This document shows, piece by piece, positions 1 through 64,000 of a DNA stretch of 64,000 nt (position 1 is the stretch's first letter; every line of letters begins with the position of its first letter). The stretch spans positions 496,001-560,000 of the forward strand of contig BLLK01000057.1 of assembly GCA_021927905.1 (NCBI GenBank). Reading direction: 5' to 3'. The notes beneath the pieces are model-generated. The model saw only the letters and a list, made by a program, of their open reading frames with translations, was not told where the DNA came from and made no database searches. Origin of the DNA: Chaetoceros tenuissimus. Lineage: Eukaryota; Bacillariophyta; Thalassiosirophyceae; Chaetocerotales; Chaetocerotaceae. A program made the position numbers and the translations under genes.

Positions 1-473
1 CAATGCCAGGTGTCTAGAAGATCATTTGCAATATGAAAAAAATTGATATCTTCTAAATCCTTCTTTCGTTCTACGGAGCTGCTGTTTATAGAGCCACTGT
101 TCACACTTCGAATCCATTTGTATTCACGCTTGTCTAGAGAATCTTTTATTTTCTGTGCCTCTTCATAATCATTGTATTGTAAGTGTCCAAACGTTGCATC
201 AAACGCAATCACGTGTCCAGTCCAATCTTCCTTTTGATATGATGTAAGTGTTCTTGCTCGTTTTACTTTGGTTTCCTTGCAATACTTTAGATCTTCGATA
301 AGAATTTTTCTACTTCTGTTTTTGGAATTTCTCATATAAGCTGTGGCTATTTCCATATTTTTTTTGTTGCCAGCTTCTTCCGCCAAATTGTATTTTTTAT
401 TGTGGAACTCATATTCTTTCTGTAGAGAGCACCACTCATTGAAAAGAGCTTCATTGTGGAGTTCCACTGTCAT
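1..473 (-). CDS. Hypothetical protein, 5' part only
   Basis: An open frame starts at an ATG complementary to 471-473 and runs without a stop to the left edge, giving 157 codons; the 3' end is outside the window. The product begins MTVELHNEALFNEW and is strongly charged, rich in Lys, Glu and Asn, and probably helical. It has no signal peptide, membrane segment or motif that I recognise. Its start lies only 84 bases left of the first 8 kb cassette copy, and the gene reads away from the cassette. The second cassette copy has the same arrangement: the SUMO protease gene starts 59 bases to its left and also reads away. The length of the open frame and its start next to the boundary support a real gene; the function is unknown. 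Confidence 0.6.
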   Translation of the reverse strand, partial: MTVELHNEALFNEWCSLQKEYEFHNKKYNLAEEAGNKKNMEIATAYMRNSKNRSRKILIEDLKYCKETKVKRARTLTSYQKEDWTGHVIAFDATFGHLQYNDYEEAQKIKDSLDKREYKWIRSVNSGSINSSSVERKKDLEDINFFHIANDLLDTWH

Positions 474-1846
474 CGAAAACGAAAAATAATCGAAGTAGAG
501 AAACGTTTTTGAAAAGAATGAGTAAATCAACAATAATAGAAGAATTGCTGTGGGTAGCACAATATCTTGCACAAGCAGTAGACACTTGTTGTTGGTGCTC
601 GAGCGATGCAACTCCTCGACTGACTGACTCGACTCACTCGTTCTCAACGCATTCAAATCACATCTTTTCAAGTTGGCGCGCGTTGAGTCTTGTGTAGGAA
701 ATTCAAATATATTTCATTGTATCTAGAGTTGCAGTGAAAGACTATGAACTTTCCCATGTGCTAGGCGATGGCAGGCAAGTTTGCCTATGGAGAGAGGAAA
801 GGAAAAGGTGAACGAAAGTTCTTTTTCTGTCAGAACATATGTCAAGGACAAATAGGGAAATTTTAGACTGTTCCACGACTGGATTCATATGAATATAGCT
901 CCTATGACGTCATTTCATTTAACATAAGTGATATTTGATTATTGTCAACGACATTTTGACCTTCAACTTTATTTCTTACCACTTACTTCTTCAGTACTTA
1001 GCTTTTACTAGACGTACGCACAAGTAATAAAGAACAATGAACACAGATTCCAAAGTGCAGCAAGATACAAGTCGCTTTTAGAAAACAACCATGGCTCGTC
1101 ACCACTGAGAATCTCTCTGGTATGCGCTTCATGATGAAGTATCTTCGTGCCTCGTTTTGTCTCTCGTGCACGGCTGTAGTGTCGTAATCTAGCTAGCTAC
1201 GAACTGAATATGAATAATCTCTACAACAATGAGTAGCGTGCTTCGTTTCCTTGATGTGGATGCTAAAAGCAAAAAGAACATTACGTGGCTTTTAGAATAC
1301 ATAGATATGGTACTCCCATAGCCTGTTAGTTCAAACAGACAATATATATTCGCAGATTCTATGCTACATCTGCTTCCAACTTTTGACAAAGTTATAGTGT
1401 TACCAAATCATGAGTGTCGAAATCAGAATAGAGAAATAGAAAAACGAGGGCTGAATCCGATATAGATGAGAATGGCAGAATCAACACTAAAGTATTTTAT
1501 TAGAGCTGCAGCATACAGATTTATCATCGTAGAATCGCTGTAAAGAGAATCGAAGCTAAATATGAATGACGGTTCAAGTCAAGAAGATTCTAGCAACAGC
1601 GTTTGGTTCGAAGAGATGGAAAGATAAGCAAAGAGAAAGGAAAGCAACGCAAACAAAGTCTATTGTGGTCCTGGTATTGTACGTATTCATTTCAAGGCTG
1701 CTGTATAGACATCAAGGACGTATACTTTATGAGGAAGACGATATGAAACAGAATCATTATTAGCCTCTCATGTCTAACCTCGTGTAAGTAGCAAGCTACC
1801 TTGGAAGAAAAACATTACAATATTGTATGTATCATTCTTCACGAAG
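474..1846. other. Spacer and left part of cassette A, possible 5' exons
   Basis: No firm gene is visible here. A short frame crosses the cassette boundary (509-697) and is matched by one at 27552-27692, but each begins in unrelated flanking DNA, so I do not call it. A stretch starting at the ATG at 1562 (MNDGSSQEDSSNSVWF) is unchanged in copy B and could be a 5' exon of the spliced gene ending at 2223. The frame after it is not kept between the copies. Confidence 0.4.
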
Positions 1847-2223
1847 GAGATCTTTGCTTCTAAGAATATTTATGAGGAGCTACATCATTGTATTGAGTCC
1901 AAGAGATGTGCAGCAGGACCTATTTCGATATTCAGAAACTTTATTAAAGCAGAATCGATCATTTTCGTATCTGCTTCATTGGAAATAACTATAGATACAT
2001 TGCAAAGAGAAAAGAACTCGGATACGATAAAGATGTTGATAGGTAATTCTTAGATTACTGTTTCTCTTATTTTATAATTGGTGCGTAGAACTTTAACATT
2101 AAACAAATAGCACTACACATTTTATTACTTCAATTTATAGTTGACATCGAAAGAGCAAATGCCAACAAAAGATGGGAGAGGCTTTTCTCTATCATATCCT
2201 TATACATCAAACCTTCCCAATAG
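1847..2223 (+). CDS. Small spliced protein of unknown function (3' exons), cassette copy A
   Basis: Two exons are supported by comparison with copy B: 1847-2042 and 2141-2223, with an intron from GTAATT to TTTATAG (98 bases, phase 1). The product contains KNIYEELHHCIESKRCAAGP and ends ANANKRWER...YIKPSQ. In copy B the same frame, the same splice sites and the same stop are kept. The only length difference in the exons is 3 bases, and several substitutions are conservative. Upstream of 1847 the copies diverge, as expected if an acceptor AAG lies there and the start codon is in an upstream exon that I could not fix. The gene is convergent with the Myb-domain gene, whose stop is 45 bases away. 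I recognise no family. Confidence 0.45.
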
Positions 2224-2267
2224 ACGAAAGGAAAAAGTCAAGATATTCCTAGGAACTATTCTCAGCA

Positions 2268-3676
2268 TCATCCCATTGGATTGCAATATCGATCTTTCCA
2301 ACCGCCATTAACAATTTGAGCTTGTCCTATGATGAACAGATAGTGAAAACTTTGAGGACTCATCTAAAACAAATTATTTAGTAGAAGAGCAGAATAATCA
2401 CATACCTTAATCTGATGTTGGTTTCTTGTCAACCTTTTGCCACAAAAACGCTCGATTTTCGCCGGACTAGTATCATTGAGTTTGTAAACTGCTTCGATAA
2501 GGATCTCTTCTTCATCCTCAGTCCATTTTTTTTTCTTTGCTCCAATCTTTCTCTGTAGTTGAGAGTTGTCTTCATCTCTAGTTCTTGCAAAATCCTACAA
2601 AGGAAGAAATCGCATATGTGAGTAGAATATTGACAATACAACAGTTTGAAGAAAGAAAGCAAAGAATATCGATTCGTACTCACCCGAAGTACTTCATAAC
2701 TATATTGTTTCAGTTCTGGATTCTTTTCCTTCATTTTGTTGAATGTCAGTCCTGGGGAGTCCTTACATGCTGCAAGCATCGCTTCAAATACTCCAACCTT
2801 CTTCTTGTTTCTACGACGTTTCTTAACTGGTTCTGGAGTAAATAGGCCAACGCAAAAGTCACCGGCATCGAGGTCCAAGTGTTTGCGCTTACAAGGTAGA
2901 GGTTCAGGTGCTGCCATGATCCATCTCTCTAGTCCTTTGAGAGAAAATTGGTATTGTTTGATGAAATCCTTCTTTGGAATTTTATCTAGAACTTCTTTGA
3001 CGATGGTTTTGAAGGATTTCTTGAGAACTTTATCGCCATAAGCATTAGTTTCAAAGATCTTTTCTTCAATCCCTTCCAAGGTCTTGGTTAGAGTCTGAGG
3101 GTGAAGGTCTTGTAAATCATCCAGAATCATCTGGATTGCCTCTGCTGTTTCTTCTGTATTGCTATCCTTTGGTACTCCTTTGTTGCTGCCCTGACCTCCT
3201 TGTTCTTCTCCTTGTTGTTCGCTGTCCTCTTCGAAAAGTCCTGTCTCGCGATTAAGCTCGATCTCAATCATTCGAAATATAAGGACCTCAAACAACTCAT
3301 TAGTCCGAGCCTTTGCAAACAATTCAAGAATTTTGTCCATTTTCTTGCTGCATCCTACGCCGATTGAATTCTCTGTGATGTCGCCATGCTTCTTACCAAT
3401 TGTTGCTTGTACATCAACCAATCGTTCCAAGAGGAGACTCAAAGTGCGGTCAGTAAGTTGGTGTTTCTTGTTGATTTCAGCCATTTCTACAGCACGTTGG
3501 ATCTTCATTCTTGAATAGCTGTCGTCGTCTTTGGCTGTTGGAAAGGACTCATCGTTCGAGGTATCCACCATGAAGATTACTTCTCTCAAGGCTTGTTGTG
3601 TTTCTTTGCGCGCTGGATGATGAATGTACTCATGAAGAGCAAGGTTATATCGTTTCATAAGTTCAGTTGGGAACAT
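2268..3676 (-). CDS. Myb/SANT-domain protein, cassette copy A
   Basis: Three exons: 3676-2684, 2594-2406 and 2363-2268, with introns of 89 bases (GTGAGT..TTGTAG) and 42 bases (GTATGT..TTTTAG). The product is about 425 aa. Residues 1-330 are mostly helical and begin MFPTELMKRYNLALHEYIHHP; a Gln/Gly/Glu-rich linker lies near 155-170 and a basic patch PVKKRRRNKKK near 290. Exon 2 encodes the Myb/SANT-like segment: KKKKWTEDEEEILIEAVYKL followed by IERFCGKRLTRNQHQIK, with the helix-1 Trp and acidic run typical of the fold. This is visible only after splicing; reading through intron 1 gives an unrelated tail. Exon 3 is short and its acceptor is the least certain part. The basic patch and Myb domain suggest a nuclear DNA-binding or chromatin protein. 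Copy B differs at only five residues in exon 1. Confidence 0.8.
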
Positions 3677-4704
3677 GATGGCAACTGTTCAATGGAGAAA
3701 TGTATTTGTGCAGTTGGTTCAATCAAGTGGCAGCAAAGGGATGCTATGGAAAATGAGATGGAATGATTTGTATCGACAGTGGATAGATTTGAGCAATGAA
3801 AAATGTTTTATGTGCGCATCAATCCATCGAAATTTTAGTCGTGTAAGGCAAAATCGCCGAAGATGAGAAAAAAATAGCCATCACATACGTATTCAAAATA
3901 TGTGTAGTTCGCCAGTGAAATTATGTTCAAATCCACTATGTTTGGCTAAAAATATATAAATGTCGCAAAAAGAAAGATCTCATGTCTGAGAACTTGTACG
4001 TACATGCATCAAGAAAAGATGCGTAATTTTCAATTTCAATTTCGTTTTCTCTTTCGAGCTTGCTGTACAAAAACATTAATAAAATTTATATTTTCTACAT
4101 AGTTTTGAAGTTTTTCTACTACACACATATATTGATAATAACTTGCTAGTAATAATATTGACATAATCAGCATAAAGTTAGCAGCATAAAGTTAGCAGCA
4201 TAAGATTAGCAGCATAAGATTAGCAGCATAAAGTTAGCAGCATAAGATTAGCAGCATAAAGTTAGCAGCATAAGATTAGCAGTGGAAATGAAGATTACAT
4301 AAGAAACCGCTAAGACCTGAAGTGGAGCTAAGTGGGTCTTGTTCATCGTCTCGTCATCTTCTAGAAGGATTTTTTAACATCCTCCCCCATCATGGTTTCT
4401 AGGTGCTTATCTTACATGAGCATAATTCATCAAATCTAATCGTATATGTGTAGAAAGAAGGTATAGTCATGTTAGAACATGTCCGTCATCTTAAAGCAGA
4501 TAAATACGAAATACGGAAAGTCATATCTTATTATGGTTTTGAAATAAAACTAGTCATAAACACAATACTAGAGTGAGTAATGGTGATATCCTTGTTGACA
4601 AGTAGCACAGTACCAATGCTGACTACAAGGGGTTTTACTTTCATCGTCAATGTCATGCGATAGTTGAGGCAGGTTTCTGAGAAAAAGAATAAAGAGAACG
4701 AGCT
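3677..4704. other. Spacer between the Myb and TGIF-box genes of copy A
   Basis: This stretch carries the upstream region of the Myb gene. No gene is recognised. Bases 4061-4416 have no counterpart in copy B, where 31023-31171 holds unrelated AT-rich sequence. The copy-A-specific part contains the 14-base minisatellite. Confidence 0.6.
4169..4280. repeat. 14-base minisatellite, eight units
   Basis: Eight consecutive 14-mers of the form AGCATAAAGTTAGC or AGCATAAGATTAGC fill this interval exactly. The two variants differ at the centre (AAGTT or AGATT) and occur in the order a a b b a b a b. The array is absent from cassette copy B and lies inside a segment unique to copy A. Confidence 0.97.
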
Positions 4705-6114
4705 TCACTTCTTTCCGACCATTAAGGAAAGCAGGGCATCTTGCACTTTTTTGGTCCTACTCTTTCTTCCATCTCGTATTTTATTTATGTCGCCATCTTT
4801 GAGATCTTGTGGAGGGTAATCATTGAACGTAGGTGATTCCTGCAACTGTGAGAAGAATTTAGGGGAGAATATTCCAGTATTTTTGACAGCCACCCAGAAA
4901 TATTTGTTGAATGGGTTCTTTGGAGGTTCGCCAACCCTTGTATGGTTCTTCTCAAGCATGTTGCAGAATTTGTTAAACTCAATTCTGCCATTTTTCTCTG
5001 GTATGGTCGGGAGCTTATCGGCTATCTGTGGTTTATCTTTGCAAATTTTATTCCATTCCTTTCGAAGCAAAGTATGTACAAGGCCTTCCCTCATACACAC
5101 ATAAATCATGAGTTTGGCAAGAGCTCCTGGGCATTTCGGGTCTTGACTGCCGTTACAAGACATTTGAAAGCAGTTTGTGCAACAGCAACAACGATTTCTT
5201 GGCAAGTGATTCAAACCGCTGCATCCCTGATTGTGCTGAGTCATGCAAGATTTGCAATAGGCCATATTTGTATCCAACATTTCACCATAGAGATATTTCA
5301 TTGCGGTTGTTTGATAATTGTTTCCATTCTCTTTATGCCCCTTGATGATATCATCATAAAAGAGATTATCAATAGAAGTTCCAAGCAACCTCCAACCAAC
5401 AATGGCAGCATTCGTGAGAGTCTTTTTTTGCGCTGTCACTTGAGTAGCTGTGGAAACTGAGCGATGGTTCTTTGCGCCGTTGCCATCCTCTGTTTTGGCT
5501 CCGTTGATATGAACATATCCACCAGCACTGTTTGTTTTACTTCTCTTGGAAGAATTCCCATCGACACACATGTGATACTGGTTTGAATGAACAGAATTGT
5601 TCTATTCCAAAAATGAATCTTAGATGCTGAAATGACAAAATAGAGAATACTAGAGGTATGATAAAATACTTACATCCTTGTGATGATTGTTTCCACTCAT
5701 TGAGGTAAGGGCTTGAGACGATTTTACTTTTGCATGACTTGGTGAATTGTAAGAGTTCTGGGATATAGTTCTAGGAAATGAGCTGCCAGCTCTAATTTCC
5801 TCCGCAGGAGAAATACTGGTGATAAGGTCATCGTTTCCTACCGGTATGGACATGATCATTGCTCGTAGAATCCCTTCCAATTCTTCATTTTTACGAGAAG
5901 AAAGCTCAAGTAAAGTATTTTTGTTTTTGTGAATTTTGCCCCAGCAGTCTCTGACCATTTCGTAGCTGTCCACTTGATTTTGTATTTCCTCTGAAATCGA
6001 ACCTCTGTGTTTTAGAGCAGTTCGATACATGAGTGTTTCAAGAGAACCAATACTCCTGAGAGTTTTCTGAATGATGTCTTTGCTACTGCTAGAATTTTCT
6101 GTGTTCACATTCAT
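4705..6114 (-). CDS. Cys-rich protein with C-terminal TGIF box, cassette copy A
   Basis: Two exons, 6114-5674 and 5577-4705, joined across a 96-base intron (GTAAGT..ACCAG, phase 0), give about 437 aa. Copy B keeps the same sites and phase. The first 147 residues are helical and Ser-rich. The middle carries a Cys cluster, YCKSCMTQHNQGCSG...RCCCCTNCFQMSC, spaced like a zinc-binding module. The C-terminal third contains EWNKICKDK and FWVAVKNTGIFSPKFF. The last motif recurs in two small genes in this window (38577-38870 and 48954-49283), so it marks a conserved domain of unknown function. The C-terminus is basic (RKSRTKKVQ). The gene is head to head with the acidic Ser-rich gene. I cannot name a family; a nuclear or DNA-binding role is only a guess. 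Confidence 0.7.
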
Positions 6115-6747
6115 TTTGGATTGGGTGACTTGATACTTTTACTTGTATAATATGTATGCACTTCTTCCGCTCCTTTGAAGGTAGCTTCTTTTTGCACAAA
6201 AGCTCTGTTTGTGGAAGTGCTCAACATAAATTCTCTGTCAAATTTGAAAGAGGCTGAGTCGTGGAAAATTTGAAATGGGGTGAGGAATTTTCCAAAAGTA
6301 AAAACGGTAACATGAACTTTAGTTTTGGAATGAAATAAAGATCTGAATTGATTCCAGCAACGATTCCAATGAATCAGTAAAATTTTAATTATATACTTAT
6401 AGTAGCTTTCAACATTCAAAATCACTCATTACATGTATATGCATAGATTTGTTCCTCGTCGTTACCAAAATATTTTTTCTTTTTCCTCCCCGCGCCGTGA
6501 TATTTGCCGTTGAACATGTAACGCTTTTACATCAACAATTTGTACCAGGATGAGTACGTACATAGAAGATAATAATGTCTTCTAAAGTCTTTTTTGCCAA
6601 CCCGTCGTAACTTGACACAACATGATGTTCAAAGGTCGACCTCCTTCAGTTTTGGACAGATGGAGATCGTTTTTGCACTAATGTTATTTCAACCAAAACA
6701 TTAAATCAACTGAACGTCAAGCTCATTCATAATTGCAACACAACATC
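6115..6747. promoter_or_regulatory. Divergent intergenic region, TGIF-box and acidic genes, copy A
   Basis: This is the shared upstream region of two head-to-head genes and is conserved in copy B (32867-33502). A frame at 6111-6425 overlaps the TGIF-gene start, but it lacks an early ATG and is cut short in copy B, so I regard this as 5' leader and promoter. I identified no defined TATA box or operator. Confidence 0.4.
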
Positions 6748-8247
6748 ATGCCGATTGACAACAGCAGCGATGACGACTCTACCTTCCAGCCATTAGAAGA
6801 CGCCGTTCTTGTGCAACCTACTGCTTATAAGAAGGCGGACAACGCAGAAGATGATTCCAATAGTAGTTCCTCGGAAGGTTCTGTTGATGATGAATCCGAT
6901 GTAGAAAAGAAATCTGAGTCTGTGGCAAGAACAATCGAAGATGCAGTGGTGGAAGATCATCATGACTCTCCTGAAACCGTAATAAGAGAAGATGATTCTA
7001 GAAGTTCAAATAAGGAGGATGGAAGGAACCATAATGCTCACTCTTTCGACGAGTCAAATGAATCCAATGAGGAGACCAAGTCTTTCGATGCAAGCGAACC
7101 GAATACTATTTTAGATTTTGACGAATCCTTGCGTAAAATATCTTTACTAAAAAGAAAAAAAGCAGAGGAAGAGAAAAAGCAAACTAATCATGCAGCTACA
7201 TCGGAACCAGCAAAAGGCATTCCGTCTACTCTTGGAACTACCACTAGTGGAAATAAGATTAAGGATCATGGTGATGATTCCAATGCAAAGCAAAAAGACA
7301 AGAATGAAGCAAGCATTGATACTCACGACAACAAAGGCAAGTGTGACGAAAAAGATGAAGCACAATTTGATTTAGTTGATGATGAGCAATCGTTTGGAGA
7401 GCAGAGTGGATCTGATTCTGATATCAAAAGTAGCGATGTATTTCAACCGAATGATCAATGTGATAGCACTGAAAATACTTCAAGCTCTATGGAGGTGCAG
7501 AATTCTAAACAAGATCAGTCTCAAGCTACGGAAAAGGCTTTGAAAGTTCCTTCTCCTGCAACCTCAATCAGTGACAAAGAGAATAGTAAAGGTTCTATCA
7601 TTGACAGTGGAGCACCTTCATCTAATAGCAATCAAAGTTCGTCTAGTCGCGAAAGTGATGCTGCATCTGACCCTAGTCCTAGCGAACATTCTACTCAAGG
7701 CAAAGTGCAAAGTGCAAAGTCAGAAGTAGCTGCGTCGAATCCCGCTTCTTTGTCCCTCTTTAAGAATGCAATAGAATTTGCAACTCCTAATGAAAACAAT
7801 GCTTCTTCTGAAACAGAATGCAAGGAAAAGAAATTTGACTCGGACCCAACTGCTTCATCCTCGCCTCCTAGTGAACATACTACTCAAGACCAAAAAGAAA
7901 TTGCTTTGGAGAGTACTAAATCTTCTCCTCTCCTCCACAATAATGCTTCCTCTAATCCTGAAGTGGAGGTAATAGCTGCTGCATCCTCGCCTCAAGACAA
8001 AATGAACCATGAAAATGAACAAATCGATTTGACGAGTCCTTTATCTACTCCTCTTATCGTCCCTGCATCGAAGGGCCAAGCTCTAGATACCAGTAAAAAT
8101 GATGCTTCATCTGACAATCAAAAGAATACTTCAAAGGTACATTCGAAGCCATATAACAATAATCGCAGAAGACCATATTTCGGACAGAGAAAAAGAAAAC
8201 TGGAAGTTGACGATGAAGCATTGAATAGAATTTTCCCTGATGATTAG
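6748..8247 (+). CDS. Acidic Ser-rich disordered protein, cassette copy A
   Basis: The frame starts at ATG 6748 (MPIDNSSDDDSTFQPLEDAV) and encodes 499 aa. It is dominated by Ser, Asp, Glu, Lys and Asn with no globular core, apart from a short conserved segment NTILDFDESLRKISLLKRK near residue 125. The C-terminus switches to a basic RRRPYFGQRKRKLEV stretch, which looks like a nuclear localisation signal, and then ends acidic (NRIFPDD). Compared with copy B the protein differs by many substitutions and by insertions of 1, 2 and 7 residues, all in frame, so the frame appears to be maintained while the sequence drifts quickly. It resembles intrinsically disordered nuclear proteins in composition only. 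It has no intron and is divergent from the TGIF-box gene. Confidence 0.75.
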   Translation: MPIDNSSDDDSTFQPLEDAVLVQPTAYKKADNAEDDSNSSSSEGSVDDESDVEKKSESVARTIEDAVVEDHHDSPETVIREDDSRSSNKEDGRNHNAHSFDESNESNEETKSFDASEPNTILDFDESLRKISLLKRKKAEEEKKQTNHAATSEPAKGIPSTLGTTTSGNKIKDHGDDSNAKQKDKNEASIDTHDNKGKCDEKDEAQFDLVDDEQSFGEQSGSDSDIKSSDVFQPNDQCDSTENTSSSMEVQNSKQDQSQATEKALKVPSPATSISDKENSKGSIIDSGAPSSNSNQSSSSRESDAASDPSPSEHSTQGKVQSAKSEVAASNPASLSLFKNAIEFATPNENNASSETECKEKKFDSDPTASSSPPSEHTTQDQKEIALESTKSSPLLHNNASSNPEVEVIAAASSPQDKMNHENEQIDLTSPLSTPLIVPASKGQALDTSKNDASSDNQKNTSKVHSKPYNNNRRRPYFGQRKRKLEVDDEALNRIFPDD

Positions 8248-10302
8248 AAGAGATCTCGAATCTGAACTCAGCTACCAAGAGCCTACTGTCAGGGAAGACA
8301 CAAAGGACAAACTCATACTAGGCATCCACATAGAAAACTATGAACTCTGGAAGCAGCTTGTTAAAGATTCCATTGTGTGAAGATACTCTATTAAAATTAA
8401 TTATGGAGCTGATTATATTCCCCATGTGTCATATTTGTAAAGTGTAATGTCGTATATCTTATTCTTTGATTCATGCAAACCTGATGTGCTCGTCAAAGAT
8501 ATTGATATTATTTACGAGGAAGTCTCTCTTCTTTCAAAGCGTCCTCTTAGGTCATGTGAATTTGAACAAGACTCAAGACCTTCATCTATTGCTTCAATTC
8601 TTTTGTCTACTTCTACGGTGGTCCTTCAGTGTCGAACTAAGTTAGGCTTTGATCATCGTAAAGAAGGTAGCATAAAATCTATTAGCACTTTTCTTTGGAT
8701 TTGGAGAAATTTCCAAACCACTACACTTCTTAGAGCAGCTGCTTTTCATGTAACTTCTTTTCTAATTGCAAAGACAATGACAAAATAATAAATTCTTTCC
8801 TTCTACTTTCACTTCTTTTTCTTTCCTGAAAATTTTTCATTTTTGACTTATCATGATTACTTAAGTTTCTGCCATTTAAGAGAATCCAAACTGTACTCGC
8901 CTTTCAACTTTTCAAATTACTTGAACGTCAACCAAGGCCAATGATCTTCTTACCTACCTATTTGGCTGATAGCTAGCTATATAGAAATGAGAACTCTGTA
9001 CGTAATGAAAACCATTTTATTAGTGACCTAATAATATTGCTGAAGTCCCTATTAATACAGTATCTTCAAACCTTTCAATTAAATCTACTATAGTAATCAT
9101 TATGACAAAAACATTTTGTCGTTTTCTCACATTTCATCGGAATTTCACTATTGTTCTCATCTTTATTTCAACGAAAATGACTTAATTACAGAAATAGTCG
9201 AGCTTGTGTGATACATAAGCAATAGTTTTCACATTCCTCTGTGCAGGTGGTAGGGCACAATAAATTATTGCATGAATGGAGATAGGTAGGTCAGTTCAGT
9301 TCAGTTGCAAGTTCCATCCTTTTGGTGTAAATCCGTTTGTTACATTTAAATGGCTTTAAATGGCTATGGTCTTCTACATGATTAAGTGGCACGATGATAG
9401 CATTGTGGTGTTTTTTTGTTGTGGTGTTGTGAGATGTGAGACATGTTTTGCTATTGTTATGACTGTATTTTTTATTCCTTCCTTTCCTAGTGACGATGTA
9501 TGCATAGCAATATTACTAACTCAAGTGTTTCTATTTGATTTGCCGGTATTTTGAGAGTGAAGAGTATCCGCTCTGGCTTCTTCTGCAACGATTTACAGGC
9601 GGTAATAGGCAGGATCATGATCTGCCTTGGCAGACGAGCGAACATATCCTTCAGGAGCGAGGATATAATATCGTTTTATGGCTTAGAATGCCACCGATAG
9701 AGGGAATGGAAAGAGGAAGATAGGCACATGGTTTCATAAGAAAAACTAGTACTACCCGTATGCACTATCCATACGACTTAGTTTAAAACTGTTGGCTAGG
9801 CACCACAACATCCTTATTGGAAAGGAATAAAAGATGTACATTCCATAAGAATTTAGCAGCCATAGAATGGACAAGTATTGTTTGTAGAGTGTCAAAGGGG
9901 AAATTTTAACACAGTTGTATGTCGATGTCTAAAAGCTTTGCAGAGACAAATGGCCACAAAACCATTATCTTTATATTTTCAATGCGTTATTTCAAAAATT
10001 TAAATCTTATCTGATCAAATGTGGGTAGACAAAAACAGAACAACTACTAAGGACGATTGCCATGAACAAGGAGCACTCGAATTGTCCGTCAAGATAGAAC
10101 TTGATACATTGCAATTGCTGACTAGATCTATTTATTTTCGAAGCAGGTTCAATTAAAGACTAGACGCTCTATCGACTTGGCTTCTTTTCAACAGTGGGAT
10201 TTTAAAAGATAACATTTGGTTGTCAGACTAGGTTCTTTCTAGAGGGTACCCAAGCAATCTTGGTAATCTTGTGTTATTTACTTGCTTCTGGGTCGATGTT
10301 GC
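8248..10302. other. Spacer, end of cassette A to the helicase gene
   Basis: The first ~500 bases are the low-similarity tail of cassette A. A 113-codon frame at 8447-8788 lies in it but is interrupted in copy B. From about 8790 to 10302 I see AT-rich DNA with no convincing gene or repeat. It contains the 3' flank of the helicase gene, which ends at 10303. Confidence 0.5.
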
Positions 10303-13300
10303 TTATGGAAAATCTCCGACTTGAGTGAAAAATTCATTCCGTAAGCCACGATCTTCAGTCAACGAGTTAAAATTAACTGATGACAACGCCAAAGATTTGA
10401 TTTTATCGAACTGTTGAGGTATCGTACAATTCCAGTTATATTGTTTCGCAATCTTAAGACAACAATAAATGCGAAAATATTTCTCGAGGCCATTATGGTC
10501 GGGGAACCAATCTTCACGGCACCCTGTACACGAAGGTAATGGACAATAATGGCATTTGTAGGAACCATTTAGTTCAGTTGGTATGTATATTTTCCTGGTA
10601 AAATAAAAAGCTTTCATTCTCAAGTAAGCTTTCAAGAAAATATGATCTCGGCCATTAGGATGCGAACAGTTAGGGTTAGGATTCTCAGAATCATCGAAGT
10701 ATTGCGCCAATTGACATTTGATGCATCCTTCATGTTTGCCAGGCCCCATTATATTTTTAAGGTGTTCGTTGCTCAGATGCTCTAAATTTGGATCTTCTAC
10801 ATTGTGAGATTTCAGAATTGATATCTTGTCGTCATTATCCTCCGTGTAGTATTTATCCCATTCATTGAAATCTGTTTCATTTTTGGCAAAGAAAAAAGAA
10901 TGACCACTTTCATTACTCACTCTGGATGCTCGAGAGGCGGACTGGAGGTAATTGCAGACACCAAAGTAAGTCTCAACATGAATCGACACATTGCATGTTG
11001 TATTATCTATTCCCACAGCTCCTGCAGTTGTACATATTGCAAATTCACATTCTTCCTCTTGAGTCCATTTCTTTGCTGCCTCCTTATTACACTCGTCACC
11101 TTCTTGCTGCCTAGTTATATACACTGTTGAATTGGGACCGAATTCCCTCACAAATAGAGCAGTCATGGTTTGCACCAATTCCTTTGTTCTCAAGAATATG
11201 ATGACATCGCCAATTTCCTCTTTCACTTGACGAATAGCTTTGCATATTAGAAATAATCTTGCCCCTTTTTCACATGGCGACATCTGTACAGTTTCATGAA
11301 AGAGATTATCAGGAATAGTAGATTGGCTTCTGTATACACCATCATTTAGTTTGAAGGCTGGAGTAGGATCTGAAACCGATTTTGACTGCTGTTTTCGCAA
11401 GGATTGGTGAAATAACAAAGACTTTAAAAGCTTTTCATCTAATCGTGATACCGTTCCTGAAAAGGCAAAGATTGGAACGTTCTCATTTTTCAAAGACAAT
11501 ACTTCCAGATTCTGATGAAATTTCAGAAAAGTATGAGCTATGCTATGGGCTTCATCAAATACTATACCCTTAATGTAACCACATCGAACAGCTCTCCTTA
11601 CTTCAAGTATATTCAAAGCAGCCATTGTATATGTACAAACCAATATATCAGGAAATGCTAGAGGCGATTTATTTTCTTCGCGGAATCTCTGCAATTGTTC
11701 TTTAAATCTCTTTGGTTGGAAATATTCAATTTTAAGAAGATTCGTTCCTTGAAACTTTGCAAATTGGGTTTCTCTTAATGACGAAGTTGGAACAAGTAGG
11801 AGTGTGATACCATGCTGCCAGTTGGGATCTTTATAATCTTCTGGAGCTTCGTTTCGAAATTGTTGAACTAAATTTAGAGCACGCTCGTCATAATCCTTCT
11901 GCACTCTTCGATGAAGCAGCTTAATGTTTGCTTCGAGATCTACCTCCTCTATTCTCAATAGATATTGCATAAGACTATCCATATTCCGAATCGAAGCAAG
12001 TGCTGTTTTTCCAGAGCCACATGCAAATATATGAAGAGAAGATCTAGCTCCAGTCAACATTTCGTTGACACTATCCAATGTCTCTTCTTTTCCTTGATAA
12101 GTAAAGTCAAAGAATATTTGGTACAGAAGCGAAAGTAGTTTTGTACAATTGGCACCATTATGTCGAATGTTGCGAAATGAAGTTTTGTTGACTACTGGTA
12201 GAAATGGTTGTATTTCGTCAGTCAAAGTAAGCCCGTAGAATGCATACATTCCTTCGTCCTCCCTCAAGAGATTTTTATCAAGCTCTGAGTTGGTTTTGAT
12301 TCCAAATGCAGAAACTTTTGAATTTGAATAGCTCTTTGCATGTGTTTGCGATGTATGATTAAACATCTCGAATCCGTTACTTAGATTGCCCATACCATGG
12401 AATTTTGCATTGTTAAGTCTTTCTTCTCTCACAAAACATTTTTTCGCACCTTTGATATGTGTCAACACAAGATCTTCTTTCTGAAATGTCTCTTTTAGTT
12501 GTTTTCGAAGAGTGTGCTTCATGATCTTATCTGAAACTTTTGCAATCTTAGCGTCAAAGAATATTTCTACGAAGTAAAAATGTCGAAGTGTATGGCGATC
12601 ATGAGGATTCATCTTTTTTCCAAAGATTGAAGTGATAGCGTTTCGAATGACTAAAGTTGTGCATAAAAGCCTGCATATTTCCTTCGGGAGGAAATGAACA
12701 TGTGCACTTGTCAAAGAAATCTGCAAAAATTTAGGATGATTTTTGACTGCAGCTATCGATGGCCTACTACGATCGAATATTGAAGACTTTCCAAGGGAAA
12801 AGTCACAAAGTTCTTTAATCGAAGGGGGCTCGGAAGGATATGATATGTACAATATTTGTGCGAGATAAAACATGCAGGTGTTATGTATATTGACCAAATT
12901 CTTGAGAGCATCGTTGTTAGCATCACAGTGTTGCTTTATTGTTTCAGAGAGAGTAGTATGCGCGATATTTTTATTAGAGTATGCAAAACTGAAAACAATG
13001 GAATGACTTGAAAGACGGTTGAGATTAATACAAATGATAAAATGCAAACAAGAGATATAAATGTTACCTTGTTTCTTCAGTTTCGTCTACAGAGAAATGA
13101 TCCCCCTCTTCAAAGTGTATTTGAGCTCGGGATAGTGTTTGTTCTATATCGGCTAAGCCGATAATGTTGCTGATTTGTTCGTAGATAAATTCTCCTGATC
13201 TATCAATAATCTTTTGACAGGCATCTTCGAAATCTTGTTTGACAAACTCAACAACGGCTGTTTTTTGAATTTTAGTGTAGTAGGAGCAAGTGTAAACCTT

Positions 13301-15004
13301 TCGTTCGCCTGTCTCTGTCACACGAACTTCTGAAGATTTATTTGTAGATGCCTGATATTCTTCTATCGCATACAAACTAGAACTCAAATAATGTAATGTT
13401 TCACAGTATGGAAGTGCTGAATGAATAAAGTCTTTGTTCTTGGCAGTGAGTGCTACAAGTCGTAGAATCAACAGCATACTTTCTAAATTTCTTTTGAGAA
13501 CCCTTGGTGTATTTGAATTCATCAGTAGATGAGGTGATCTGAATTTCTCTAAATCTAACGAAACTGCAAGTATTAATGCTCCATAAAAGTTTTCTTCTTT
13601 CTTGGTAGGGGATAACTTTTTCTCAGATCTTTTACAAACACTTCCGAAATCAAGAATCCACTTGCACATTGTACTCATTTGCTCATTTTCATCAAGTTCA
13701 AGGAAAGCTTCCCATTGTTGCCTGTATCTCGACTGTACTACCTTCGCTGTATAATGCAAAACCTTTTCAAGTAATACTTCAATTTGCATTCTACTCCATG
13801 TAGATTTTGGGACAAACATCCGTTCGGATTCTGATTTAAGATTGGAGAGTCTTGTAAAAGGTAGCTCCAAATTTCTATATCTAGTGGCATCTTGAAAATT
13901 TGACTCAAGTAACACAGCTCTTCTTATCGAGTCAGTGTATAGAACCATTTGCTTCTCAAGTCGATTTAAAAATGTAGGTGCCAAGTCTACGACAGCCCGC
14001 AACTCATTGTTCGTTGGTGGAAATACAACAGGGTGAAAGTGCAGGCAAAACTTTTCAATATCGCAATGGAAGACGTTTCCAATCAGGTTGAAGTAATAGT
14101 AATTTGCAAATTGTTCGCATTTCGGCCAAGCCAATGCTGCATTGTACGAGTGTAACTCTTGGTGAAATTGTCTCTTCTTGGCTTTCATTTCATTGGAAGC
14201 TTTGCTCAGAGTTTCAATAACTTCTTCTGAGTCCTCGTTATTTTCATTGAGTGCATTTTCTGCCGCTGTCAATAACTCATCAAGGTTGGAATCTGCAGCA
14301 AGTGTTTTGGTCTGGAAATTGCAATGGCTCCTCTTGTCGTCATCTGTCCAGTCAATAGAGCTCGCCTTGTCTTTCAAATTAATTTTTTGCATATACTCAT
14401 TCTCCTCTTGAAGGCAAGTTTCTTCTGAGCGGACGAATTGTGAATGTTCCTCTCGAAGCTTGTACACGCCAATGTAGCGCAAATGAAGCTTTTCGTTGTA
14501 AATATCGTCAAATAAATTCAAAGGCTTTCCTTTTGTATAATTTTGACTACCTGAGCGTTTCACATAATGTTTTAGTACAAAGCATTCAACCAAATGAGGT
14601 TCTACGCCACAATCGCAAGTTTCATCAGTAGCAACAATCTTTTTACATTCATAACAATACCTCCTCTGTTTCACAGACTCCAAATATTTCTTTTGGTGAT
14701 TTTTGATAAAATTGACATGAATTCGGTGCTGCTTGACCATGAACTCTATATCTTTGCTTATCTTTGCATCAATCTCTTCAAATGCAGAATCACTGAGATC
14801 GAAGCATGTGCACAAATGATGTTTGAATCTGCGTTTATGTTGGAAGGGATGCCATTTCGGCTTTCCATTTTCATGTTTGCACGCAAAACAGACATATCCA
14901 AACATCGGTACAAATCCAAACAGCGAGGTCGGAATAGGAATTCTCTGGCTCCTTTCTTCATTCTGCTCAACACCACCTTCTTTTTGATCATGATCATCAG
15001 CCAT
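10303..15004 (-). CDS. OrsD/DUF3505-like zinc-finger plus SF2 (RecQ-like) helicase fusion
   Basis: Two exons, 15004-13068 and 12988-10303, are joined by a 79-base intron (GTAACA..TTTCAG, phase 2) into 1540 aa; without splicing they look like two genes. The N-terminus has Cys/His pairs (VCFACKH..., RRYCYECKK..., CDCG) like the C2H2-like region of fungal OrsD/DUF3505 proteins. The middle (about 630-870) matches the layout recalled from fungal telomere-linked helicases, with HFLPKEICRLL and NHTSQTHAKSY. The helicase core is complete: motif I CGSGKT (~969-974), Ia LLLVPTSSLRETQ, II FDEAH (~1123-1127), III FSGTVSR, IV DVIIFLRTKEL, V TTAGAVGID and VI QSASRASR (~1328-1335). A Cys-rich tail follows (CHYCPLPSCTGC). 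Expected activity is ATP-dependent nucleic-acid unwinding in the nucleus. The gene is head to head with its diverged paralogue at 15349. Confidence 0.85.
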
Positions 15005-15348
15005 TTTTGAAAATACAAATTGAAGGAGAGAAAGTGTGAACTGCTTTGAGTGTTTTCATTTTCTCTTAATTCCTTTCGAAACGTGAGATGCTTGATGGCT
15101 GTTGATTGGAGTTCAATTCCTGTATGTATTAATTTAGTTTAACATTTGACATTTTTGTCACAGGGGTGCTATTTTGCTCATTTTTATTTCCCCCCCACCT
15201 TCGCAGGAATTACAATTGGTTTCTAGCTACTGCTGCAATCTTTTCTTGTCACTTTTGCGGTGTCGCTATCTATCGATCGAATAACCTTTGCATTCCTTTT
15301 ACTTTACAGTATTTTACAGACAGTGTTTCATTTACAATTCTCAAAACC
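15005..15348. promoter_or_regulatory. Bidirectional promoter region of the helicase pair
   Basis: Only 344 bases separate the start codons of the two head-to-head genes, so their promoters must overlap or be shared. The stretch is T-rich and includes a CCCCCCCACC run near 15190. A longer frame from 15166 would place it in the plus gene, but that frame lacks an ATG at its start and encodes low-quality hydrophobic sequence before the acidic MSDEDDESMF start at 15349. Confidence 0.5.
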
Positions 15349-18300
15349 ATGAGTGATGAAGATGATGAGTCAATGTTCTCAGAAGATGACGAGCCATTGA
15401 TTGGTGACGATATTTGGCCAGAGAATTTAAGAAACTATTTGGAAACGATCCATGACATTGTCAAAAGAGATAATTCTAAGGACCATAATTTGGAAGTAAC
15501 TTGTCGGAATTGCGTGGATTCTTTCAATGTTCAAACCACAGATTCTGTATATTCAGTGAATATAGAGGATACTATGCCTTTGATCGCTATTGCGGACAAT
15601 GAAGAAGCACTAGCACAAGAAGTAGCCAAACCTCCTCTTTATGCGATTTTTGTCAACTTTGTTTTAGAAAATGAAATAGATTGGAATAAGCATCAATTCA
15701 AGGTTATCGATATTGAACTTGATGATCAATTAAATTACGATGGGAATCATGATGGGCTTCTTGCTCGAACTGTTGAGTTTGTCGACCGCGGTGAAACTGT
15801 CGTGCTTGCGATACAAGATATATCAAAAAGAGAAATGATTTTTATTGATGCTATTCGGGCAAACTATATAACTCAATGTGAAGAGATATGCGCAAGAATG
15901 AATATTCAATCTTCTCTTGGCTCGAATATCAATTACGAATCTGAAATTTGCCATTTAAAATGTGTTGAGAAATTCATGGAAATTATCCGTCCAAACGATA
16001 CTATTGATGGGTATGACGCATGGTCATTGGTTGAAATGAGTTTCTGGAGAGCAGTATTGAAATATGCAAGTGAAAATAACCTCATCCAGAATACAGAAAA
16101 TAGAGTTGGTGCTCCGCACTTGTCTGGGATGAACCGTAGAGCAAGAAAAGGATATCAAGGTATGTTCATGTTATTTTCTACAATGTTACCCCTTCAAGAA
16201 TCGTAATCTAATGCTTTCTGAAGGCACAACAGGTGTAGACTCGCAAATGGCTTTCTCATTTCATTACAACTATGGAGTTTATTGCCAAAAGTGCCAGGAA
16301 TATTTTAAGTGTTGCGATGTAAAAACCTTTGCATTTTACAATTTTGTTAGTAGTCATTTGCGTACAAGACACAAAGACTTTCTACAATTTCATCTAACTT
16401 TAGCAAATAAGCTTACAATTGAAGCTCATGAACAATGTATTAATGTAGCTGCGCTTTACAAGAAATTTGGGAATAGTCCAACCAATGCTGAAAGGAAGAC
16501 GTACTTTGAACAAGAATCAGAGGCAAAAGGGTTCTTACAAAATATTAAGAAGAAAAATCGTTTCTACAAGAACTTCATAGGGACTGCGAAATTTCAAGAA
16601 GAAATCAATGCTGTTGCATCAGGTTTCACACTTGAACAATTGCTTTCTCATACTTTAGAATTGATTCCTCAGATTACTTGGAGACCAAATCCTTTGCTCG
16701 AAAAAATTCAATTAGAAGTTGAAAATTTAGTGGAAATCATTTTCCACCCAACAAATGATTCTATGGACAGGCAAGATTTTCGTAATAAAGTCAAGAAGCA
16801 CATTCACAACTTCAACCCCGAGATACTTGATTTTGCAGAAGTTGTTGCAAAACTACCAGTTGAAAACGGGTGGGGTGGTGACTTTGAGCAATATGCAAAA
16901 GACATGACTACCACAATGCACGATGAAATTTCTAGATTCGAGATGGCCATGCTTGATTGCGTACCAATAATTTTGAAGGAGGGTATCAGAGTTCTTGATG
17001 AGACAGACTCATTGGGCAGAAAAGCTTTAGCCTCGGTCTGTGAGCACAATGTGAAAGAAAATACCAAAATATCATTTTTGAAGGGTACTATTGCGGAATT
17101 ACTTCATGATCGGGGAATAAATGAGAACAAAGATGACTTAGTTGACCTTGTGCGAACAAACCCAAAATTAGCTACAAATATTGCGCTACACACCACAAGT
17201 CTCTTTGACAAATCTCATCACAAGAAGCCGAATCTATTGAGAGAGATTACCAAGGGAGCATGTGGTCAATATTCCAATATTTTCAAAGAATATCTTCTCT
17301 TCCTTATTCGGAGACAAGGACAAGGCACGTCTTTTCATCTTGTCCCAAATTGGGATCGAATTAAAACACATTTTAGAGATGTAGGAGATAAATTGGCAGA
17401 GGAGGAAAAGAATGGAGTAGAATGTTATGAGCCGAATATCCATGATGTACGTTTCGTTGCCTCGTTTATTCTGGCTTCTTTGAACCTAGACGAGAAAAGA
17501 AATGACCTCATAGAGATTACAGAACCTGGTTTATTCTGTAGATCTAGAGCTTTGATGTGGACGACTTCTGATCTCGCTGAAGATAGTCTAATGTATAGGT
17601 CTGATATATTTGACGAGCGCTCTCCAGCCCATACACACAAAGCTACAACAGCCTTACTTTACTCGTTTCGAATGTGTGTACTCTTTGCTGATAGATATCG
17701 CCAGGACAGGAACTCAGACAATTTAGACTTCGCAAACTTCCCACATACTTCAACTGTTTTAACTCTTGCTGGTCTTGCAACACTTGTCAAGCCGTATGAA
17801 GATATGCTTCAGTCTGGTTTGAATGCTGCTGAAATGAATAATCATCTCGATGCCACACCCTTTACAGATTCCTTTACAGTAAGGGTTGGAAAAGAGAAAA
17901 AAGAAATCACTGTCCATGCAGCAATGATTCGAAGAGCTCTCAAGAAAACAATCCTCGACTTTAAACTTAGGTTTCGAACATGTATAAATGAGCTTTGTGA
18001 AAATGATAGCAATTTGCTGCATTTGCTTGTGTTCGTACTAGAAGAAAATTGCAATTTCAAAGAATTTGAAGCAAAACATGATGGAAGGTTAGTTATATCT
18101 CTTTATTCGTCTTTGTTATCCATTCTCACTGACACTGCTTCTGTTGATTCAGAACTATAATTTACGTTGGATCTACTTTCAAATATCAAGACGAGAGCAT
18201 GAGTACAGAGCAAATAGAAGAAAAGATCCTGACGTGTTTGCAAGCTATGGATGAAGAACAAAAGAAAGAAGGTATTAGGAAACTTGTTTTTCTTCACAAT

Positions 18301-21081
18301 GATCTACAGATTTGCTTGTTTACGATCTTGCAACTAGGGGGCACATTTGGCCATCCTCGTGGAAGTGAAATAGCTAGAATTTGCCAATGCAAGTTTCAAC
18401 AAAGTACCTCCTTGTCTTGGCGCCATTCCGACGTTGTTTTTGTAGCTGACAAATTGGCAAATGTCCTCGAACTTGTTTATAACGGCAATTTAAAATCATC
18501 TCTCATAGGCAAACAGCAATTGCTACGTGAAGAGACCCGGCGGTGTTTTGTCCTCGAGTATTTGATAAGACGTATCATTCTAGCTTCTTCTCCAAATACA
18601 ATTTCTTGGGCAGAAGTACCATATCTGAATCGTTTCAAGGTTGAGGATGGCCATATTTCCGCCGATGATGCATTTGCTACACACCTTGGATTCACTTTAG
18701 ACCCAGACACCTTCACGATAGTTGAAAACCATGCTGATGTTTGTTTAGACAAGTTGGAAGAGGTTCTGGGAATTGATATGCAACTTAGTAAATGGAGACA
18801 AATTAGGTCATCTTTTGCAAGTTCAATCTTGGACTTTTCAAGAAATCTAAACAATCTTCAAGAAAAGGAAGAAGTTTTCTTCAAGGTTCTTGGCCAGGAA
18901 GGTTTTTCTCACCAACCTTTCAATCTTTCATCGGAACCTTTCACTCAGCAACGAGAGCCATTCATTCATTTACAGGATGCAAGGTTGCAAGATGAATACA
19001 AAGGCATGTATCTTGAGTATAGGAATAGCCTTGGTGATATGGCATTTATAGTCAATTCAAATTTTTCAGAAGTGGATCTATACAAATGGGAAGAGAATGC
19101 CAATAGAGAAAAGAAGTTGGTCAGAATTCTAGTCACACCTTCGAAAGAGCTTGCATCTCTACGAGCGAAATGTTTGGAAGGAGTTGACACAATAAATGTA
19201 ATGTTCGATTTCGAAGACGGCAACATCGATTATGACATTTTCCATGAGAGGAATTCTAAACAAATAGTGATCATTCTCACTTTAGAGAATCTATTGGAGT
19301 TTGATTTCAATACCTTGCGAAAAATGGACAATCTGGATATAAGAGAGATTATGTATACAGATCTTCCGCTGGTTTTAGCAAGAGATGACGAGCTATGTAG
19401 ACTTGAAACTGTTCATAGACTAAATATCTTTGAACAGCAGTTTACACCCCAAATTGTGGTAATGCCACCGCTTGGAAAGGAAATTGAAGGCAAAGTCTTA
19501 CAATCAGTAGGATCTCAAGTAATCTTTTCAACAGCCCAGATAAATCGATTCAAAGTCTTGAAAGCAGAATCTACAACCGACACACAAGATACCATGGACA
19601 AATTAATTCAGTGCAATGGCAAGCATGCCTGCTCAAATATTCAAAAACTGCTAAGGCAAAATTTGAATCTATACAAGACAATTGATGACTTTGAAATAGA
19701 TGACTTCGTCAATGCGCTTGATGCAAGACCTTTATCTCAGAGTAATTGCGAGCTTCTAATTCTATTTCTTCCGTCATCAAGAATGATCAACGAAGTCTAT
19801 GAAAATTGCAACATCGAAAATGCTCTTCTACTTCCAGATACCAAAGAAGAAAGTATAGGAAAATTTGTGGAAGGCTTCTCAAGTTTGCAATTTGAAAGTC
19901 ATTCCAGAGTTGTCATTATGGCTATCGCCCATAGTGCATACATTGTTCATAAAATCATGAGCAATGATATTTGTGCAAGAGGTGATGATCAACAGCAGAG
20001 CTTGAGTAGCTTCACTGTGGCATATTCAACCCACGAAGTAGGTATATACAATTTTCTTCAATGTTTCTGCTGTAGATTGAACAATGAAGATTCGTTCCTC
20101 TATGTGCATGACGAGGAAATAATGAAAGTCAGACAAGAACAAACTATTAATTGTAGAGCCCAGGAAGTTTATCAATCAAATGGTAGTTTCACACAAAAGT
20201 CCATGGCAGAGATGATTTGCTCTGAAGATCCATTGCGATACCTTACAGTTTATGTCGGTGAAGAAGACGATGAAACCTACTTTTCACTCGAGGATTCGCA
20301 GTCAGATGAAATTGGTACAGATCTATTTGCGAGTCTCAGCTCTCACATTAGAAGAATAGTGCCTGAGAATAATGCTGTTCCGATTGCTACTCTTGTGGCT
20401 ACATTTGCATCAGAAGATCAGGAGGGAAAGATTGAGTCTTTTCTATTCGATGGAAGATACAATCGCTGGGTTCCTCCATACATCAGAATACAAATAAAAA
20501 AGCAAGAGAAGAAGAAAAACTATTCCGCATTTAGTTCTTTCCCGAACGATTTAACCTTTAATCTTCGCCAACATTTTGGTTTCAGTATGGAGAGTTGCTG
20601 TTTTAATTGTTCGTTACCGAATCACTCCGCTACGAACATCAGAAAAAACATGAGATCATACCATATCAATAAATATCGAGAGTACTGCTCGAACCAAAGA
20701 CTGGCCAAACCTAATTCCACAGAATGTATTTTTGATAGAAGAATGTGCATCATTAGTAGTGCGAAAGATGATTTCTGTGACACCTGTTATTTGCATAAAA
20801 ACCTTTGGCCAGCTAGCCATCACGAAGGAGCTTGTCCTGGTGATATATTGTTCATTTATATTGTAATGGTCTTTGGAGACCAAGACCTTTACGAGTCATT
20901 TTTAGTATCCGTTCCTAATGCAAAATCAGAAACAGAGTGCATGGATTATGAATTACTACTACAAGACTACCAGGAGTCACTTCCGAAATGGACTAAAAAC
21001 TTGCATTGGCTTGTTGCGACTGAGAAAAACAATAGAGAATTCTGGTATTTTGTATCGAAACGATTTTCCAAAAAGAAATAG
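15349..21081 (+). CDS. OrsD-like zinc-finger plus degenerate helicase (pseudohelicase) fusion
   Basis: Three exons, 15349-16159, 16233-18087 and 18153-21081, give about 1864 aa. Introns are GTATGT..CAACAG (an alternative acceptor at 16224 keeps the phase) and GTTAGT..GATTCAG. Residues 1-270 are an acidic domain absent from the neighbouring paralogue. Next comes a C2H2-like unit, YCQKCQEYF...SSHLRTRH (~288-317), as in OrsD/DUF3505. Then come YSNIFKEYLLFLIRR and GHPRGSEIAR (~956-963), both matching the fungal telomere-linked helicase layout. The helicase region is colinear with the minus-strand gene, but the motif I region reads MAFIVNSNFS instead of FACGSGKTAL, DEAH is TDLP, and motif VI is QCFCCRLNNE; motif Ia (ILVTPSKELASLR) is recognisable. 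The Cys-rich tail (CCFNC...CDTC) is kept. ATP hydrolysis is unlikely. Open frames over 5.6 kb argue for a functional non-catalytic partner rather than a relic. Confidence 0.8.
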
Positions 21082-22800
21082 ATTTAATCTTACTCTTCTA
21101 ACACACTCATGTAGGTAAATCTAATTAGAGTACTAATAAAATCCACCAATACTTCTAGTAAGTTGCTCAAATAGGAATGCATTTGTCGTTTCTCACTACT
21201 ACAATCCTATACCGAGAAATTGAATTGGAACCAATAATATTTATACCAACTTTCACTAAACCCATTCCTTCTTCTTTGCTCATCCCCAAAGAAAAGGTGT
21301 TTGTTTCTCTAATATCGCAATAGCTTAGCCTAATTGTCCAACTTCGTGTTTATAGTGTTCCATGAATGTGAATGGTATGTGCAATTCGAGGAAGAACTCA
21401 TTCTCAACTACTATCCCGCAAGCCAATAAAATAAACGACGAGAACATGGACGCCTTCATGTACGAATAGATAGGATTCAGCGCCAGTAGACAAGTCAATC
21501 TATTCCGGTACTAAGCGAACCTCTAATGAATTCTCGTCTCTTTTGAAACCATTGTGTTATAAATGCACTCAACATGAAAGATACACAAGTACATATATAC
21601 TTGCAACAAGTTAGATCCGCAAGAGATGATCAATAATAACCTTTCACAGCTTGCTTCAAAGTCTGAAGGGCAACGAAGGAAGATAGCTAGATTTCTTCTG
21701 TAGAGTTTTGGTTTGATCACCATCACTGCAACTTGGGATCCGATTCTAGTTGCTCCTTCCTCTATCTTGGTTCCCTAAGTACTCCTTAATAATAAACACT
21801 TCACTTCACATCCTCCGTTTATTCGTTTCACTGGTTGAAATGGTTGTGTTTTTGTTTGATTGAATGCAAAAGTATGGTATCAATGTGCGGTTTCGTTTTT
21901 ATGAAAAGTCTTCTCATTGTCTTTTACTTTCCATTTCCTTCCCTTTTGTACCTTTTTTGTGAAGAAAAAAGCTCTCATTTTTCTATTTATTTTTATAAAA
22001 AAAGTCTATTTTGTAAAAAAGTAGCTCTACCTAGCATCATGTATATTCTCCTTTCCATATTCTATGAGCCATTTGATATAAAAAGTTAGTGATATATTGT
22101 GGGTTGTATTGTAACCTTTGTTCCATAGAAGTAATTCAAAGTTTGCACAGGAATGAAAATTGTAGTTATTTGCTTGAATAAGAACATTGCGAGCCTTTTC
22201 ATTTTGCAACTCTCACTCTTCCCTAGCTTTTACATATTTATCGCTTTCCCCTTCCCTAATTATTTTATGAGAGCCCCAATGTAATTTTCGATAATCCAAA
22301 TGAATCATACAGCATGATTTTCAGTTTCACATCACTTTTGATTAGATCCTAACAATATAAAAGATTTATCGACCGAAACATAATAGGAATGGATCTTGCG
22401 TATCCGTTCGGCAAGAGAGGCACATATGGACGCTCCAATTGACGCATTCTCTAATAAGGATCTTTTACGTGAATGGATCGGTCTCGATCCAACCGGTAGG
22501 ACATATGCTTCAACAGTATGCTCAGGATCCTCTTGTTCAGTAGCCTAGGCTCCTTCGAAACAAGCTCTCTTCTTTAGGTTTGCTAACCCAATTCACTTGA
22601 TCGATTGGGTCTGCATTCCAATAGTGGCATATATAAAAGATACCATTTGGCTGTATAAGACGATTCTGTAATCATTATCTTAGTAAATCTTTTGTTATAG
22701 ATCTATACATTAATTGAATATACCCATATGTCACCTAGTTGACAGGAATATCGCCATTTGCATGAGTCTCGATGGATTGATTTTCAACTCAATTGTTTTA
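21082..22800. other. Spacer between the pseudohelicase and SUMO protease genes
   Basis: The 3' ends of two convergent genes face each other across 1.7 kb. No gene is recognised. Around 22390-22550 the sequence is less AT-rich than its surroundings and carries a ~45-codon open stretch (IDAFSNKDLLREWIGLD) without identifiable homology; it may be a relic. The rest is AT-rich with no clear repeat. Confidence 0.4.
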
Positions 22801-25800
22801 CTACTGCATCTGTATCTGTTGTTTCTTTGCTTTCTTTGCTTTCTTGTTCGTTTTCTTTTCTTCAATCTTTTGTTTATAGATTCTATGGAGATCTTGAATC
22901 AAGATTGCCATTTCCTCACGAAGTCTTGCGATATCATCCATTCCAAAGTCGAAAGCTTCTCTTTCTGTGATATATTCCTTGATGAGCTTTTTCCTTGACT
23001 TCACATTTCTCCAGTCTGCGAGTTTGCATTCGATGCGTGTATCAAGTAAATGCAGCATTGCAATTGCATACCTGCAAACAAATACTCCACAATCCCAACA
23101 GTTGTCTTGCGTAGGAACTTTTGTCATTGGAGAGATCAAAGTCAGTCACCCAGAGACGAAAGAATGAAAGAACAAGTACTCAAACATAGAAAAGCTTACC
23201 ATGTGCAATCTCAACAGGACATGTCACAGGTACAAATGGATCCTTTCGGTCGAATTTACGAAGCCTTGCTGCTTCTTTGTTTAGCCATGTGTAAAGAGTT
23301 CTTTGTAGCTTGGACTTTTTATGAGCGCGAAGTGAGTCCATAAATAGAACATATGGATGCTCCAAGTTTCGGTTGCATGCTTCCTCGTCGTCGTCTGAGA
23401 TGATATTTCCTGGATTTACAATCACAAGTAGTGACCAATGGATATCTTTATTGACCGGAACAAAAACATATTTCTTCTCAAAGATATCAATATTCTTTTT
23501 CGCAGTCCAAGACACGACAGACTCGACACCTTCCTGTTCAAGCTTGGTATAGAATTGAGTAGTAAATACATGGACTTGGTCTGAGACGTTCCCCATGCGA
23601 TGGATCAGCCAACTGATCCAAAAGTCTATGAGAGTATCATTGAGGAATTCTCCCGGTGCCAGCCTATCGTAGTCTTCTCCTCGAATAGTGATGATATGAT
23701 TCTTCTGCTTCCTATTAGGAGCCTTCTCCTCGATGGCAACAGTGCTAAACATTGATTCATGGTTTTGTCCAATTTTCCCATTTGGCTCAATGAGGTTGCT
23801 AGCTACGGAGTCCAATTCCGTCTCTAGAAGTGTTGATGGGAAGACAAGAGCTGTTTCGTGCTCTGCACAAATAGGTGCCATTGGTTTCTTGAAATTCAAA
23901 AGACTGACAATTTCTTCTTCGAGCTTCTCAGGAGTTAGCAAATTATTGTCATTTGTGAAATACATCCCAATTGTATCATGTTTTTTCAAAAATGTAACCA
24001 GATGTTCAAAATCGGTTTGATTGTTTGACTCAATAACGATGTACCGCTTTGCAAGTAGTGCTGATTTGGTTGGAGTGGTTTTTGGCATTGATCTGAAGTA
24101 ATGCTTGTTGGAAGTAAAAGTGGAAAGCCCATTTTCCTTGGATGGTTTTGCACGAATAATGAGATAATAGTGACTACGAATATCATCATCTGCCTCTTCT
24201 GTTGGTTCCACTATAGATTTCAAAGCATGGTCTGGCTTGGTATCAAGAGATGTAGTCTCTACATGGTCATTTGACTCCCTTGACTGATTTGTACTTGATT
24301 TTGCTGCTTCGAAGTTGTCCTCAAAGTTCATTGCAATATCTTGTAAGTGATCATCTGGGTGAGATACATTCAGCTCATTTTTATTTTCATGTTCACGAAC
24401 AGGATGACTTTGAATAATTTTCTCTAGTTCTGGAGAGCCTTCAATCAACCTTGCAACTTCTTTAGCTACATCTTGATCATTCTTCATCGTTTGATCCACA
24501 CTCGCAATAGCCTGCTCTTCCACAGCTGAGGAGTCATTACTGTCATGACTGCACTTTTTATTCTCTACAGAAACATGTTCCAAAGTATCGGTATCGGGAA
24601 CTTCCTCATCACTTAAATCATCCACACACAATGTATTTTTTCGATTCTGTTTCTCGTGTACAATTTGGTCAGTAGATTGACTAGAATCATGGACTAGGGC
24701 ATCTCCATCATCAGTACCATTGTCATCCAATGCAATGACTTGACTCATGATACCCTCTATATCCTTGTCTACTTCAATCATATCTCTAATCGTATCAGAG
24801 CTTACAACCTGTAGACTCGGCTCTTCGTCCTCTTCTTCCTCTTCATCGTCGATTGTAATTCTCTTCTTTTGCACTTTCAAATTTTTCTTCAAATCAGCTT
24901 CATCATCAATGCTATCTGCTGATTCATTGCCAGTGCTTTCCTCGCTCTCATCTGAATCTCCACCGCTATTACTATCAGTACCTACTTCACGACGACAAGG
25001 CATATAATAATGAATCTCCTCAATATCCTCCGCACCAATATGCAACTCGATTTCATCATTCAAATCAAGTTCAAAAAGTTGATTCTGCTGTTTCGGCACA
25101 TAACTCATCTTCATATTCTCAAAATAAACTTGATTCCCAATAGCAATCCTAGAACATTTCACAAAGCCCTTTGAATCCCTAGATGGTGTCCTTGGAGAAA
25201 TTCCATTGCTTTGAGTTTCATACTCCTGGAGTTTCTCTTGTTCTAATCTTCTACTAGTATTGCGGCTAATATGATTCAATTCTCGATTCAAAGAAGCAGC
25301 AATGACAGCATCATTGTCACAATTTGAAAATTTTTGTGGAATGGGCATATCTTCGTCACTTTCTTCATCGCTAGACAATTCAATCGCTTCATTTTCATTT
25401 TCAACTTCTTGTGATTTTAAACTGCTCTGACTTTGTGAAATAATAGTACCAGCCAGAATTTCAACTCCATCCTCGGATGGCGAAAAGGTTGAAGAATATC
25501 TCTATTACAAATTGACACAGGAAGAATTATGAGCTTGAATACAAAGATGTGATAGACGATAAGTATAACTTCACTTACCATGTATGTTTCATGGAATAGA
25601 GTACAATGTTTTTCAAATAGAAAAGTCAGGATACACTTTTTACCCGCTGAAGTGAAGTCAATGACCCAACTGTCATCATCCGTAGAAGGAGGGTATATCT
25701 GAAAGGTATTTCCTTCGATGTTTTGAAACGGAGCTTTAAAGATGGATTTTCCTGGTTGGTTATTTTCAAGGCAATGACTGATCTTGAATTTTTCCGAAAC

Positions 25801-27493
25801 GAAACTGAGAATAATCAATTCATATTCATCTTTCCTAGGTTTCTGGGCTAGCTTTGTAAAAGATAGTTCAATCACTTCAAATTTATATAACATAACAAGG
25901 GTAGGAATTTCTTCTTCTTCTTCTTCTTCTTGATTCTTATCAGGAGAAACGTTTGCCACTGAAGGGGTTGACAATGATAGAGGTAGTTGAATATTCCTTT
26001 CATTGAAAGATTTCTATTACAAATTGACACAGGAAGAATTATGAGCTTGAATACAAAGATGTGATAGACGATAAGTATAACTTCACTTACCATGTATGTT
26101 TCATGGAATAGAGTACAATGTTTTTCAAATAGAAAAGTCAGGATACACTTTTTACCCGCTGAAGTGAAGTCAATGACCCAACTGTCATCATCCGTAGAAG
26201 GAGGGTATATCTGAAAGGTATTTCCTTCGATGTTTTGAAACGGAGCTTTAAAGATGGATTTTCCTGGTTGGTTATTTTCAAGGCAATGACTGATCTTGAA
26301 TTTTTCCGAAACGAAACTGAGAATAATCAATTCATATTCATCTTTCCTAGGTTTCTGGGCTAGCTTTGTAAAAGATAGTTCAATCACTTCAAATTTATAT
26401 AACATAACAAGGGTAGGAATTTCTTCTTCTTCTTCTTCTTCTTGATTCTTATCAGGAGAAACGTTTGCCACTGAAGGGGTTGACAATGATAGAGGTAGTT
26501 GAATATTCCTTTCATTGAAAGATTTCTATTACAAATTGACACAGGAAGAATTATGAGCTTGAATACAAAGATGTGATAGACGATAAGTATAACTTCACTT
26601 ACCATGTATGTTTCATGGAATAGAGTACAATGTTTTTCAAATAGAAAAGTCAGGATACACTTTTTACCCGCTGAAGTGAAGTCAATGACCCAACTGTCAT
26701 CATCCGTAGAAGGAGGGTATATCTGAAAGGTATTTCCTTCGATGTTTTGAAACGGAGCTTTAAAGATGGATTTTCCTGGTTGGTTATTTTCAAGGCAATG
26801 ACTGATCTTGAATTTTTCCGAAACGAAACTGAGAATAATCAATTCATATTCATCTTTCCTAGGTTTCTGGGCTAGCTTTGTAAAAGATAGTTCAATCACT
26901 TCAAATTTATATAACATAACATGGGTAGGAATTTCTTCTTCTTCTTCTTGATTCTTATCAGGAGAAACGTTTGCCACTGAAGGGGTTGACAAAGAGAAAG
27001 AAACTTTCTTTGCCTTTTTTTTAGGTCGAAATTTTGTATTAGACGGAGAACGTAAGATCTCAGAAACCCCCCTTTTACCATGGTTTTGCTTTCTGTCAAA
27101 ATATTTCTGGAGTCTCTTGCATTGAAGGCTTGATATATGTGGACGCTTAGACGAGGTTTCATTTTGATCCTCACGAGTTCTTCTTTTTTTTACACTTTCG
27201 TGGAGGTGCTCATGGTCAAACGGCTGGGAGATATCTTCTTGCACTACATGTGCTTCTTCTTCTTCTTCCTTTTCATGTGCCATTCTCGCACTTTCTACAT
27301 CTTCCCCTTCTTCAAACGAACTTTCATCAGAAGCTTCGTTTTCTTGAAAACTTAAACCTTGCATTGGTTTATTAGTAACTCTAAAAAAACTGTATCCATC
27401 ATTAATCTTGCGAGCGCACTTCAGCAATCCATCGAAGTTTAAATTATCAACGATTCTCTTCAAACCTTCCTCTGTACAGTCAGAGCTATCCAT
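22801..27493 (-). CDS. SENP/Ulp1-family SUMO protease with a triplicated N-terminal domain
   Basis: Five exons, 27493-26603, 26525-26091, 26013-25579, 25501-23200 and 23117-22801, give 1459 aa; all junctions keep phase. The N-terminal ~165 residues are acidic then basic. Next come three near-identical ~145-residue units, each a Glu run, IPTLVMLYKFEVIELSF and a beta-rich stretch ending FHETYM. The centre is acidic and disordered (~630-1050). The C-terminal protease starts near YDRLAPGEFLNDTLIDFW. It has the C48 catalytic set: His in KDIHWSLLVI (~1275), Asp in LFMDSLR (~1309), and Gln and Cys in VPTQDNCWDCGVF (~1358, ~1364). The motif carrying the catalytic Cys is complete only after the last intron is removed. 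The tail is Lys-rich. Expected role: removing or processing SUMO in the nucleus, more like the SENP6/7 (Ulp2) branch because of its size and acidic insert. It starts 59 bases from cassette B. Confidence 0.88.
25502..26992. repeat. 512-base tandem triplication of one exon plus intron
   Basis: The unit starting CTATTACAAATTGACACAGG occurs at 25502, 26014 and 26526, so the period is exactly 512 bases. By eye the first two periods are identical, including their 77-base introns. The third unit, the 5'-most in the gene, has a Glu run six bases shorter, one base difference beside it (CATGGG for CAAGGG), and homology to about 26992. Each unit holds a 435-base in-frame exon, or its equivalent within exon 1, so every copy lengthens the protein by 145 residues. 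Confidence 0.97.
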
Positions 27494-28820
27494 TTTTCAT
27501 GTATCAGTTCAATTCAGAAGTTTTACTCTAATGGATAGAAGCAAAGCGATCGCACAATATCTTGCACTAGCAGTAGACACTTGTTGTTGGTGCTCGAGCG
27601 ATGCAACTCCTCGACTGACTGACTCGACTCACTCGTTCTCAACGCATTCAAATCACATCTTTTCAAGTTGGCGCGCGTTGAGTCTTGTGTAGGAAATTCA
27701 AATATATTTCATTGTATCTAGAGTTGCAGTGAAAGACTATGAACTTTCCCATGTGCTAGGCGATGGCAGGCAAGTTTGCCTATGGAGAGAGGAAAGGAAA
27801 AGGTGAACGAAAGTTCTTTTTCTGTCAGAACATATGTCAAGGACAAATAGGGAAATTTTAGACTGTTCCACGACTGGATTCATATGAATATAGCTCCTAT
27901 GACGTCATTTCATTTAACATAAGTGATATTTGATTATTGTCAACGACATTTTGACCTTCAACTTTATTTCTTACCACTTACTTCTTCAGTACTTAGCTTT
28001 TACTAGACGTACACACACAAGTAAAGAAGAACAATGAACACAGATTCCAAAGTGCAGCAAGATACAAGTCGCTTTTAGAAAACAACCATGGCTCGTCACC
28101 ACTGAGAATCTCTCTGGTATGCGCTTCATGATGATGTATCTTCGTGCCTCGTTTTGTCTCTCGTGCACGGCTGTAGTGTCGTAATCTAGCTAGCTACGAA
28201 CTGAATATGAATAATCTCTACAACAATGAGTACAGTAGCTTCGTTTCCTTGATGTGGATGCTAAAAGCAAAAAGAACATTACGTGGCTTTTAGAATACAT
28301 AGATATGGTACTCCCATAGCCTGTTAGTTCAAACAGACAATATATATTCGCAGATTCTATGCTACATCTGCTTCCAACTTTTGACAAAGTTATAGTTGTA
28401 CCAAATCATGAGTGTCGAAATCAGAATAGAGAAATAGAAAAACGAGGGCTTCGTGAATCTGTATCCGATATAGATGAGAAATGGCAGAATCAATACTGAT
28501 ATATTTTATTAGAGCTGCAGCATACAGATTTATCATCGTAGAATCGCTGTAAAGAGAATCGAAGCTAAATATGAATGACGGTTCAAGTCAAGAAGATTCT
28601 AGCAACAGCGTTTGGTTCGAAGAGATGGAAACGCAAACGAAGTCCATTGTGGTCCTGGTATTGTACGTATTTATTTCAAGGCTGATGTAAGCCATCAGGG
28701 ACGTATACTTTATGAGGAAGACGATGTGAAACAGAATCAATATTATTAGCCTCTCATTTCTAGGGAAGAAAATCATAGGAACGGAACATCGCAATTTTGT
28801 ATGCATTCTATTTGGCAAAG
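27494..28820. other. Spacer and left part of cassette B
   Basis: The first 58 bases are the upstream flank of the SUMO protease gene and are unlike copy A's flank. From 27552 on the sequence matches copy A closely. No firm gene is seen; the ATG at 28571 and its following MNDGSSQEDSSNSVWF codons are conserved with copy A. Confidence 0.4.
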
Positions 28821-29199
28821 GAGATCTTTGTTTCTAAGAATATTTATGAGGAGCTACATCATTGTATTGAGTCCAAGAGATGTGCAGCAGGACCTATTTT
28901 CATCATTCAGAAAAATTTTATTAAAGCAGAAGCCATCATTTTCGTATCTGCTTCATTGGAAATAGATATAGATACATTGCAAAGAGAAAAGAACTCGGAT
29001 ACGATAAAGATGTTGATAGGTATTCTTAGATTACTGTTTCTCTTATTTTATAATTAGTGCGTACAACTTTAACATTAAACAAATAGCACTGCACATTTTA
29101 TTACTTCAATTTATAGTTGGCATCGAAAGTGCAAATGCCAACAAAAGATGGGAGAGGCATTTCTCTATCATATCCTTTTACATCAGACCTTCCCAGTAG
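28821..29199 (+). CDS. Small spliced protein of unknown function (3' exons), cassette copy B
   Basis: Exons 28821-29019 and 29117-29199, with a phase-1 intron from GTATTC to TTTATAG, mirror those of copy A. The product again contains KNIYEELHHCIESKRCAAGP and ends ANANKRWER...YIRPSQ before a TAG at the matching place. A 3-base insertion relative to copy A (FIIQKNF against SIFRNF) keeps the frame. The 5' exon is unresolved, as in copy A. The persistence of frame, splice sites and stop in both copies is the main evidence for a gene. Confidence 0.45.
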
Positions 29200-29238
29200 A
29201 CGATAGGAAAAAGTCCAAGATATTCCTAGGAACTATTC

Positions 29239-30653
29239 TCAGCATCCTCCCATTGGATTGCAATATCGATCTTTCCAACCGCCATTAACAATTTGAGCTT
29301 GTCCTATATTGAACAGATAGCGAAAACTTTGAGGACTCATCTAAAACAAATTATTTAGTAGAAGAGCAGAATAATCACATACCTTAATCTGATGTTGGTT
29401 TCTTTTCAACCTATTGCCACATAGACGCTCGATTTTCGCCGGACTAGTATCATTGAGTTTGTAAACTGCTTCGATAAGGATCTCTTCTTCATCCTCAGTC
29501 CATTTTTTTTTCTTTGCTCCAATCTTTCTCTGTAGTTGAGAGTTGTCTTCATCTCTAGTTCTTGCAAAATCCTACAAAGGAAGAAATCGCATATGTGAGT
29601 AGAATATTGACAATACAACAGTTTGAAGAAAGAAAGCAAAGAATATCGATTCGTACTCACCCGAAGAACTTCATTGCTATATTGTTTCAGTTCTGGATTC
29701 TTTTCCTTCATTTTGTTGAATGTCAGTCCTGTGGAGTCCTTACATGCTGCAAGCATCGCTTCAAATACTCCAACCTTCTTCTTGTTTCTACGACGTTTCT
29801 TAACTGGTTCTGGAGTAAATAGGCCAACGCAAAAGTCACCGGCATCGAGGTCCAAGTGTTTGCGCTTACAAGGTAGAGGTTCAGGTGCTGCCATGATCCA
29901 TCTCTCTAGTCCTTTGAGAGAAAATTGGTATTGTTTGATGAAATCCTTCTTTGGAATTTTATCTAGAACTTCTTTGACGATGGTTTTGAAGGATTTCTTG
30001 AGAACTTTATCGCCATAAGCATTAGTTTCAAAGATCTTTTCTTCAATCCCTTCCAAGGTCTTGGTTAGAGTCTGAGGGTGAAGGTCTTGTAAATCATCCA
30101 GAATCATCTGGATTGCCTCTGCTGTTTCTTCTGTATTGCTATCCTTTTGTACTCCTTTCTTGCTGCCCTGACCTCCTTGTTCTTCTCCTTGTTGTTCGCT
30201 GTCCTCTTCGAAAAGTCCTGTCTCGCGATTAAGCTCGATCTCAATCATTCGAAATATAAGGACCTCAAACAACTCATTAGTCCGAGCCCTTGCAAACAAT
30301 TCAAGAATTTTGTCCATTTTCTTGCTGCATCCTACGCCGATTGAATTCTCCGTGATGTCGCCATGCTTCTTACCAATTGTTGCTTGTACATCAACCAACC
30401 GTTCCAAGAGGAGACTCAAAGTGCGGTCAGTAAGTTGGTGTTTCTTGTTGATTTCAGCCATTTCTACAGCACGTTGGATCTTCATTCTTGAATAGCTGTC
30501 GTCGTCTTTGGCTGTTGGAAAGGACTCATCGTTCGAGGTATCCACCATGAAGATTACTTCTCTCAAGGCTTGTTGTGTTTCTTTGCGCGCTGGATGATGA
30601 ATGTACTCATGAAGAGCAAGGTTATATCGTTTCATAAGTTCAGTTGGGAACAT
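29239..30653 (-). CDS. Myb/SANT-domain protein, cassette copy B
   Basis: Exons 30653-29661, 29571-29383 and 29340-29239 use the same splice sites as copy A and give about 427 aa. Exon 1 differs from copy A at five residues (for example ARARTNE for AKARTNE and QYSNE for QYSYE). In the Myb segment the Phe and Lys of ERFCGKR become Leu and Asn (ERLCGNR). The stop lies two codons further on (NPMGGC for NPMG). The helical N-terminus, basic RRRNKKK patch and Trp-led acidic helix of the Myb fold are intact, so both copies look functional. The gene is convergent with the small spliced gene on its 3' side. Confidence 0.8.
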
Positions 30654-31462
30654 GATGGCAACTGTTCAATGGAGAAATGTATTTGTGCAGTTGGTTCAAT
30701 CAAGTGGCAGCAAAGGGATGCTATGGAAAATGAGATGGAATGATTTGTATCGACAGTGGATAAAAAATGTTTTATGTGCGCATCAATCCATCGAAATTTT
30801 AGTCGTGTAAGGCAAAATCGCCGAAGATGAGAAAAAAATAGCCATCACATACGTATTCAAAATATGTGTAGTTCGCCAGTGAAATTATGTTCAAATCCAC
30901 CATGTTTGGCTAAAAATATATAAATGTCGCAAAAAGAAAGATCTCATGTCTGAGAACTTGTACGTACATGCATCAAGAAAAGATGCGTAATTTTCAATTT
31001 CAATTTTGTTCTCTTTCGAGCTCCTTCAATAAAGAAATCGTTTTTATATGAATATATCGCCTATATATTTTATTTTATTTCACATACTTTAAAACTGCAA
31101 ATATTCAATTATTGAAAAAATTGCATTTCTTTCTTTACAGTTCAAGACAATACTTAAGCTGTCAAGAACTATATGAGCATAATTCATCAAACCTAATCAT
31201 ATATGTGTAGAAGAAGGGATATACAGTCATGTTAGAACATGTCCGTCATCTTAAAAGTAAGTGAAGTTCTACAAAGCAGATAAATACGAAATACGGAAAG
31301 TAGTATCTTATTATTATTTTGAAATAAAACTAGTCATAAACATAATACTAGTATGTAATGGTGATATCCTTGTTGACAAGCAGCATAATACAAATGCTGA
31401 CTACAAGGGGGTTTGCAATTGTCGAGGCAGGTTTCTGCGAAAAAGAATAAAGAGCACGAGCT
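30654..31462. other. Spacer between the Myb and TGIF-box genes of copy B
   Basis: This is the counterpart of 3677-4704. Bases 31023-31171 replace copy A's minisatellite segment with AT-rich sequence, including a TATATATTTTATTTTATTT run. No gene is recognised. Confidence 0.5.
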
Positions 31463-32866
31463 TCACTTCTTTCCGACCATTAAGGAAAGGGCATCTTGCA
31501 CTTTTTTGGTCCTACTCTTTCTTCCATCTCGTATTTTATTTATGTCGCCATCTTTGAGATCTTGTGGAGGGTAATCATTGAACGTAGGTGATTCCTGAAA
31601 CTGTGAGAAGAATTTAGGGGAGAATATTTCAGTATTTTTGACAGCCACCCAGAAATATTTGTTGAATGGGTTCTTTGGAGGTTCGCCAACCCTTGTATGG
31701 TTCTTCTCAAGCATGTTGCAGAATTTGTTAAACTCAATTCTGCCATTTTTCTCTGGTATGGTCGGGAGCTTATTGGCTATCTGTGGTTTATCTTTGCAAA
31801 TTTTATTCCATTCCTTTCGAAGCAAAGTATGTACAAGGCCCTCCCTCATACACACATAAATCATGAGTTTGGCAAGAGCTCCTGGGCATTTCGGGTCTTG
31901 ACTGCCGTTACAAGACATTTGAAAGCAGTTTGTGCAACAGCAACAACGATTTCTTGGCAAGTGATTCAAACCGCTGCATCCCTGATTGTGCTGAGTCATG
32001 CAGGATTTGCAATAGGCCATATTTGTATCCAACATTTCACCATAGAGATATTTCATTGCGGTTGTTTGATAATTGTTTCCATTCTCTTTATGCCCCTTGA
32101 TGATATCATCATAAAAGAGATTATCAATAGAAGTTCCAAGCAACCTCCAACCAACAATGGCAGCATTCGTGATAGTCTTTTTTTGCGCTGTCACTTGAGT
32201 AGCTGTGGAAACTGAACGATGGTTCTTTGCGCCGTTGCCATCCTCTGTTTTGGCTCCGTTGATATGAACATATCCACCAGCACTGTTTGTTTTACTTCTC
32301 TTGGAAGAATTCCCATCGACACACATGTGATTCTGGTTTGAATAAACTGATTTCTACTCCAAAAATGAATCTTAGATGCTGAAATGATGAAATAGAGAAT
32401 ACTAGAGATACGATAAAATACTTACCGACTTGTGATGATTGTTTCCACTTATGAAAGTAAGTGCTTGAGACGATTTTACTTTTGCATGAGTTGGTGAATT
32501 GTAAGAGTTCTGGGATATAGATCTAGGAAATGAGCTGCCAGCTCTAATTTCCTCCACAGGAGAAATACTGGTGATAAGGTCATCGTTTCCTACCGGTATG
32601 GACATGATCATTGCTCGTAGAATCCCTTCCAATTCTTCATTTTTACGAGAAGAAAGCTCAAGTAAAGTATTTTTGTTTTTGTGAATTTTGCCCCAGCAGT
32701 CTCTGACCATTTCGTAGCTGTCCACTTGATTTTGTATTTCCTCTGAAATCGAACCCCTGTGTTTTAGAGCAGTTCGATACATGAGTGTTTCAAGAGAACC
32801 AATACTCCTGAGAGTTTTCTGAATGATTTCTTTGTCACTGGTAGAATTTTCTGTTTTCACATTCAT
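31463..32866 (-). CDS. Cys-rich protein with C-terminal TGIF box, cassette copy B
   Basis: Exons 32866-32426 and 32332-31463, with a 93-base phase-0 intron, give about 436 aa. The Cys cluster and the KICKDK segment are as in copy A. Notable differences are the motif itself, FWVAVKNTEIFSPKFF, in which the Gly of TGIF is Glu, the loss of one Leu near the C-terminus, and about ten changes in the Ser-rich first exon. The motif change makes this copy the best candidate for altered function. The neighbouring acidic gene is divergent, as in copy A. Confidence 0.7.
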
Positions 32867-33502
32867 TTTGGATTGGGTGACTAGATACTTTTACTTGTAT
32901 AATATGTATGCACTTCTTCCGCTCCTTTGAAGGTAGCTTCTTTTTGTACAAAAGCTCTGTTTGTGGAAGTGCTCAACATAAATTCTCTGCCAAATTTGAA
33001 AGAGGCTGAGTCGTGGAAAATTTGAAATGGGGTGAGGAATTTTCCAAAAGTAAAAACGGTAACATGAACTTTAGTTTTGGAATGAAATAAAGATCTGAAT
33101 TGATTCCAGCAACGATTCCAATGAATCAGTAAAATTTTAATTATATACTTATAGTAGCTTTCAACATTCAAAATCACTCATTACATGTATATGCATAGAT
33201 TTGTTCCTCGTCGTTACCAAAATATTTTTTCTTTTTCCTCCCCCGCGCCGTGATATTTGCCGTTGAACATGTAACGCTTTTACATCAACAATTTGTACCG
33301 GATAAGTACGTACATAGAAGATAATAATGTCTTCTAAAGTCTTTTTTGCCAACCCGTCATAACTTGACACAACATGATGTTCATCAAAGGTCGACCTCCT
33401 TCAGTTTTGGACAGATGGAGATCGTTTTTGCACTAATGTTATTTCAACCAAAACATTAAATCAACTGAACGTCAAGCTCATTCATAATTGCAACACAACA
33501 TC
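32867..33502. promoter_or_regulatory. Divergent intergenic region, TGIF-box and acidic genes, copy B
   Basis: This region matches 6115-6747 of copy A with few changes. The frame that reaches the TGIF-gene start in copy A stops earlier here, which supports reading this stretch as non-coding leader and promoter. Confidence 0.4.
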
Positions 33503-35032
33503 ATGCCGATTGACAACAGCAGCGATGACGACTCTACCTTCCAGCCATTAGAAGACGCCGTTCTTGTGCAACCTACTGCTTATAAGAAGGCGGATAATGC
33601 AGAAGATGATTCCAGTAGTAGTTCCTCGGAAGGTTCTGTTGATGATGAATCCGATGTAGAAAAGAAATCTGAGTCTGTGGCAAGAACAATCGAAGATGCA
33701 GTGGTGGAAGATCATCATGACTCTCCTGTAACCGTAACAAGAGAAGATGATTCTAGAAGTTCAAATAAGGAGGATGAAAACAACCATCATGCTCAATCTT
33801 TCGATGAGTCCAATGAATACAATGAGGAGAGTGAGTCTTTCAATACAAGTGACCAACCGAATACTATTTTAGATTTTGACGAATCCTTGCGTAAAATATC
33901 TTTACTAAAAAGAAAAGAAGCAGAGGAAGAGAAAAAGTCAACTAATCATGCAGCTACATCGGAACCAGCAAAAGGTATTCCGTCTACTCTTGGAACTTCC
34001 ACTAGTGGAAATAAGATTAAGTATCATGGTGAGGATTCCAATGCAAAGCAAAAAGACAAGAATGAAGCAAGCATTGATACTCACGACAACAAAGGCAAGT
34101 GTGACGGAAAAGATGAAGCACAATTTGATTTAGTTGATGATGAGCAACCGTTTGGAGATCAGAGTGGATCTGGTTCTGATATCAAAAGAAGCGATGTAAT
34201 TCAAACAATTGATCAATATGATAGCACTGAAATCACTTCAAGCTCTATGGAGGTGCAGAATTCTAAACAAGATCAGTCTCAAGCTACGAAAAAGGCTTTG
34301 AAAGTTCCTTCTCCTGCAACCTCAATCAGCGACAAAGAGAATAGTAAAGGTTCTATCATTGCTGCAGACAGTGGAGCACCTTCATCTAATAGCAATCAAA
34401 GTTCATCTAGTCGCGAAAGTGATGCTGCATCTGACCCGAAACCAAAGGAAAAGGAAACTAGTCCTAACGAACATTCTACTCAAGGCGAAGTGCATAGTGC
34501 AAAGTCAGAAATAGCTGCGTCGAATCCCGCTTCTTTCTCCCTCTTTAAGAATGCTATAGAATTTGCAACTCCTAATGAAAACGATGCTTCTTCTGAAACA
34601 GAATGCAAGGAAAAGAAATTTGACTCGGACCCAACTGCTTCATCCTCGCCTCCTAGTGAACATACTACTCAAGACCAAAAAGAAATTGATTTGGAAAGTA
34701 CTAAATCTTCTCCTCTCCTCCACAATAATGCTTCCTCTAACCCTAAAGTGGAGGGAAAAGCTGCTGCATCCTCGCCTCAAGACAAAATGAACCATGAAAA
34801 TGAACAAATCGATTTGACGAGTCCTTTATCTACTCCTCTTATCGTCCCTGCATCTAAGGGCCAAGCTCTAGATACCAGTAAAAATGATGCTTCATCTGAC
34901 AATCAAAAGAATACTTCAAAGGTACATTCGAAGCCATATAACAATAATCGCAGAAGACCATATTCCGGACAGAGAAAAAGAAAACTGGAAGTTGACGATG
35001 AAGCATTGAATAGAATTTTCCCTGATGATTAG
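33503..35032 (+). CDS. Acidic Ser-rich disordered protein, cassette copy B
   Basis: The frame starts at ATG 33503 (MPIDNSSDDD) and encodes 509 aa. It carries ten residues more than copy A, in insertions of 1, 2 and 7 residues (the last around KPKEKETSPNEHS). Composition, the NTILDFDESLRKISLLKRK segment and the basic RRRPYSGQRKRK C-terminal stretch are shared. The many replacements against copy A, all without loss of frame, suggest selection on composition and length rather than on exact sequence. Confidence 0.75.
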   Translation: MPIDNSSDDDSTFQPLEDAVLVQPTAYKKADNAEDDSSSSSSEGSVDDESDVEKKSESVARTIEDAVVEDHHDSPVTVTREDDSRSSNKEDENNHHAQSFDESNEYNEESESFNTSDQPNTILDFDESLRKISLLKRKEAEEEKKSTNHAATSEPAKGIPSTLGTSTSGNKIKYHGEDSNAKQKDKNEASIDTHDNKGKCDGKDEAQFDLVDDEQPFGDQSGSGSDIKRSDVIQTIDQYDSTEITSSSMEVQNSKQDQSQATKKALKVPSPATSISDKENSKGSIIAADSGAPSSNSNQSSSSRESDAASDPKPKEKETSPNEHSTQGEVHSAKSEIAASNPASFSLFKNAIEFATPNENDASSETECKEKKFDSDPTASSSPPSEHTTQDQKEIDLESTKSSPLLHNNASSNPKVEGKAAASSPQDKMNHENEQIDLTSPLSTPLIVPASKGQALDTSKNDASSDNQKNTSKVHSKPYNNNRRRPYSGQRKRKLEVDDEALNRIFPDD

Positions 35033-35628
35033 AAGAGATCTCGAATCTGAACTCAGCTACCAAGAGCCTACTGTCAGGGAAGGCACAAAGGACAAACTCA
35101 TACTAGGCATCCACATAGAAAACTATAAACTCTAGAAGCAGCTTGTTAAAGATTCCATTGTGTAAAGATACTCTATTAAAATTAATTATGGAGCTGATTA
35201 TATTCCCCATGTGTCATATTTGTAAAGTGTAATGTCGTATATCTTATTCTTTGATTCATGCAAACCTGATGTGCTCGTCAAAGATATTGATATTATTTAC
35301 GAGGAACTCTCTCTACTTTCAAAGCATATAATGTTCAAATTTGCAAAAGGATCTTGAATCTTAGATTTTGTGGATTTGACCAAGAACTCCATCTATTGCT
35401 TCAATTCCTTTGTCTACTGCTACGGAAGTTAGACTTTTGATTATCGTAAAGAAGGTAGCATTACTCAAGTTCTGTGATAAGCACTTTTCTTTGGATTTGG
35501 TGAAATTTCCAGACATCCAAAGATTTTATGATTCAAATCTCAAGAAGAGCAGCAGCTTTATTTGCATGGGTATATTCATAAAATCTTTCCAAATTAATCA
35601 TACTTCCTATTGCACTCCATATTTGCCA
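35033..35628. other. Tail of cassette B and upstream region of an LRR_5 gene
   Basis: Up to about 35315 the sequence matches copy A closely, then weakly to about 35570. From about 35574 (ATTCATAAAATCTTTC) it matches instead the upstream region of the other intact LRR_5 gene at 49728. The cassette therefore abuts the LRR_5 duplication unit here. Confidence 0.6.
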
Positions 35629-36912
35629 ATGATGTTACGAATTTCAACAGAAGAGTGGCAAGAGATTGAGAGGATGGGACCTGGCGTCCGTGAATACAAA
35701 GGAAAGAATACTCTCTTTTGGAATGGAGAGGAACTTTGGGAATATTCATATTCATATCGTGGCCGTGTTCTTGTCCATAGCAAAGATGAAAGAGATTCAT
35801 GGCAAGTCATTATTGTTATGCCTGGAGTTGAAGAGATTCGTGAGAATTCTTTTGTTAGATGTTTGAATATCGAGGCAGTCATCATGGCTGACTCTATCAC
35901 ATGGGTTGGACATTGTGCTTTCGAGAATTGTAAGAGCCTTGTTTTCATCAAACTCTCAAGGAATCTCATATCCATTGGACAGCATGCATTCCAATTTTGC
36001 GAATCTTTGACTTCTATATTCATTCCACCATCCTGTACAGAGATTATTGATTTCGCATTTGCTAGTTGTGCAAAGTTGCGAATTTTGAGTATACCTCAGC
36101 ATACACAACTTTGGCTTGGTGTCTTTTATGGAGCAGCGTTTACAACTAAATCCCCATTTGAAATCAATAATGGATACTATTCTTTGGACTCAAATGACCC
36201 TGACAGGGAGCAGGCTGAAATAGTTCCATGGATTCGTTCCATCAACAATGAAGAAAAGTATACCCTTCATCGTCTTTGCTGCTCTCATGTTCTTGAAATG
36301 AATGACATTCAAACCTTTGTAGAAAGGGAAGGTCTTCTGGCAATGACTGTTAGGAACTCGATTGGTGTCACACCTTCGGAATACCTCGAAGCAAATCCTT
36401 ATCTGAAAGTCAAAGAGAAACAGATTATCAAAGACTTTATTTTGCGCAAGATGGGTGAGCTGGTGTAATAATAGAAAGTTCTTTAATAATCAATATTACG
36501 AGCATAGAATAAAAATATAAGTTCCTGTCTAATATAAAATAACAATGATCTTGAATATGTAATGTCTGAACATTTTCCAAAAACTTTGTCAGTGCTATGA
36601 ATACAACCAATCCCAGACTTCTACTTCACTCCGGTACCAATGGCTCTTCCCGACATCAAACCGCCCCAAGCATTGGTATGGAATGAATCTAGCCTCGCTA
36701 TAATCTATCACAAATTTAGAGTATTCTACATTACAATCAGGGCAGTCTTGTAAAATACAGCCACCTTGGTCCCAATTCAGTTAGCTGTGTTGTACTCGTC
36801 AAGGTCACATACTTCGTTTCCAAGTTTTCATTCATGCTGCATCGCAGAAACAGATTCCCAAAGATGCTGTAGACTGTAGATAACGGGAAGCGTATTTTCC
36901 ATCTACCAATTT
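35574..36912. repeat. LRR_5 gene duplication unit, copy 1 (copy 2 at 49728-50965)
   Basis: Similarity to 49728-50965 covers the upstream ATTCATAAAATCTTT sequence, the whole gene and about 350 bases downstream, including the shared words CACTCCGGTACCAATGGCTC and AATACAGCCACCTTGGTCCC. The insertions differ inside the gene (35629-36468 is longer by eight codons). It ends near GTACTCGTCAAGG. Confidence 0.85.
35629..36468 (+). CDS. LRR_5 (BspA-like) leucine-rich repeat protein
   Basis: Single-exon gene, 279 aa, starting MMLRISTEEWQEIERMGPGV; the start is set by alignment with the paralogue at 49783. Residues ~60-165 form LRR_5/BspA-type repeats (VIIVMPGVEEIRENSFVRC, IEAVIMADSITWVGHCAFEN, SLVFIKLSRNLISIGQHAF, SLTSIFIPPSCTEIIDFAFA), each ending in an aromatic 'F' turn. 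The C-terminal third is the characteristic module with WIRSINNEEKYTLHRLC and IGVTPSEYLEANPYLK and ends MGELV. This is a large family in Chaetoceros; as far as I know the proteins have no proven function, and a protein-binding role is inferred from the repeat fold. There is no signal peptide. Confidence 0.9.
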   Translation: MMLRISTEEWQEIERMGPGVREYKGKNTLFWNGEELWEYSYSYRGRVLVHSKDERDSWQVIIVMPGVEEIRENSFVRCLNIEAVIMADSITWVGHCAFENCKSLVFIKLSRNLISIGQHAFQFCESLTSIFIPPSCTEIIDFAFASCAKLRILSIPQHTQLWLGVFYGAAFTTKSPFEINNGYYSLDSNDPDREQAEIVPWIRSINNEEKYTLHRLCCSHVLEMNDIQTFVEREGLLAMTVRNSIGVTPSEYLEANPYLKVKEKQIIKDFILRKMGELV

Positions 36913-36915
36913 ACT
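36783..36915. repeat. Local duplication (second copy at 37912-38050)
   Basis: The stretch AGCTGTGTTGTACTCGTCAA through CATCTACCAATTTACTA recurs at 37912-38050 with substitutions and small gaps; the shared landmarks are CACATACTTCGTTTCC and GATTCCCAAAGATGCTGTAG. A truncated third piece follows the second LRR_5 gene near 50922-50965. It lies in non-coding DNA. Confidence 0.8.
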
Positions 36916-38576
36916 ATAGCACTAATAATTTGCAAAATCCTGCTTTCTAAAAAGCAATACAATCGCGATAAATATTATCAGGTTTCCATTCCAGCCAATT
37001 TTAAAGAGTGTAACCTGTTCTTGAAGAATATTTCTAGAATACTTGTGCAAGCAATAGAAGCTTCACTCTGTTTCATTCCTTCTTTTCTTCTCTTGTCTAT
37101 TTTCTACTCTATACATTCAATGCCGTGTCTCATATTATGCAACACTTATCACCATCTGTAGTAATCAATACCTGTCTCACTTATAAATGGTAAGTAGCGA
37201 TTTCACGTAAACCTAACCAGCCACTATGTTTACTCTCATCAAAACTAATTTTGTTCCCGCACTAGTCTAGCACCCAAATAGCCAATGAAAGATGGAATGA
37301 GTGCATGCTGACCCTCAATATTTTAATCTATGAGGCAAGTTTCATACAAACACGCATTTACTCAGCAAATTCACGACACATTCAGCAATATCAAGACGAC
37401 CGCAGAAGCACTAGTACTACTACCATTATTTGTTTCCACTTTTATTGGGCAAACTTCATTCGAGGCCTCTCGTTTTTTTCCCTTTTAGACTACATCCTCG
37501 TCCAAGACAGAAAGAATGGAGTTTTGTAGATGGCACAAAAGTTACTGCTGATACAAATGAGAGTATCTATCTCAACACAATTATGAGGGTGGAAAAGTGG
37601 AGTGTAAAGGCTGAGACCACGGCGGCCGATAGGATGGAGGATGGAGAAGGACGGACAAAAAAGAAGGACCAAAATTAATAAATAGCCAAATATTCAATCA
37701 ACTAGCTACATACACAGATTAAGATGGGACTTAAAGATTCTGAAAACGGTAGGTTCATTCCCTCATAAGGTCAAGAAACTTTCCGCATTGGCAATTTATT
37801 ATAGTGATCATTGAGTTGTTGTTGTCGTTGTTGTTATCACTACATGAAAATCTTGGAAATTGTGTAAATTTTTAGTCTCCTCGGTCTCAGATACACTTAG
37901 GCAGCTGTATTGCACTCGCCAAGGCCACATACTTCGTTTCCCGTTTTTGATTCATGTCGCATGGCAATTATTTTATACACATTCCCAAAGGTGCTGTAGA
38001 AGCATTGAGAAGATAGACTGAAAGTGTAATTTTCATCTACCTATTTAGTACTTGTATAGATTTTTCCTTCACTATTCCATACGCTTCCACATGGTGAAAT
38101 CGAATCGAATCGAATCACCTCGCGCAGGCATTCTATATGCCTGTACCTCACAAGTTCATCTCTCTTCTTACCGTTACCACATGAATACTTAAATGAATGT
38201 CGTTTATACACGGTTCTCAATTCATGTGTACTCATCTCCATATACCTCGATGATGACACATTGCCTCTCATGTAACAAGTCAAAAATACCACTACTGCTT
38301 CTACCGCTACTGAGCCACATCTCGACTCGATGGGTATTATGGTGAAGTATTTCCACACTATCATAAGCATCTTCCTTTTAATCGTCAATGGGTTCACATC
38401 AAGCCTATCTATAAGAAGACATTGAACATTGATGTTTGCTACAAGTGTAAGGGGAAAGAGAATAAAGAACAAGAATTGGAGGGAGGCTCTTGTGATCCAT
38501 ACACAGTGCTGTAGTTGTACCGGATTCAATTGGCTATCGTGCATCTAGTATCTTTGTTTATGGGCCAGTCAGAGAG
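36916..38576. other. Spacer, no confirmed gene
   Basis: AT-rich DNA with the second copy of the local duplication (37912-38050). A 167-codon frame lies on the minus strand (38041-38544) but has no recognisable domain and overlaps that repeat, so I do not accept it as a gene. A short run of GAATC units lies near 38099-38118. Confidence 0.4.
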
Positions 38577-38870
38577 ATGGTCAAGAGCAATTTGAATAAA
38601 GCCTTGAAGGATGAAACTAAACAGATGCCTCCATTTCCAAGTCCAATCTGTGCTCGGCAACCATACGGAAAAGAAATTGTTGCAATGCATCAATTCTTCG
38701 ATACTCTGTTACAAGATGCGACCTACAACAAGTGTTTCTTGTATGTAGTCGAAAAGACTGGTATTTTCACCAATGAATTCCTATCCAAATCTGATGCTTG
38801 GTTTCATCTCAACCGCAATGAAGAACGGACAATCAACTGTTCATCTTTGAAATTTTACGTACTATACTAA
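38577..38870 (+). CDS. Small TGIF-box protein
   Basis: A 97-aa frame from ATG 38577. Its core, VAMHQFFDTLL...CFLYVVEKTGIFTNEFLSK, aligns with the C-terminal domain of the cassette Cys-rich protein (FWVAVKNTGIFSPKFF) and with the minus-strand gene at 48954-49283 (FWSAVNATGIFKRKFF). The Cys cluster of the cassette protein is absent. It may be a solo-domain gene or the surviving piece of a longer one, since the C-terminus after the motif is unlike the others. Upstream lies a short GAATC repeat, as also near the other small member. Confidence 0.5.
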   Translation: MVKSNLNKALKDETKQMPPFPSPICARQPYGKEIVAMHQFFDTLLQDATYNKCFLYVVEKTGIFTNEFLSKSDAWFHLNRNEERTINCSSLKFYVLY

Positions 38871-39462
38871 TGTGAAGTTTGTTCAAAGAAACGTTGCTGT
38901 AGAAATCCGAGCACAGAGAAGTCAAGTGTCACCTTCGACCACATAGAAATAAAATCTATTTATTTTTTGTTGCCATAAAATGTATAATGTATGTAACAGC
39001 TTTACAATACAGTTCATCCCAGTCCAATTCAATAGCTTCGAATTTTATGAGCAAAGGAATTTCCCAACATCAAGCCTTTAACCTCGACTTTTTCATTTTT
39101 CCCAACATTCAAGACTTGACTAACTTGCTCTCTTTGTTAGAGTGCTTCATACATCGATAGATTCTACTTCTTCTATTCTTATTATTTTTAAACAGCATTT
39201 ACATTACCTACTACTTTACATTAGAGTTTGGATACAAATAGGTATACGCTTTGTATTTTGCTCGGATAGGAAGAATTTCTTTTTAGTATACAACGAAAGT
39301 TTAAGTACAAACTCCATATAAATAACTCTTCGTTCTGGATATTTCTACAATGCATGATGTCACAAAGAACCTTATATATTTCAGCATCCCTTCTAATCAT
39401 CCTGTTCCATGAATGAGTGTTGTAAAGGTGAGGATATCAAAATCAAATACCGAACATAACTG
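38871..39462. other. Spacer, possible last exon of the neighbouring gene
   Basis: Mostly AT-rich with no gene seen. A nine-base exon at 39393-39401 (codons for DD, then a stop) could end the minus-strand gene to the right if the GTAAGT at 39483 is a real donor and the GGAACAG at 39402-39408 the acceptor. Confidence 0.3.
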
Positions 39463-40446
39463 CTAATGCTTGGAACTACTTACATAGCTCTGTTCATTAC
39501 TCTCATTATCAAATTCATCTGCAGACCTTCTCATGGTTTCAATGTTTGCTGATCTAATGCTTCTTACATCTGGATTTATCTGCTTTTGGTGCAATTCATC
39601 ATTGTTTGGATAAGGCTCGACAACAACTGGTTTTGGAGGTAGAGGAATAAGGTCCTTTTCAAGTTGCTGAATAGTGATGTTGATTCCACTAAAACAACGC
39701 GGATATAGTTCCTCCATTAGCTTTCGATTTTTAAGATCGGTCGAAGACACTAAGTATTCAATATAGAAATGTTGGTCGAGTTCCTCCATAACCTTTTGAC
39801 TTTTAAGATCTGTTGAAGACACTAAGTATTCAACATAGAATGACATCTCTCGAAAAGTGTTGGCATCTACATGCATCTGAAAACTGTTCTTGATGCGTTC
39901 CAATACCGCAATTTTTGTTTCCTTTGACAACGAATGGTATTGATATGCCAATGCACAATGAAGTCTCTTTTTGAAAACCAGTTGCTGCATGTGAGAGAAT
40001 TTGAGTGCAACGTCTTGAGATTTAAAGAGGTGTAGTTCATTTTGAGAAAATATTGCATCATGAATTTTCCTAGTTGAATACGAGTAAATGTTTTGTTGGA
40101 AACCACCACGCTGCAGACTTCCCCATAAGGTACCAAGAGCTTGCATTAGTTCTTCCAGAAGCTCTTGAATGAATCCAACTTCAATCACTTCTTGAGAATT
40201 GGCAAATATCAACGCAAGGTTAAGCGAAATCACGCGGAGCATAAGGAACCGACAATACATAGATCCTTTATTTGGCAGGTGCTCTTTCTCGGGGAGCTGC
40301 TTCCAAAGCATGGTTATGTGAGCAAACCTCTGATTCCGTTTTTCTTTAGCATCGATCTCCCCAGGATTTGAAATGCATTCATGCAATTCCATGTTGAAAA
40401 TCTTCCAATCCATTATGTCGGATGGGGAAAGTTTCAGAGAAACCAT
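39463..40446 (-). CDS. Hypothetical helical protein sharing an N-terminal motif with the cassette Myb gene
   Basis: The frame is open from 40593, but the first ATG that suits is at 40446 (MVSLKLSPSDIMDWKIFNM), giving 327 aa. DWKIFNMELHECISNP near the start resembles KRYNLALHEYIHHP at the start of the cassette Myb protein, so the two may share an N-terminal domain. The rest is helical. Residues ~205-255 contain a tandem repeat of about 23 aa (FYVEYLVSSTDLKSQKVMEE then FYIEYLVSSTDLKNRKLMEE), matching a ~69-base DNA duplication at 39706-39846. Near the end, after the codons for NEQSY, there is a consensus donor GTAAGT, so the true C-terminus may be spliced and end NEQSYDD. No Myb domain was found downstream. 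The function is unknown. Confidence 0.6.
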   Translation of the reverse strand: MVSLKLSPSDIMDWKIFNMELHECISNPGEIDAKEKRNQRFAHITMLWKQLPEKEHLPNKGSMYCRFLMLRVISLNLALIFANSQEVIEVGFIQELLEELMQALGTLWGSLQRGGFQQNIYSYSTRKIHDAIFSQNELHLFKSQDVALKFSHMQQLVFKKRLHCALAYQYHSLSKETKIAVLERIKNSFQMHVDANTFREMSFYVEYLVSSTDLKSQKVMEELDQHFYIEYLVSSTDLKNRKLMEELYPRCFSGINITIQQLEKDLIPLPPKPVVVEPYPNNDELHQKQINPDVRSIRSANIETMRRSADEFDNESNEQSYVSSSKH

Positions 40447-40738
40447 TGATGAGCAACTTGCTTTTGGAAGGTACACTGAAAGAAATAATACAGTTGGTAC
40501 TCCCTGGAGATTCTGTATAAAACGATTCAACTGGCGGGTGGATGGCTTTACAATGGCGCCAACAATATAAGATTGATTTCTGAAATTTCTCAAATATTGC
40601 TAAATTTCAATAAATTTAGCTCCTTCGTGCGTTTTGGACTGTGCATTCATTCAAAATGAAATTGTTTTCAAAATGCACATGAAGTCATAAGAGAATTTAG
40701 GTGGAATGACGTCTTGAAAAGACTTATCAGGAACTTTC

Positions 40739-40955
40739 TGTGTATCTTTGCCAATGACTATAGCCATCATGGACAATTTCAATTTCTTTTAGTCCCATAT
40801 TAGGCTTGTTTAGCCGTTTCGGCGAAGAGTGTTCGCAACCAACAAAATATGTGCAAGCAGATCAAACCACCCATGCATGATACAAGAGTACAACCACAAC
40901 ACCTTTGATGCATCAACATGAAAGAGTGCAATCAAAAGAGAAATATGTCAAAGAT
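40739..40955. repeat. Dispersed repeat (second copy near 62815-62965)
   Basis: The words TCTTTGCCAATGACTAT, TTTGATGCATCAACATGAA and AAGAGTGCAATCAAAAGAGA occur in the same order and orientation at both places, about 22 kb apart. Copy 2 has lost about 60 bases in the middle. No coding capacity or terminal structure is seen, so the element type is unknown. Confidence 0.8.
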
Positions 40956-41590
40956 TTACAAAAGTATAGAGAAAAGGGTGAAAGAGTGGAAGAAAAGTCT
41001 TGCATGGGAAGCAGCAGTCCAATCGTTATGAGACACAAGTGAATTGCAAATAAGCGAAACAGGAAGCAAGCATCAAAAGTTTGAAAACATGAAGGAGAGG
41101 GAAGACCTCAGGACCACTCCCACTCCATATTCATATATATGGTTCTGCCGTAGGCCAGTTGAAAATGACGGAAGGTGAAATAGTGGATGTAGGCACCTGA
41201 CCAACCGACGTGCTCATAACAAACTGGATACCCCCATTCAGGTCTCGTGGTCTCGTTGTGAACAGGATACCATGATCATGTATTTGTATAGACTTATATC
41301 ATGGATGAATAAAGTCAATATGAGGGAAACTTGATCTTGCAAAAGAATCTAAACAGGTACTAACTGACAAGCAAAAGAAGATCATTAAACGTCAAAAGAC
41401 AAAGCTAAAACCAACATTGGAACTTTAGCACAAACTTCTAATCTCAGAGTTATCATTACTCTTGGTAAATTGTAGGAACATATGGTGAAGAACTAATAAA
41501 TCTGAAGGAGGAGTCAAAGGCATAAATCTTGTTTAAAACCTTGACCTTAAGAAAATGAAAAATATTGTTTCAGCTCAAGTATTTGAAAAA

Positions 41591-41922
41591 AGAGTGAAGA
41601 AAGGCTTTGTATGAAAACATGGTGAGGTCGTTATGTCTATAGCTTCGATGGCGCTCGCTGCTGCCAAACCATAGCACAAGCAAATAAGGGAATGTCAGAC
41701 ATCAGATCTTTTCGAAGAAGGAAGGCTCCAATACCATGTTCAAATCTTAAGTTATCCATAGTACAAGCGTCAATCCTATGAATGAGATAGAAGAAGAAGT
41801 AGCTCAGGATGTAGTAAAGGCTTGGGTGGGCTTTGATTCTTGTGCAAGAGAGAGTGAAGAAAGGCTTTGTATGAAAACATGGTGAGGTCGTTATGTCTAT
41901 AGCTTCGATGGCGCTCGCTGCT
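41591..41922. repeat. Perfect 72-base direct repeat, 260 bases apart
   Basis: AGAGTGAAGAAAGGCTTTGT through GATGGCGCTCGCTGCT is present at 41591-41662 and 41851-41922 with no difference that I can see. The unit between them is unrelated to its surroundings. Confidence 0.9.
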
Positions 41923-42022
41923 TTTTCAAAGCATTTAATTGTGACTTTGCTTGATGAAGTTGACGTGTATATTTTGTTGACCGAAACGCCTGCCCCCATT
42001 CAAAGCTGTACCTAGACCAGAA

Positions 42023-42334
42023 AATTCTGGTGAGATAGCAGGAATTGAGTACATCAGGAGAATAAACCAGCTTATCTGGGATTTCAACAATGGCGAAGAA
42101 TGTGCTCTTCATCGTTTTTGTGCTTCGTATGACCTGCAAGAAGCAACCATTTATCAATCTTTCAAGGATGCTGCTAACAAGAAAGATTTCTTGCAAGACT
42201 TCTACCACAAGCAGAATGCTATTGGCGTGACTCCAGCTCAATATCTTGAGGCTAATCCATGCAGCAATGCTGTTGTAGTTGAGCTAGCAACTTTTTGTAG
42301 AAGATATGTTCTAGAGATGATGGACGAAGTCTAG
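42023..42334 (+). pseudogene. LRR_5 protein C-terminal remnant 1
   Basis: An open stretch reads NSGEIAGIEYIRRINQL, then FNNGEECALHRFC, then IGVTPAQYLEANP, and ends RYVLEMMDEV before TAG. This is the C-terminal module of the LRR_5 family (compare INNEEKYTLHRLC and IGVTPSEYLEANP in the intact genes). No leucine-rich repeats precede it: an in-frame stop lies near 41980 and the 72-base repeats lie further upstream. It is therefore a 5'-truncated gene. A second remnant lies at 45732-45958. Confidence 0.8.
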
Positions 42335-43385
42335 GTTCTTACTTGACTGTCGTTGTTTCTTTGTTACTTCTATTATCCAACAAGTTTTGATGAAAATAAA
42401 CATATAATGGTAAAGTTGATTTGCTTCAGTTGCGGTTTGAGAGTACAACCGTAACCTGCCTCTACATTCATCTGCTACCTGATCAGACATACAATTCCGA
42501 TTAATTTAATGAATTATGATGTGGTATGCAATTCCCTCCCTTTATCTAGCCAACAAATTCTTTTCAACTCACTATCATCTCATCACACCACATTATCTCC
42601 AATAAAGAATATAAAAGAGGAATGAAAAACATCCACAAAGGTTGAACTCCGAAAGGGTTTAACCCAGGAAGTTGTGTGAAACTATGATCATCTACCCACT
42701 TCCTTCGTAAATCATCATGAATGAAGTTTTCTAAAGGGGTATCCTAGAAGAAACCGCGCATTTTTTTTGTGAAACCAAGCTCCATAAATTTTCCATATTT
42801 ACTTCTGTCTACAAGTTACACAATCCTTGACTATGATTCAACTATAGTGTCTTTCAACCCCCATTGCCGTTGTTGTTGTCTCAAATAAACAGGCAAACCT
42901 ATGCGCCTATCATGTCTTTACAACGTATCCTAAATGCCATTATCTCCCCCCAGCTATACCTATGAGCTTCAACGATTAATAATTTCCTGGATAATCCTAT
43001 CAATGTAAGAAACCAGCTGAAATCTAATGTGGCAAAAGTCAAGAATACTATATCTACTTTCCAGTGGTCGCAAGAAAACCACAACTGCAAAAGCTTGCCC
43101 TTTAGAATAACCTTCACATTTCTAGGTGATTTTCGCCTCCAAGCAAAGTAGAATGTAGATCTCCACACAAGTTAAACTTCAAAGTCTTTCTTTTCAGTGT
43201 CGAACTCCTCATTTATCAATAGCATCGTAGCACGTAGAAAATTTAGACGGGATATCCCAATGCTGTGTGAACAAGGTGGAGGCTATATTTATGGCCTATT
43301 TTGAAATGTCAATGACATCATTGTTTTGGCGCGAAAATGTCACATTTCTCTTTGACGTCTTCACTTTTTCGAATATTTTCCTCTC
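42335..43385. other. Spacer downstream of LRR_5 remnant 1
   Basis: The first ~100 bases resemble the sequence after remnant 2 (GTCTAGGTT, then TGATGAAAATAAACATATA). The rest is AT-rich with no gene recognised. It ends at the 3' side of the F-box/ankyrin gene. Confidence 0.4.
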
Positions 43386-44144
43386 TCATGTGCCAACTAC
43401 TTTCACATGCATTTCACTCTCTAAGAGGTATCGCACAAGCTCTAAGCTATGCCCATCAACAACTTCATAGGAGCTATATTTGTTCCATGGACAATCCACA
43501 CTTCTTAGGTATTTTACACATTCTAAGTTGTCACTTGAAACAGCGTCCTTCATTGTTTTGGCTGTGAACACACATCCCAACGACTTGAGATACTTCAGCA
43601 TATCTACGTTTCCTGTCTCTGCTGCAACATCAGGGTATACATTTGATCTCAGCATGTTCTCATGAATCACTAGATTCCTGCCATGAAGGTACTTCTCTTC
43701 ATTTCGAATAGCCCATTGCAACACAGTCATATTTCCAAGCTTAATAGAGTGAAGGATAAGTTTGTGATAGGCCTCTCCAATAGCTTTAGTATCACACATC
43801 ATTTCTTGTAGAAACATTTGAGCAAGAGACACGGATGCTGCAGCATTCTTGATGTATGTTACCTTTGCAGGAAAGCACTGTTCATATACTTCTTTGAAGT
43901 GTTTTGAGACAGGGGCAATCATATCGTATGATCCGTCACCAATATAAGTCAAAAAGATATGTTTCAATAACTCATCGGGTAAACCTTCTATAGTAGGTAG
44001 TTTTTGTGCTGTATGCGAGTTAGTCTTTGCAATAATAGTTGTTGTGCTTTCTTGCGCTTCGGAGTTGTCAGTCCTTGTCCTCTTTTTAGGGCGAAGAATG
44101 ACATCCCTCATGTATCCAAAAATAGTATCAACCACCCTTTTCAT
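43386..44144 (-). CDS. F-box-like protein with ankyrin-type repeats
   Basis: The frame is taken from ATG 44144 (MKRVVDTIFGYMRD), giving 252 aa; the longer frame to 44240 lacks an ATG. A basic stretch (RPKKRTRTD) is followed by an F-box-like segment, IEGLPDELLKHIFLTYIG (~50-70), and then helical repeats of the divergent ankyrin type common in diatoms and amoebae (VAAETGNVDMLKYLKSLGC, AVSSDNLECVKYLRSVDCPW, VVDGHSLELVRYLLESEM). F-box proteins usually act as substrate adaptors of SCF ubiquitin ligases; here that is an inference from family resemblance. It is head to head with another ankyrin gene only ~100-170 bases away. Confidence 0.8.
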   Translation of the reverse strand: MKRVVDTIFGYMRDVILRPKKRTRTDNSEAQESTTTIIAKTNSHTAQKLPTIEGLPDELLKHIFLTYIGDGSYDMIAPVSKHFKEVYEQCFPAKVTYIKNAAASVSLAQMFLQEMMCDTKAIGEAYHKLILHSIKLGNMTVLQWAIRNEEKYLHGRNLVIHENMLRSNVYPDVAAETGNVDMLKYLKSLGCVFTAKTMKDAVSSDNLECVKYLRSVDCPWNKYSSYEVVDGHSLELVRYLLESEMHVKVVGT

Positions 44145-44249
44145 TGCTTTTGAGTCAGTTCTCTTTCGATATGATGATGATGTGATGATTGCAATCGTTA
44201 TAAGCACCGAAGGAGTTTTTTTAATTAAGGGAATAAACAATATTATTTA

Positions 44250-45518
44250 GTGCTCCACGGTATTCGTATCCTCCTATCATCGTGGTGCTTGTTGATTTTT
44301 CCTCTTTTATTGAAATGGCTTCAAACAAAGGGCGGGAAAAGAGCCTTTTCAAAAGAATCTTCCAGTTGTGAATTTGATTCACATTGCTGTGTGATTGCTG
44401 CCTGGGATGGGTATCTAGATATTTTGAACTATCTATTAGATGCAAACCTGCCTTGTACACGCGAAGAGATATTTGAGAGTGCAGCTCAAGGTGGACAGCT
44501 TCAATGCCTAAAGTTGTTTCATAAAAATTGGAACCCTTGGCCCAGAAATGCAGAAGTCTATTATGATGCTATATTCGAAACTTTGACTAAAAACCGATTA
44601 GATTGCTTGCAATATCTTTGTGACATCGGCGCCCCTTTGGATACAGAAAACTTCTGTCCAATTGCAGCAAAATTCGGGTCTTTGGATTGTATCCGATATT
44701 TTCACCAGAAGAGATACCCATGGGATAAAGTGAGTTGTGAACAAGCTGCTGGTAATGGTCACCTGCACTGTTTGGTTTACCTCTGTAATAATGGCTGTCC
44801 TTGGTCACCCCAATGTATAGTTGAGGCTGTAAAATTCAACCGTGTTGATATCCTAAGATACCTCCATCTACATGGATGTTACTGGGAAAATTTACAAATG
44901 CATTGTCGCAATGCAATCGAACATGGATCTATTGACTGCCTCAAGTATCTGCACGAGGATGCTAACTGTGCTCTGGACAATACTGGCTTCTGTACCATAG
45001 CTGCTAGGAGAGGCAATGTAGAAATATTGACCTATCTTCGTGAAAACGGATGTGAATGGAATCAACGCGAATGCTGTAGAGTTGCCATTGAAGAAAACCA
45101 TTTCAAATGCTTGAAATTTCTCATCGAGAATGGATGCTCTATGGATGTCCATGCTGAGGAATGTTTTCGAATGGCAGTACGAGTCGGATCAGTTGAATGT
45201 TTTCAATACTTTCACGACAAAAAGTTTTCATGGAATGCAAGGTACTGTACTAGTGCATCTGTATCAAGATGGTGCGATTTGGATTGCCTCAAGTATCTTT
45301 TGGAGAATGGATTCAAGTTAGACTTAGACGAAGCAGATTATCTTGGCATCGTTGCAAGATGTCAAGATGCTGCTTATCATGAAAAAAACTGCTATCTTGA
45401 TAGATATTATTGTTATGGTGAAGGTATGATTGGAGCTTGGAAAGTCTTTAACAAACGTGATGAGGTTGGAGCCAAAGTAAAAGCGATTCTTCCTATGATT
45501 GCCAAAACGATACCATGA
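44250..45518 (+). CDS. Ankyrin-repeat protein, 5' end unresolved
   Basis: The frame is open from 44250 for 422 codons but has no ATG in its first two hundred residues, so the annotated start is only the frame limit. From about residue 45 there are ~11 repeats of the pattern xAAxxGxLxCLKYLxxNGCPW (for example AAGNGHLHCLVYLCNNGCPW and AARRGNVEILTYLRENGCEW), the short ankyrin form frequent in diatoms. An ATG at 44315 (MASNKGREKSLFKRIFQ) lies in another frame and stops after 18 codons. Either a small intron or a single frameshift near 44360-44375 would link it to the repeats. The product probably binds proteins. It is divergent from the F-box/ankyrin gene, with which it may form one functional locus. 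Confidence 0.65.
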   Translation: MLHGIRILLSSWCLLIFPLLLKWLQTKGGKRAFSKESSSCEFDSHCCVIAAWDGYLDILNYLLDANLPCTREEIFESAAQGGQLQCLKLFHKNWNPWPRNAEVYYDAIFETLTKNRLDCLQYLCDIGAPLDTENFCPIAAKFGSLDCIRYFHQKRYPWDKVSCEQAAGNGHLHCLVYLCNNGCPWSPQCIVEAVKFNRVDILRYLHLHGCYWENLQMHCRNAIEHGSIDCLKYLHEDANCALDNTGFCTIAARRGNVEILTYLRENGCEWNQRECCRVAIEENHFKCLKFLIENGCSMDVHAEECFRMAVRVGSVECFQYFHDKKFSWNARYCTSASVSRWCDLDCLKYLLENGFKLDLDEADYLGIVARCQDAAYHEKNCYLDRYYCYGEGMIGAWKVFNKRDEVGAKVKAILPMIAKTIP

Positions 45519-46356
45519 AAAGATGAGCACTTTTTAGGAGCTTGTTTATAAAAATAACAATACTCTTTTCATTAAATAGATACTACACCTGTTTCCGTTC
45601 TGTGCCAGTCTACTAGCTGGAGTCGTTGCAACAATCATTGCGCACGTATTTATTTCTTGTGAAAAATATCACGAACCTTATTTCTACTTTTATGGACATG
45701 GACAATCCAATATAAAAGTTTACAGTAGCATGGTGAGATAGCAAAAATTGAGTACAAATGGCAAATTGACCATCTATTCAAGAGCATCAACAATGGTGAA
45801 GAATATGCTCTCCCTCAACTTTGTGCAAGGATGCCGCTATTGGCGTGACTCCAGCTCAATATCTCGAGGCCAATCCATTCAGCAATGTTGATATTGTTGA
45901 CCTAGATGAGCTCAGTTTTTGTAGAAGATACGTTCAAGAGATGATGGGAGAAGTCTAGGTTTTTGTTTGGTTGTCTTTGGTACTTCAACCTCTGTTGGGC
46001 ATTCATTGATGAAACTAAATATATACCATAATAATTGTAAAGTCGATAATACCTTAATTTGTTCCAATTCCAAGAATATAAATTCTAGTGCTTCTGGATT
46101 TATTTACTTCTTACTTCATCAAGAGGAATAAGTCATTCACTACAATGGTAGATCACTTAAGCAGGTGTCTTAGCATCATAATTTCAAACAGTTGGTAAGC
46201 ATAAAGTTCTAGAAAAGAGTTTCTACTTCTTTTGTCGACATCAGTATATATCAACATAAGACCAATATCTATCTGTAAATGCTCAAACAGGAGAAAGTGG
46301 ATTCTCTCCTCTTTTGAAGCACATTCGTCATCCAACTCAGTGTTTCTAATTCAGTA
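45519..46356. other. Spacer containing LRR_5 remnant 2
   Basis: Apart from the remnant at 45732-45958, this stretch shows no gene. A 60-codon minus frame at 46153-46335 has no recognisable domain. Confidence 0.35.
45732..45958 (+). pseudogene. LRR_5 protein C-terminal remnant 2
   Basis: It starts GGTGAGATAGCAAAAATTGAG, like remnant 1, and reads SINNGEEYALPQLCAR. It has lost about 80 bases and continues as AIGVTPAQYLEANP to RYVQEMMGEV and TAG. The internal deletion and the absence of upstream repeats make it a pseudogene. Together with remnant 1 it brackets the F-box/ankyrin and ankyrin gene pair in direct orientation. Confidence 0.75.
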
Positions 46357-46602
46357 TTATACTTGCACATTTCTAATGAAACAAAGAGCATCATTATAAT
46401 TCCATCCCTTTGTAATGATATCTGGGTCAAAGATAGATAGCACATTTTTGTATCCTAATCCAATCTTCTCCTCAAGTTGTCGAGTTATAGTTTCATTGCC
46501 AAACAAGTCATGCTTCTCCCCAACAAGCAATCTTGAAATATTATCAAAGTATCGAAGCTGCTCTGAAATGTGCAAGAACCATCCTCTTTGACGCACAGAC
46601 AT
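46357..46602 (-). CDS. Hypothetical small protein or gene fragment
   Basis: A frame from ATG 46602 (MSVRQRGWFLHISEQLRYFD) encodes 81 aa with ordinary composition and predicted helices. The longer frame to 46650 lacks an ATG. I recognise no domain or paralogue in the window. It could be the last exon of a longer gene or a relic. Confidence 0.25.
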   Translation of the reverse strand: MSVRQRGWFLHISEQLRYFDNISRLLVGEKHDLFGNETITRQLEEKIGLGYKNVLSIFDPDIITKGWNYNDALCFIRNVQV

Positions 46603-46650
46603 TAACTGGCTAAGTGAATATCCTTCCCTCTTTGAATAATCTTCCGACAA

Positions 46651-48953
46651 ATTCTTCTTGCTTGATCATTTTGGTGTGCGGAAAAAGATAACTTGCATGG
46701 AGAGGATCAATGTCTCCCTTTTTAGATCCATTCAAACTAGTACGTGAACTCTATTTGAAACCTCCTAAATGATAATATTCAATCTCCATCTCTTTCCTCT
46801 ACGTGTTTCCAGATCTAATATTCTCACTGAAGAAGTTAATTGCTGATTGATACCTCAGTAACCTACAGCAAAAGTCCGAACCTGTTGAATTGTATTATCT
46901 GCAGACCAAGGTATGTGCGAGAAGTAGCATCTATTCACCGCGACATTTCTCACTAAGTTTTGATTGTTAGGAGCACAAGAACAGTAACAAGCATTCTTTC
47001 TACTGATTTCCTTCGAAATGAAAGCTTGATCCATTTTATAGCATTATTACAACACTCATTGATGCCTGTATCAAAAATGCATGTTCTCCCCCAATGGTTT
47101 GAATACTAGAACAAGAGTTCTCGTGTAAGTTGAGTGAAGAAATTGCTCTGACAAAACGCCTTTTGATGAATTCTTGAAATCTGTCCTAGACAAATAAGGA
47201 CTATGTAGAATTTGGAATGCATGTCGGGAGCAAGATCTTGATATCAAAATCACTTGCTTTGCCATTCTTTTTACAATTTACTCCCGATCCCTACATTGAC
47301 AAGCGGAAACTTTGCAAATATTCAAACTGTGACTTTGGCTGAATCTGAAATTTAACAAAAAGCAAGTGCCATTGATTTGAAAGGCAGTCTCCATCATTCA
47401 ATTAGTTCGAAAATATTGCCGATCTGATATGTTTCGGAAAGAAATTTCTTGATTTAGTATAAAATCCTCTTAAATCACACAAGAGCATCACTCAAACCGA
47501 GTCTATTCGATGATTTTATTTCAGGTGAAGGTAAAGGAGAGGCAGCGCTTCTCTGGCTTCTTATGGCAAAATATCTGAAGAGGGCTGACATGTGAAAGTC
47601 TGAATGAAAATTTCTAGTTTTGGAAATTTCATCTCCTTTTTTTGACTCGACTACAAGTCACATGCTGTGCCCCGACCTAACCTTCCGATGCGTTAATGAT
47701 GATGACTAGATGATGACTAGCAAAGTTTTACTGCCATACAAATATTGTTGTTGTTTCGTTGTGTTGTTTTGATGTTTGTTTGTTGTCTTTTTCTTACTTT
47801 CAGTGGCTGGGAGCGGCGCCGCTCCTCTTCGTCCCCTAATGCTAGCTAATTGAGCTCTTAGATAGCTAGCTTCAATACACGTAAGTACTCGTAGTATTTC
47901 GGAGAAATAGTTTTTGGAATTGTCGCAATAAAAACTCATTTCAATTTGTCAAAAATGTTCTATTGTGGCAAGTTGAATCTATAAGAGGAAGTGAGAAAAA
48001 GAAAAGCAATAGTGTGAGAAAGAGAAAAGCGTATGGGCAAATGCACAAGCAGTGTGTATGATGAACAGCTGTAATTTTACTACTTGTTTTATTGGCAGTC
48101 AATCATACAAAACAAGTACGTACCTTTATTCGGAGAAATACCGTAGAAAGGAATTGTCGCAATAAAATCTCATTTCATATTGTCAAAAATACTCGCGTTC
48201 TTTTGGAGCTACGGAGTGGCAAGTTGAATCTATATGAAAAAGAGCGAAAAAGAAATGCTATAGGGGCTGCTCACTAAACTCTAAATGGCAATGTACAAGT
48301 AGTGTGTACGATAAACAGCTGTATTTTTATTACATAATAGCATCTTACCAAAAAGGAGTATCACTACTCCTTTCCCTTAAATTTCGTTGAAACAAAATAC
48401 CAAAACTCTCAATTGTTTGTTTTATTGGCAGTCAACCACTTCAAGTTACTGATCCTTGTGGTTGAAAGGATGAAACTCTTTGTGCACGTAGCATGTATCA
48501 CAAAAGTCATATTTCGATGTTGCTGGCATACGCATTCTTCTATCATACATGCAGTTCATCATTCATGAAAGCTTTAACTTTCACTTCCTTCACTACTTAC
48601 CAAACTGAATCTGTTGATATTAACTAGCATTAGCAATTCAATTGTAAAGCATTCACTTCTCAAATTCGAAAAAGATTTGATTCCAAAGCTTGGAAGAAAA
48701 TTGAAACGAGCAACAGTCCATCAAAACAAAAAAAACATGAAATATTCTTCAAGGTACAAGTACACTGATTTTATTTTATTAGGAATATTTTTACAGTTTC
48801 TTTGGGACGTGGAAGCAATAAAAGAAACGAGAATATGAGTTCGACATCTCTCAGAGGAAGTTGCGGTATCATGGTGAGTGTTTATACAGTTTCTTGAAGC
48901 ATCAATAGATCATCGAAACAACACTGGTACATGAAATGCTCGAGTAGGTTTCT
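46651..48953. other. Long spacer with a tandem duplication
   Basis: 2.3 kb of AT-rich DNA without a recognisable gene. Its one visible structure is the duplicated segment at 47880-48440. A G/C-rich GGAGCGGCGCCGCTCC palindrome occurs at 47809-47824, just inside the spacer. Confidence 0.45.
47880..48440. repeat. Imperfect tandem duplication
   Basis: The two halves share, in order: CGGAGAAATA, GGAATTGTCGCAATAAAA, ATTGTCAAAAAT, GGCAAGTTGAATCTATA, AGTGTGTA, AACAGCTGTA and TTTTATTGGCAGTCAA. Half 1 is about 47899-48107 and half 2 about 48138-48434. Half 2 is longer because of a ~90-base insertion before TTTTATTGGCAGTCAA. Confidence 0.8.
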
Positions 48954-49283
48954 CTACACATCTTCGATATGAGTCTCTTTCAACTCCGAATGCAAACGCA
49001 AAAGACCTTCGGAGATCTTGTTATGATCGAGAAATTTACCGAAAAATTTTCTTTTGAAGATACCAGTTGCATTGACAGCACTCCAGAAGCAATCTCGGAA
49101 CTTTTCATCAGTATATAGTCTCTTGTAAATAGATGTCATTGCAGCAGCGCACTTGTATGAAGTCATATCGAGGCCCTGTGGGAAGGAGTTCAGCAACTCC
49201 TCGTCTTCTTTACAGAACTGAGGCCACTTGATCTTGACAATTTTGTTGACCATGCTTTTGGAACATACAATATTGATCAACAT
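48954..49283 (-). CDS. Small TGIF-box protein
   Basis: The frame from ATG 49283 encodes 109 aa. KIKWPQFCKEDEELLNSFPQG aligns with EWNKICKDK...LPTIPE of the cassette Cys-rich protein, and the stretch AMTSIYKRLYTDEKFRDCFW, ATGIFKRKFF with its FWVAVKNTGIFSPKFF motif. It is the closest solo form of that domain and is more complete than 38577-38870. It has no Cys cluster. The sharing of both halves across three loci shows that the domain spans about 90 residues. The function is unknown. Confidence 0.55.
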   Translation of the reverse strand: MLINIVCSKSMVNKIVKIKWPQFCKEDEELLNSFPQGLDMTSYKCAAAMTSIYKRLYTDEKFRDCFWSAVNATGIFKRKFFGKFLDHNKISEGLLRLHSELKETHIEDV

Positions 49284-49782
49284 CAAAACGTTACAAGTAT
49301 TGCTGAGACTATGATATGATGATATGTATGTTTTCCATCACATCGTGTTGCTGCAGATCTTCTTGCTAGGTATGCTCTGCTTTGTGCTTCGCGCTCTGAT
49401 TTTTAAACTGAAAGAAGGGCGGGAACTGTTCCATCTTAGACAAGTCGTATTCAATCTTAGCTAGAAGTAACAGAAGAAGAGTGGGAGTGATTTATGTGTG
49501 AGAGGGATGAATGCCTATGAAAGTTCTTTCAAAAGTGTAAGACATGAGATAAGAATCAAATCGAATCGAATCGAATCGAATCGAATCGAATCGAATCATC
49601 TTTTGATATCTACTATCTTGACATGGATAGGTCCTTTTACGTCATTGTAGTACAAGGAACATGTCCAGACACATCATCTTTCATCATCCATCTTCGCAAA
49701 TCACTTTACGACGGGAGAGTGTATTTTATTCATAAAATCTTTCGAAATAAATCACTCCTTCAATTACAATTCATAGTGTTCA
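49284..49782. other. Spacer upstream of the LRR_5 gene
   Basis: This stretch holds the GAATC microsatellite and, from 49728, sequence shared with the upstream region of the other LRR_5 gene. No gene is seen. Confidence 0.4.
49557..49597. repeat. (GAATC)n microsatellite
   Basis: About eight pentamers of AATCG/GAATC in a row with one interruption at the left end (AATCAAATCG). A shorter run of the same unit lies near 38099-38118. Confidence 0.9.
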
Positions 49783-50598
49783 ATGAAGTTACAAATTTCA
49801 ACAGAAGAGTGGCAAGAGATTGAAAGGATGGGACCTGGCGTCCGTGAATACAAGGGATTGAAAACTCTCTTTTACAACGGAGAGCGACTTTGGGACGGAA
49901 TTAATGATGTCTGTCTCGTCCATAGCAAAGAAGAAAGAGATTCATGGCAAGCCATAATTGTTCTTCCCGGAGTTGAAGTGATTCCTTCCTCTACTTTCAC
50001 TGAATGCAAGAATGTCAAGACCGTCATTATGACCGATTCTATCAACATGGTTGGACATTGTGCTTTCGAGAAATGCAAGAGCCTTGTTTTCATCAAATTC
50101 TCAAGAAACCTCGGATGCATTGGATGGAGTGCATTCAAGCTTTGTATTTCACTGAAATCGATCTTCATTCCGTCATCCTGTAGAGAGATTATTGATTTCG
50201 CATTTGCTAGTTGCATAAAGTTACGAATTTTGAGTATACCTCAGCATACACAACTTGCAGTCGGTGTCTTTCATGGAGCAGCTTTTACTACAAAGTCTCC
50301 ATTTGAAATTGATAGCAACGGATTTTATGATTTATTCATCGATGGTTCAATGAAAGAATGGATTCGTTCCATCAACAATGAAGAAAAGTATACCCTTCAT
50401 CGTCTTTGCTGCTCTCATGTTCTTGAAATGAATGACATTCAAACCTTTGTAGAAAGGGAAGGTCTTCGGACTATGACGGTAAAGAACTCGATTGGTGTCA
50501 CACCTTCGGAATACCTCGAAGCAAATCCTTATCTGAAAGTCAAAGTGAAACAGATTATCAATTACTTTATTTTGCGCAAGATGGGTGAGCTGGTGTAA
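49783..50598 (+). CDS. LRR_5 (BspA-like) leucine-rich repeat protein
   Basis: Single-exon gene, 271 aa, from ATG 49783 (MKLQISTEEWQEIERMGPGV). It is the duplicate of 35629-36468. The LRR_5 repeats (VIIVLPG-type strand, FTECKNVKTVIMTDSINMVG, SLVFIKFSRNLGCIGWSAF, IFIPSSCREIIDFAFASC) are followed by the WIRSINNEEKYTLHRLC and IGVTPSEYLEANPYLK module, ending MGELV. The C-terminal 90 residues are nearly identical to the duplicate, whereas the N-terminal loop (GINDVCLVHSKEERDSW) differs more. Both copies are intact. The cellular role is unknown. Confidence 0.9.
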   Translation: MKLQISTEEWQEIERMGPGVREYKGLKTLFYNGERLWDGINDVCLVHSKEERDSWQAIIVLPGVEVIPSSTFTECKNVKTVIMTDSINMVGHCAFEKCKSLVFIKFSRNLGCIGWSAFKLCISLKSIFIPSSCREIIDFAFASCIKLRILSIPQHTQLAVGVFHGAAFTTKSPFEIDSNGFYDLFIDGSMKEWIRSINNEEKYTLHRLCCSHVLEMNDIQTFVEREGLRTMTVKNSIGVTPSEYLEANPYLKVKVKQIINYFILRKMGELV

Positions 50599-51264
50599 TA
50601 ATAGAAAGTTCTTCAATAATCACTATTACATAGAATAAAAATATAAGTTCCTGTCTATTATTAAAATAACAATGATCTCGAATATGTAATGTCTGAACAT
50701 TTTACAAAAACTTTGTCGGTGCTATGAATACAACCAATCCCCGACTTCTACTTCACTCCGGTACCAATGGCTCTTTTCGACATCAAACCTTTAGCGTCAA
50801 GCATTGGTATGGAATGAATCTAGCCTCGCTATAATCTATCACAGATTCAGAGTATTCTACATTACAATCAGGGCAGTCTTGTAAAATACAGCCACCTTGG
50901 TCCCAATTCAGTTAGCTGTGTTGTACTCGTCAAGGCAACATACTTTGTTCTCCAGTTTTAAGCGGAGATAAGCTAGCTACTGAAGGAGAGCAGAGTGAGC
51001 CCATAGTGGTTCTTATCTATTCTATAATCATTAGTTTTAGAGGTAAGGTAGTTTTAGTCAAGAATGTTAATGATAGTATTCGAACAGAAAGGTCTAAGGG
51101 TAAATCACATCCATGCTACAGAAAAACTTATATACTACTATGTTTCTTCGTTACTTCGTTATTGGTATGAGCTGTGTCTCACTGAAACGTATTCAATACA
51201 TTCAATCATAAACTTTTTTAACATCTGAGCAGCCTAAATGCAAAGATGTAGCAATGTTCAAGGT
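50599..51264. other. Spacer, right half of the LRR_5 duplication unit
   Basis: Bases 50599-50965 are duplicated from or with 36469-36840. The remaining ~300 bases show no gene and form the 3' flank of the MYND gene. Confidence 0.5.
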
Positions 51265-52545
51265 TCAATTCTTGGTTTTGGAGTATTGCAAATCAAACTT
51301 CGCAAACTGCCACTGAAAACTTGGTGGTTTGAACATAAGAAGTGCTGCCATCATGTTACTTTGACTTGCGCTCACCAAATTTTCCGGTTTCAAAAACATC
51401 AAGGGCCCATCTTCCTCAAAGCGAACAGCTACTCGACCTTCTTCGTTCAGGGAATCTCCTTCTACAAGTGCTGGGTGGTGGTTAAGAAGCTGCCCCTGCG
51501 GAGTAATGAGGTCTTTTGCAAAGACCCACTCACCGTCATGAAATGGAGATATTTTTTGTTCATATTCGCTGATTGTTCGAGTAAGGATTGAAGACCAATT
51601 GATCCTTAGGAAATATTGCTCATAACGCTCACGAAGTTGCAAACAGTTCTCAAACAAAACCAAAATAAACTGGTGTGAATCAGTTGCATTGGCGAAATCT
51701 TGATTACATCTCTGTTCTAATGCAATATCCATACAACTGTAGAAACCTTTATGAATTCTACCTGTGTGAAGAAGGATATTAAAGAATTCCACTTTATAAA
51801 GAAGAGAACAATTAAACACTCGATCATCTTCATCTTCATCTTCTGTATTCAAATAGATCATATTGAATGTAAGTGTCTTCAATAATTTCCATATTGCCAT
51901 AAATTTTTTGTGATTCAATACCCAATTAGCAGTAAATGCTGCTGGTCCAGTGTGCATAGTGTCGACGAATAATGAGATAATACCACTGAGAACTATATGG
52001 TCTTGAGGTCTAATTGTGTTTCCCCAGATAACATGAATGAAGCATTCTACTCCTTGTTCGAGAAGTCGGGAAGCCTTTACCTTGTCCTTGTTCTGATCCA
52101 TTTCAATTATGCCTTGACTAAGAAACCAATGAGGGTTCTGGGGATTCTTAAGGACCCCTTTTCTACAAATCCTTGAGGCGGTGTTATATTTACGGCTCTT
52201 CATGGCTACATGTAATTTCCCTATTTTGGAAGTCTCATTGCTTCCTCTTGCAAATTGAAGTCGTCTTGAAGTAGCCTCCAAACTACGTTCCTCACTCTCC
52301 TTACTGAAGCGAACATGCTTAGTTTTGTGATCTTTCCAGTCAGCTTTGAAACATTCTTGGCAACAATATGGATATGGATCCATGTTCAGTTTTTTACATA
52401 TTGGACAGACTTTGAACTCGCAGTCTGGATTCTCTTCCTTGCCGCATCTACTGCATGTTACTTTGAAGCATTCCATGATATTTGTTTTTATATGTATTGC
52501 CTTTTTGCTGGATCTGCAGTTAAATGTATTTGGATTATGTTCCAT
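51265..52545 (-). CDS. MYND-type zinc finger protein
   Basis: The frame from ATG 52545 encodes 426 aa; an internal ATG at 52476 (MECFKVTCSRCGKEE) is an equally likely start because it places the finger at the N-terminus, as I recall for family members. The finger is CSRC...CPIC...YCCQECFKADWKDHKTKH, the MYND spacing with a final His in place of Cys. A ~100-residue helical region follows (KLHVAMKSRKYNTASRICRK) that looks TPR-like. The C-terminus contains the segment WVFAKDLITPQGQLLNHHPA. Such proteins are common in Chaetoceros; MYND fingers bind proline-rich peptides, but a specific partner cannot be given. It is divergent from the BTB gene, 212 bases away. Confidence 0.85.
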   Translation of the reverse strand: MEHNPNTFNCRSSKKAIHIKTNIMECFKVTCSRCGKEENPDCEFKVCPICKKLNMDPYPYCCQECFKADWKDHKTKHVRFSKESEERSLEATSRRLQFARGSNETSKIGKLHVAMKSRKYNTASRICRKGVLKNPQNPHWFLSQGIIEMDQNKDKVKASRLLEQGVECFIHVIWGNTIRPQDHIVLSGIISLFVDTMHTGPAAFTANWVLNHKKFMAIWKLLKTLTFNMIYLNTEDEDEDDRVFNCSLLYKVEFFNILLHTGRIHKGFYSCMDIALEQRCNQDFANATDSHQFILVLFENCLQLRERYEQYFLRINWSSILTRTISEYEQKISPFHDGEWVFAKDLITPQGQLLNHHPALVEGDSLNEEGRVAVRFEEDGPLMFLKPENLVSASQSNMMAALLMFKPPSFQWQFAKFDLQYSKTKN

Positions 52546-52757
52546 CAAGCAAATTTCTATGATATTTCAAGTCCTCGTATTTTTTCCAAAAAGTGGGCGG
52601 GCTTTTTCATTCTTGCTGTGAATCGCCTGTGTCTCTGAATTTTCAGTCTTGGCCACCTTTTTGTCATACAAATTAGAGCGCGCGAAGCACAGCAAGGAGC
52701 ACTGTTCATTCACTTCTTTCAAAAAATCAAAAGCTTCCTCTTCATATAGCACTTAAT

Positions 52758-53450
52758 ATGGCTCCTTCTACTTCTAGTACAATCACGTTTAACGTGGGTG
52801 GCACAATTTACAAAGCATCCAAGACCCTCCTTGAGAAGTTCCCAGGATCCCTACTTGAACGCTGTGCATCCAAAACTTGGAATGAAGGAGGTGATGAAGT
52901 GTTCATTGAAGGTGATGGAACTAGATTTCGCCAGGTCTTGGACTACATGCGTCATGGTAAGGTAACTCTTCCAAGAGGTGAGAGTACTGCTTCATTCTTG
53001 ACCGAGTTGAAATACTATGGCATCGAATACGACAAGGATATGATTATCAACAGTGATTATTTCTATTTACCAAACATCAAGAAAGTTGCTGACTCCATCA
53101 CTGAAGCAAACCAACAAAAGAAGCTCGAATTCCTTGTGTCTACTATTGCTACAGACGCTATGAAAAAAACAGGCATTCATATTCTTGGAAATAATCATGG
53201 TGATGAAAAAGCTGCATATACAATCACTTATGATATTAAAAATGTAACTAGTGATGATCAGTATGAATGTATGGAAGAAGGTTATATTGCAAAATTGTTA
53301 CATCAAAATTATGATCAAGTTCAAATGACTCGTATCATCAAAAGGGTCAATGATATCATTGCGAGAGCAGGTCTCAAAGTTATAGACATTGAAGGAGATC
53401 ATTATGATTGCTGTGAAGTGAAATTCACTGTAAAGATCATATTTCGTTGA
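52758..53450 (+). CDS. BTB/POZ (potassium-channel T1-type) domain protein
   Basis: Intronless, 230 aa, starting MAPSTSSTITFNVGGTIYKA. Residues ~8-100 form a T1-type BTB domain: FNVGGTIYKASKTLLEKFPG, then FIEGDGTRFRQVLDYMRHGK and LKYYGIEY. There are no membrane segments, so it is a soluble BTB protein of the KCTD-like type rather than a channel. The C-terminal 120 residues form an alpha/beta domain of unknown role. KCTD-like proteins oligomerise and often serve as cullin-3 adaptors; that is family knowledge and is not shown here. A paralogue lies at 57271-57939. Confidence 0.88.
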   Translation: MAPSTSSTITFNVGGTIYKASKTLLEKFPGSLLERCASKTWNEGGDEVFIEGDGTRFRQVLDYMRHGKVTLPRGESTASFLTELKYYGIEYDKDMIINSDYFYLPNIKKVADSITEANQQKKLEFLVSTIATDAMKKTGIHILGNNHGDEKAAYTITYDIKNVTSDDQYECMEEGYIAKLLHQNYDQVQMTRIIKRVNDIIARAGLKVIDIEGDHYDCCEVKFTVKIIFR

Positions 53451-53925
53451 ATTTAATTATTTTTTCAAGAAGAATGCTTTGAAAATGTCGCTGACAAACA
53501 AGCTTTTCTAATTATAAATTATTGCTTAGACTTTTTCTTTTTACTCTTTCTTTTCTCCCCTGATTTCCGTTTTTGCTTTTACTAGATTCAACAGATTTAC
53601 TAGGTTTCTGCATAGCTGCATTATTCTATTCTATATAAGATGTTTTATATTGAGAATTCTTACCCTGGCACATAGGGAATCTTCAATGCGCACTCACCGG
53701 ACATCATTGGGCGTAGCCGTTAAAAAACAGTAATCATTTCATGACGTCACAAAGACATCACACCAAATTTGATGGTAGAATAGCTAATTACCTCAAAACA
53801 AACTGAGGAGGTTTTAGAGAGACTGTTTACGTAAGTAGTTATTGTTGTTTGTTGTAATATCGGTACAAGTATTGCCAACAATGTTCAGCAACCTCCGAGT
53901 AATATGAGCATGAAATTATCAACCA
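53451..53925. other. Spacer, no gene seen
   Basis: 475 bases with AT-rich 3' flanks of two convergent genes. I see no repeat or gene. Confidence 0.4.
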
Positions 53926-54533
53926 TTAAATCCACACCTCAACATTACGACTGTTTTCATCATTTAGAAGAAGTTCGAGAATTCTCTTATCTTTTTCACC
54001 TCGTGTATGAATATACACAGTAAGTCCACACTCTATCTGATCCTTTCCAAAGAAGTTCTTGTTCATTAAACATTCTTCCATGACTTCGAAGCTCTCTTTA
54101 TGATCAAAAAGGCTTCAAGAAGGATACAACATTGTACAGGACGAGATTCGTGTCTCAAAGGTACAAAGTCTAGTAGGCACTTGAAAGTATCTAAGCTCTC
54201 ACGTTTCAGAGCAGAAATAAGAATAGTAGCTAACCAGGTGAAGACCACGCCTTGCTGTTTCAAGTACATGATCATGCTGGGAGTACAAGCAGAAGCAATG
54301 CTTCCAGCCAGCCCAGAGTTTTCTTTGATTAGATTTAGAAAGGAGGGTTCTTCGATGATACTCTCCATCATTTTTGTCAACACACTTACTTGACTGATCA
54401 GATCCAGAAAAGAGGGATCTTTGATGATACTCTCCATCTTTCTTCTCAAATGAAAGAAACTTATACAAATTAATGCGGAAGTACTAATTGAATTAGGAGA
54501 GACGACACTTTTCCACATACAAGAATATGTCAT
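53926..54533 (-). pseudogene. Ankyrin-like gene with one frameshift
   Basis: The frame from 54533 (155 codons) ends LLEAFLIIKRASKSWKNV, but a neighbouring frame continues the family-like sequence ESFEVMEECLMNKNFF...RGEKDKRILELLLNDEN to a stop at 53926. A single frameshift near 54100 thus splits a gene of about 200 codons. The N-terminal part contains an internal repeat (MESIIKDPSFLDLISQ and MESIIEEPSFLNLIKE). RILELLLNDEN and GLAGSIASACTP suggest a divergent ankyrin-type protein. A sequencing error or a short intron is the alternative to true decay. Confidence 0.5.
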
Positions 54534-54660
54534 GATACATCACGTTGAGTCGTGCTTCCGTTTCAAGCGAAAATGTCTACTCTCATCAAAGTAGAAATGA
54601 AACCAGCAAGTAGTAGTTAGTAACACATTGAAGTCCTTTTGTTTCAAAGATTATTCAAAG

Positions 54661-55686
54661 ATGGAGATTGTAGCAGGACAACAAATCAAACTCCGGTGGG
54701 AAAATAAAACTATTGTACTTAGAAACAATGAACGTGTTGTCAAGCCATTAAAAACTTATTACTTTGAAGGTGAGGTACAGCATGTTGTAAATGAAAACAA
54801 TCATCATCGTGGATTCATGATTATGGAGAACAAAAGCAACATTACAGATAAATTCACTTCAAAAGATTACACCAACAATGACTGGATGGCCTATCAGGTG
54901 TGGGGAAACATTGGTGAACTATATGTTGAAAATGAAGAAGGAGAATGGCTCCCGTTGCTTTGGGAATACCTAAGGCCTTCTGGACCGTTACAAGAACATA
55001 GATTGCACCAACAGGATTTTGAGCATGAAAGGGATGCATTTGATGAAAATCTTGATAGAAAGGATGCCAAAATGGAGGATTTGCGGGCAACAACTCTTGC
55101 ATTCGTAGCTCGCATTAATAATACTCAAAACGACCAGCTCAGTGATAGTGAGGATGATGCCAGTAGCAGTAATGCTGTATTGGACAGATATTTCAGCAGA
55201 ACAGAACAAACTATGAATGCAGCTCGTGAAAAAGGTAATTCTGAAGAGAATGATCTCAGTAATTTAGAGGATGATCAAGGCGGAAACGGGCAGGCTATTC
55301 AGGAGACAGTGTTTGAGATTGGAGGTCACAACAACAGCAATATCCAAAACGACGATTTTAGCGATCTCGAGGATGACAGCAGCGTCAATTCTAAGAGTCT
55401 TGGAGTTCTGTTCGAAAACAGGCAAGTTATTCAGGCAAGGTTTGCAAACCTAGATCGCAACAACAATGCTCAAGGACACGAGCACAGCGCTATCGAGGAC
55501 GACGACAACAGCAGCAATTCTGAATTTCAGAGACAATATAATAGAAACAGACAAGCTTGGGCAGCAGGTGTTAAACGCCGAAGTCGTATCAACAAGAATA
55601 CTGAAGATGACGAGCATAGAACTATTGAAAAACAACTACTTGCAGACGTCGCCAAAGCGATCGAGACGAACGAGACAAGAGGATGA
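54661..55686 (+). CDS. Hypothetical protein with acidic SxxEDD repeats
   Basis: The start is set at ATG 54661 (MEIVAGQQIKLRWENKTIVL), giving 341 aa; the longer frame to 54628 lacks an ATG. The first ~110 residues look globular and beta-rich (KTYYFEGEVQHVVN and WLPLLWEYLRP). Then come four spaced repeats of about 32-40 residues with a core of NDQLSDSEDDASSSN, ENDLSNLEDDQGGN, NDDFSDLEDDSSVNSK and HEHSAIEDDDNSSNSE, each followed by a basic helical half (for example RQYNRNRQAWAAGVKRR). The alternation of acidic and basic segments suggests a self-associating or histone/nucleic-acid-binding protein, but I recognise no family. Two NETRG-type sequences occur at and just after the stop, suggesting slippage at the 3' end. 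Confidence 0.65.
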   Translation: MEIVAGQQIKLRWENKTIVLRNNERVVKPLKTYYFEGEVQHVVNENNHHRGFMIMENKSNITDKFTSKDYTNNDWMAYQVWGNIGELYVENEEGEWLPLLWEYLRPSGPLQEHRLHQQDFEHERDAFDENLDRKDAKMEDLRATTLAFVARINNTQNDQLSDSEDDASSSNAVLDRYFSRTEQTMNAAREKGNSEENDLSNLEDDQGGNGQAIQETVFEIGGHNNSNIQNDDFSDLEDDSSVNSKSLGVLFENRQVIQARFANLDRNNNAQGHEHSAIEDDDNSSNSEFQRQYNRNRQAWAAGVKRRSRINKNTEDDEHRTIEKQLLADVAKAIETNETRG

Positions 55687-57270
55687 TCATTATTTCAACA
55701 AGAGAGGGTTTGACAATAACGAGACAAGAGGACACTCGCAATAATTATGTAACAAATTGCTTTTGTTTTTAGATTTTGATAAAATACTATAAAGCTGTTG
55801 TAATTGTTATATTTCTAGACTTGAATTACATCACTCCATTCTTGTGTCTACAATAATCCCGAGTCCAAAATGAGCCCTATTTTGGATCTCCTCGGACTCT
55901 ATTCTCTTCTATATGTGTGACTTCAAATTCAAATAGACTTTCACATATGTATCTTCTCATGTTCAAACTCCTTTACCCGAGCTCTCCGTTAAGAATGTGA
56001 GTCTTCTGAGGAGTAACACTAGAATGATTGAATCATTCCAAACAAACATCATTAAATGCATCACGTTTGAATGTTCCCAGTTTATGAACTAAAAAGAGTA
56101 AGGGTAGAATTCTGAGAAGCTAACCATATGTATCTTCCAATACGATATCTCAAACATTTGATATGAATTGATGGAGTTGGGAGGGAGTGGGCCTTCCGAC
56201 GAATGCTGTTGCTGCTGGCTGCTGGTAGCTAGCTAGTGAATTGATGTTAGCTGTTGTTGCTGGTGATCCCCGGTTAAAGAACAGACGATCCCTACCTCTT
56301 TCCACAGCATGGTCGTATTGCAATAAAACTAGCGACTTACTTCTTCAAAGAGTTCAAAGAAGCCATACACAACCACTAATGGTTGGTTCTCTAAAAGCAA
56401 ATCTGTGTGAGAGAGAGTGATGATGCGATGGATGGTTTTTGTGGTGTTCGCATTTTGTAACGGTCTGAATAACAGCGTATTTATTCTCACAAAATAAAAA
56501 TAATTAAAAGTCTCCTTTTGCACCAATAGTATGTACATCAATACACATTTAGTAAGCAATAATCATTAATGTATTCATAATTCTACCGTATAAACTTAGT
56601 GTCAACAGATAAACAGTGAATGTAACACATAATTGACAATAGGCTATAGAGTCATTGGCAATTTCAAATCCTTTTGGTTATTCTTCGACTTCAACAAACT
56701 TACATAGTCGAACAATTAATGTGAAATTGCATCATATGCATAAAGTAACCAACAAATTATGTGATCTGTATGTATTGAAAAATGGAAAATCATTTTTTAC
56801 AACAGAACTCTTCCTTTCATGTAACTTTCAACATATCATAGACCATCTACGCTATTAGCATATGATTTCTTTTTTCAAAGACATGATACATAGCAATTCC
56901 AGACAAATACAGGATTCAATACAATTTACAAGCTTTTTCTACAAATACAGGGCAATGTGGTAACCAAATTCATGTTCAGATACAGACAAAATTGAACGAA
57001 AAGTGGCAATCTCATTTGCAAATATTTTCATAGAAATAGAAATGCAAGCACTGAAGGCTATGAATCAAATCTCGGCCATGAGTACTCCAAATGAATGAGC
57101 TCATATTTTTATTGAAAAATGTGAAGTATAACGAAACAGTTATTTTTATACCGTACTTACTGACCTTTCTGATTCATTGAGACTGAAATTATCTGACAAG
57201 CATGGACTGGTCCACTTCCACAAGTCGTCGTTATACTGCTATTTATAATCATAAATTTCGAATTTGCGCA
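55687..57270. other. Spacer, no confirmed gene
   Basis: 1.6 kb of AT-rich sequence. A stretch rich in GCTGTTGCTGCTGG-like triplets occurs near 56205-56260. The minus frame at 56329-56559 lacks a recognisable domain. The last ~70 bases may be the 5' leader of the BTB gene; an upstream in-frame ATG at 57202 is possible. Confidence 0.4.
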
Positions 57271-57939
57271 ATGTCTACCTTTTCTACACCTCCTACTGTT
57301 CAACTTGACGTTGGAGGCACCCTTTACAAGGTATCTCTTCCACTCATCATGAAATTCCAGAATAGTAAGCTTGCCAAAATTGTATCGAAAAAGAGAAACG
57401 AAAATATTGCCGGCCCAATTTTTATCGAAAGAAATGGACATCGATTCCAGTATGTCTTGGACTACATGCGAGATGGTGAAGAGGGCTTGCAGTGTATGGA
57501 CAATGATAATATTGACCTTTCATGTGTATACAAAGAGCTTCGTTACTTTGGCATTCTCACCACACCTCCCAACACTCGTGACTTCCGCAGCATGAGCGGT
57601 TACCTCAAGAAGTTAGATACCAATAAAAATGCAAACATGAAAAAATATTTTGCCTCGGCAATAACTGAAGATATCTTCAAGACGATAGTCAAATATCGTA
57701 TCAATATTGCACATGTACAACCATATGAACATGTCAGCGAATCTTGGCAAATGCGAGATGTCTTTGTTTATATTTCCAATGGTTCCTGGGAACTGAAAAA
57801 TGAGCTCATACTGATGGTCAACAGAAATCTCCTTCGATTCAATTTAGAAATTTTCAGTTTCAACCATCATCCTACTTCAGGCTCTTATCATCATCCTACT
57901 TCGAACACTTTCAGATTCTGTGTCAAAAAGGTATCATAG
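57271..57939 (+). CDS. BTB/POZ (potassium-channel T1-type) domain protein
   Basis: Intronless, 222 aa from ATG 57271 (MSTFSTPPTVQLDVGGTLYK); an in-frame ATG at 57202 would add 23 residues, but the paralogue at 52758 begins at the same place as the shorter form. The T1-type BTB domain shows QLDVGGTLYKVSLPLIMKF, then FIERNGHRFQYVLDYMRDGE and LRYFGIL. The C-terminal half is diverged from the paralogue and ends with a short repeat, HHPTSGSYHHPTSN. There are no membrane segments. It is expected to be an oligomeric adaptor of the KCTD-like kind, from family resemblance only. Confidence 0.85.
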   Translation: MSTFSTPPTVQLDVGGTLYKVSLPLIMKFQNSKLAKIVSKKRNENIAGPIFIERNGHRFQYVLDYMRDGEEGLQCMDNDNIDLSCVYKELRYFGILTTPPNTRDFRSMSGYLKKLDTNKNANMKKYFASAITEDIFKTIVKYRINIAHVQPYEHVSESWQMRDVFVYISNGSWELKNELILMVNRNLLRFNLEIFSFNHHPTSGSYHHPTSNTFRFCVKKVS

Positions 57940-60900
57940 AATCACTATTGTTTGACGATAGATGATCATCTTCACTTCTTTAAGCACAAAATAAAGTAAA
58001 ATCTAGTGATCTTGCATACCTTCAAATATTTTCAACATCACGTCCATTCTTCTCATCTCTTCGCTTGGGTCAGTCCGTCATTGTTCAATTATTTATTTGG
58101 CACGAAGAAAGCTAAATGGCTCGAAAGGTCTTGAACGGAGACACGACGGACGATGAGGGAAAAACGAGCAAAGGGACCGCACCACTGCACCAACATTGAT
58201 TCACATGGATAGACTATATTTTGTACCGACTTTCTTCCTAGACAACAGAGTCCTTTGTTATCATCAAAAAGAACTATTCATTCTAGAGAGGAAACAATTG
58301 AAGCTAGCTGCCAATGAGGTTTACTATTTTTGACGGTCTCGTGACTCTTTTCTATGATGGATCCAAGCCACTCTTCAACGTCAGAAAAGGCACATAATCC
58401 ATATGGAATCATTTCAACAGTATTGACTCATATCAGCTATAAATTGACTCATTTTATCAACAACACGGAACACTTTTGGCGCCAGATCAATCATCGCAAT
58501 TGGCTCAAATGCGACAAAAATTGAATCATTTCAGCTATCGCTTGATTTCAGTTTTGAAATTGACTCATATTTTCAAGCCAAAATGACTCATACGAGTAAA
58601 AGAATTGACTATGATATTCAAAGAAAATGTCTCATATAATGTAATCAAATGTAGAAATAGGGTCGAATTTTATTATATATTATTCAAGCTTTTGAAAAGA
58701 AATACATTTATTCTTATCAATATTATTCTATGCAAAACATTCATACAGATTTTCTACACCAAACTCAGAGATTCTAAAGCAATATGTAGACCTCATTCGT
58801 TCGTTCCGTTTGAGTGCCGACGAGACAACTTTGAACATGATCGTAGATGAAACCAACAAAGCCAAAAGATATTTGTCATTGAGTCTCCTCTGCCATTTCC
58901 GGATATTTATTTGCTTCGCTGCTGCCTAGTATTGATAGTCACATAGCTTTACACTGCCTGCTGATATATAAAAAATGTTAGTCAAAATTGATGAGTGAAA
59001 GAAAGATTCGTATTGGTTGAACTCACCTTTTTCTTTGATTCATCTGTCAGAAATTGCATCTCTACTGTAGCACAAAGGAAAGTGATCATGTGAGTTATTG
59101 ATGGAACAAAGCAGACGGGTACTAGAGAGGATGTGAGAAAAGAGGAACGAAGAAGAGGCAGACAAAACAAATCTTCCATCGTCACTGTTACTCACCAAGA
59201 AACTAGATGCAGCAGTAGCTATCCTCGCCCTTCTTTTCTATACAAGTTAAAAATGCATTTCTGTATCTCTTATTTATTAGCGTGTATTGTTGATCAAATC
59301 ATGCTGTGAAGTGGAGGTGTGTTGAATGATTTGATTTCCAATTTATGTGTCGTTTGCTGTGTGTGCTTCTGCTTCTGCTTCATCGCTGCGCTTTTTTGAA
59401 TCAGAATGACCGTTTCTCCTCCGTGTTGACACTAATTCAAATCTTGTGTACGTATATCTCTTAGCAGTATGACGTATTTGCAACGTCTGATTACCTGTTA
59501 AATTTATATTCACATATTAGAAAAATAATATAATAGAAACAAGTAATTCAGCATCGGAAAGTATATTCATACAAGTATAGCTTTTTATAAATATTATGTT
59601 ATATATCTTCTAACTCGTCATGAGTTTCATTTTATTGAAACTTATGTATTTCACATATGACTCGACCGTCATTGGTATTATATACTTAAATCCTTTCTTT
59701 CGCTCCTCCAAACTCGCATCGAGCCGAAAATTGATTATAGGACAGCATAATATCTACCTAAGAACCATTAAAGTTGATTTTTAAAGAGAGAAGTAAAGTG
59801 GAGGAGGTGTATTCATAACTTTAAGAGTCGCTGAGTTAAAGATGATTTACCTCGACCCCATCTCGAGGTAATAATGTACTCAAATGGCGCATTTTGGATA
59901 GTTGAAGTTTTTTTATCATTCATACTTCGAACTCATACATATGGGAAGCCTTTTATATCCTACCTATGGCATTTTGAGAACGTCTACGTACTTTTCTCAA
60001 TCTATTCGTTCCTTTGAAATGAGGTCGAGATTTAGGCAAAATAGGCTATCGGCATGTATAATTTTATTAGTCGAATAGATAGAGCTATAATTCGTAGCAA
60101 TTGCGAACCACCATTACAAATAGATACTCTGGCGAACTTTTGGAGCTTCTGAGACCACTACAGATCAAACCATACGAAAAACAATGTTGAAATATCGTAA
60201 AAATAGACTTGAAATAACGTTTTACTGCCATACTCTATAAAGATAAGCTTGAGATGTTTCCCAAGCTTGAGATCTTCATTATTTATACAGTAAAAGCGAT
60301 TACTAATTAGCCATGCACGGCTGTGTATTTAGATTATACTTAAATTGCATGCATATTTAATTTTTGAGCAAGGAAATTGACTACATTATTTAGATTTACT
60401 CAAGTACCATGGACTCTAGAAGAGAAGTAAAACTTGAATGTTTTAATTCAAAGCATTGAGCGAAGATGGTTTGTACTCGTGATCCGTAATTACATCAAGA
60501 CAGGTCCCAAAAGTTTGCACATCGATTGGAAATGAGGTGGTTCAAATTTTTGAGTAATTTTTTTCACCAGTCACTTGGAAATCATATCAATGTAAAAAGG
60601 TCCGCTTACTATATACACACTTCTTCTTCATTACCTAGAACAACGTTTTGAGCTATACAGCATCGAATTCTGTTGAGTAAAAGTTGATTTTTGCACTATG
60701 TATTCAACTGTCGACCTCAAATATTCAATTTTGAAGGTCGATCCGACTCCAAATCTTGCTTGAAAATGCACCAGTCCGTTATCCGAAGCCACCGTGAGTT
60801 GACTATACCTATGATATCGAAAAATTGCCCTTTATCAGCATTCTAACACTCTCCAATACTCATTCAACATGAAAACACTTCATTTCTCGGCCTCCTTTTT

Positions 60901-61390
60901 CGCTCGTCAAGTCCTGTAATCTATCGTCTAGCTCATCGATAAAAGTAAATCTCCAAAACTCTCACTCGCCCAAGGATCAAATAGGTGCATATAGCATTGA
61001 TATATATATATTGGGTACTCAAATTTGCAATTATTTCTTGCTGTAGGTGAAACGTTGTGAAGGAAAAGATATGAAATAAAAGTGTTGTGCTTTCTTGACG
61101 TCGAAGATTCTTCATTCAACGCTCGACAAATAAGAGTCTGGCTAAAAAAGCATAATGGGATCGCAGAAAAGTATCATTTAGCTTTGTTTAGGTCAGTCAC
61201 GGTACTATTGTCCTCATTTCATTCATTTAGTATAATATAAGTCATTTCAAGAAGAAAGAGTCATTCGCGATGAAAATATAAGTCATCTGCACTGCTCATA
61301 TGAGCTATTATGAAAAACATGATCTATCTATGATGTTATTGTCAAATCAATGTATATTTTACATATTATGATTGAATAATAAAAGTACGG
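57940..61390. other. Long gene-poor spacer
   Basis: 3.4 kb of AT-rich DNA in which no gene could be supported; the minus frames near 58982-59185 and 60928-61119 have no domains. A cluster of TGACTCA words lies at 58424-58590 and is listed separately. An inverted ACCTCGACCCCATCTCGAGGT occurs at 59850-59870. Confidence 0.45.
58424..58590. promoter_or_regulatory. Cluster of four TGACTCA (bZIP-type) words
   Basis: TGACTCA occurs at 58424, 58445, 58561 and 58584, each followed by T and three of them preceded by AT; a variant, TTGAATCATTTCAGCTAT, lies between them near 58520. TGACTCA is the AP-1/GCN4 core bound by bZIP factors. The context (TATTGACTCATATCAGCTAT and ATTGAATCATTTCAGCTAT) suggests an older, decayed tandem repeat. 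No gene starts nearby, so a regulatory role is uncertain. Confidence 0.35.
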
Positions 61391-62169
61391 TTGGATAATG
61401 CGCTTTTTCTGACGAATTTTGAACTGGATAGAGAATGGTTGACAAAATGGAACGACGAACATGATAGGAATCATGAGGGCTGGGAAGATTGGGACCTTTC
61501 AAATGAATGTAAGAGATACTGGAAAGAAAGACTCTCTTGGCAGCAGATAACTGTTGTTGAAGGAGTCGCTGAAATTCCAGAGAGGACTTTTTGTTTTGCT
61601 ACAACATCAAGAGAGTCAACATGGCTGATTCAGTGATTAGAATCAAAGAAGCAGCTTTCTCTTTCTGCTCAAGTCTTACATATATCAAGTTCTCAATCAA
61701 CCTTGAAGTAATTGAGGATAATGCATTCCACTATTGTGATCTCACAAGCGTCTTTATTCCTCCACGATGCAGAGAGATTGGAGACTATGTATTTAGAGCG
61801 AACTGCAACTTGACACTCTTTCATGTCCATTCAAATGTAGAACTTGGCGTATTTCTTCTTTCTGGGACAAAATTGACTCAAGAATCTCGTTTTGGAGGCG
61901 ACTACATTTATAGTGAGGAAGTAAACGATTGGATCAAGAATATCAACAACAACGAAAAGTATTCCCTACACAGAGCCTGTAGCTCATATCAACCACTCAA
62001 AGAGGTTATACATACAATCATTCAACAACAAGGGCTACAATCTTTTGCTATGAAGAATGAAATAGGTATCACACCATCTAGATACTTGAAGGAGAACCCG
62101 TTCGCAAATGTTACCGAAAAGGATATTATCCGAGACTACATCTTGAAGAAGATGGGAGAGCTCGAATAG
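61391..62169 (+). pseudogene. LRR_5 gene, frameshifted and 5'-truncated
   Basis: Frame 1 (61391-61636) contains ERLSWQQITVVEGVAEIPERTF. The sequence continues in the next frame from about 61605 as NIKRVNMADSVIRIKEAAFS, then IFIPP-type repeats (SVFIPPRCREIGDYVF), WIKNINNNEKYSLHRACSS and IGITPSRYLKENPFANV, ending MGELE. So a single frameshift lies near 61590-61605, and the first frame has no ATG before an upstream stop. It belongs to a different LRR_5 subgroup (NNNEKYSLHRACSS...PSRYLKENP) from the two intact genes. A sequencing error could explain the shift, but not the missing start. Confidence 0.7.
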
Positions 62170-63377
62170 TTCAAGGTCTTTACTCTGCAAATATTAAAGT
62201 AGAGCAATAATGATAAATCTCATTCTATTCTAGCAATTCCTTTAGCTTTACATTGACTGGTTATATTTGTAGCAATGTTTTGGTACTTTCGATAGGACTG
62301 CCACCCAGCCCGCAAGTGAGGTGGATTGGTGAGCCTGCTGTTAAACATCATGGTACTGAGAAAGTGAGTTGTAATAAAGTGATGGACCCATTCCCGAGTT
62401 TTGGAAGACTTGCTCAAGAATGATAAATAGAGTATTGAGTGCCCGAATGGCTTGACAAAATGACCTCGATTAATTCGATTACCTTGACATAGAACCGAGC
62501 ATAACTATCATTTTGCCTAACCAATCTTCACAGTTCTAAGTGTATTGTGTGAAGTCAGGCTGGATGCTGCGGGAAAGGAAATGGCGTGTATCGTCAACAT
62601 TGCCATATCCTATTAGACAACTTCCATCTAAGCTACGTACGTTGGAATAAAGGGTTTCGCTCTTGATTTTGATTTGAAAGTCTTGTATGTGTACTAGCAT
62701 TCTTGATGCTTTTTGGTCTGTTGTAGTTCGAATTACTAGTAAGTTGTTGTGAGATGCATATTTTTACATAGATACATGATTACATGAGATGAGTTTTCTT
62801 TCAACGGATGTGTGCATCTTTGCCAATGACTATCCATCACAGCAAATTTCAATTGCTCTTGGTCCCATATTTGGCTAGATACGAGAGTACCTTACAACAG
62901 CACCTCTTTGATGCATCAACATGAACATGAAAGAGTGCAATCAAAAGAGAAATATTTCTGTGTTAGTTGCTGACAAATCAATGTAAGTATAAGAGGCGTG
63001 TATCCGGAGTCCACTTACCATGAAAAGATCACTGTATATGAGATAGAAAATAGAAAAAGCAAAACTCCTACTTGTATACTTTTAAACTTTCTATTAATAG
63101 TATAGTAGAGCAAGATGTTGTTGATGTGTTCGTTTTTAAAATATGGTGTGTATTATTCCCGTTTTCCCTGAGACGTTAAATTGAAAGTTATTTTTAAATT
63201 TAAATTTGTCGTACTTACAAAACTACAAGATTCAAATTGCATCCACAAACGAAAAAACTGAACCAACACAACGAACCCCCCAAAAAATAGTCAAAACAAA
63301 TCTAGAATACATGTGTATGAAACCTCAAAGGCAATCTTTATTTGTTGAATATTTTAATTAAGTTGTGTACACTACCA
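62170..63377. other. Spacer with the dispersed-repeat copy
   Basis: Apart from the second copy of the dispersed repeat (62815-62965), I see no gene. It includes the upstream region of the ankyrin gene at 63378. Confidence 0.4.
62815..62965. repeat. Dispersed repeat, second copy
   Basis: This matches 40739-40955 in the same orientation, with an internal deletion of about 60 bases and one short local duplication (AACATGAACATGAAAG). Confidence 0.8.
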
Positions 63378-64000
63378 ATGAGCAAGGAACAGATCTCGAG
63401 CAATCTTGGTGAAGAGTCGTTGCAAGCAATTTTTGATGCTGACACCATGGTCTCTACTTCTTCCATGTCCTCGACAAGCGACAAGGATGAAGATCTAGAA
63501 CAATTTGACACTAAAAGAGTAGCAGAAGTAGAGCAAACATTTGATACAGATTCTGAAGAGATTGAATGGATCAAAGAAACTAGCAAAGTCATGATGAGAG
63601 CTTCTTACAACGGGGATTGGGATACTTTTGAAAAGTTTTTGTTGGATGAATCAATTTCAAAAAGAAAAAAGAAACTTGTTCTGGATGAATATGAGGAATT
63701 TGCACACTTAGCTCTTAGTTGGGAAGCACCATTGGCCGTCATCAAATATCTCGTTGAGTTAGAAGGTGCAGAAATGATTTCCAAAGGGCGATGCTCATGG
63801 CTGCATACAGCAATTATGTGCATAGATACAACATTTGAAGTTGTAAAGCTATTGGTAGATATTGGTGGCAAAGACCTAGTGATGATGCAGTCTAATGATC
63901 CAAAGCATAGGAAAAGGACTGCATTACATATTCATCTTGGATTGTCTCGTCGAAGGACTGTGGAACTCAATGAACAAATAACCGAACTTCTCTTGAGAAT
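63378..64000 (+). CDS. Ankyrin-repeat protein, N-terminal part
   Basis: The frame opens at ATG 63378 (MSKEQISSNLGEESLQAIFD) and runs to the right edge without a stop: 207 codons, 3' end missing. The first ~60 residues are acidic and Ser-rich. From about residue 70 there are ankyrin-type units: MRASYNGDWDTFEKFLLDE, FAHLALSWEAPLAVIKYLVE, LHTAIMCIDTTFEVVKLLVD and TALHIHLGLSRRRTVELNEQ. The second and third units end with the usual VxxLV helix. Ankyrin proteins are protein-binding scaffolds; no partner can be inferred. It appears intronless so far. Confidence 0.8.
   Translation, partial: MSKEQISSNLGEESLQAIFDADTMVSTSSMSSTSDKDEDLEQFDTKRVAEVEQTFDTDSEEIEWIKETSKVMMRASYNGDWDTFEKFLLDESISKRKKKLVLDEYEEFAHLALSWEAPLAVIKYLVELEGAEMISKGRCSWLHTAIMCIDTTFEVVKLLVDIGGKDLVMMQSNDPKHRKRTALHIHLGLSRRRTVELNEQITELLLR

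Follow-up and report, generated by a model that had tools for sequence, protein, structure and literature searches.

The layout of a RecQ-type helicase gene together with another gene has a precedent in the DNA transposons KolobokH and Kolobok-1_CCri. In Kolobok-1_CCri, the RecQ helicase is described as lying on the complementary strand, and Kolobok is known from a diatom, Fragilariopsis cylindrus (PMC9587614). Among fungi, subtelomeric RecQ genes are described as having OrsD-domain companions (PMC10532341). Here we analyze a head-to-head pair of very large genes in a 64,000-nucleotide window (the whole stretch of DNA under study), a minus-strand gene (15004-10303) and a plus-strand gene (15349-21081), found where a sequence-only reading had placed them.

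The minus gene begins with an ATG at 15004, contains one intron, and ends with a stop codon at 10303, giving a 1540-aa product. The plus gene begins with an ATG at 15349 and has two introns, a frame open throughout, and an 1864-aa product. For both genes, the coding score is above zero solely in the frame given here. Four GT-AG options for the minus intron retain more than 1480 aa, and we chose the donor AAG/GTAACA with the acceptor TTTTCAG; for the plus introns, 510 GT-AG combinations retain more than 1800 aa, from which we chose those with the consensus donors AAG/GTATGT and AAG/GTTAGT. The resulting features are as follows.

10303..12988, minus strand: minus exon 2, with the middle region, RecQ-like helicase core, and C-terminal Cys cluster (Pfam DEAD and Helicase_C; TIGR00614)
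10501..10725, minus strand: C-terminal Cys cluster (CIKC 1401, CHYC 1458, CTGC 1466)
10921..10953, minus strand: motif VI, NYLQSASRASR, aa 1325-1335 (QSASRASR 1328-1335)
11545..11565, minus strand: motif II, IVFDEAH, aa 1121-1127 (DEAH 1124-1127)
12004..12021, minus strand: motif I, CGSGKT, aa 969-974
12989..13067, minus strand: minus intron, 79 bp, phase 2 (GT-AG, forced by the frame change)
13068..15004, minus strand: minus exon 1, aa 1-645 plus two bases of codon 646, with the N-terminal Cys/His region and a helical part (open frame, donor, coding score)
14780..14917, minus strand: N-terminal Cys/His cluster, CFAC at aa 39, without a Pfam match above a cut-off
15005..15348: intergenic gap, 344 bases between start codons
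15349..16159, plus strand: plus exon 1, aa 1-270, an extension without a minus counterpart
16160-16232, plus strand: plus intron 1
16233..18087, plus strand: plus exon 2, opening with the CQKC cluster (aa 288)
16283..16396, plus strand: N-terminal Cys/His cluster, CQKC ... HLRTRH, without a Pfam match above a cut-off
18088..18152, plus strand: plus intron 2, 65 bp, phase 2
18153..21081, plus strand: plus exon 3, the claimed lost-helicase region, in which no helicase signal was detectable; it carries CxxC pairs toward the C terminus, at aa 1705 and 1764

The open frames, GT-AG introns, and coding scores thus agree with the gene models and opposite-strand layout first proposed, and the located Cys/His clusters do lie close to both ends of both proteins, as the same reading had said. 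Because 6 of 30 neighboring ORF pairs in the window (ORFs of at least 140 aa) are likewise divergent, with ATG spacings of 127 to 753 bases, the head-to-head spacing of the two genes is ordinary for this window. The content scan revealed no Rfam families or tRNA.

Judged by its sequence, the minus protein is a divergent member of the RecQ-type SF2 helicases and has their catalytic motifs. SF2 motifs I (GxGK[ST]), II (DEAH), and VI (Q..GRAGR-like) are all present, Pfam identified DEAD (6.8e-12) and Helicase_C (6.5e-10), and the DEAH, together with the Q, R, A, and R of motif VI, is invariant in an alignment with seven bacterial RecQ proteins. The best NCBIfam model was RecQ TIGR00614 (E 3.7e-10; 39.2 bits, under its 219.8-bit cut-off), the best PDB match was BLM (5e-4), and a profile built from 34 RecQ relatives found the protein at an E value of 9.9e-15. 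These Pfam, TIGR00614, and motif results uphold the initial description of a RecQ-like helicase with CGSGKT, FDEAH, and QSASRASR intact. A plasmid search matched 27 records, 17 of them named RecQ; single scans yielded six remote RecQ-like loci in viral contigs and at least 20 remote bacterial loci in genome contigs. Six further scans of viral contigs revealed no relative, a second genome-contig scan found nothing, and phages gave no match. The WGxDFRP loop that follows DEAH in eight of eight aligned bacterial RecQ proteins is absent from the minus protein, which reads DEAHSIAHTFLKF; a search for an RQC domain found no Pfam family in the C-terminal 146 aa at E values up to 10.

Sub-threshold Pfam matches in the minus protein were set aside, both at the N terminus (HTH_44 of SPT6, 0.0067; DUF5344, 0.0099) and in the middle (Glyco_transf_92, 0.023; TNF, 0.05; BC10, 0.11), and a PDB search with the middle region returned Cas1 alone (0.34-0.37). 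Both genes had been called OrsD/helicase fusions, a claim we do not sustain: OrsD PF12013 (DUF3505) was reported in neither protein at E values up to 10, a search in which HMMER filters drop most matches above 0.1. Tandem Repeats Finder detected no array of a TTAGGG-type unit in the window.

For the plus protein, Pfam gave no match that passed a cut-off, whether to a helicase or to a transposase or recombinase family. A motif scan found none of G.GK[ST], DE[AVC][HD], or Q..[GS]RA[GS]R, which confirms that the catalytic motifs are absent from this protein. The profile of 34 RecQ relatives scored it at an E value of 250, and that only with filters off, and PDB searches with aa 1150-1700 and aa 890-1200 returned nothing at E values up to 10. 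Sub-threshold matches of the finger segment to PF23321 (0.052) and of exon 1 to zf-Tim10_DDP (0.6) were set aside, as were PHROGs matches at 0.16-0.33. Single-sequence AlphaFold2 gave a pLDDT of 36.4 for the plus protein and 34.5 for the minus protein; since the model is as poor for a true helicase, it is uninformative on the plus protein. Foldseek with this low-confidence model gave query TM scores of at most 0.15 among the 50 matches listed, values that are meaningless at that confidence; none of the listed matches is titled helicase, and one is an RSC remodeler chain.

Are the two proteins related? The sequence-only reading held them to be colinear, with the same domain order. Within the helicase region that claim found no support by blastp, hhalign, profile, or motif-block chain; over the full length, a weak colinear alignment signal persists, and it suggests that the two may be distant paralogues. 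Comparing the minus with the plus protein by blastp and by single-sequence hhalign gave nothing significant. Full-length alignment of the minus protein with plus aa 272-1864 beat shuffles in four of six scorings (fractions of 0.003 to 0.05), with no excess in the remaining two (0.08 to 0.8). In the four favorable scorings, the score was reached by 2 to 12 of 600 block shuffles, 8 to 29 of 600 local shuffles, and 5 to 6 of 194 rotations. None of 120 pseudo-proteins assembled from real unrelated sequence reached the raw score; by z, the plus protein scored 3.3, with 2 of the 120 reaching 3 and one exceeding the plus protein (3.75). In five of seven blind alignments, the minus intron maps to plus aa 897, eight residues from plus intron 2, which lies at 889; the two introns share phase 2. 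The other two alignments place the minus intron 62 residues away. The phase of plus intron 2 depends on the consensus donor, since of its 25 candidate splice choices 12 would put it in phase 0 and 2 in phase 1. The C-terminal clusters, and also motif VI, pair up at colinear places in local searches, where single matches are insignificant; the N-terminal clusters were not paired by these searches.

Across the helicase region itself, the comparison gave a z of about 0.2, and local alignments and hhalign were without signal. In a segment grid, two off-diagonal cells (z of 3.99 and 3.91) exceeded every diagonal cell. An ordered motif-block test placed the plus protein inside the null: with minus-only blocks, 10 of 68 E. 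coli slices and 19 of 100 shuffles attained its score of 72, and with RecQ-profile blocks, 44 of 68 slices and 45 of 100 shuffles attained its score of 36.4. Three RecQ positive controls scored 117 to 141 and 203 to 240. Given no significant similarity in this region, a colinear helicase with lost motifs is not demonstrated there.

The account we favor, to which we give about an even chance, is that the minus gene encodes a helicase of the RecQ kind and that the plus gene is its very old pseudo-enzyme paralogue, which arose by inverted duplication. The minus protein would be an ATP-driven DNA helicase, held on its substrate by Cys/His modules, probably zinc binding, at both of its ends. The plus protein would be large, intact, and fast evolving, preserving the overall plan of a Cys/His cluster, a long middle, a phase-2 intron, a core, and C-terminal CxxC pairs. 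Because it lacks any helicase motif, it would, if paralogous, be a pseudo-enzyme that at most binds DNA or a partner. Zinc binding, DNA binding, and any joint action of the two proteins are conjectured from these features. If the paralogy is true, a helicase and its own pseudo-enzyme have been kept face to face, which would offer an algal testbed for the question of whether dead copies regulate live helicases. Somewhat unlikely, in our judgment, is that the two genes are unrelated, one coding for a divergent RecQ-like helicase and the other lineage specific, and simply came to be divergent by chance in a compact window; the pair would then be an ordinary divergent one, of which a single member is RecQ-like. 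In favor of such neighbors, blastp, hhalign, HMM, and motif-chain comparisons show no significant similarity, and the other divergent ORF pairs have similar or shorter spacing; the full-length colinear signal, the near-coincident intron, and the CxxC clusters close to both ends of both proteins speak against them.

We consider it improbable that the pair is a DNA transposon carrying a helicase, or a domesticated remnant of one, in which the RecQ helicase of the minus gene would be accessory and the plus gene would encode an unrecognized transposase, as in KolobokH, AcademH, and Kolobok-1_CCri. The precedents cited above, the RecQ-type helicase confirmed in the minus gene, and a pair of 8.1-kb direct repeats flanking the gene block fit this view. 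If the pair were such a relic, DNA transposons that bear a RecQ helicase gene on the opposite strand would be known from a further lineage. Against it, no transposase family was detected in the plus gene or in the repeat genes tested, and the window holds no second copy of the pair. The best inverted arms beside the pair (9014-9038 and 21118-21142, score 15) were no better than random, since 11 of the 60 null pairs scored as high; TTAA-flanked inverted pairs beside the genes matched at no more than 11 of 20 bases, and no convincing target duplication was found. The proposal that the genes are parts of a mobile element therefore lacks a convincing TIR, TSD, or transposase. LTR-like ends at the A-repeat termini were rejected, as visual inspection showed neither obvious inverted ends nor an obvious duplication. 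Very improbable is an inverted-duplicate recombination machine whose minus copy kept the RecQ motor while the plus copy lost it, both middles being worn tyrosine-recombinase-like regions with split boxes, so that a helicase-plus-recombinase element remains, now used by the host. The boxes in question are H804xxR ... H857TSx6Y866 in the minus protein and GHPRGSEI at 957 in the plus protein; the minus pattern, picked post hoc from recombinase and fungal motifs, occurred in 8 of 5000 shuffles, and Pfam recombinase models gave no match.

Compared with known systems, the locus departs from the fungal telomere-linked RecQ and OrsD-bearing subtelomeric genes (Ustilago UTASa/UTASb) in that OrsD was detected in neither protein and the host is probably a diatom-like alga rather than a fungus; what it shares with them is a RecQ-like core in a large protein. 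It resembles the KolobokH and AcademH transposons, as described in PMC9587614 and PMC10799480, in having a RecQ-type helicase beside, or on the opposite strand to, a second large gene, and differs in that no DDD/E transposase, TIR, or TSD was found. Relative to the RecQ family (TIGR00614; human BLM, bacterial RecQ), the minus protein scores far under the model cut-off, lacks the WGxDFRP loop and a reported RQC domain, and is about 20 to 31% identical to the relatives found; it nevertheless has motifs I, II, and VI with DEAD and Helicase_C, and RecQ is its top-scoring family.

Gene models and coding scores confirm that two long genes stand back to back here, as the sequence-only reading had claimed, with 344 bases between their start codons. 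The two genes and a protease gene lie in an 18.8-kb block between two 8.1-kb direct repeats:

10303-15004, minus strand: RecQ-like helicase gene, ATG at 15004, end at 10303, one GT-AG intron (13067-12989, 79 bases), 1540 aa
15349-21081, plus strand: orphan gene, ATG at 15349, end at 21081, introns 16160-16232 and 18088-18152, 1864 aa
22801-25501, minus strand: Ulp1/SENP-type SUMO protease gene (PF02902), adjoining the plus gene
557-8718 and 27552-35514: the direct repeats, with identities of 95.6% and 93.4% in the pieces that align
2429-3688, 4705-5601, 5650-6138 and 6733-8247: four repeat-borne genes, no Pfam match above cut-off

Splice sites were modeled on consensus donors, the in-frame alternatives numbering 510 combinations for the plus gene (>1800 aa) and 4 for the minus gene (>1480 aa). 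A codon model built on 18 further ORFs of the window gave both genes a score above zero in the stated frame and negative scores in the remaining five. The head-to-head spacing is ordinary for the window, because 6 of 30 neighboring ORF pairs diverge and have 127 to 753 bases between their ATGs (ORFs of at least 140 aa; exons of one gene enter as separate ORFs).

PF02902 matched the protease gene at 23180-25501 (E 9.2e-17), and its last piece at 22801-23145 (E 5e-4). The same four open genes are kept in each repeat copy, with between-copy dN/dS of 0.37, 0.49, 0.54, and 0.68; the second carries a Cys-rich stretch, CCCCTNCF. Elsewhere in the window, a 512-base unit occurs in three tandem copies at 25495-26995, 96-100% alike where aligned, within an open frame (ORFs 25417-27496), and a BspA-type LRR_5 gene is duplicated at 35573-36828 and 49727-50959 (DNA 84.7% identical).

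Several lines of evidence bear out the claim of a RecQ-like minus gene. Residues 960 to 1390 matched the Pfam families DEAD (6.8e-12) and Helicase_C (6.5e-10), and motifs I, II, and VI are all present (CGSGKT, DEAH, QSASRASR). When 34 RecQ relatives from bacteria and viruses were made into a profile, with the minus protein left out, that profile found the minus protein at 9.9e-15. The top NCBIfam model was the RecQ family (E 3.7e-10), at 39.2 bits, far under the cut-off of 219.8. The closest solved relatives were Bloom helicase constructs (5e-4), and 17 of the 27 matching plasmid records have RecQ in their name. Motifs I, II, and VI are common to RecQ and the minus protein; the WGxDFRP loop after DEAH, present in eight of eight aligned bacterial RecQ proteins, is absent from it. 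It is a divergent, non-standard RecQ-like helicase, with Cys clusters near both ends. Separately, aa 804-866 (within aa 660-974, 12004-12948) hold H..R followed by H[ST]S......Y, matched by 8 of 5,000 shuffles. The pattern, picked once the sequence had been seen, resembles the final boxes of tyrosine recombinases; Pfam gave no recombinase match to the stretch.

The plus protein is a large orphan beside this helicase. Nothing in Pfam exceeded the cut-off (two pieces gave chance-level matches, R1_ABCA1 at 0.052 and zf-Tim10 at 0.6), NCBIfam gave no match, PHROGs only chance-level ones, and aa 1150-1700 and 890-1200 matched nothing in the PDB. The helicase motifs were searched for and none was found; the RecQ profile reported it only with filters off (E 250).

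Of the proposed colinear pair in which one partner lost its motifs, the absence of the motifs is upheld; direct tests gave no signal of similarity between the two proteins. Blastp, hhalign, and local and windowed alignments of the two were negative, as was RecQ-profile hhalign against 200 shuffles. A search with ordered motif blocks, for which 68 E. coli slices and 100 shuffles served as the null, was negative too and readily found RecQ positive controls. When the proteins were aligned segment by segment (a grid of 30 cells under three scorings, with 400 shuffles each), the two helicase segments gave z 0.2 and the two C-termini 0.0-0.3; middle segments reached 1.9-3.2, yet off-diagonal cells rose to 3.99 and 3.91. 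The structural side of the comparison yielded single-sequence AlphaFold2 models with equally low pLDDT for the plus protein (36) and the known helicase (34.5).

Other signals lean weakly the opposite way. Aligned full length with plus 272-1864, the minus protein scored above controls in four of six scorings; with BLOSUM45 12/1, for example, its score was reached by 5 of 194 rotations and, among 600 shuffles of each type, by 2 block and 8 local ones, the excess being absent in both BLOSUM62 scorings (46-56 and 451-461 of 600). Against 120 real-sequence pseudo-proteins, none of which reached its raw score, the plus protein had z 3.3 in the best scoring; two of the 120 reached z 3, one of them exceeding the plus protein (3.75). 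Seven blind alignments were compared: five map the minus intron to plus aa 897, leaving 8 residues between it and plus intron 2 (aa 889), and two map it 62 residues off; both introns are phase 2 in the consensus-donor models. Local searches placed motif VI and the C-terminal clusters at the colinear position of the partner (chance fractions 0.05-0.34 each) and gave no mutual match of the N-terminal clusters. With direct tests negative and these signals weakly positive, the chances of distant paralogy seem about even, and an active/inactive colinear pair is possible. The minus protein is most likely a DNA helicase or translocase driven by ATP and anchored via its Cys/His modules, the part of the mechanism that its sequence shows; if paralogous, the plus protein, we infer, is a non-catalytic relative that might bind either the helicase itself or the same DNA.

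The OrsD label given to the pair does not hold. Because PF12013 was reported in neither protein, including when the finger regions were scanned separately, the tie to fungal OrsD genes is one of resemblance and not of membership. Subtelomeric genes bearing RecQ and subtelomeric genes bearing OrsD are described in Ustilago (PMC10532341). Among the matches listed for OrsD with RecQ, diatom RecQ or telomere-linked helicase, and DUF3505, no title concerned a diatom pair of this type.

The suggestion that the genes might be parts of a mobile element drew no clear support: no transposase was found in the 8.1-kb repeats, and the best inverted repeats flanking the pair were equaled by 11 of 60 random pairs. 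According to PMC9587614, KolobokH transposons carry a RecQ helicase, Kolobok-1_CCri of a red alga has one on the complementary strand, and Kolobok is known from a diatom; AcademH is described as similar (PMC10799480, PMC10045372). Although no transposase family was found at the pair, it has in common with KolobokH and AcademH a RecQ-type helicase.
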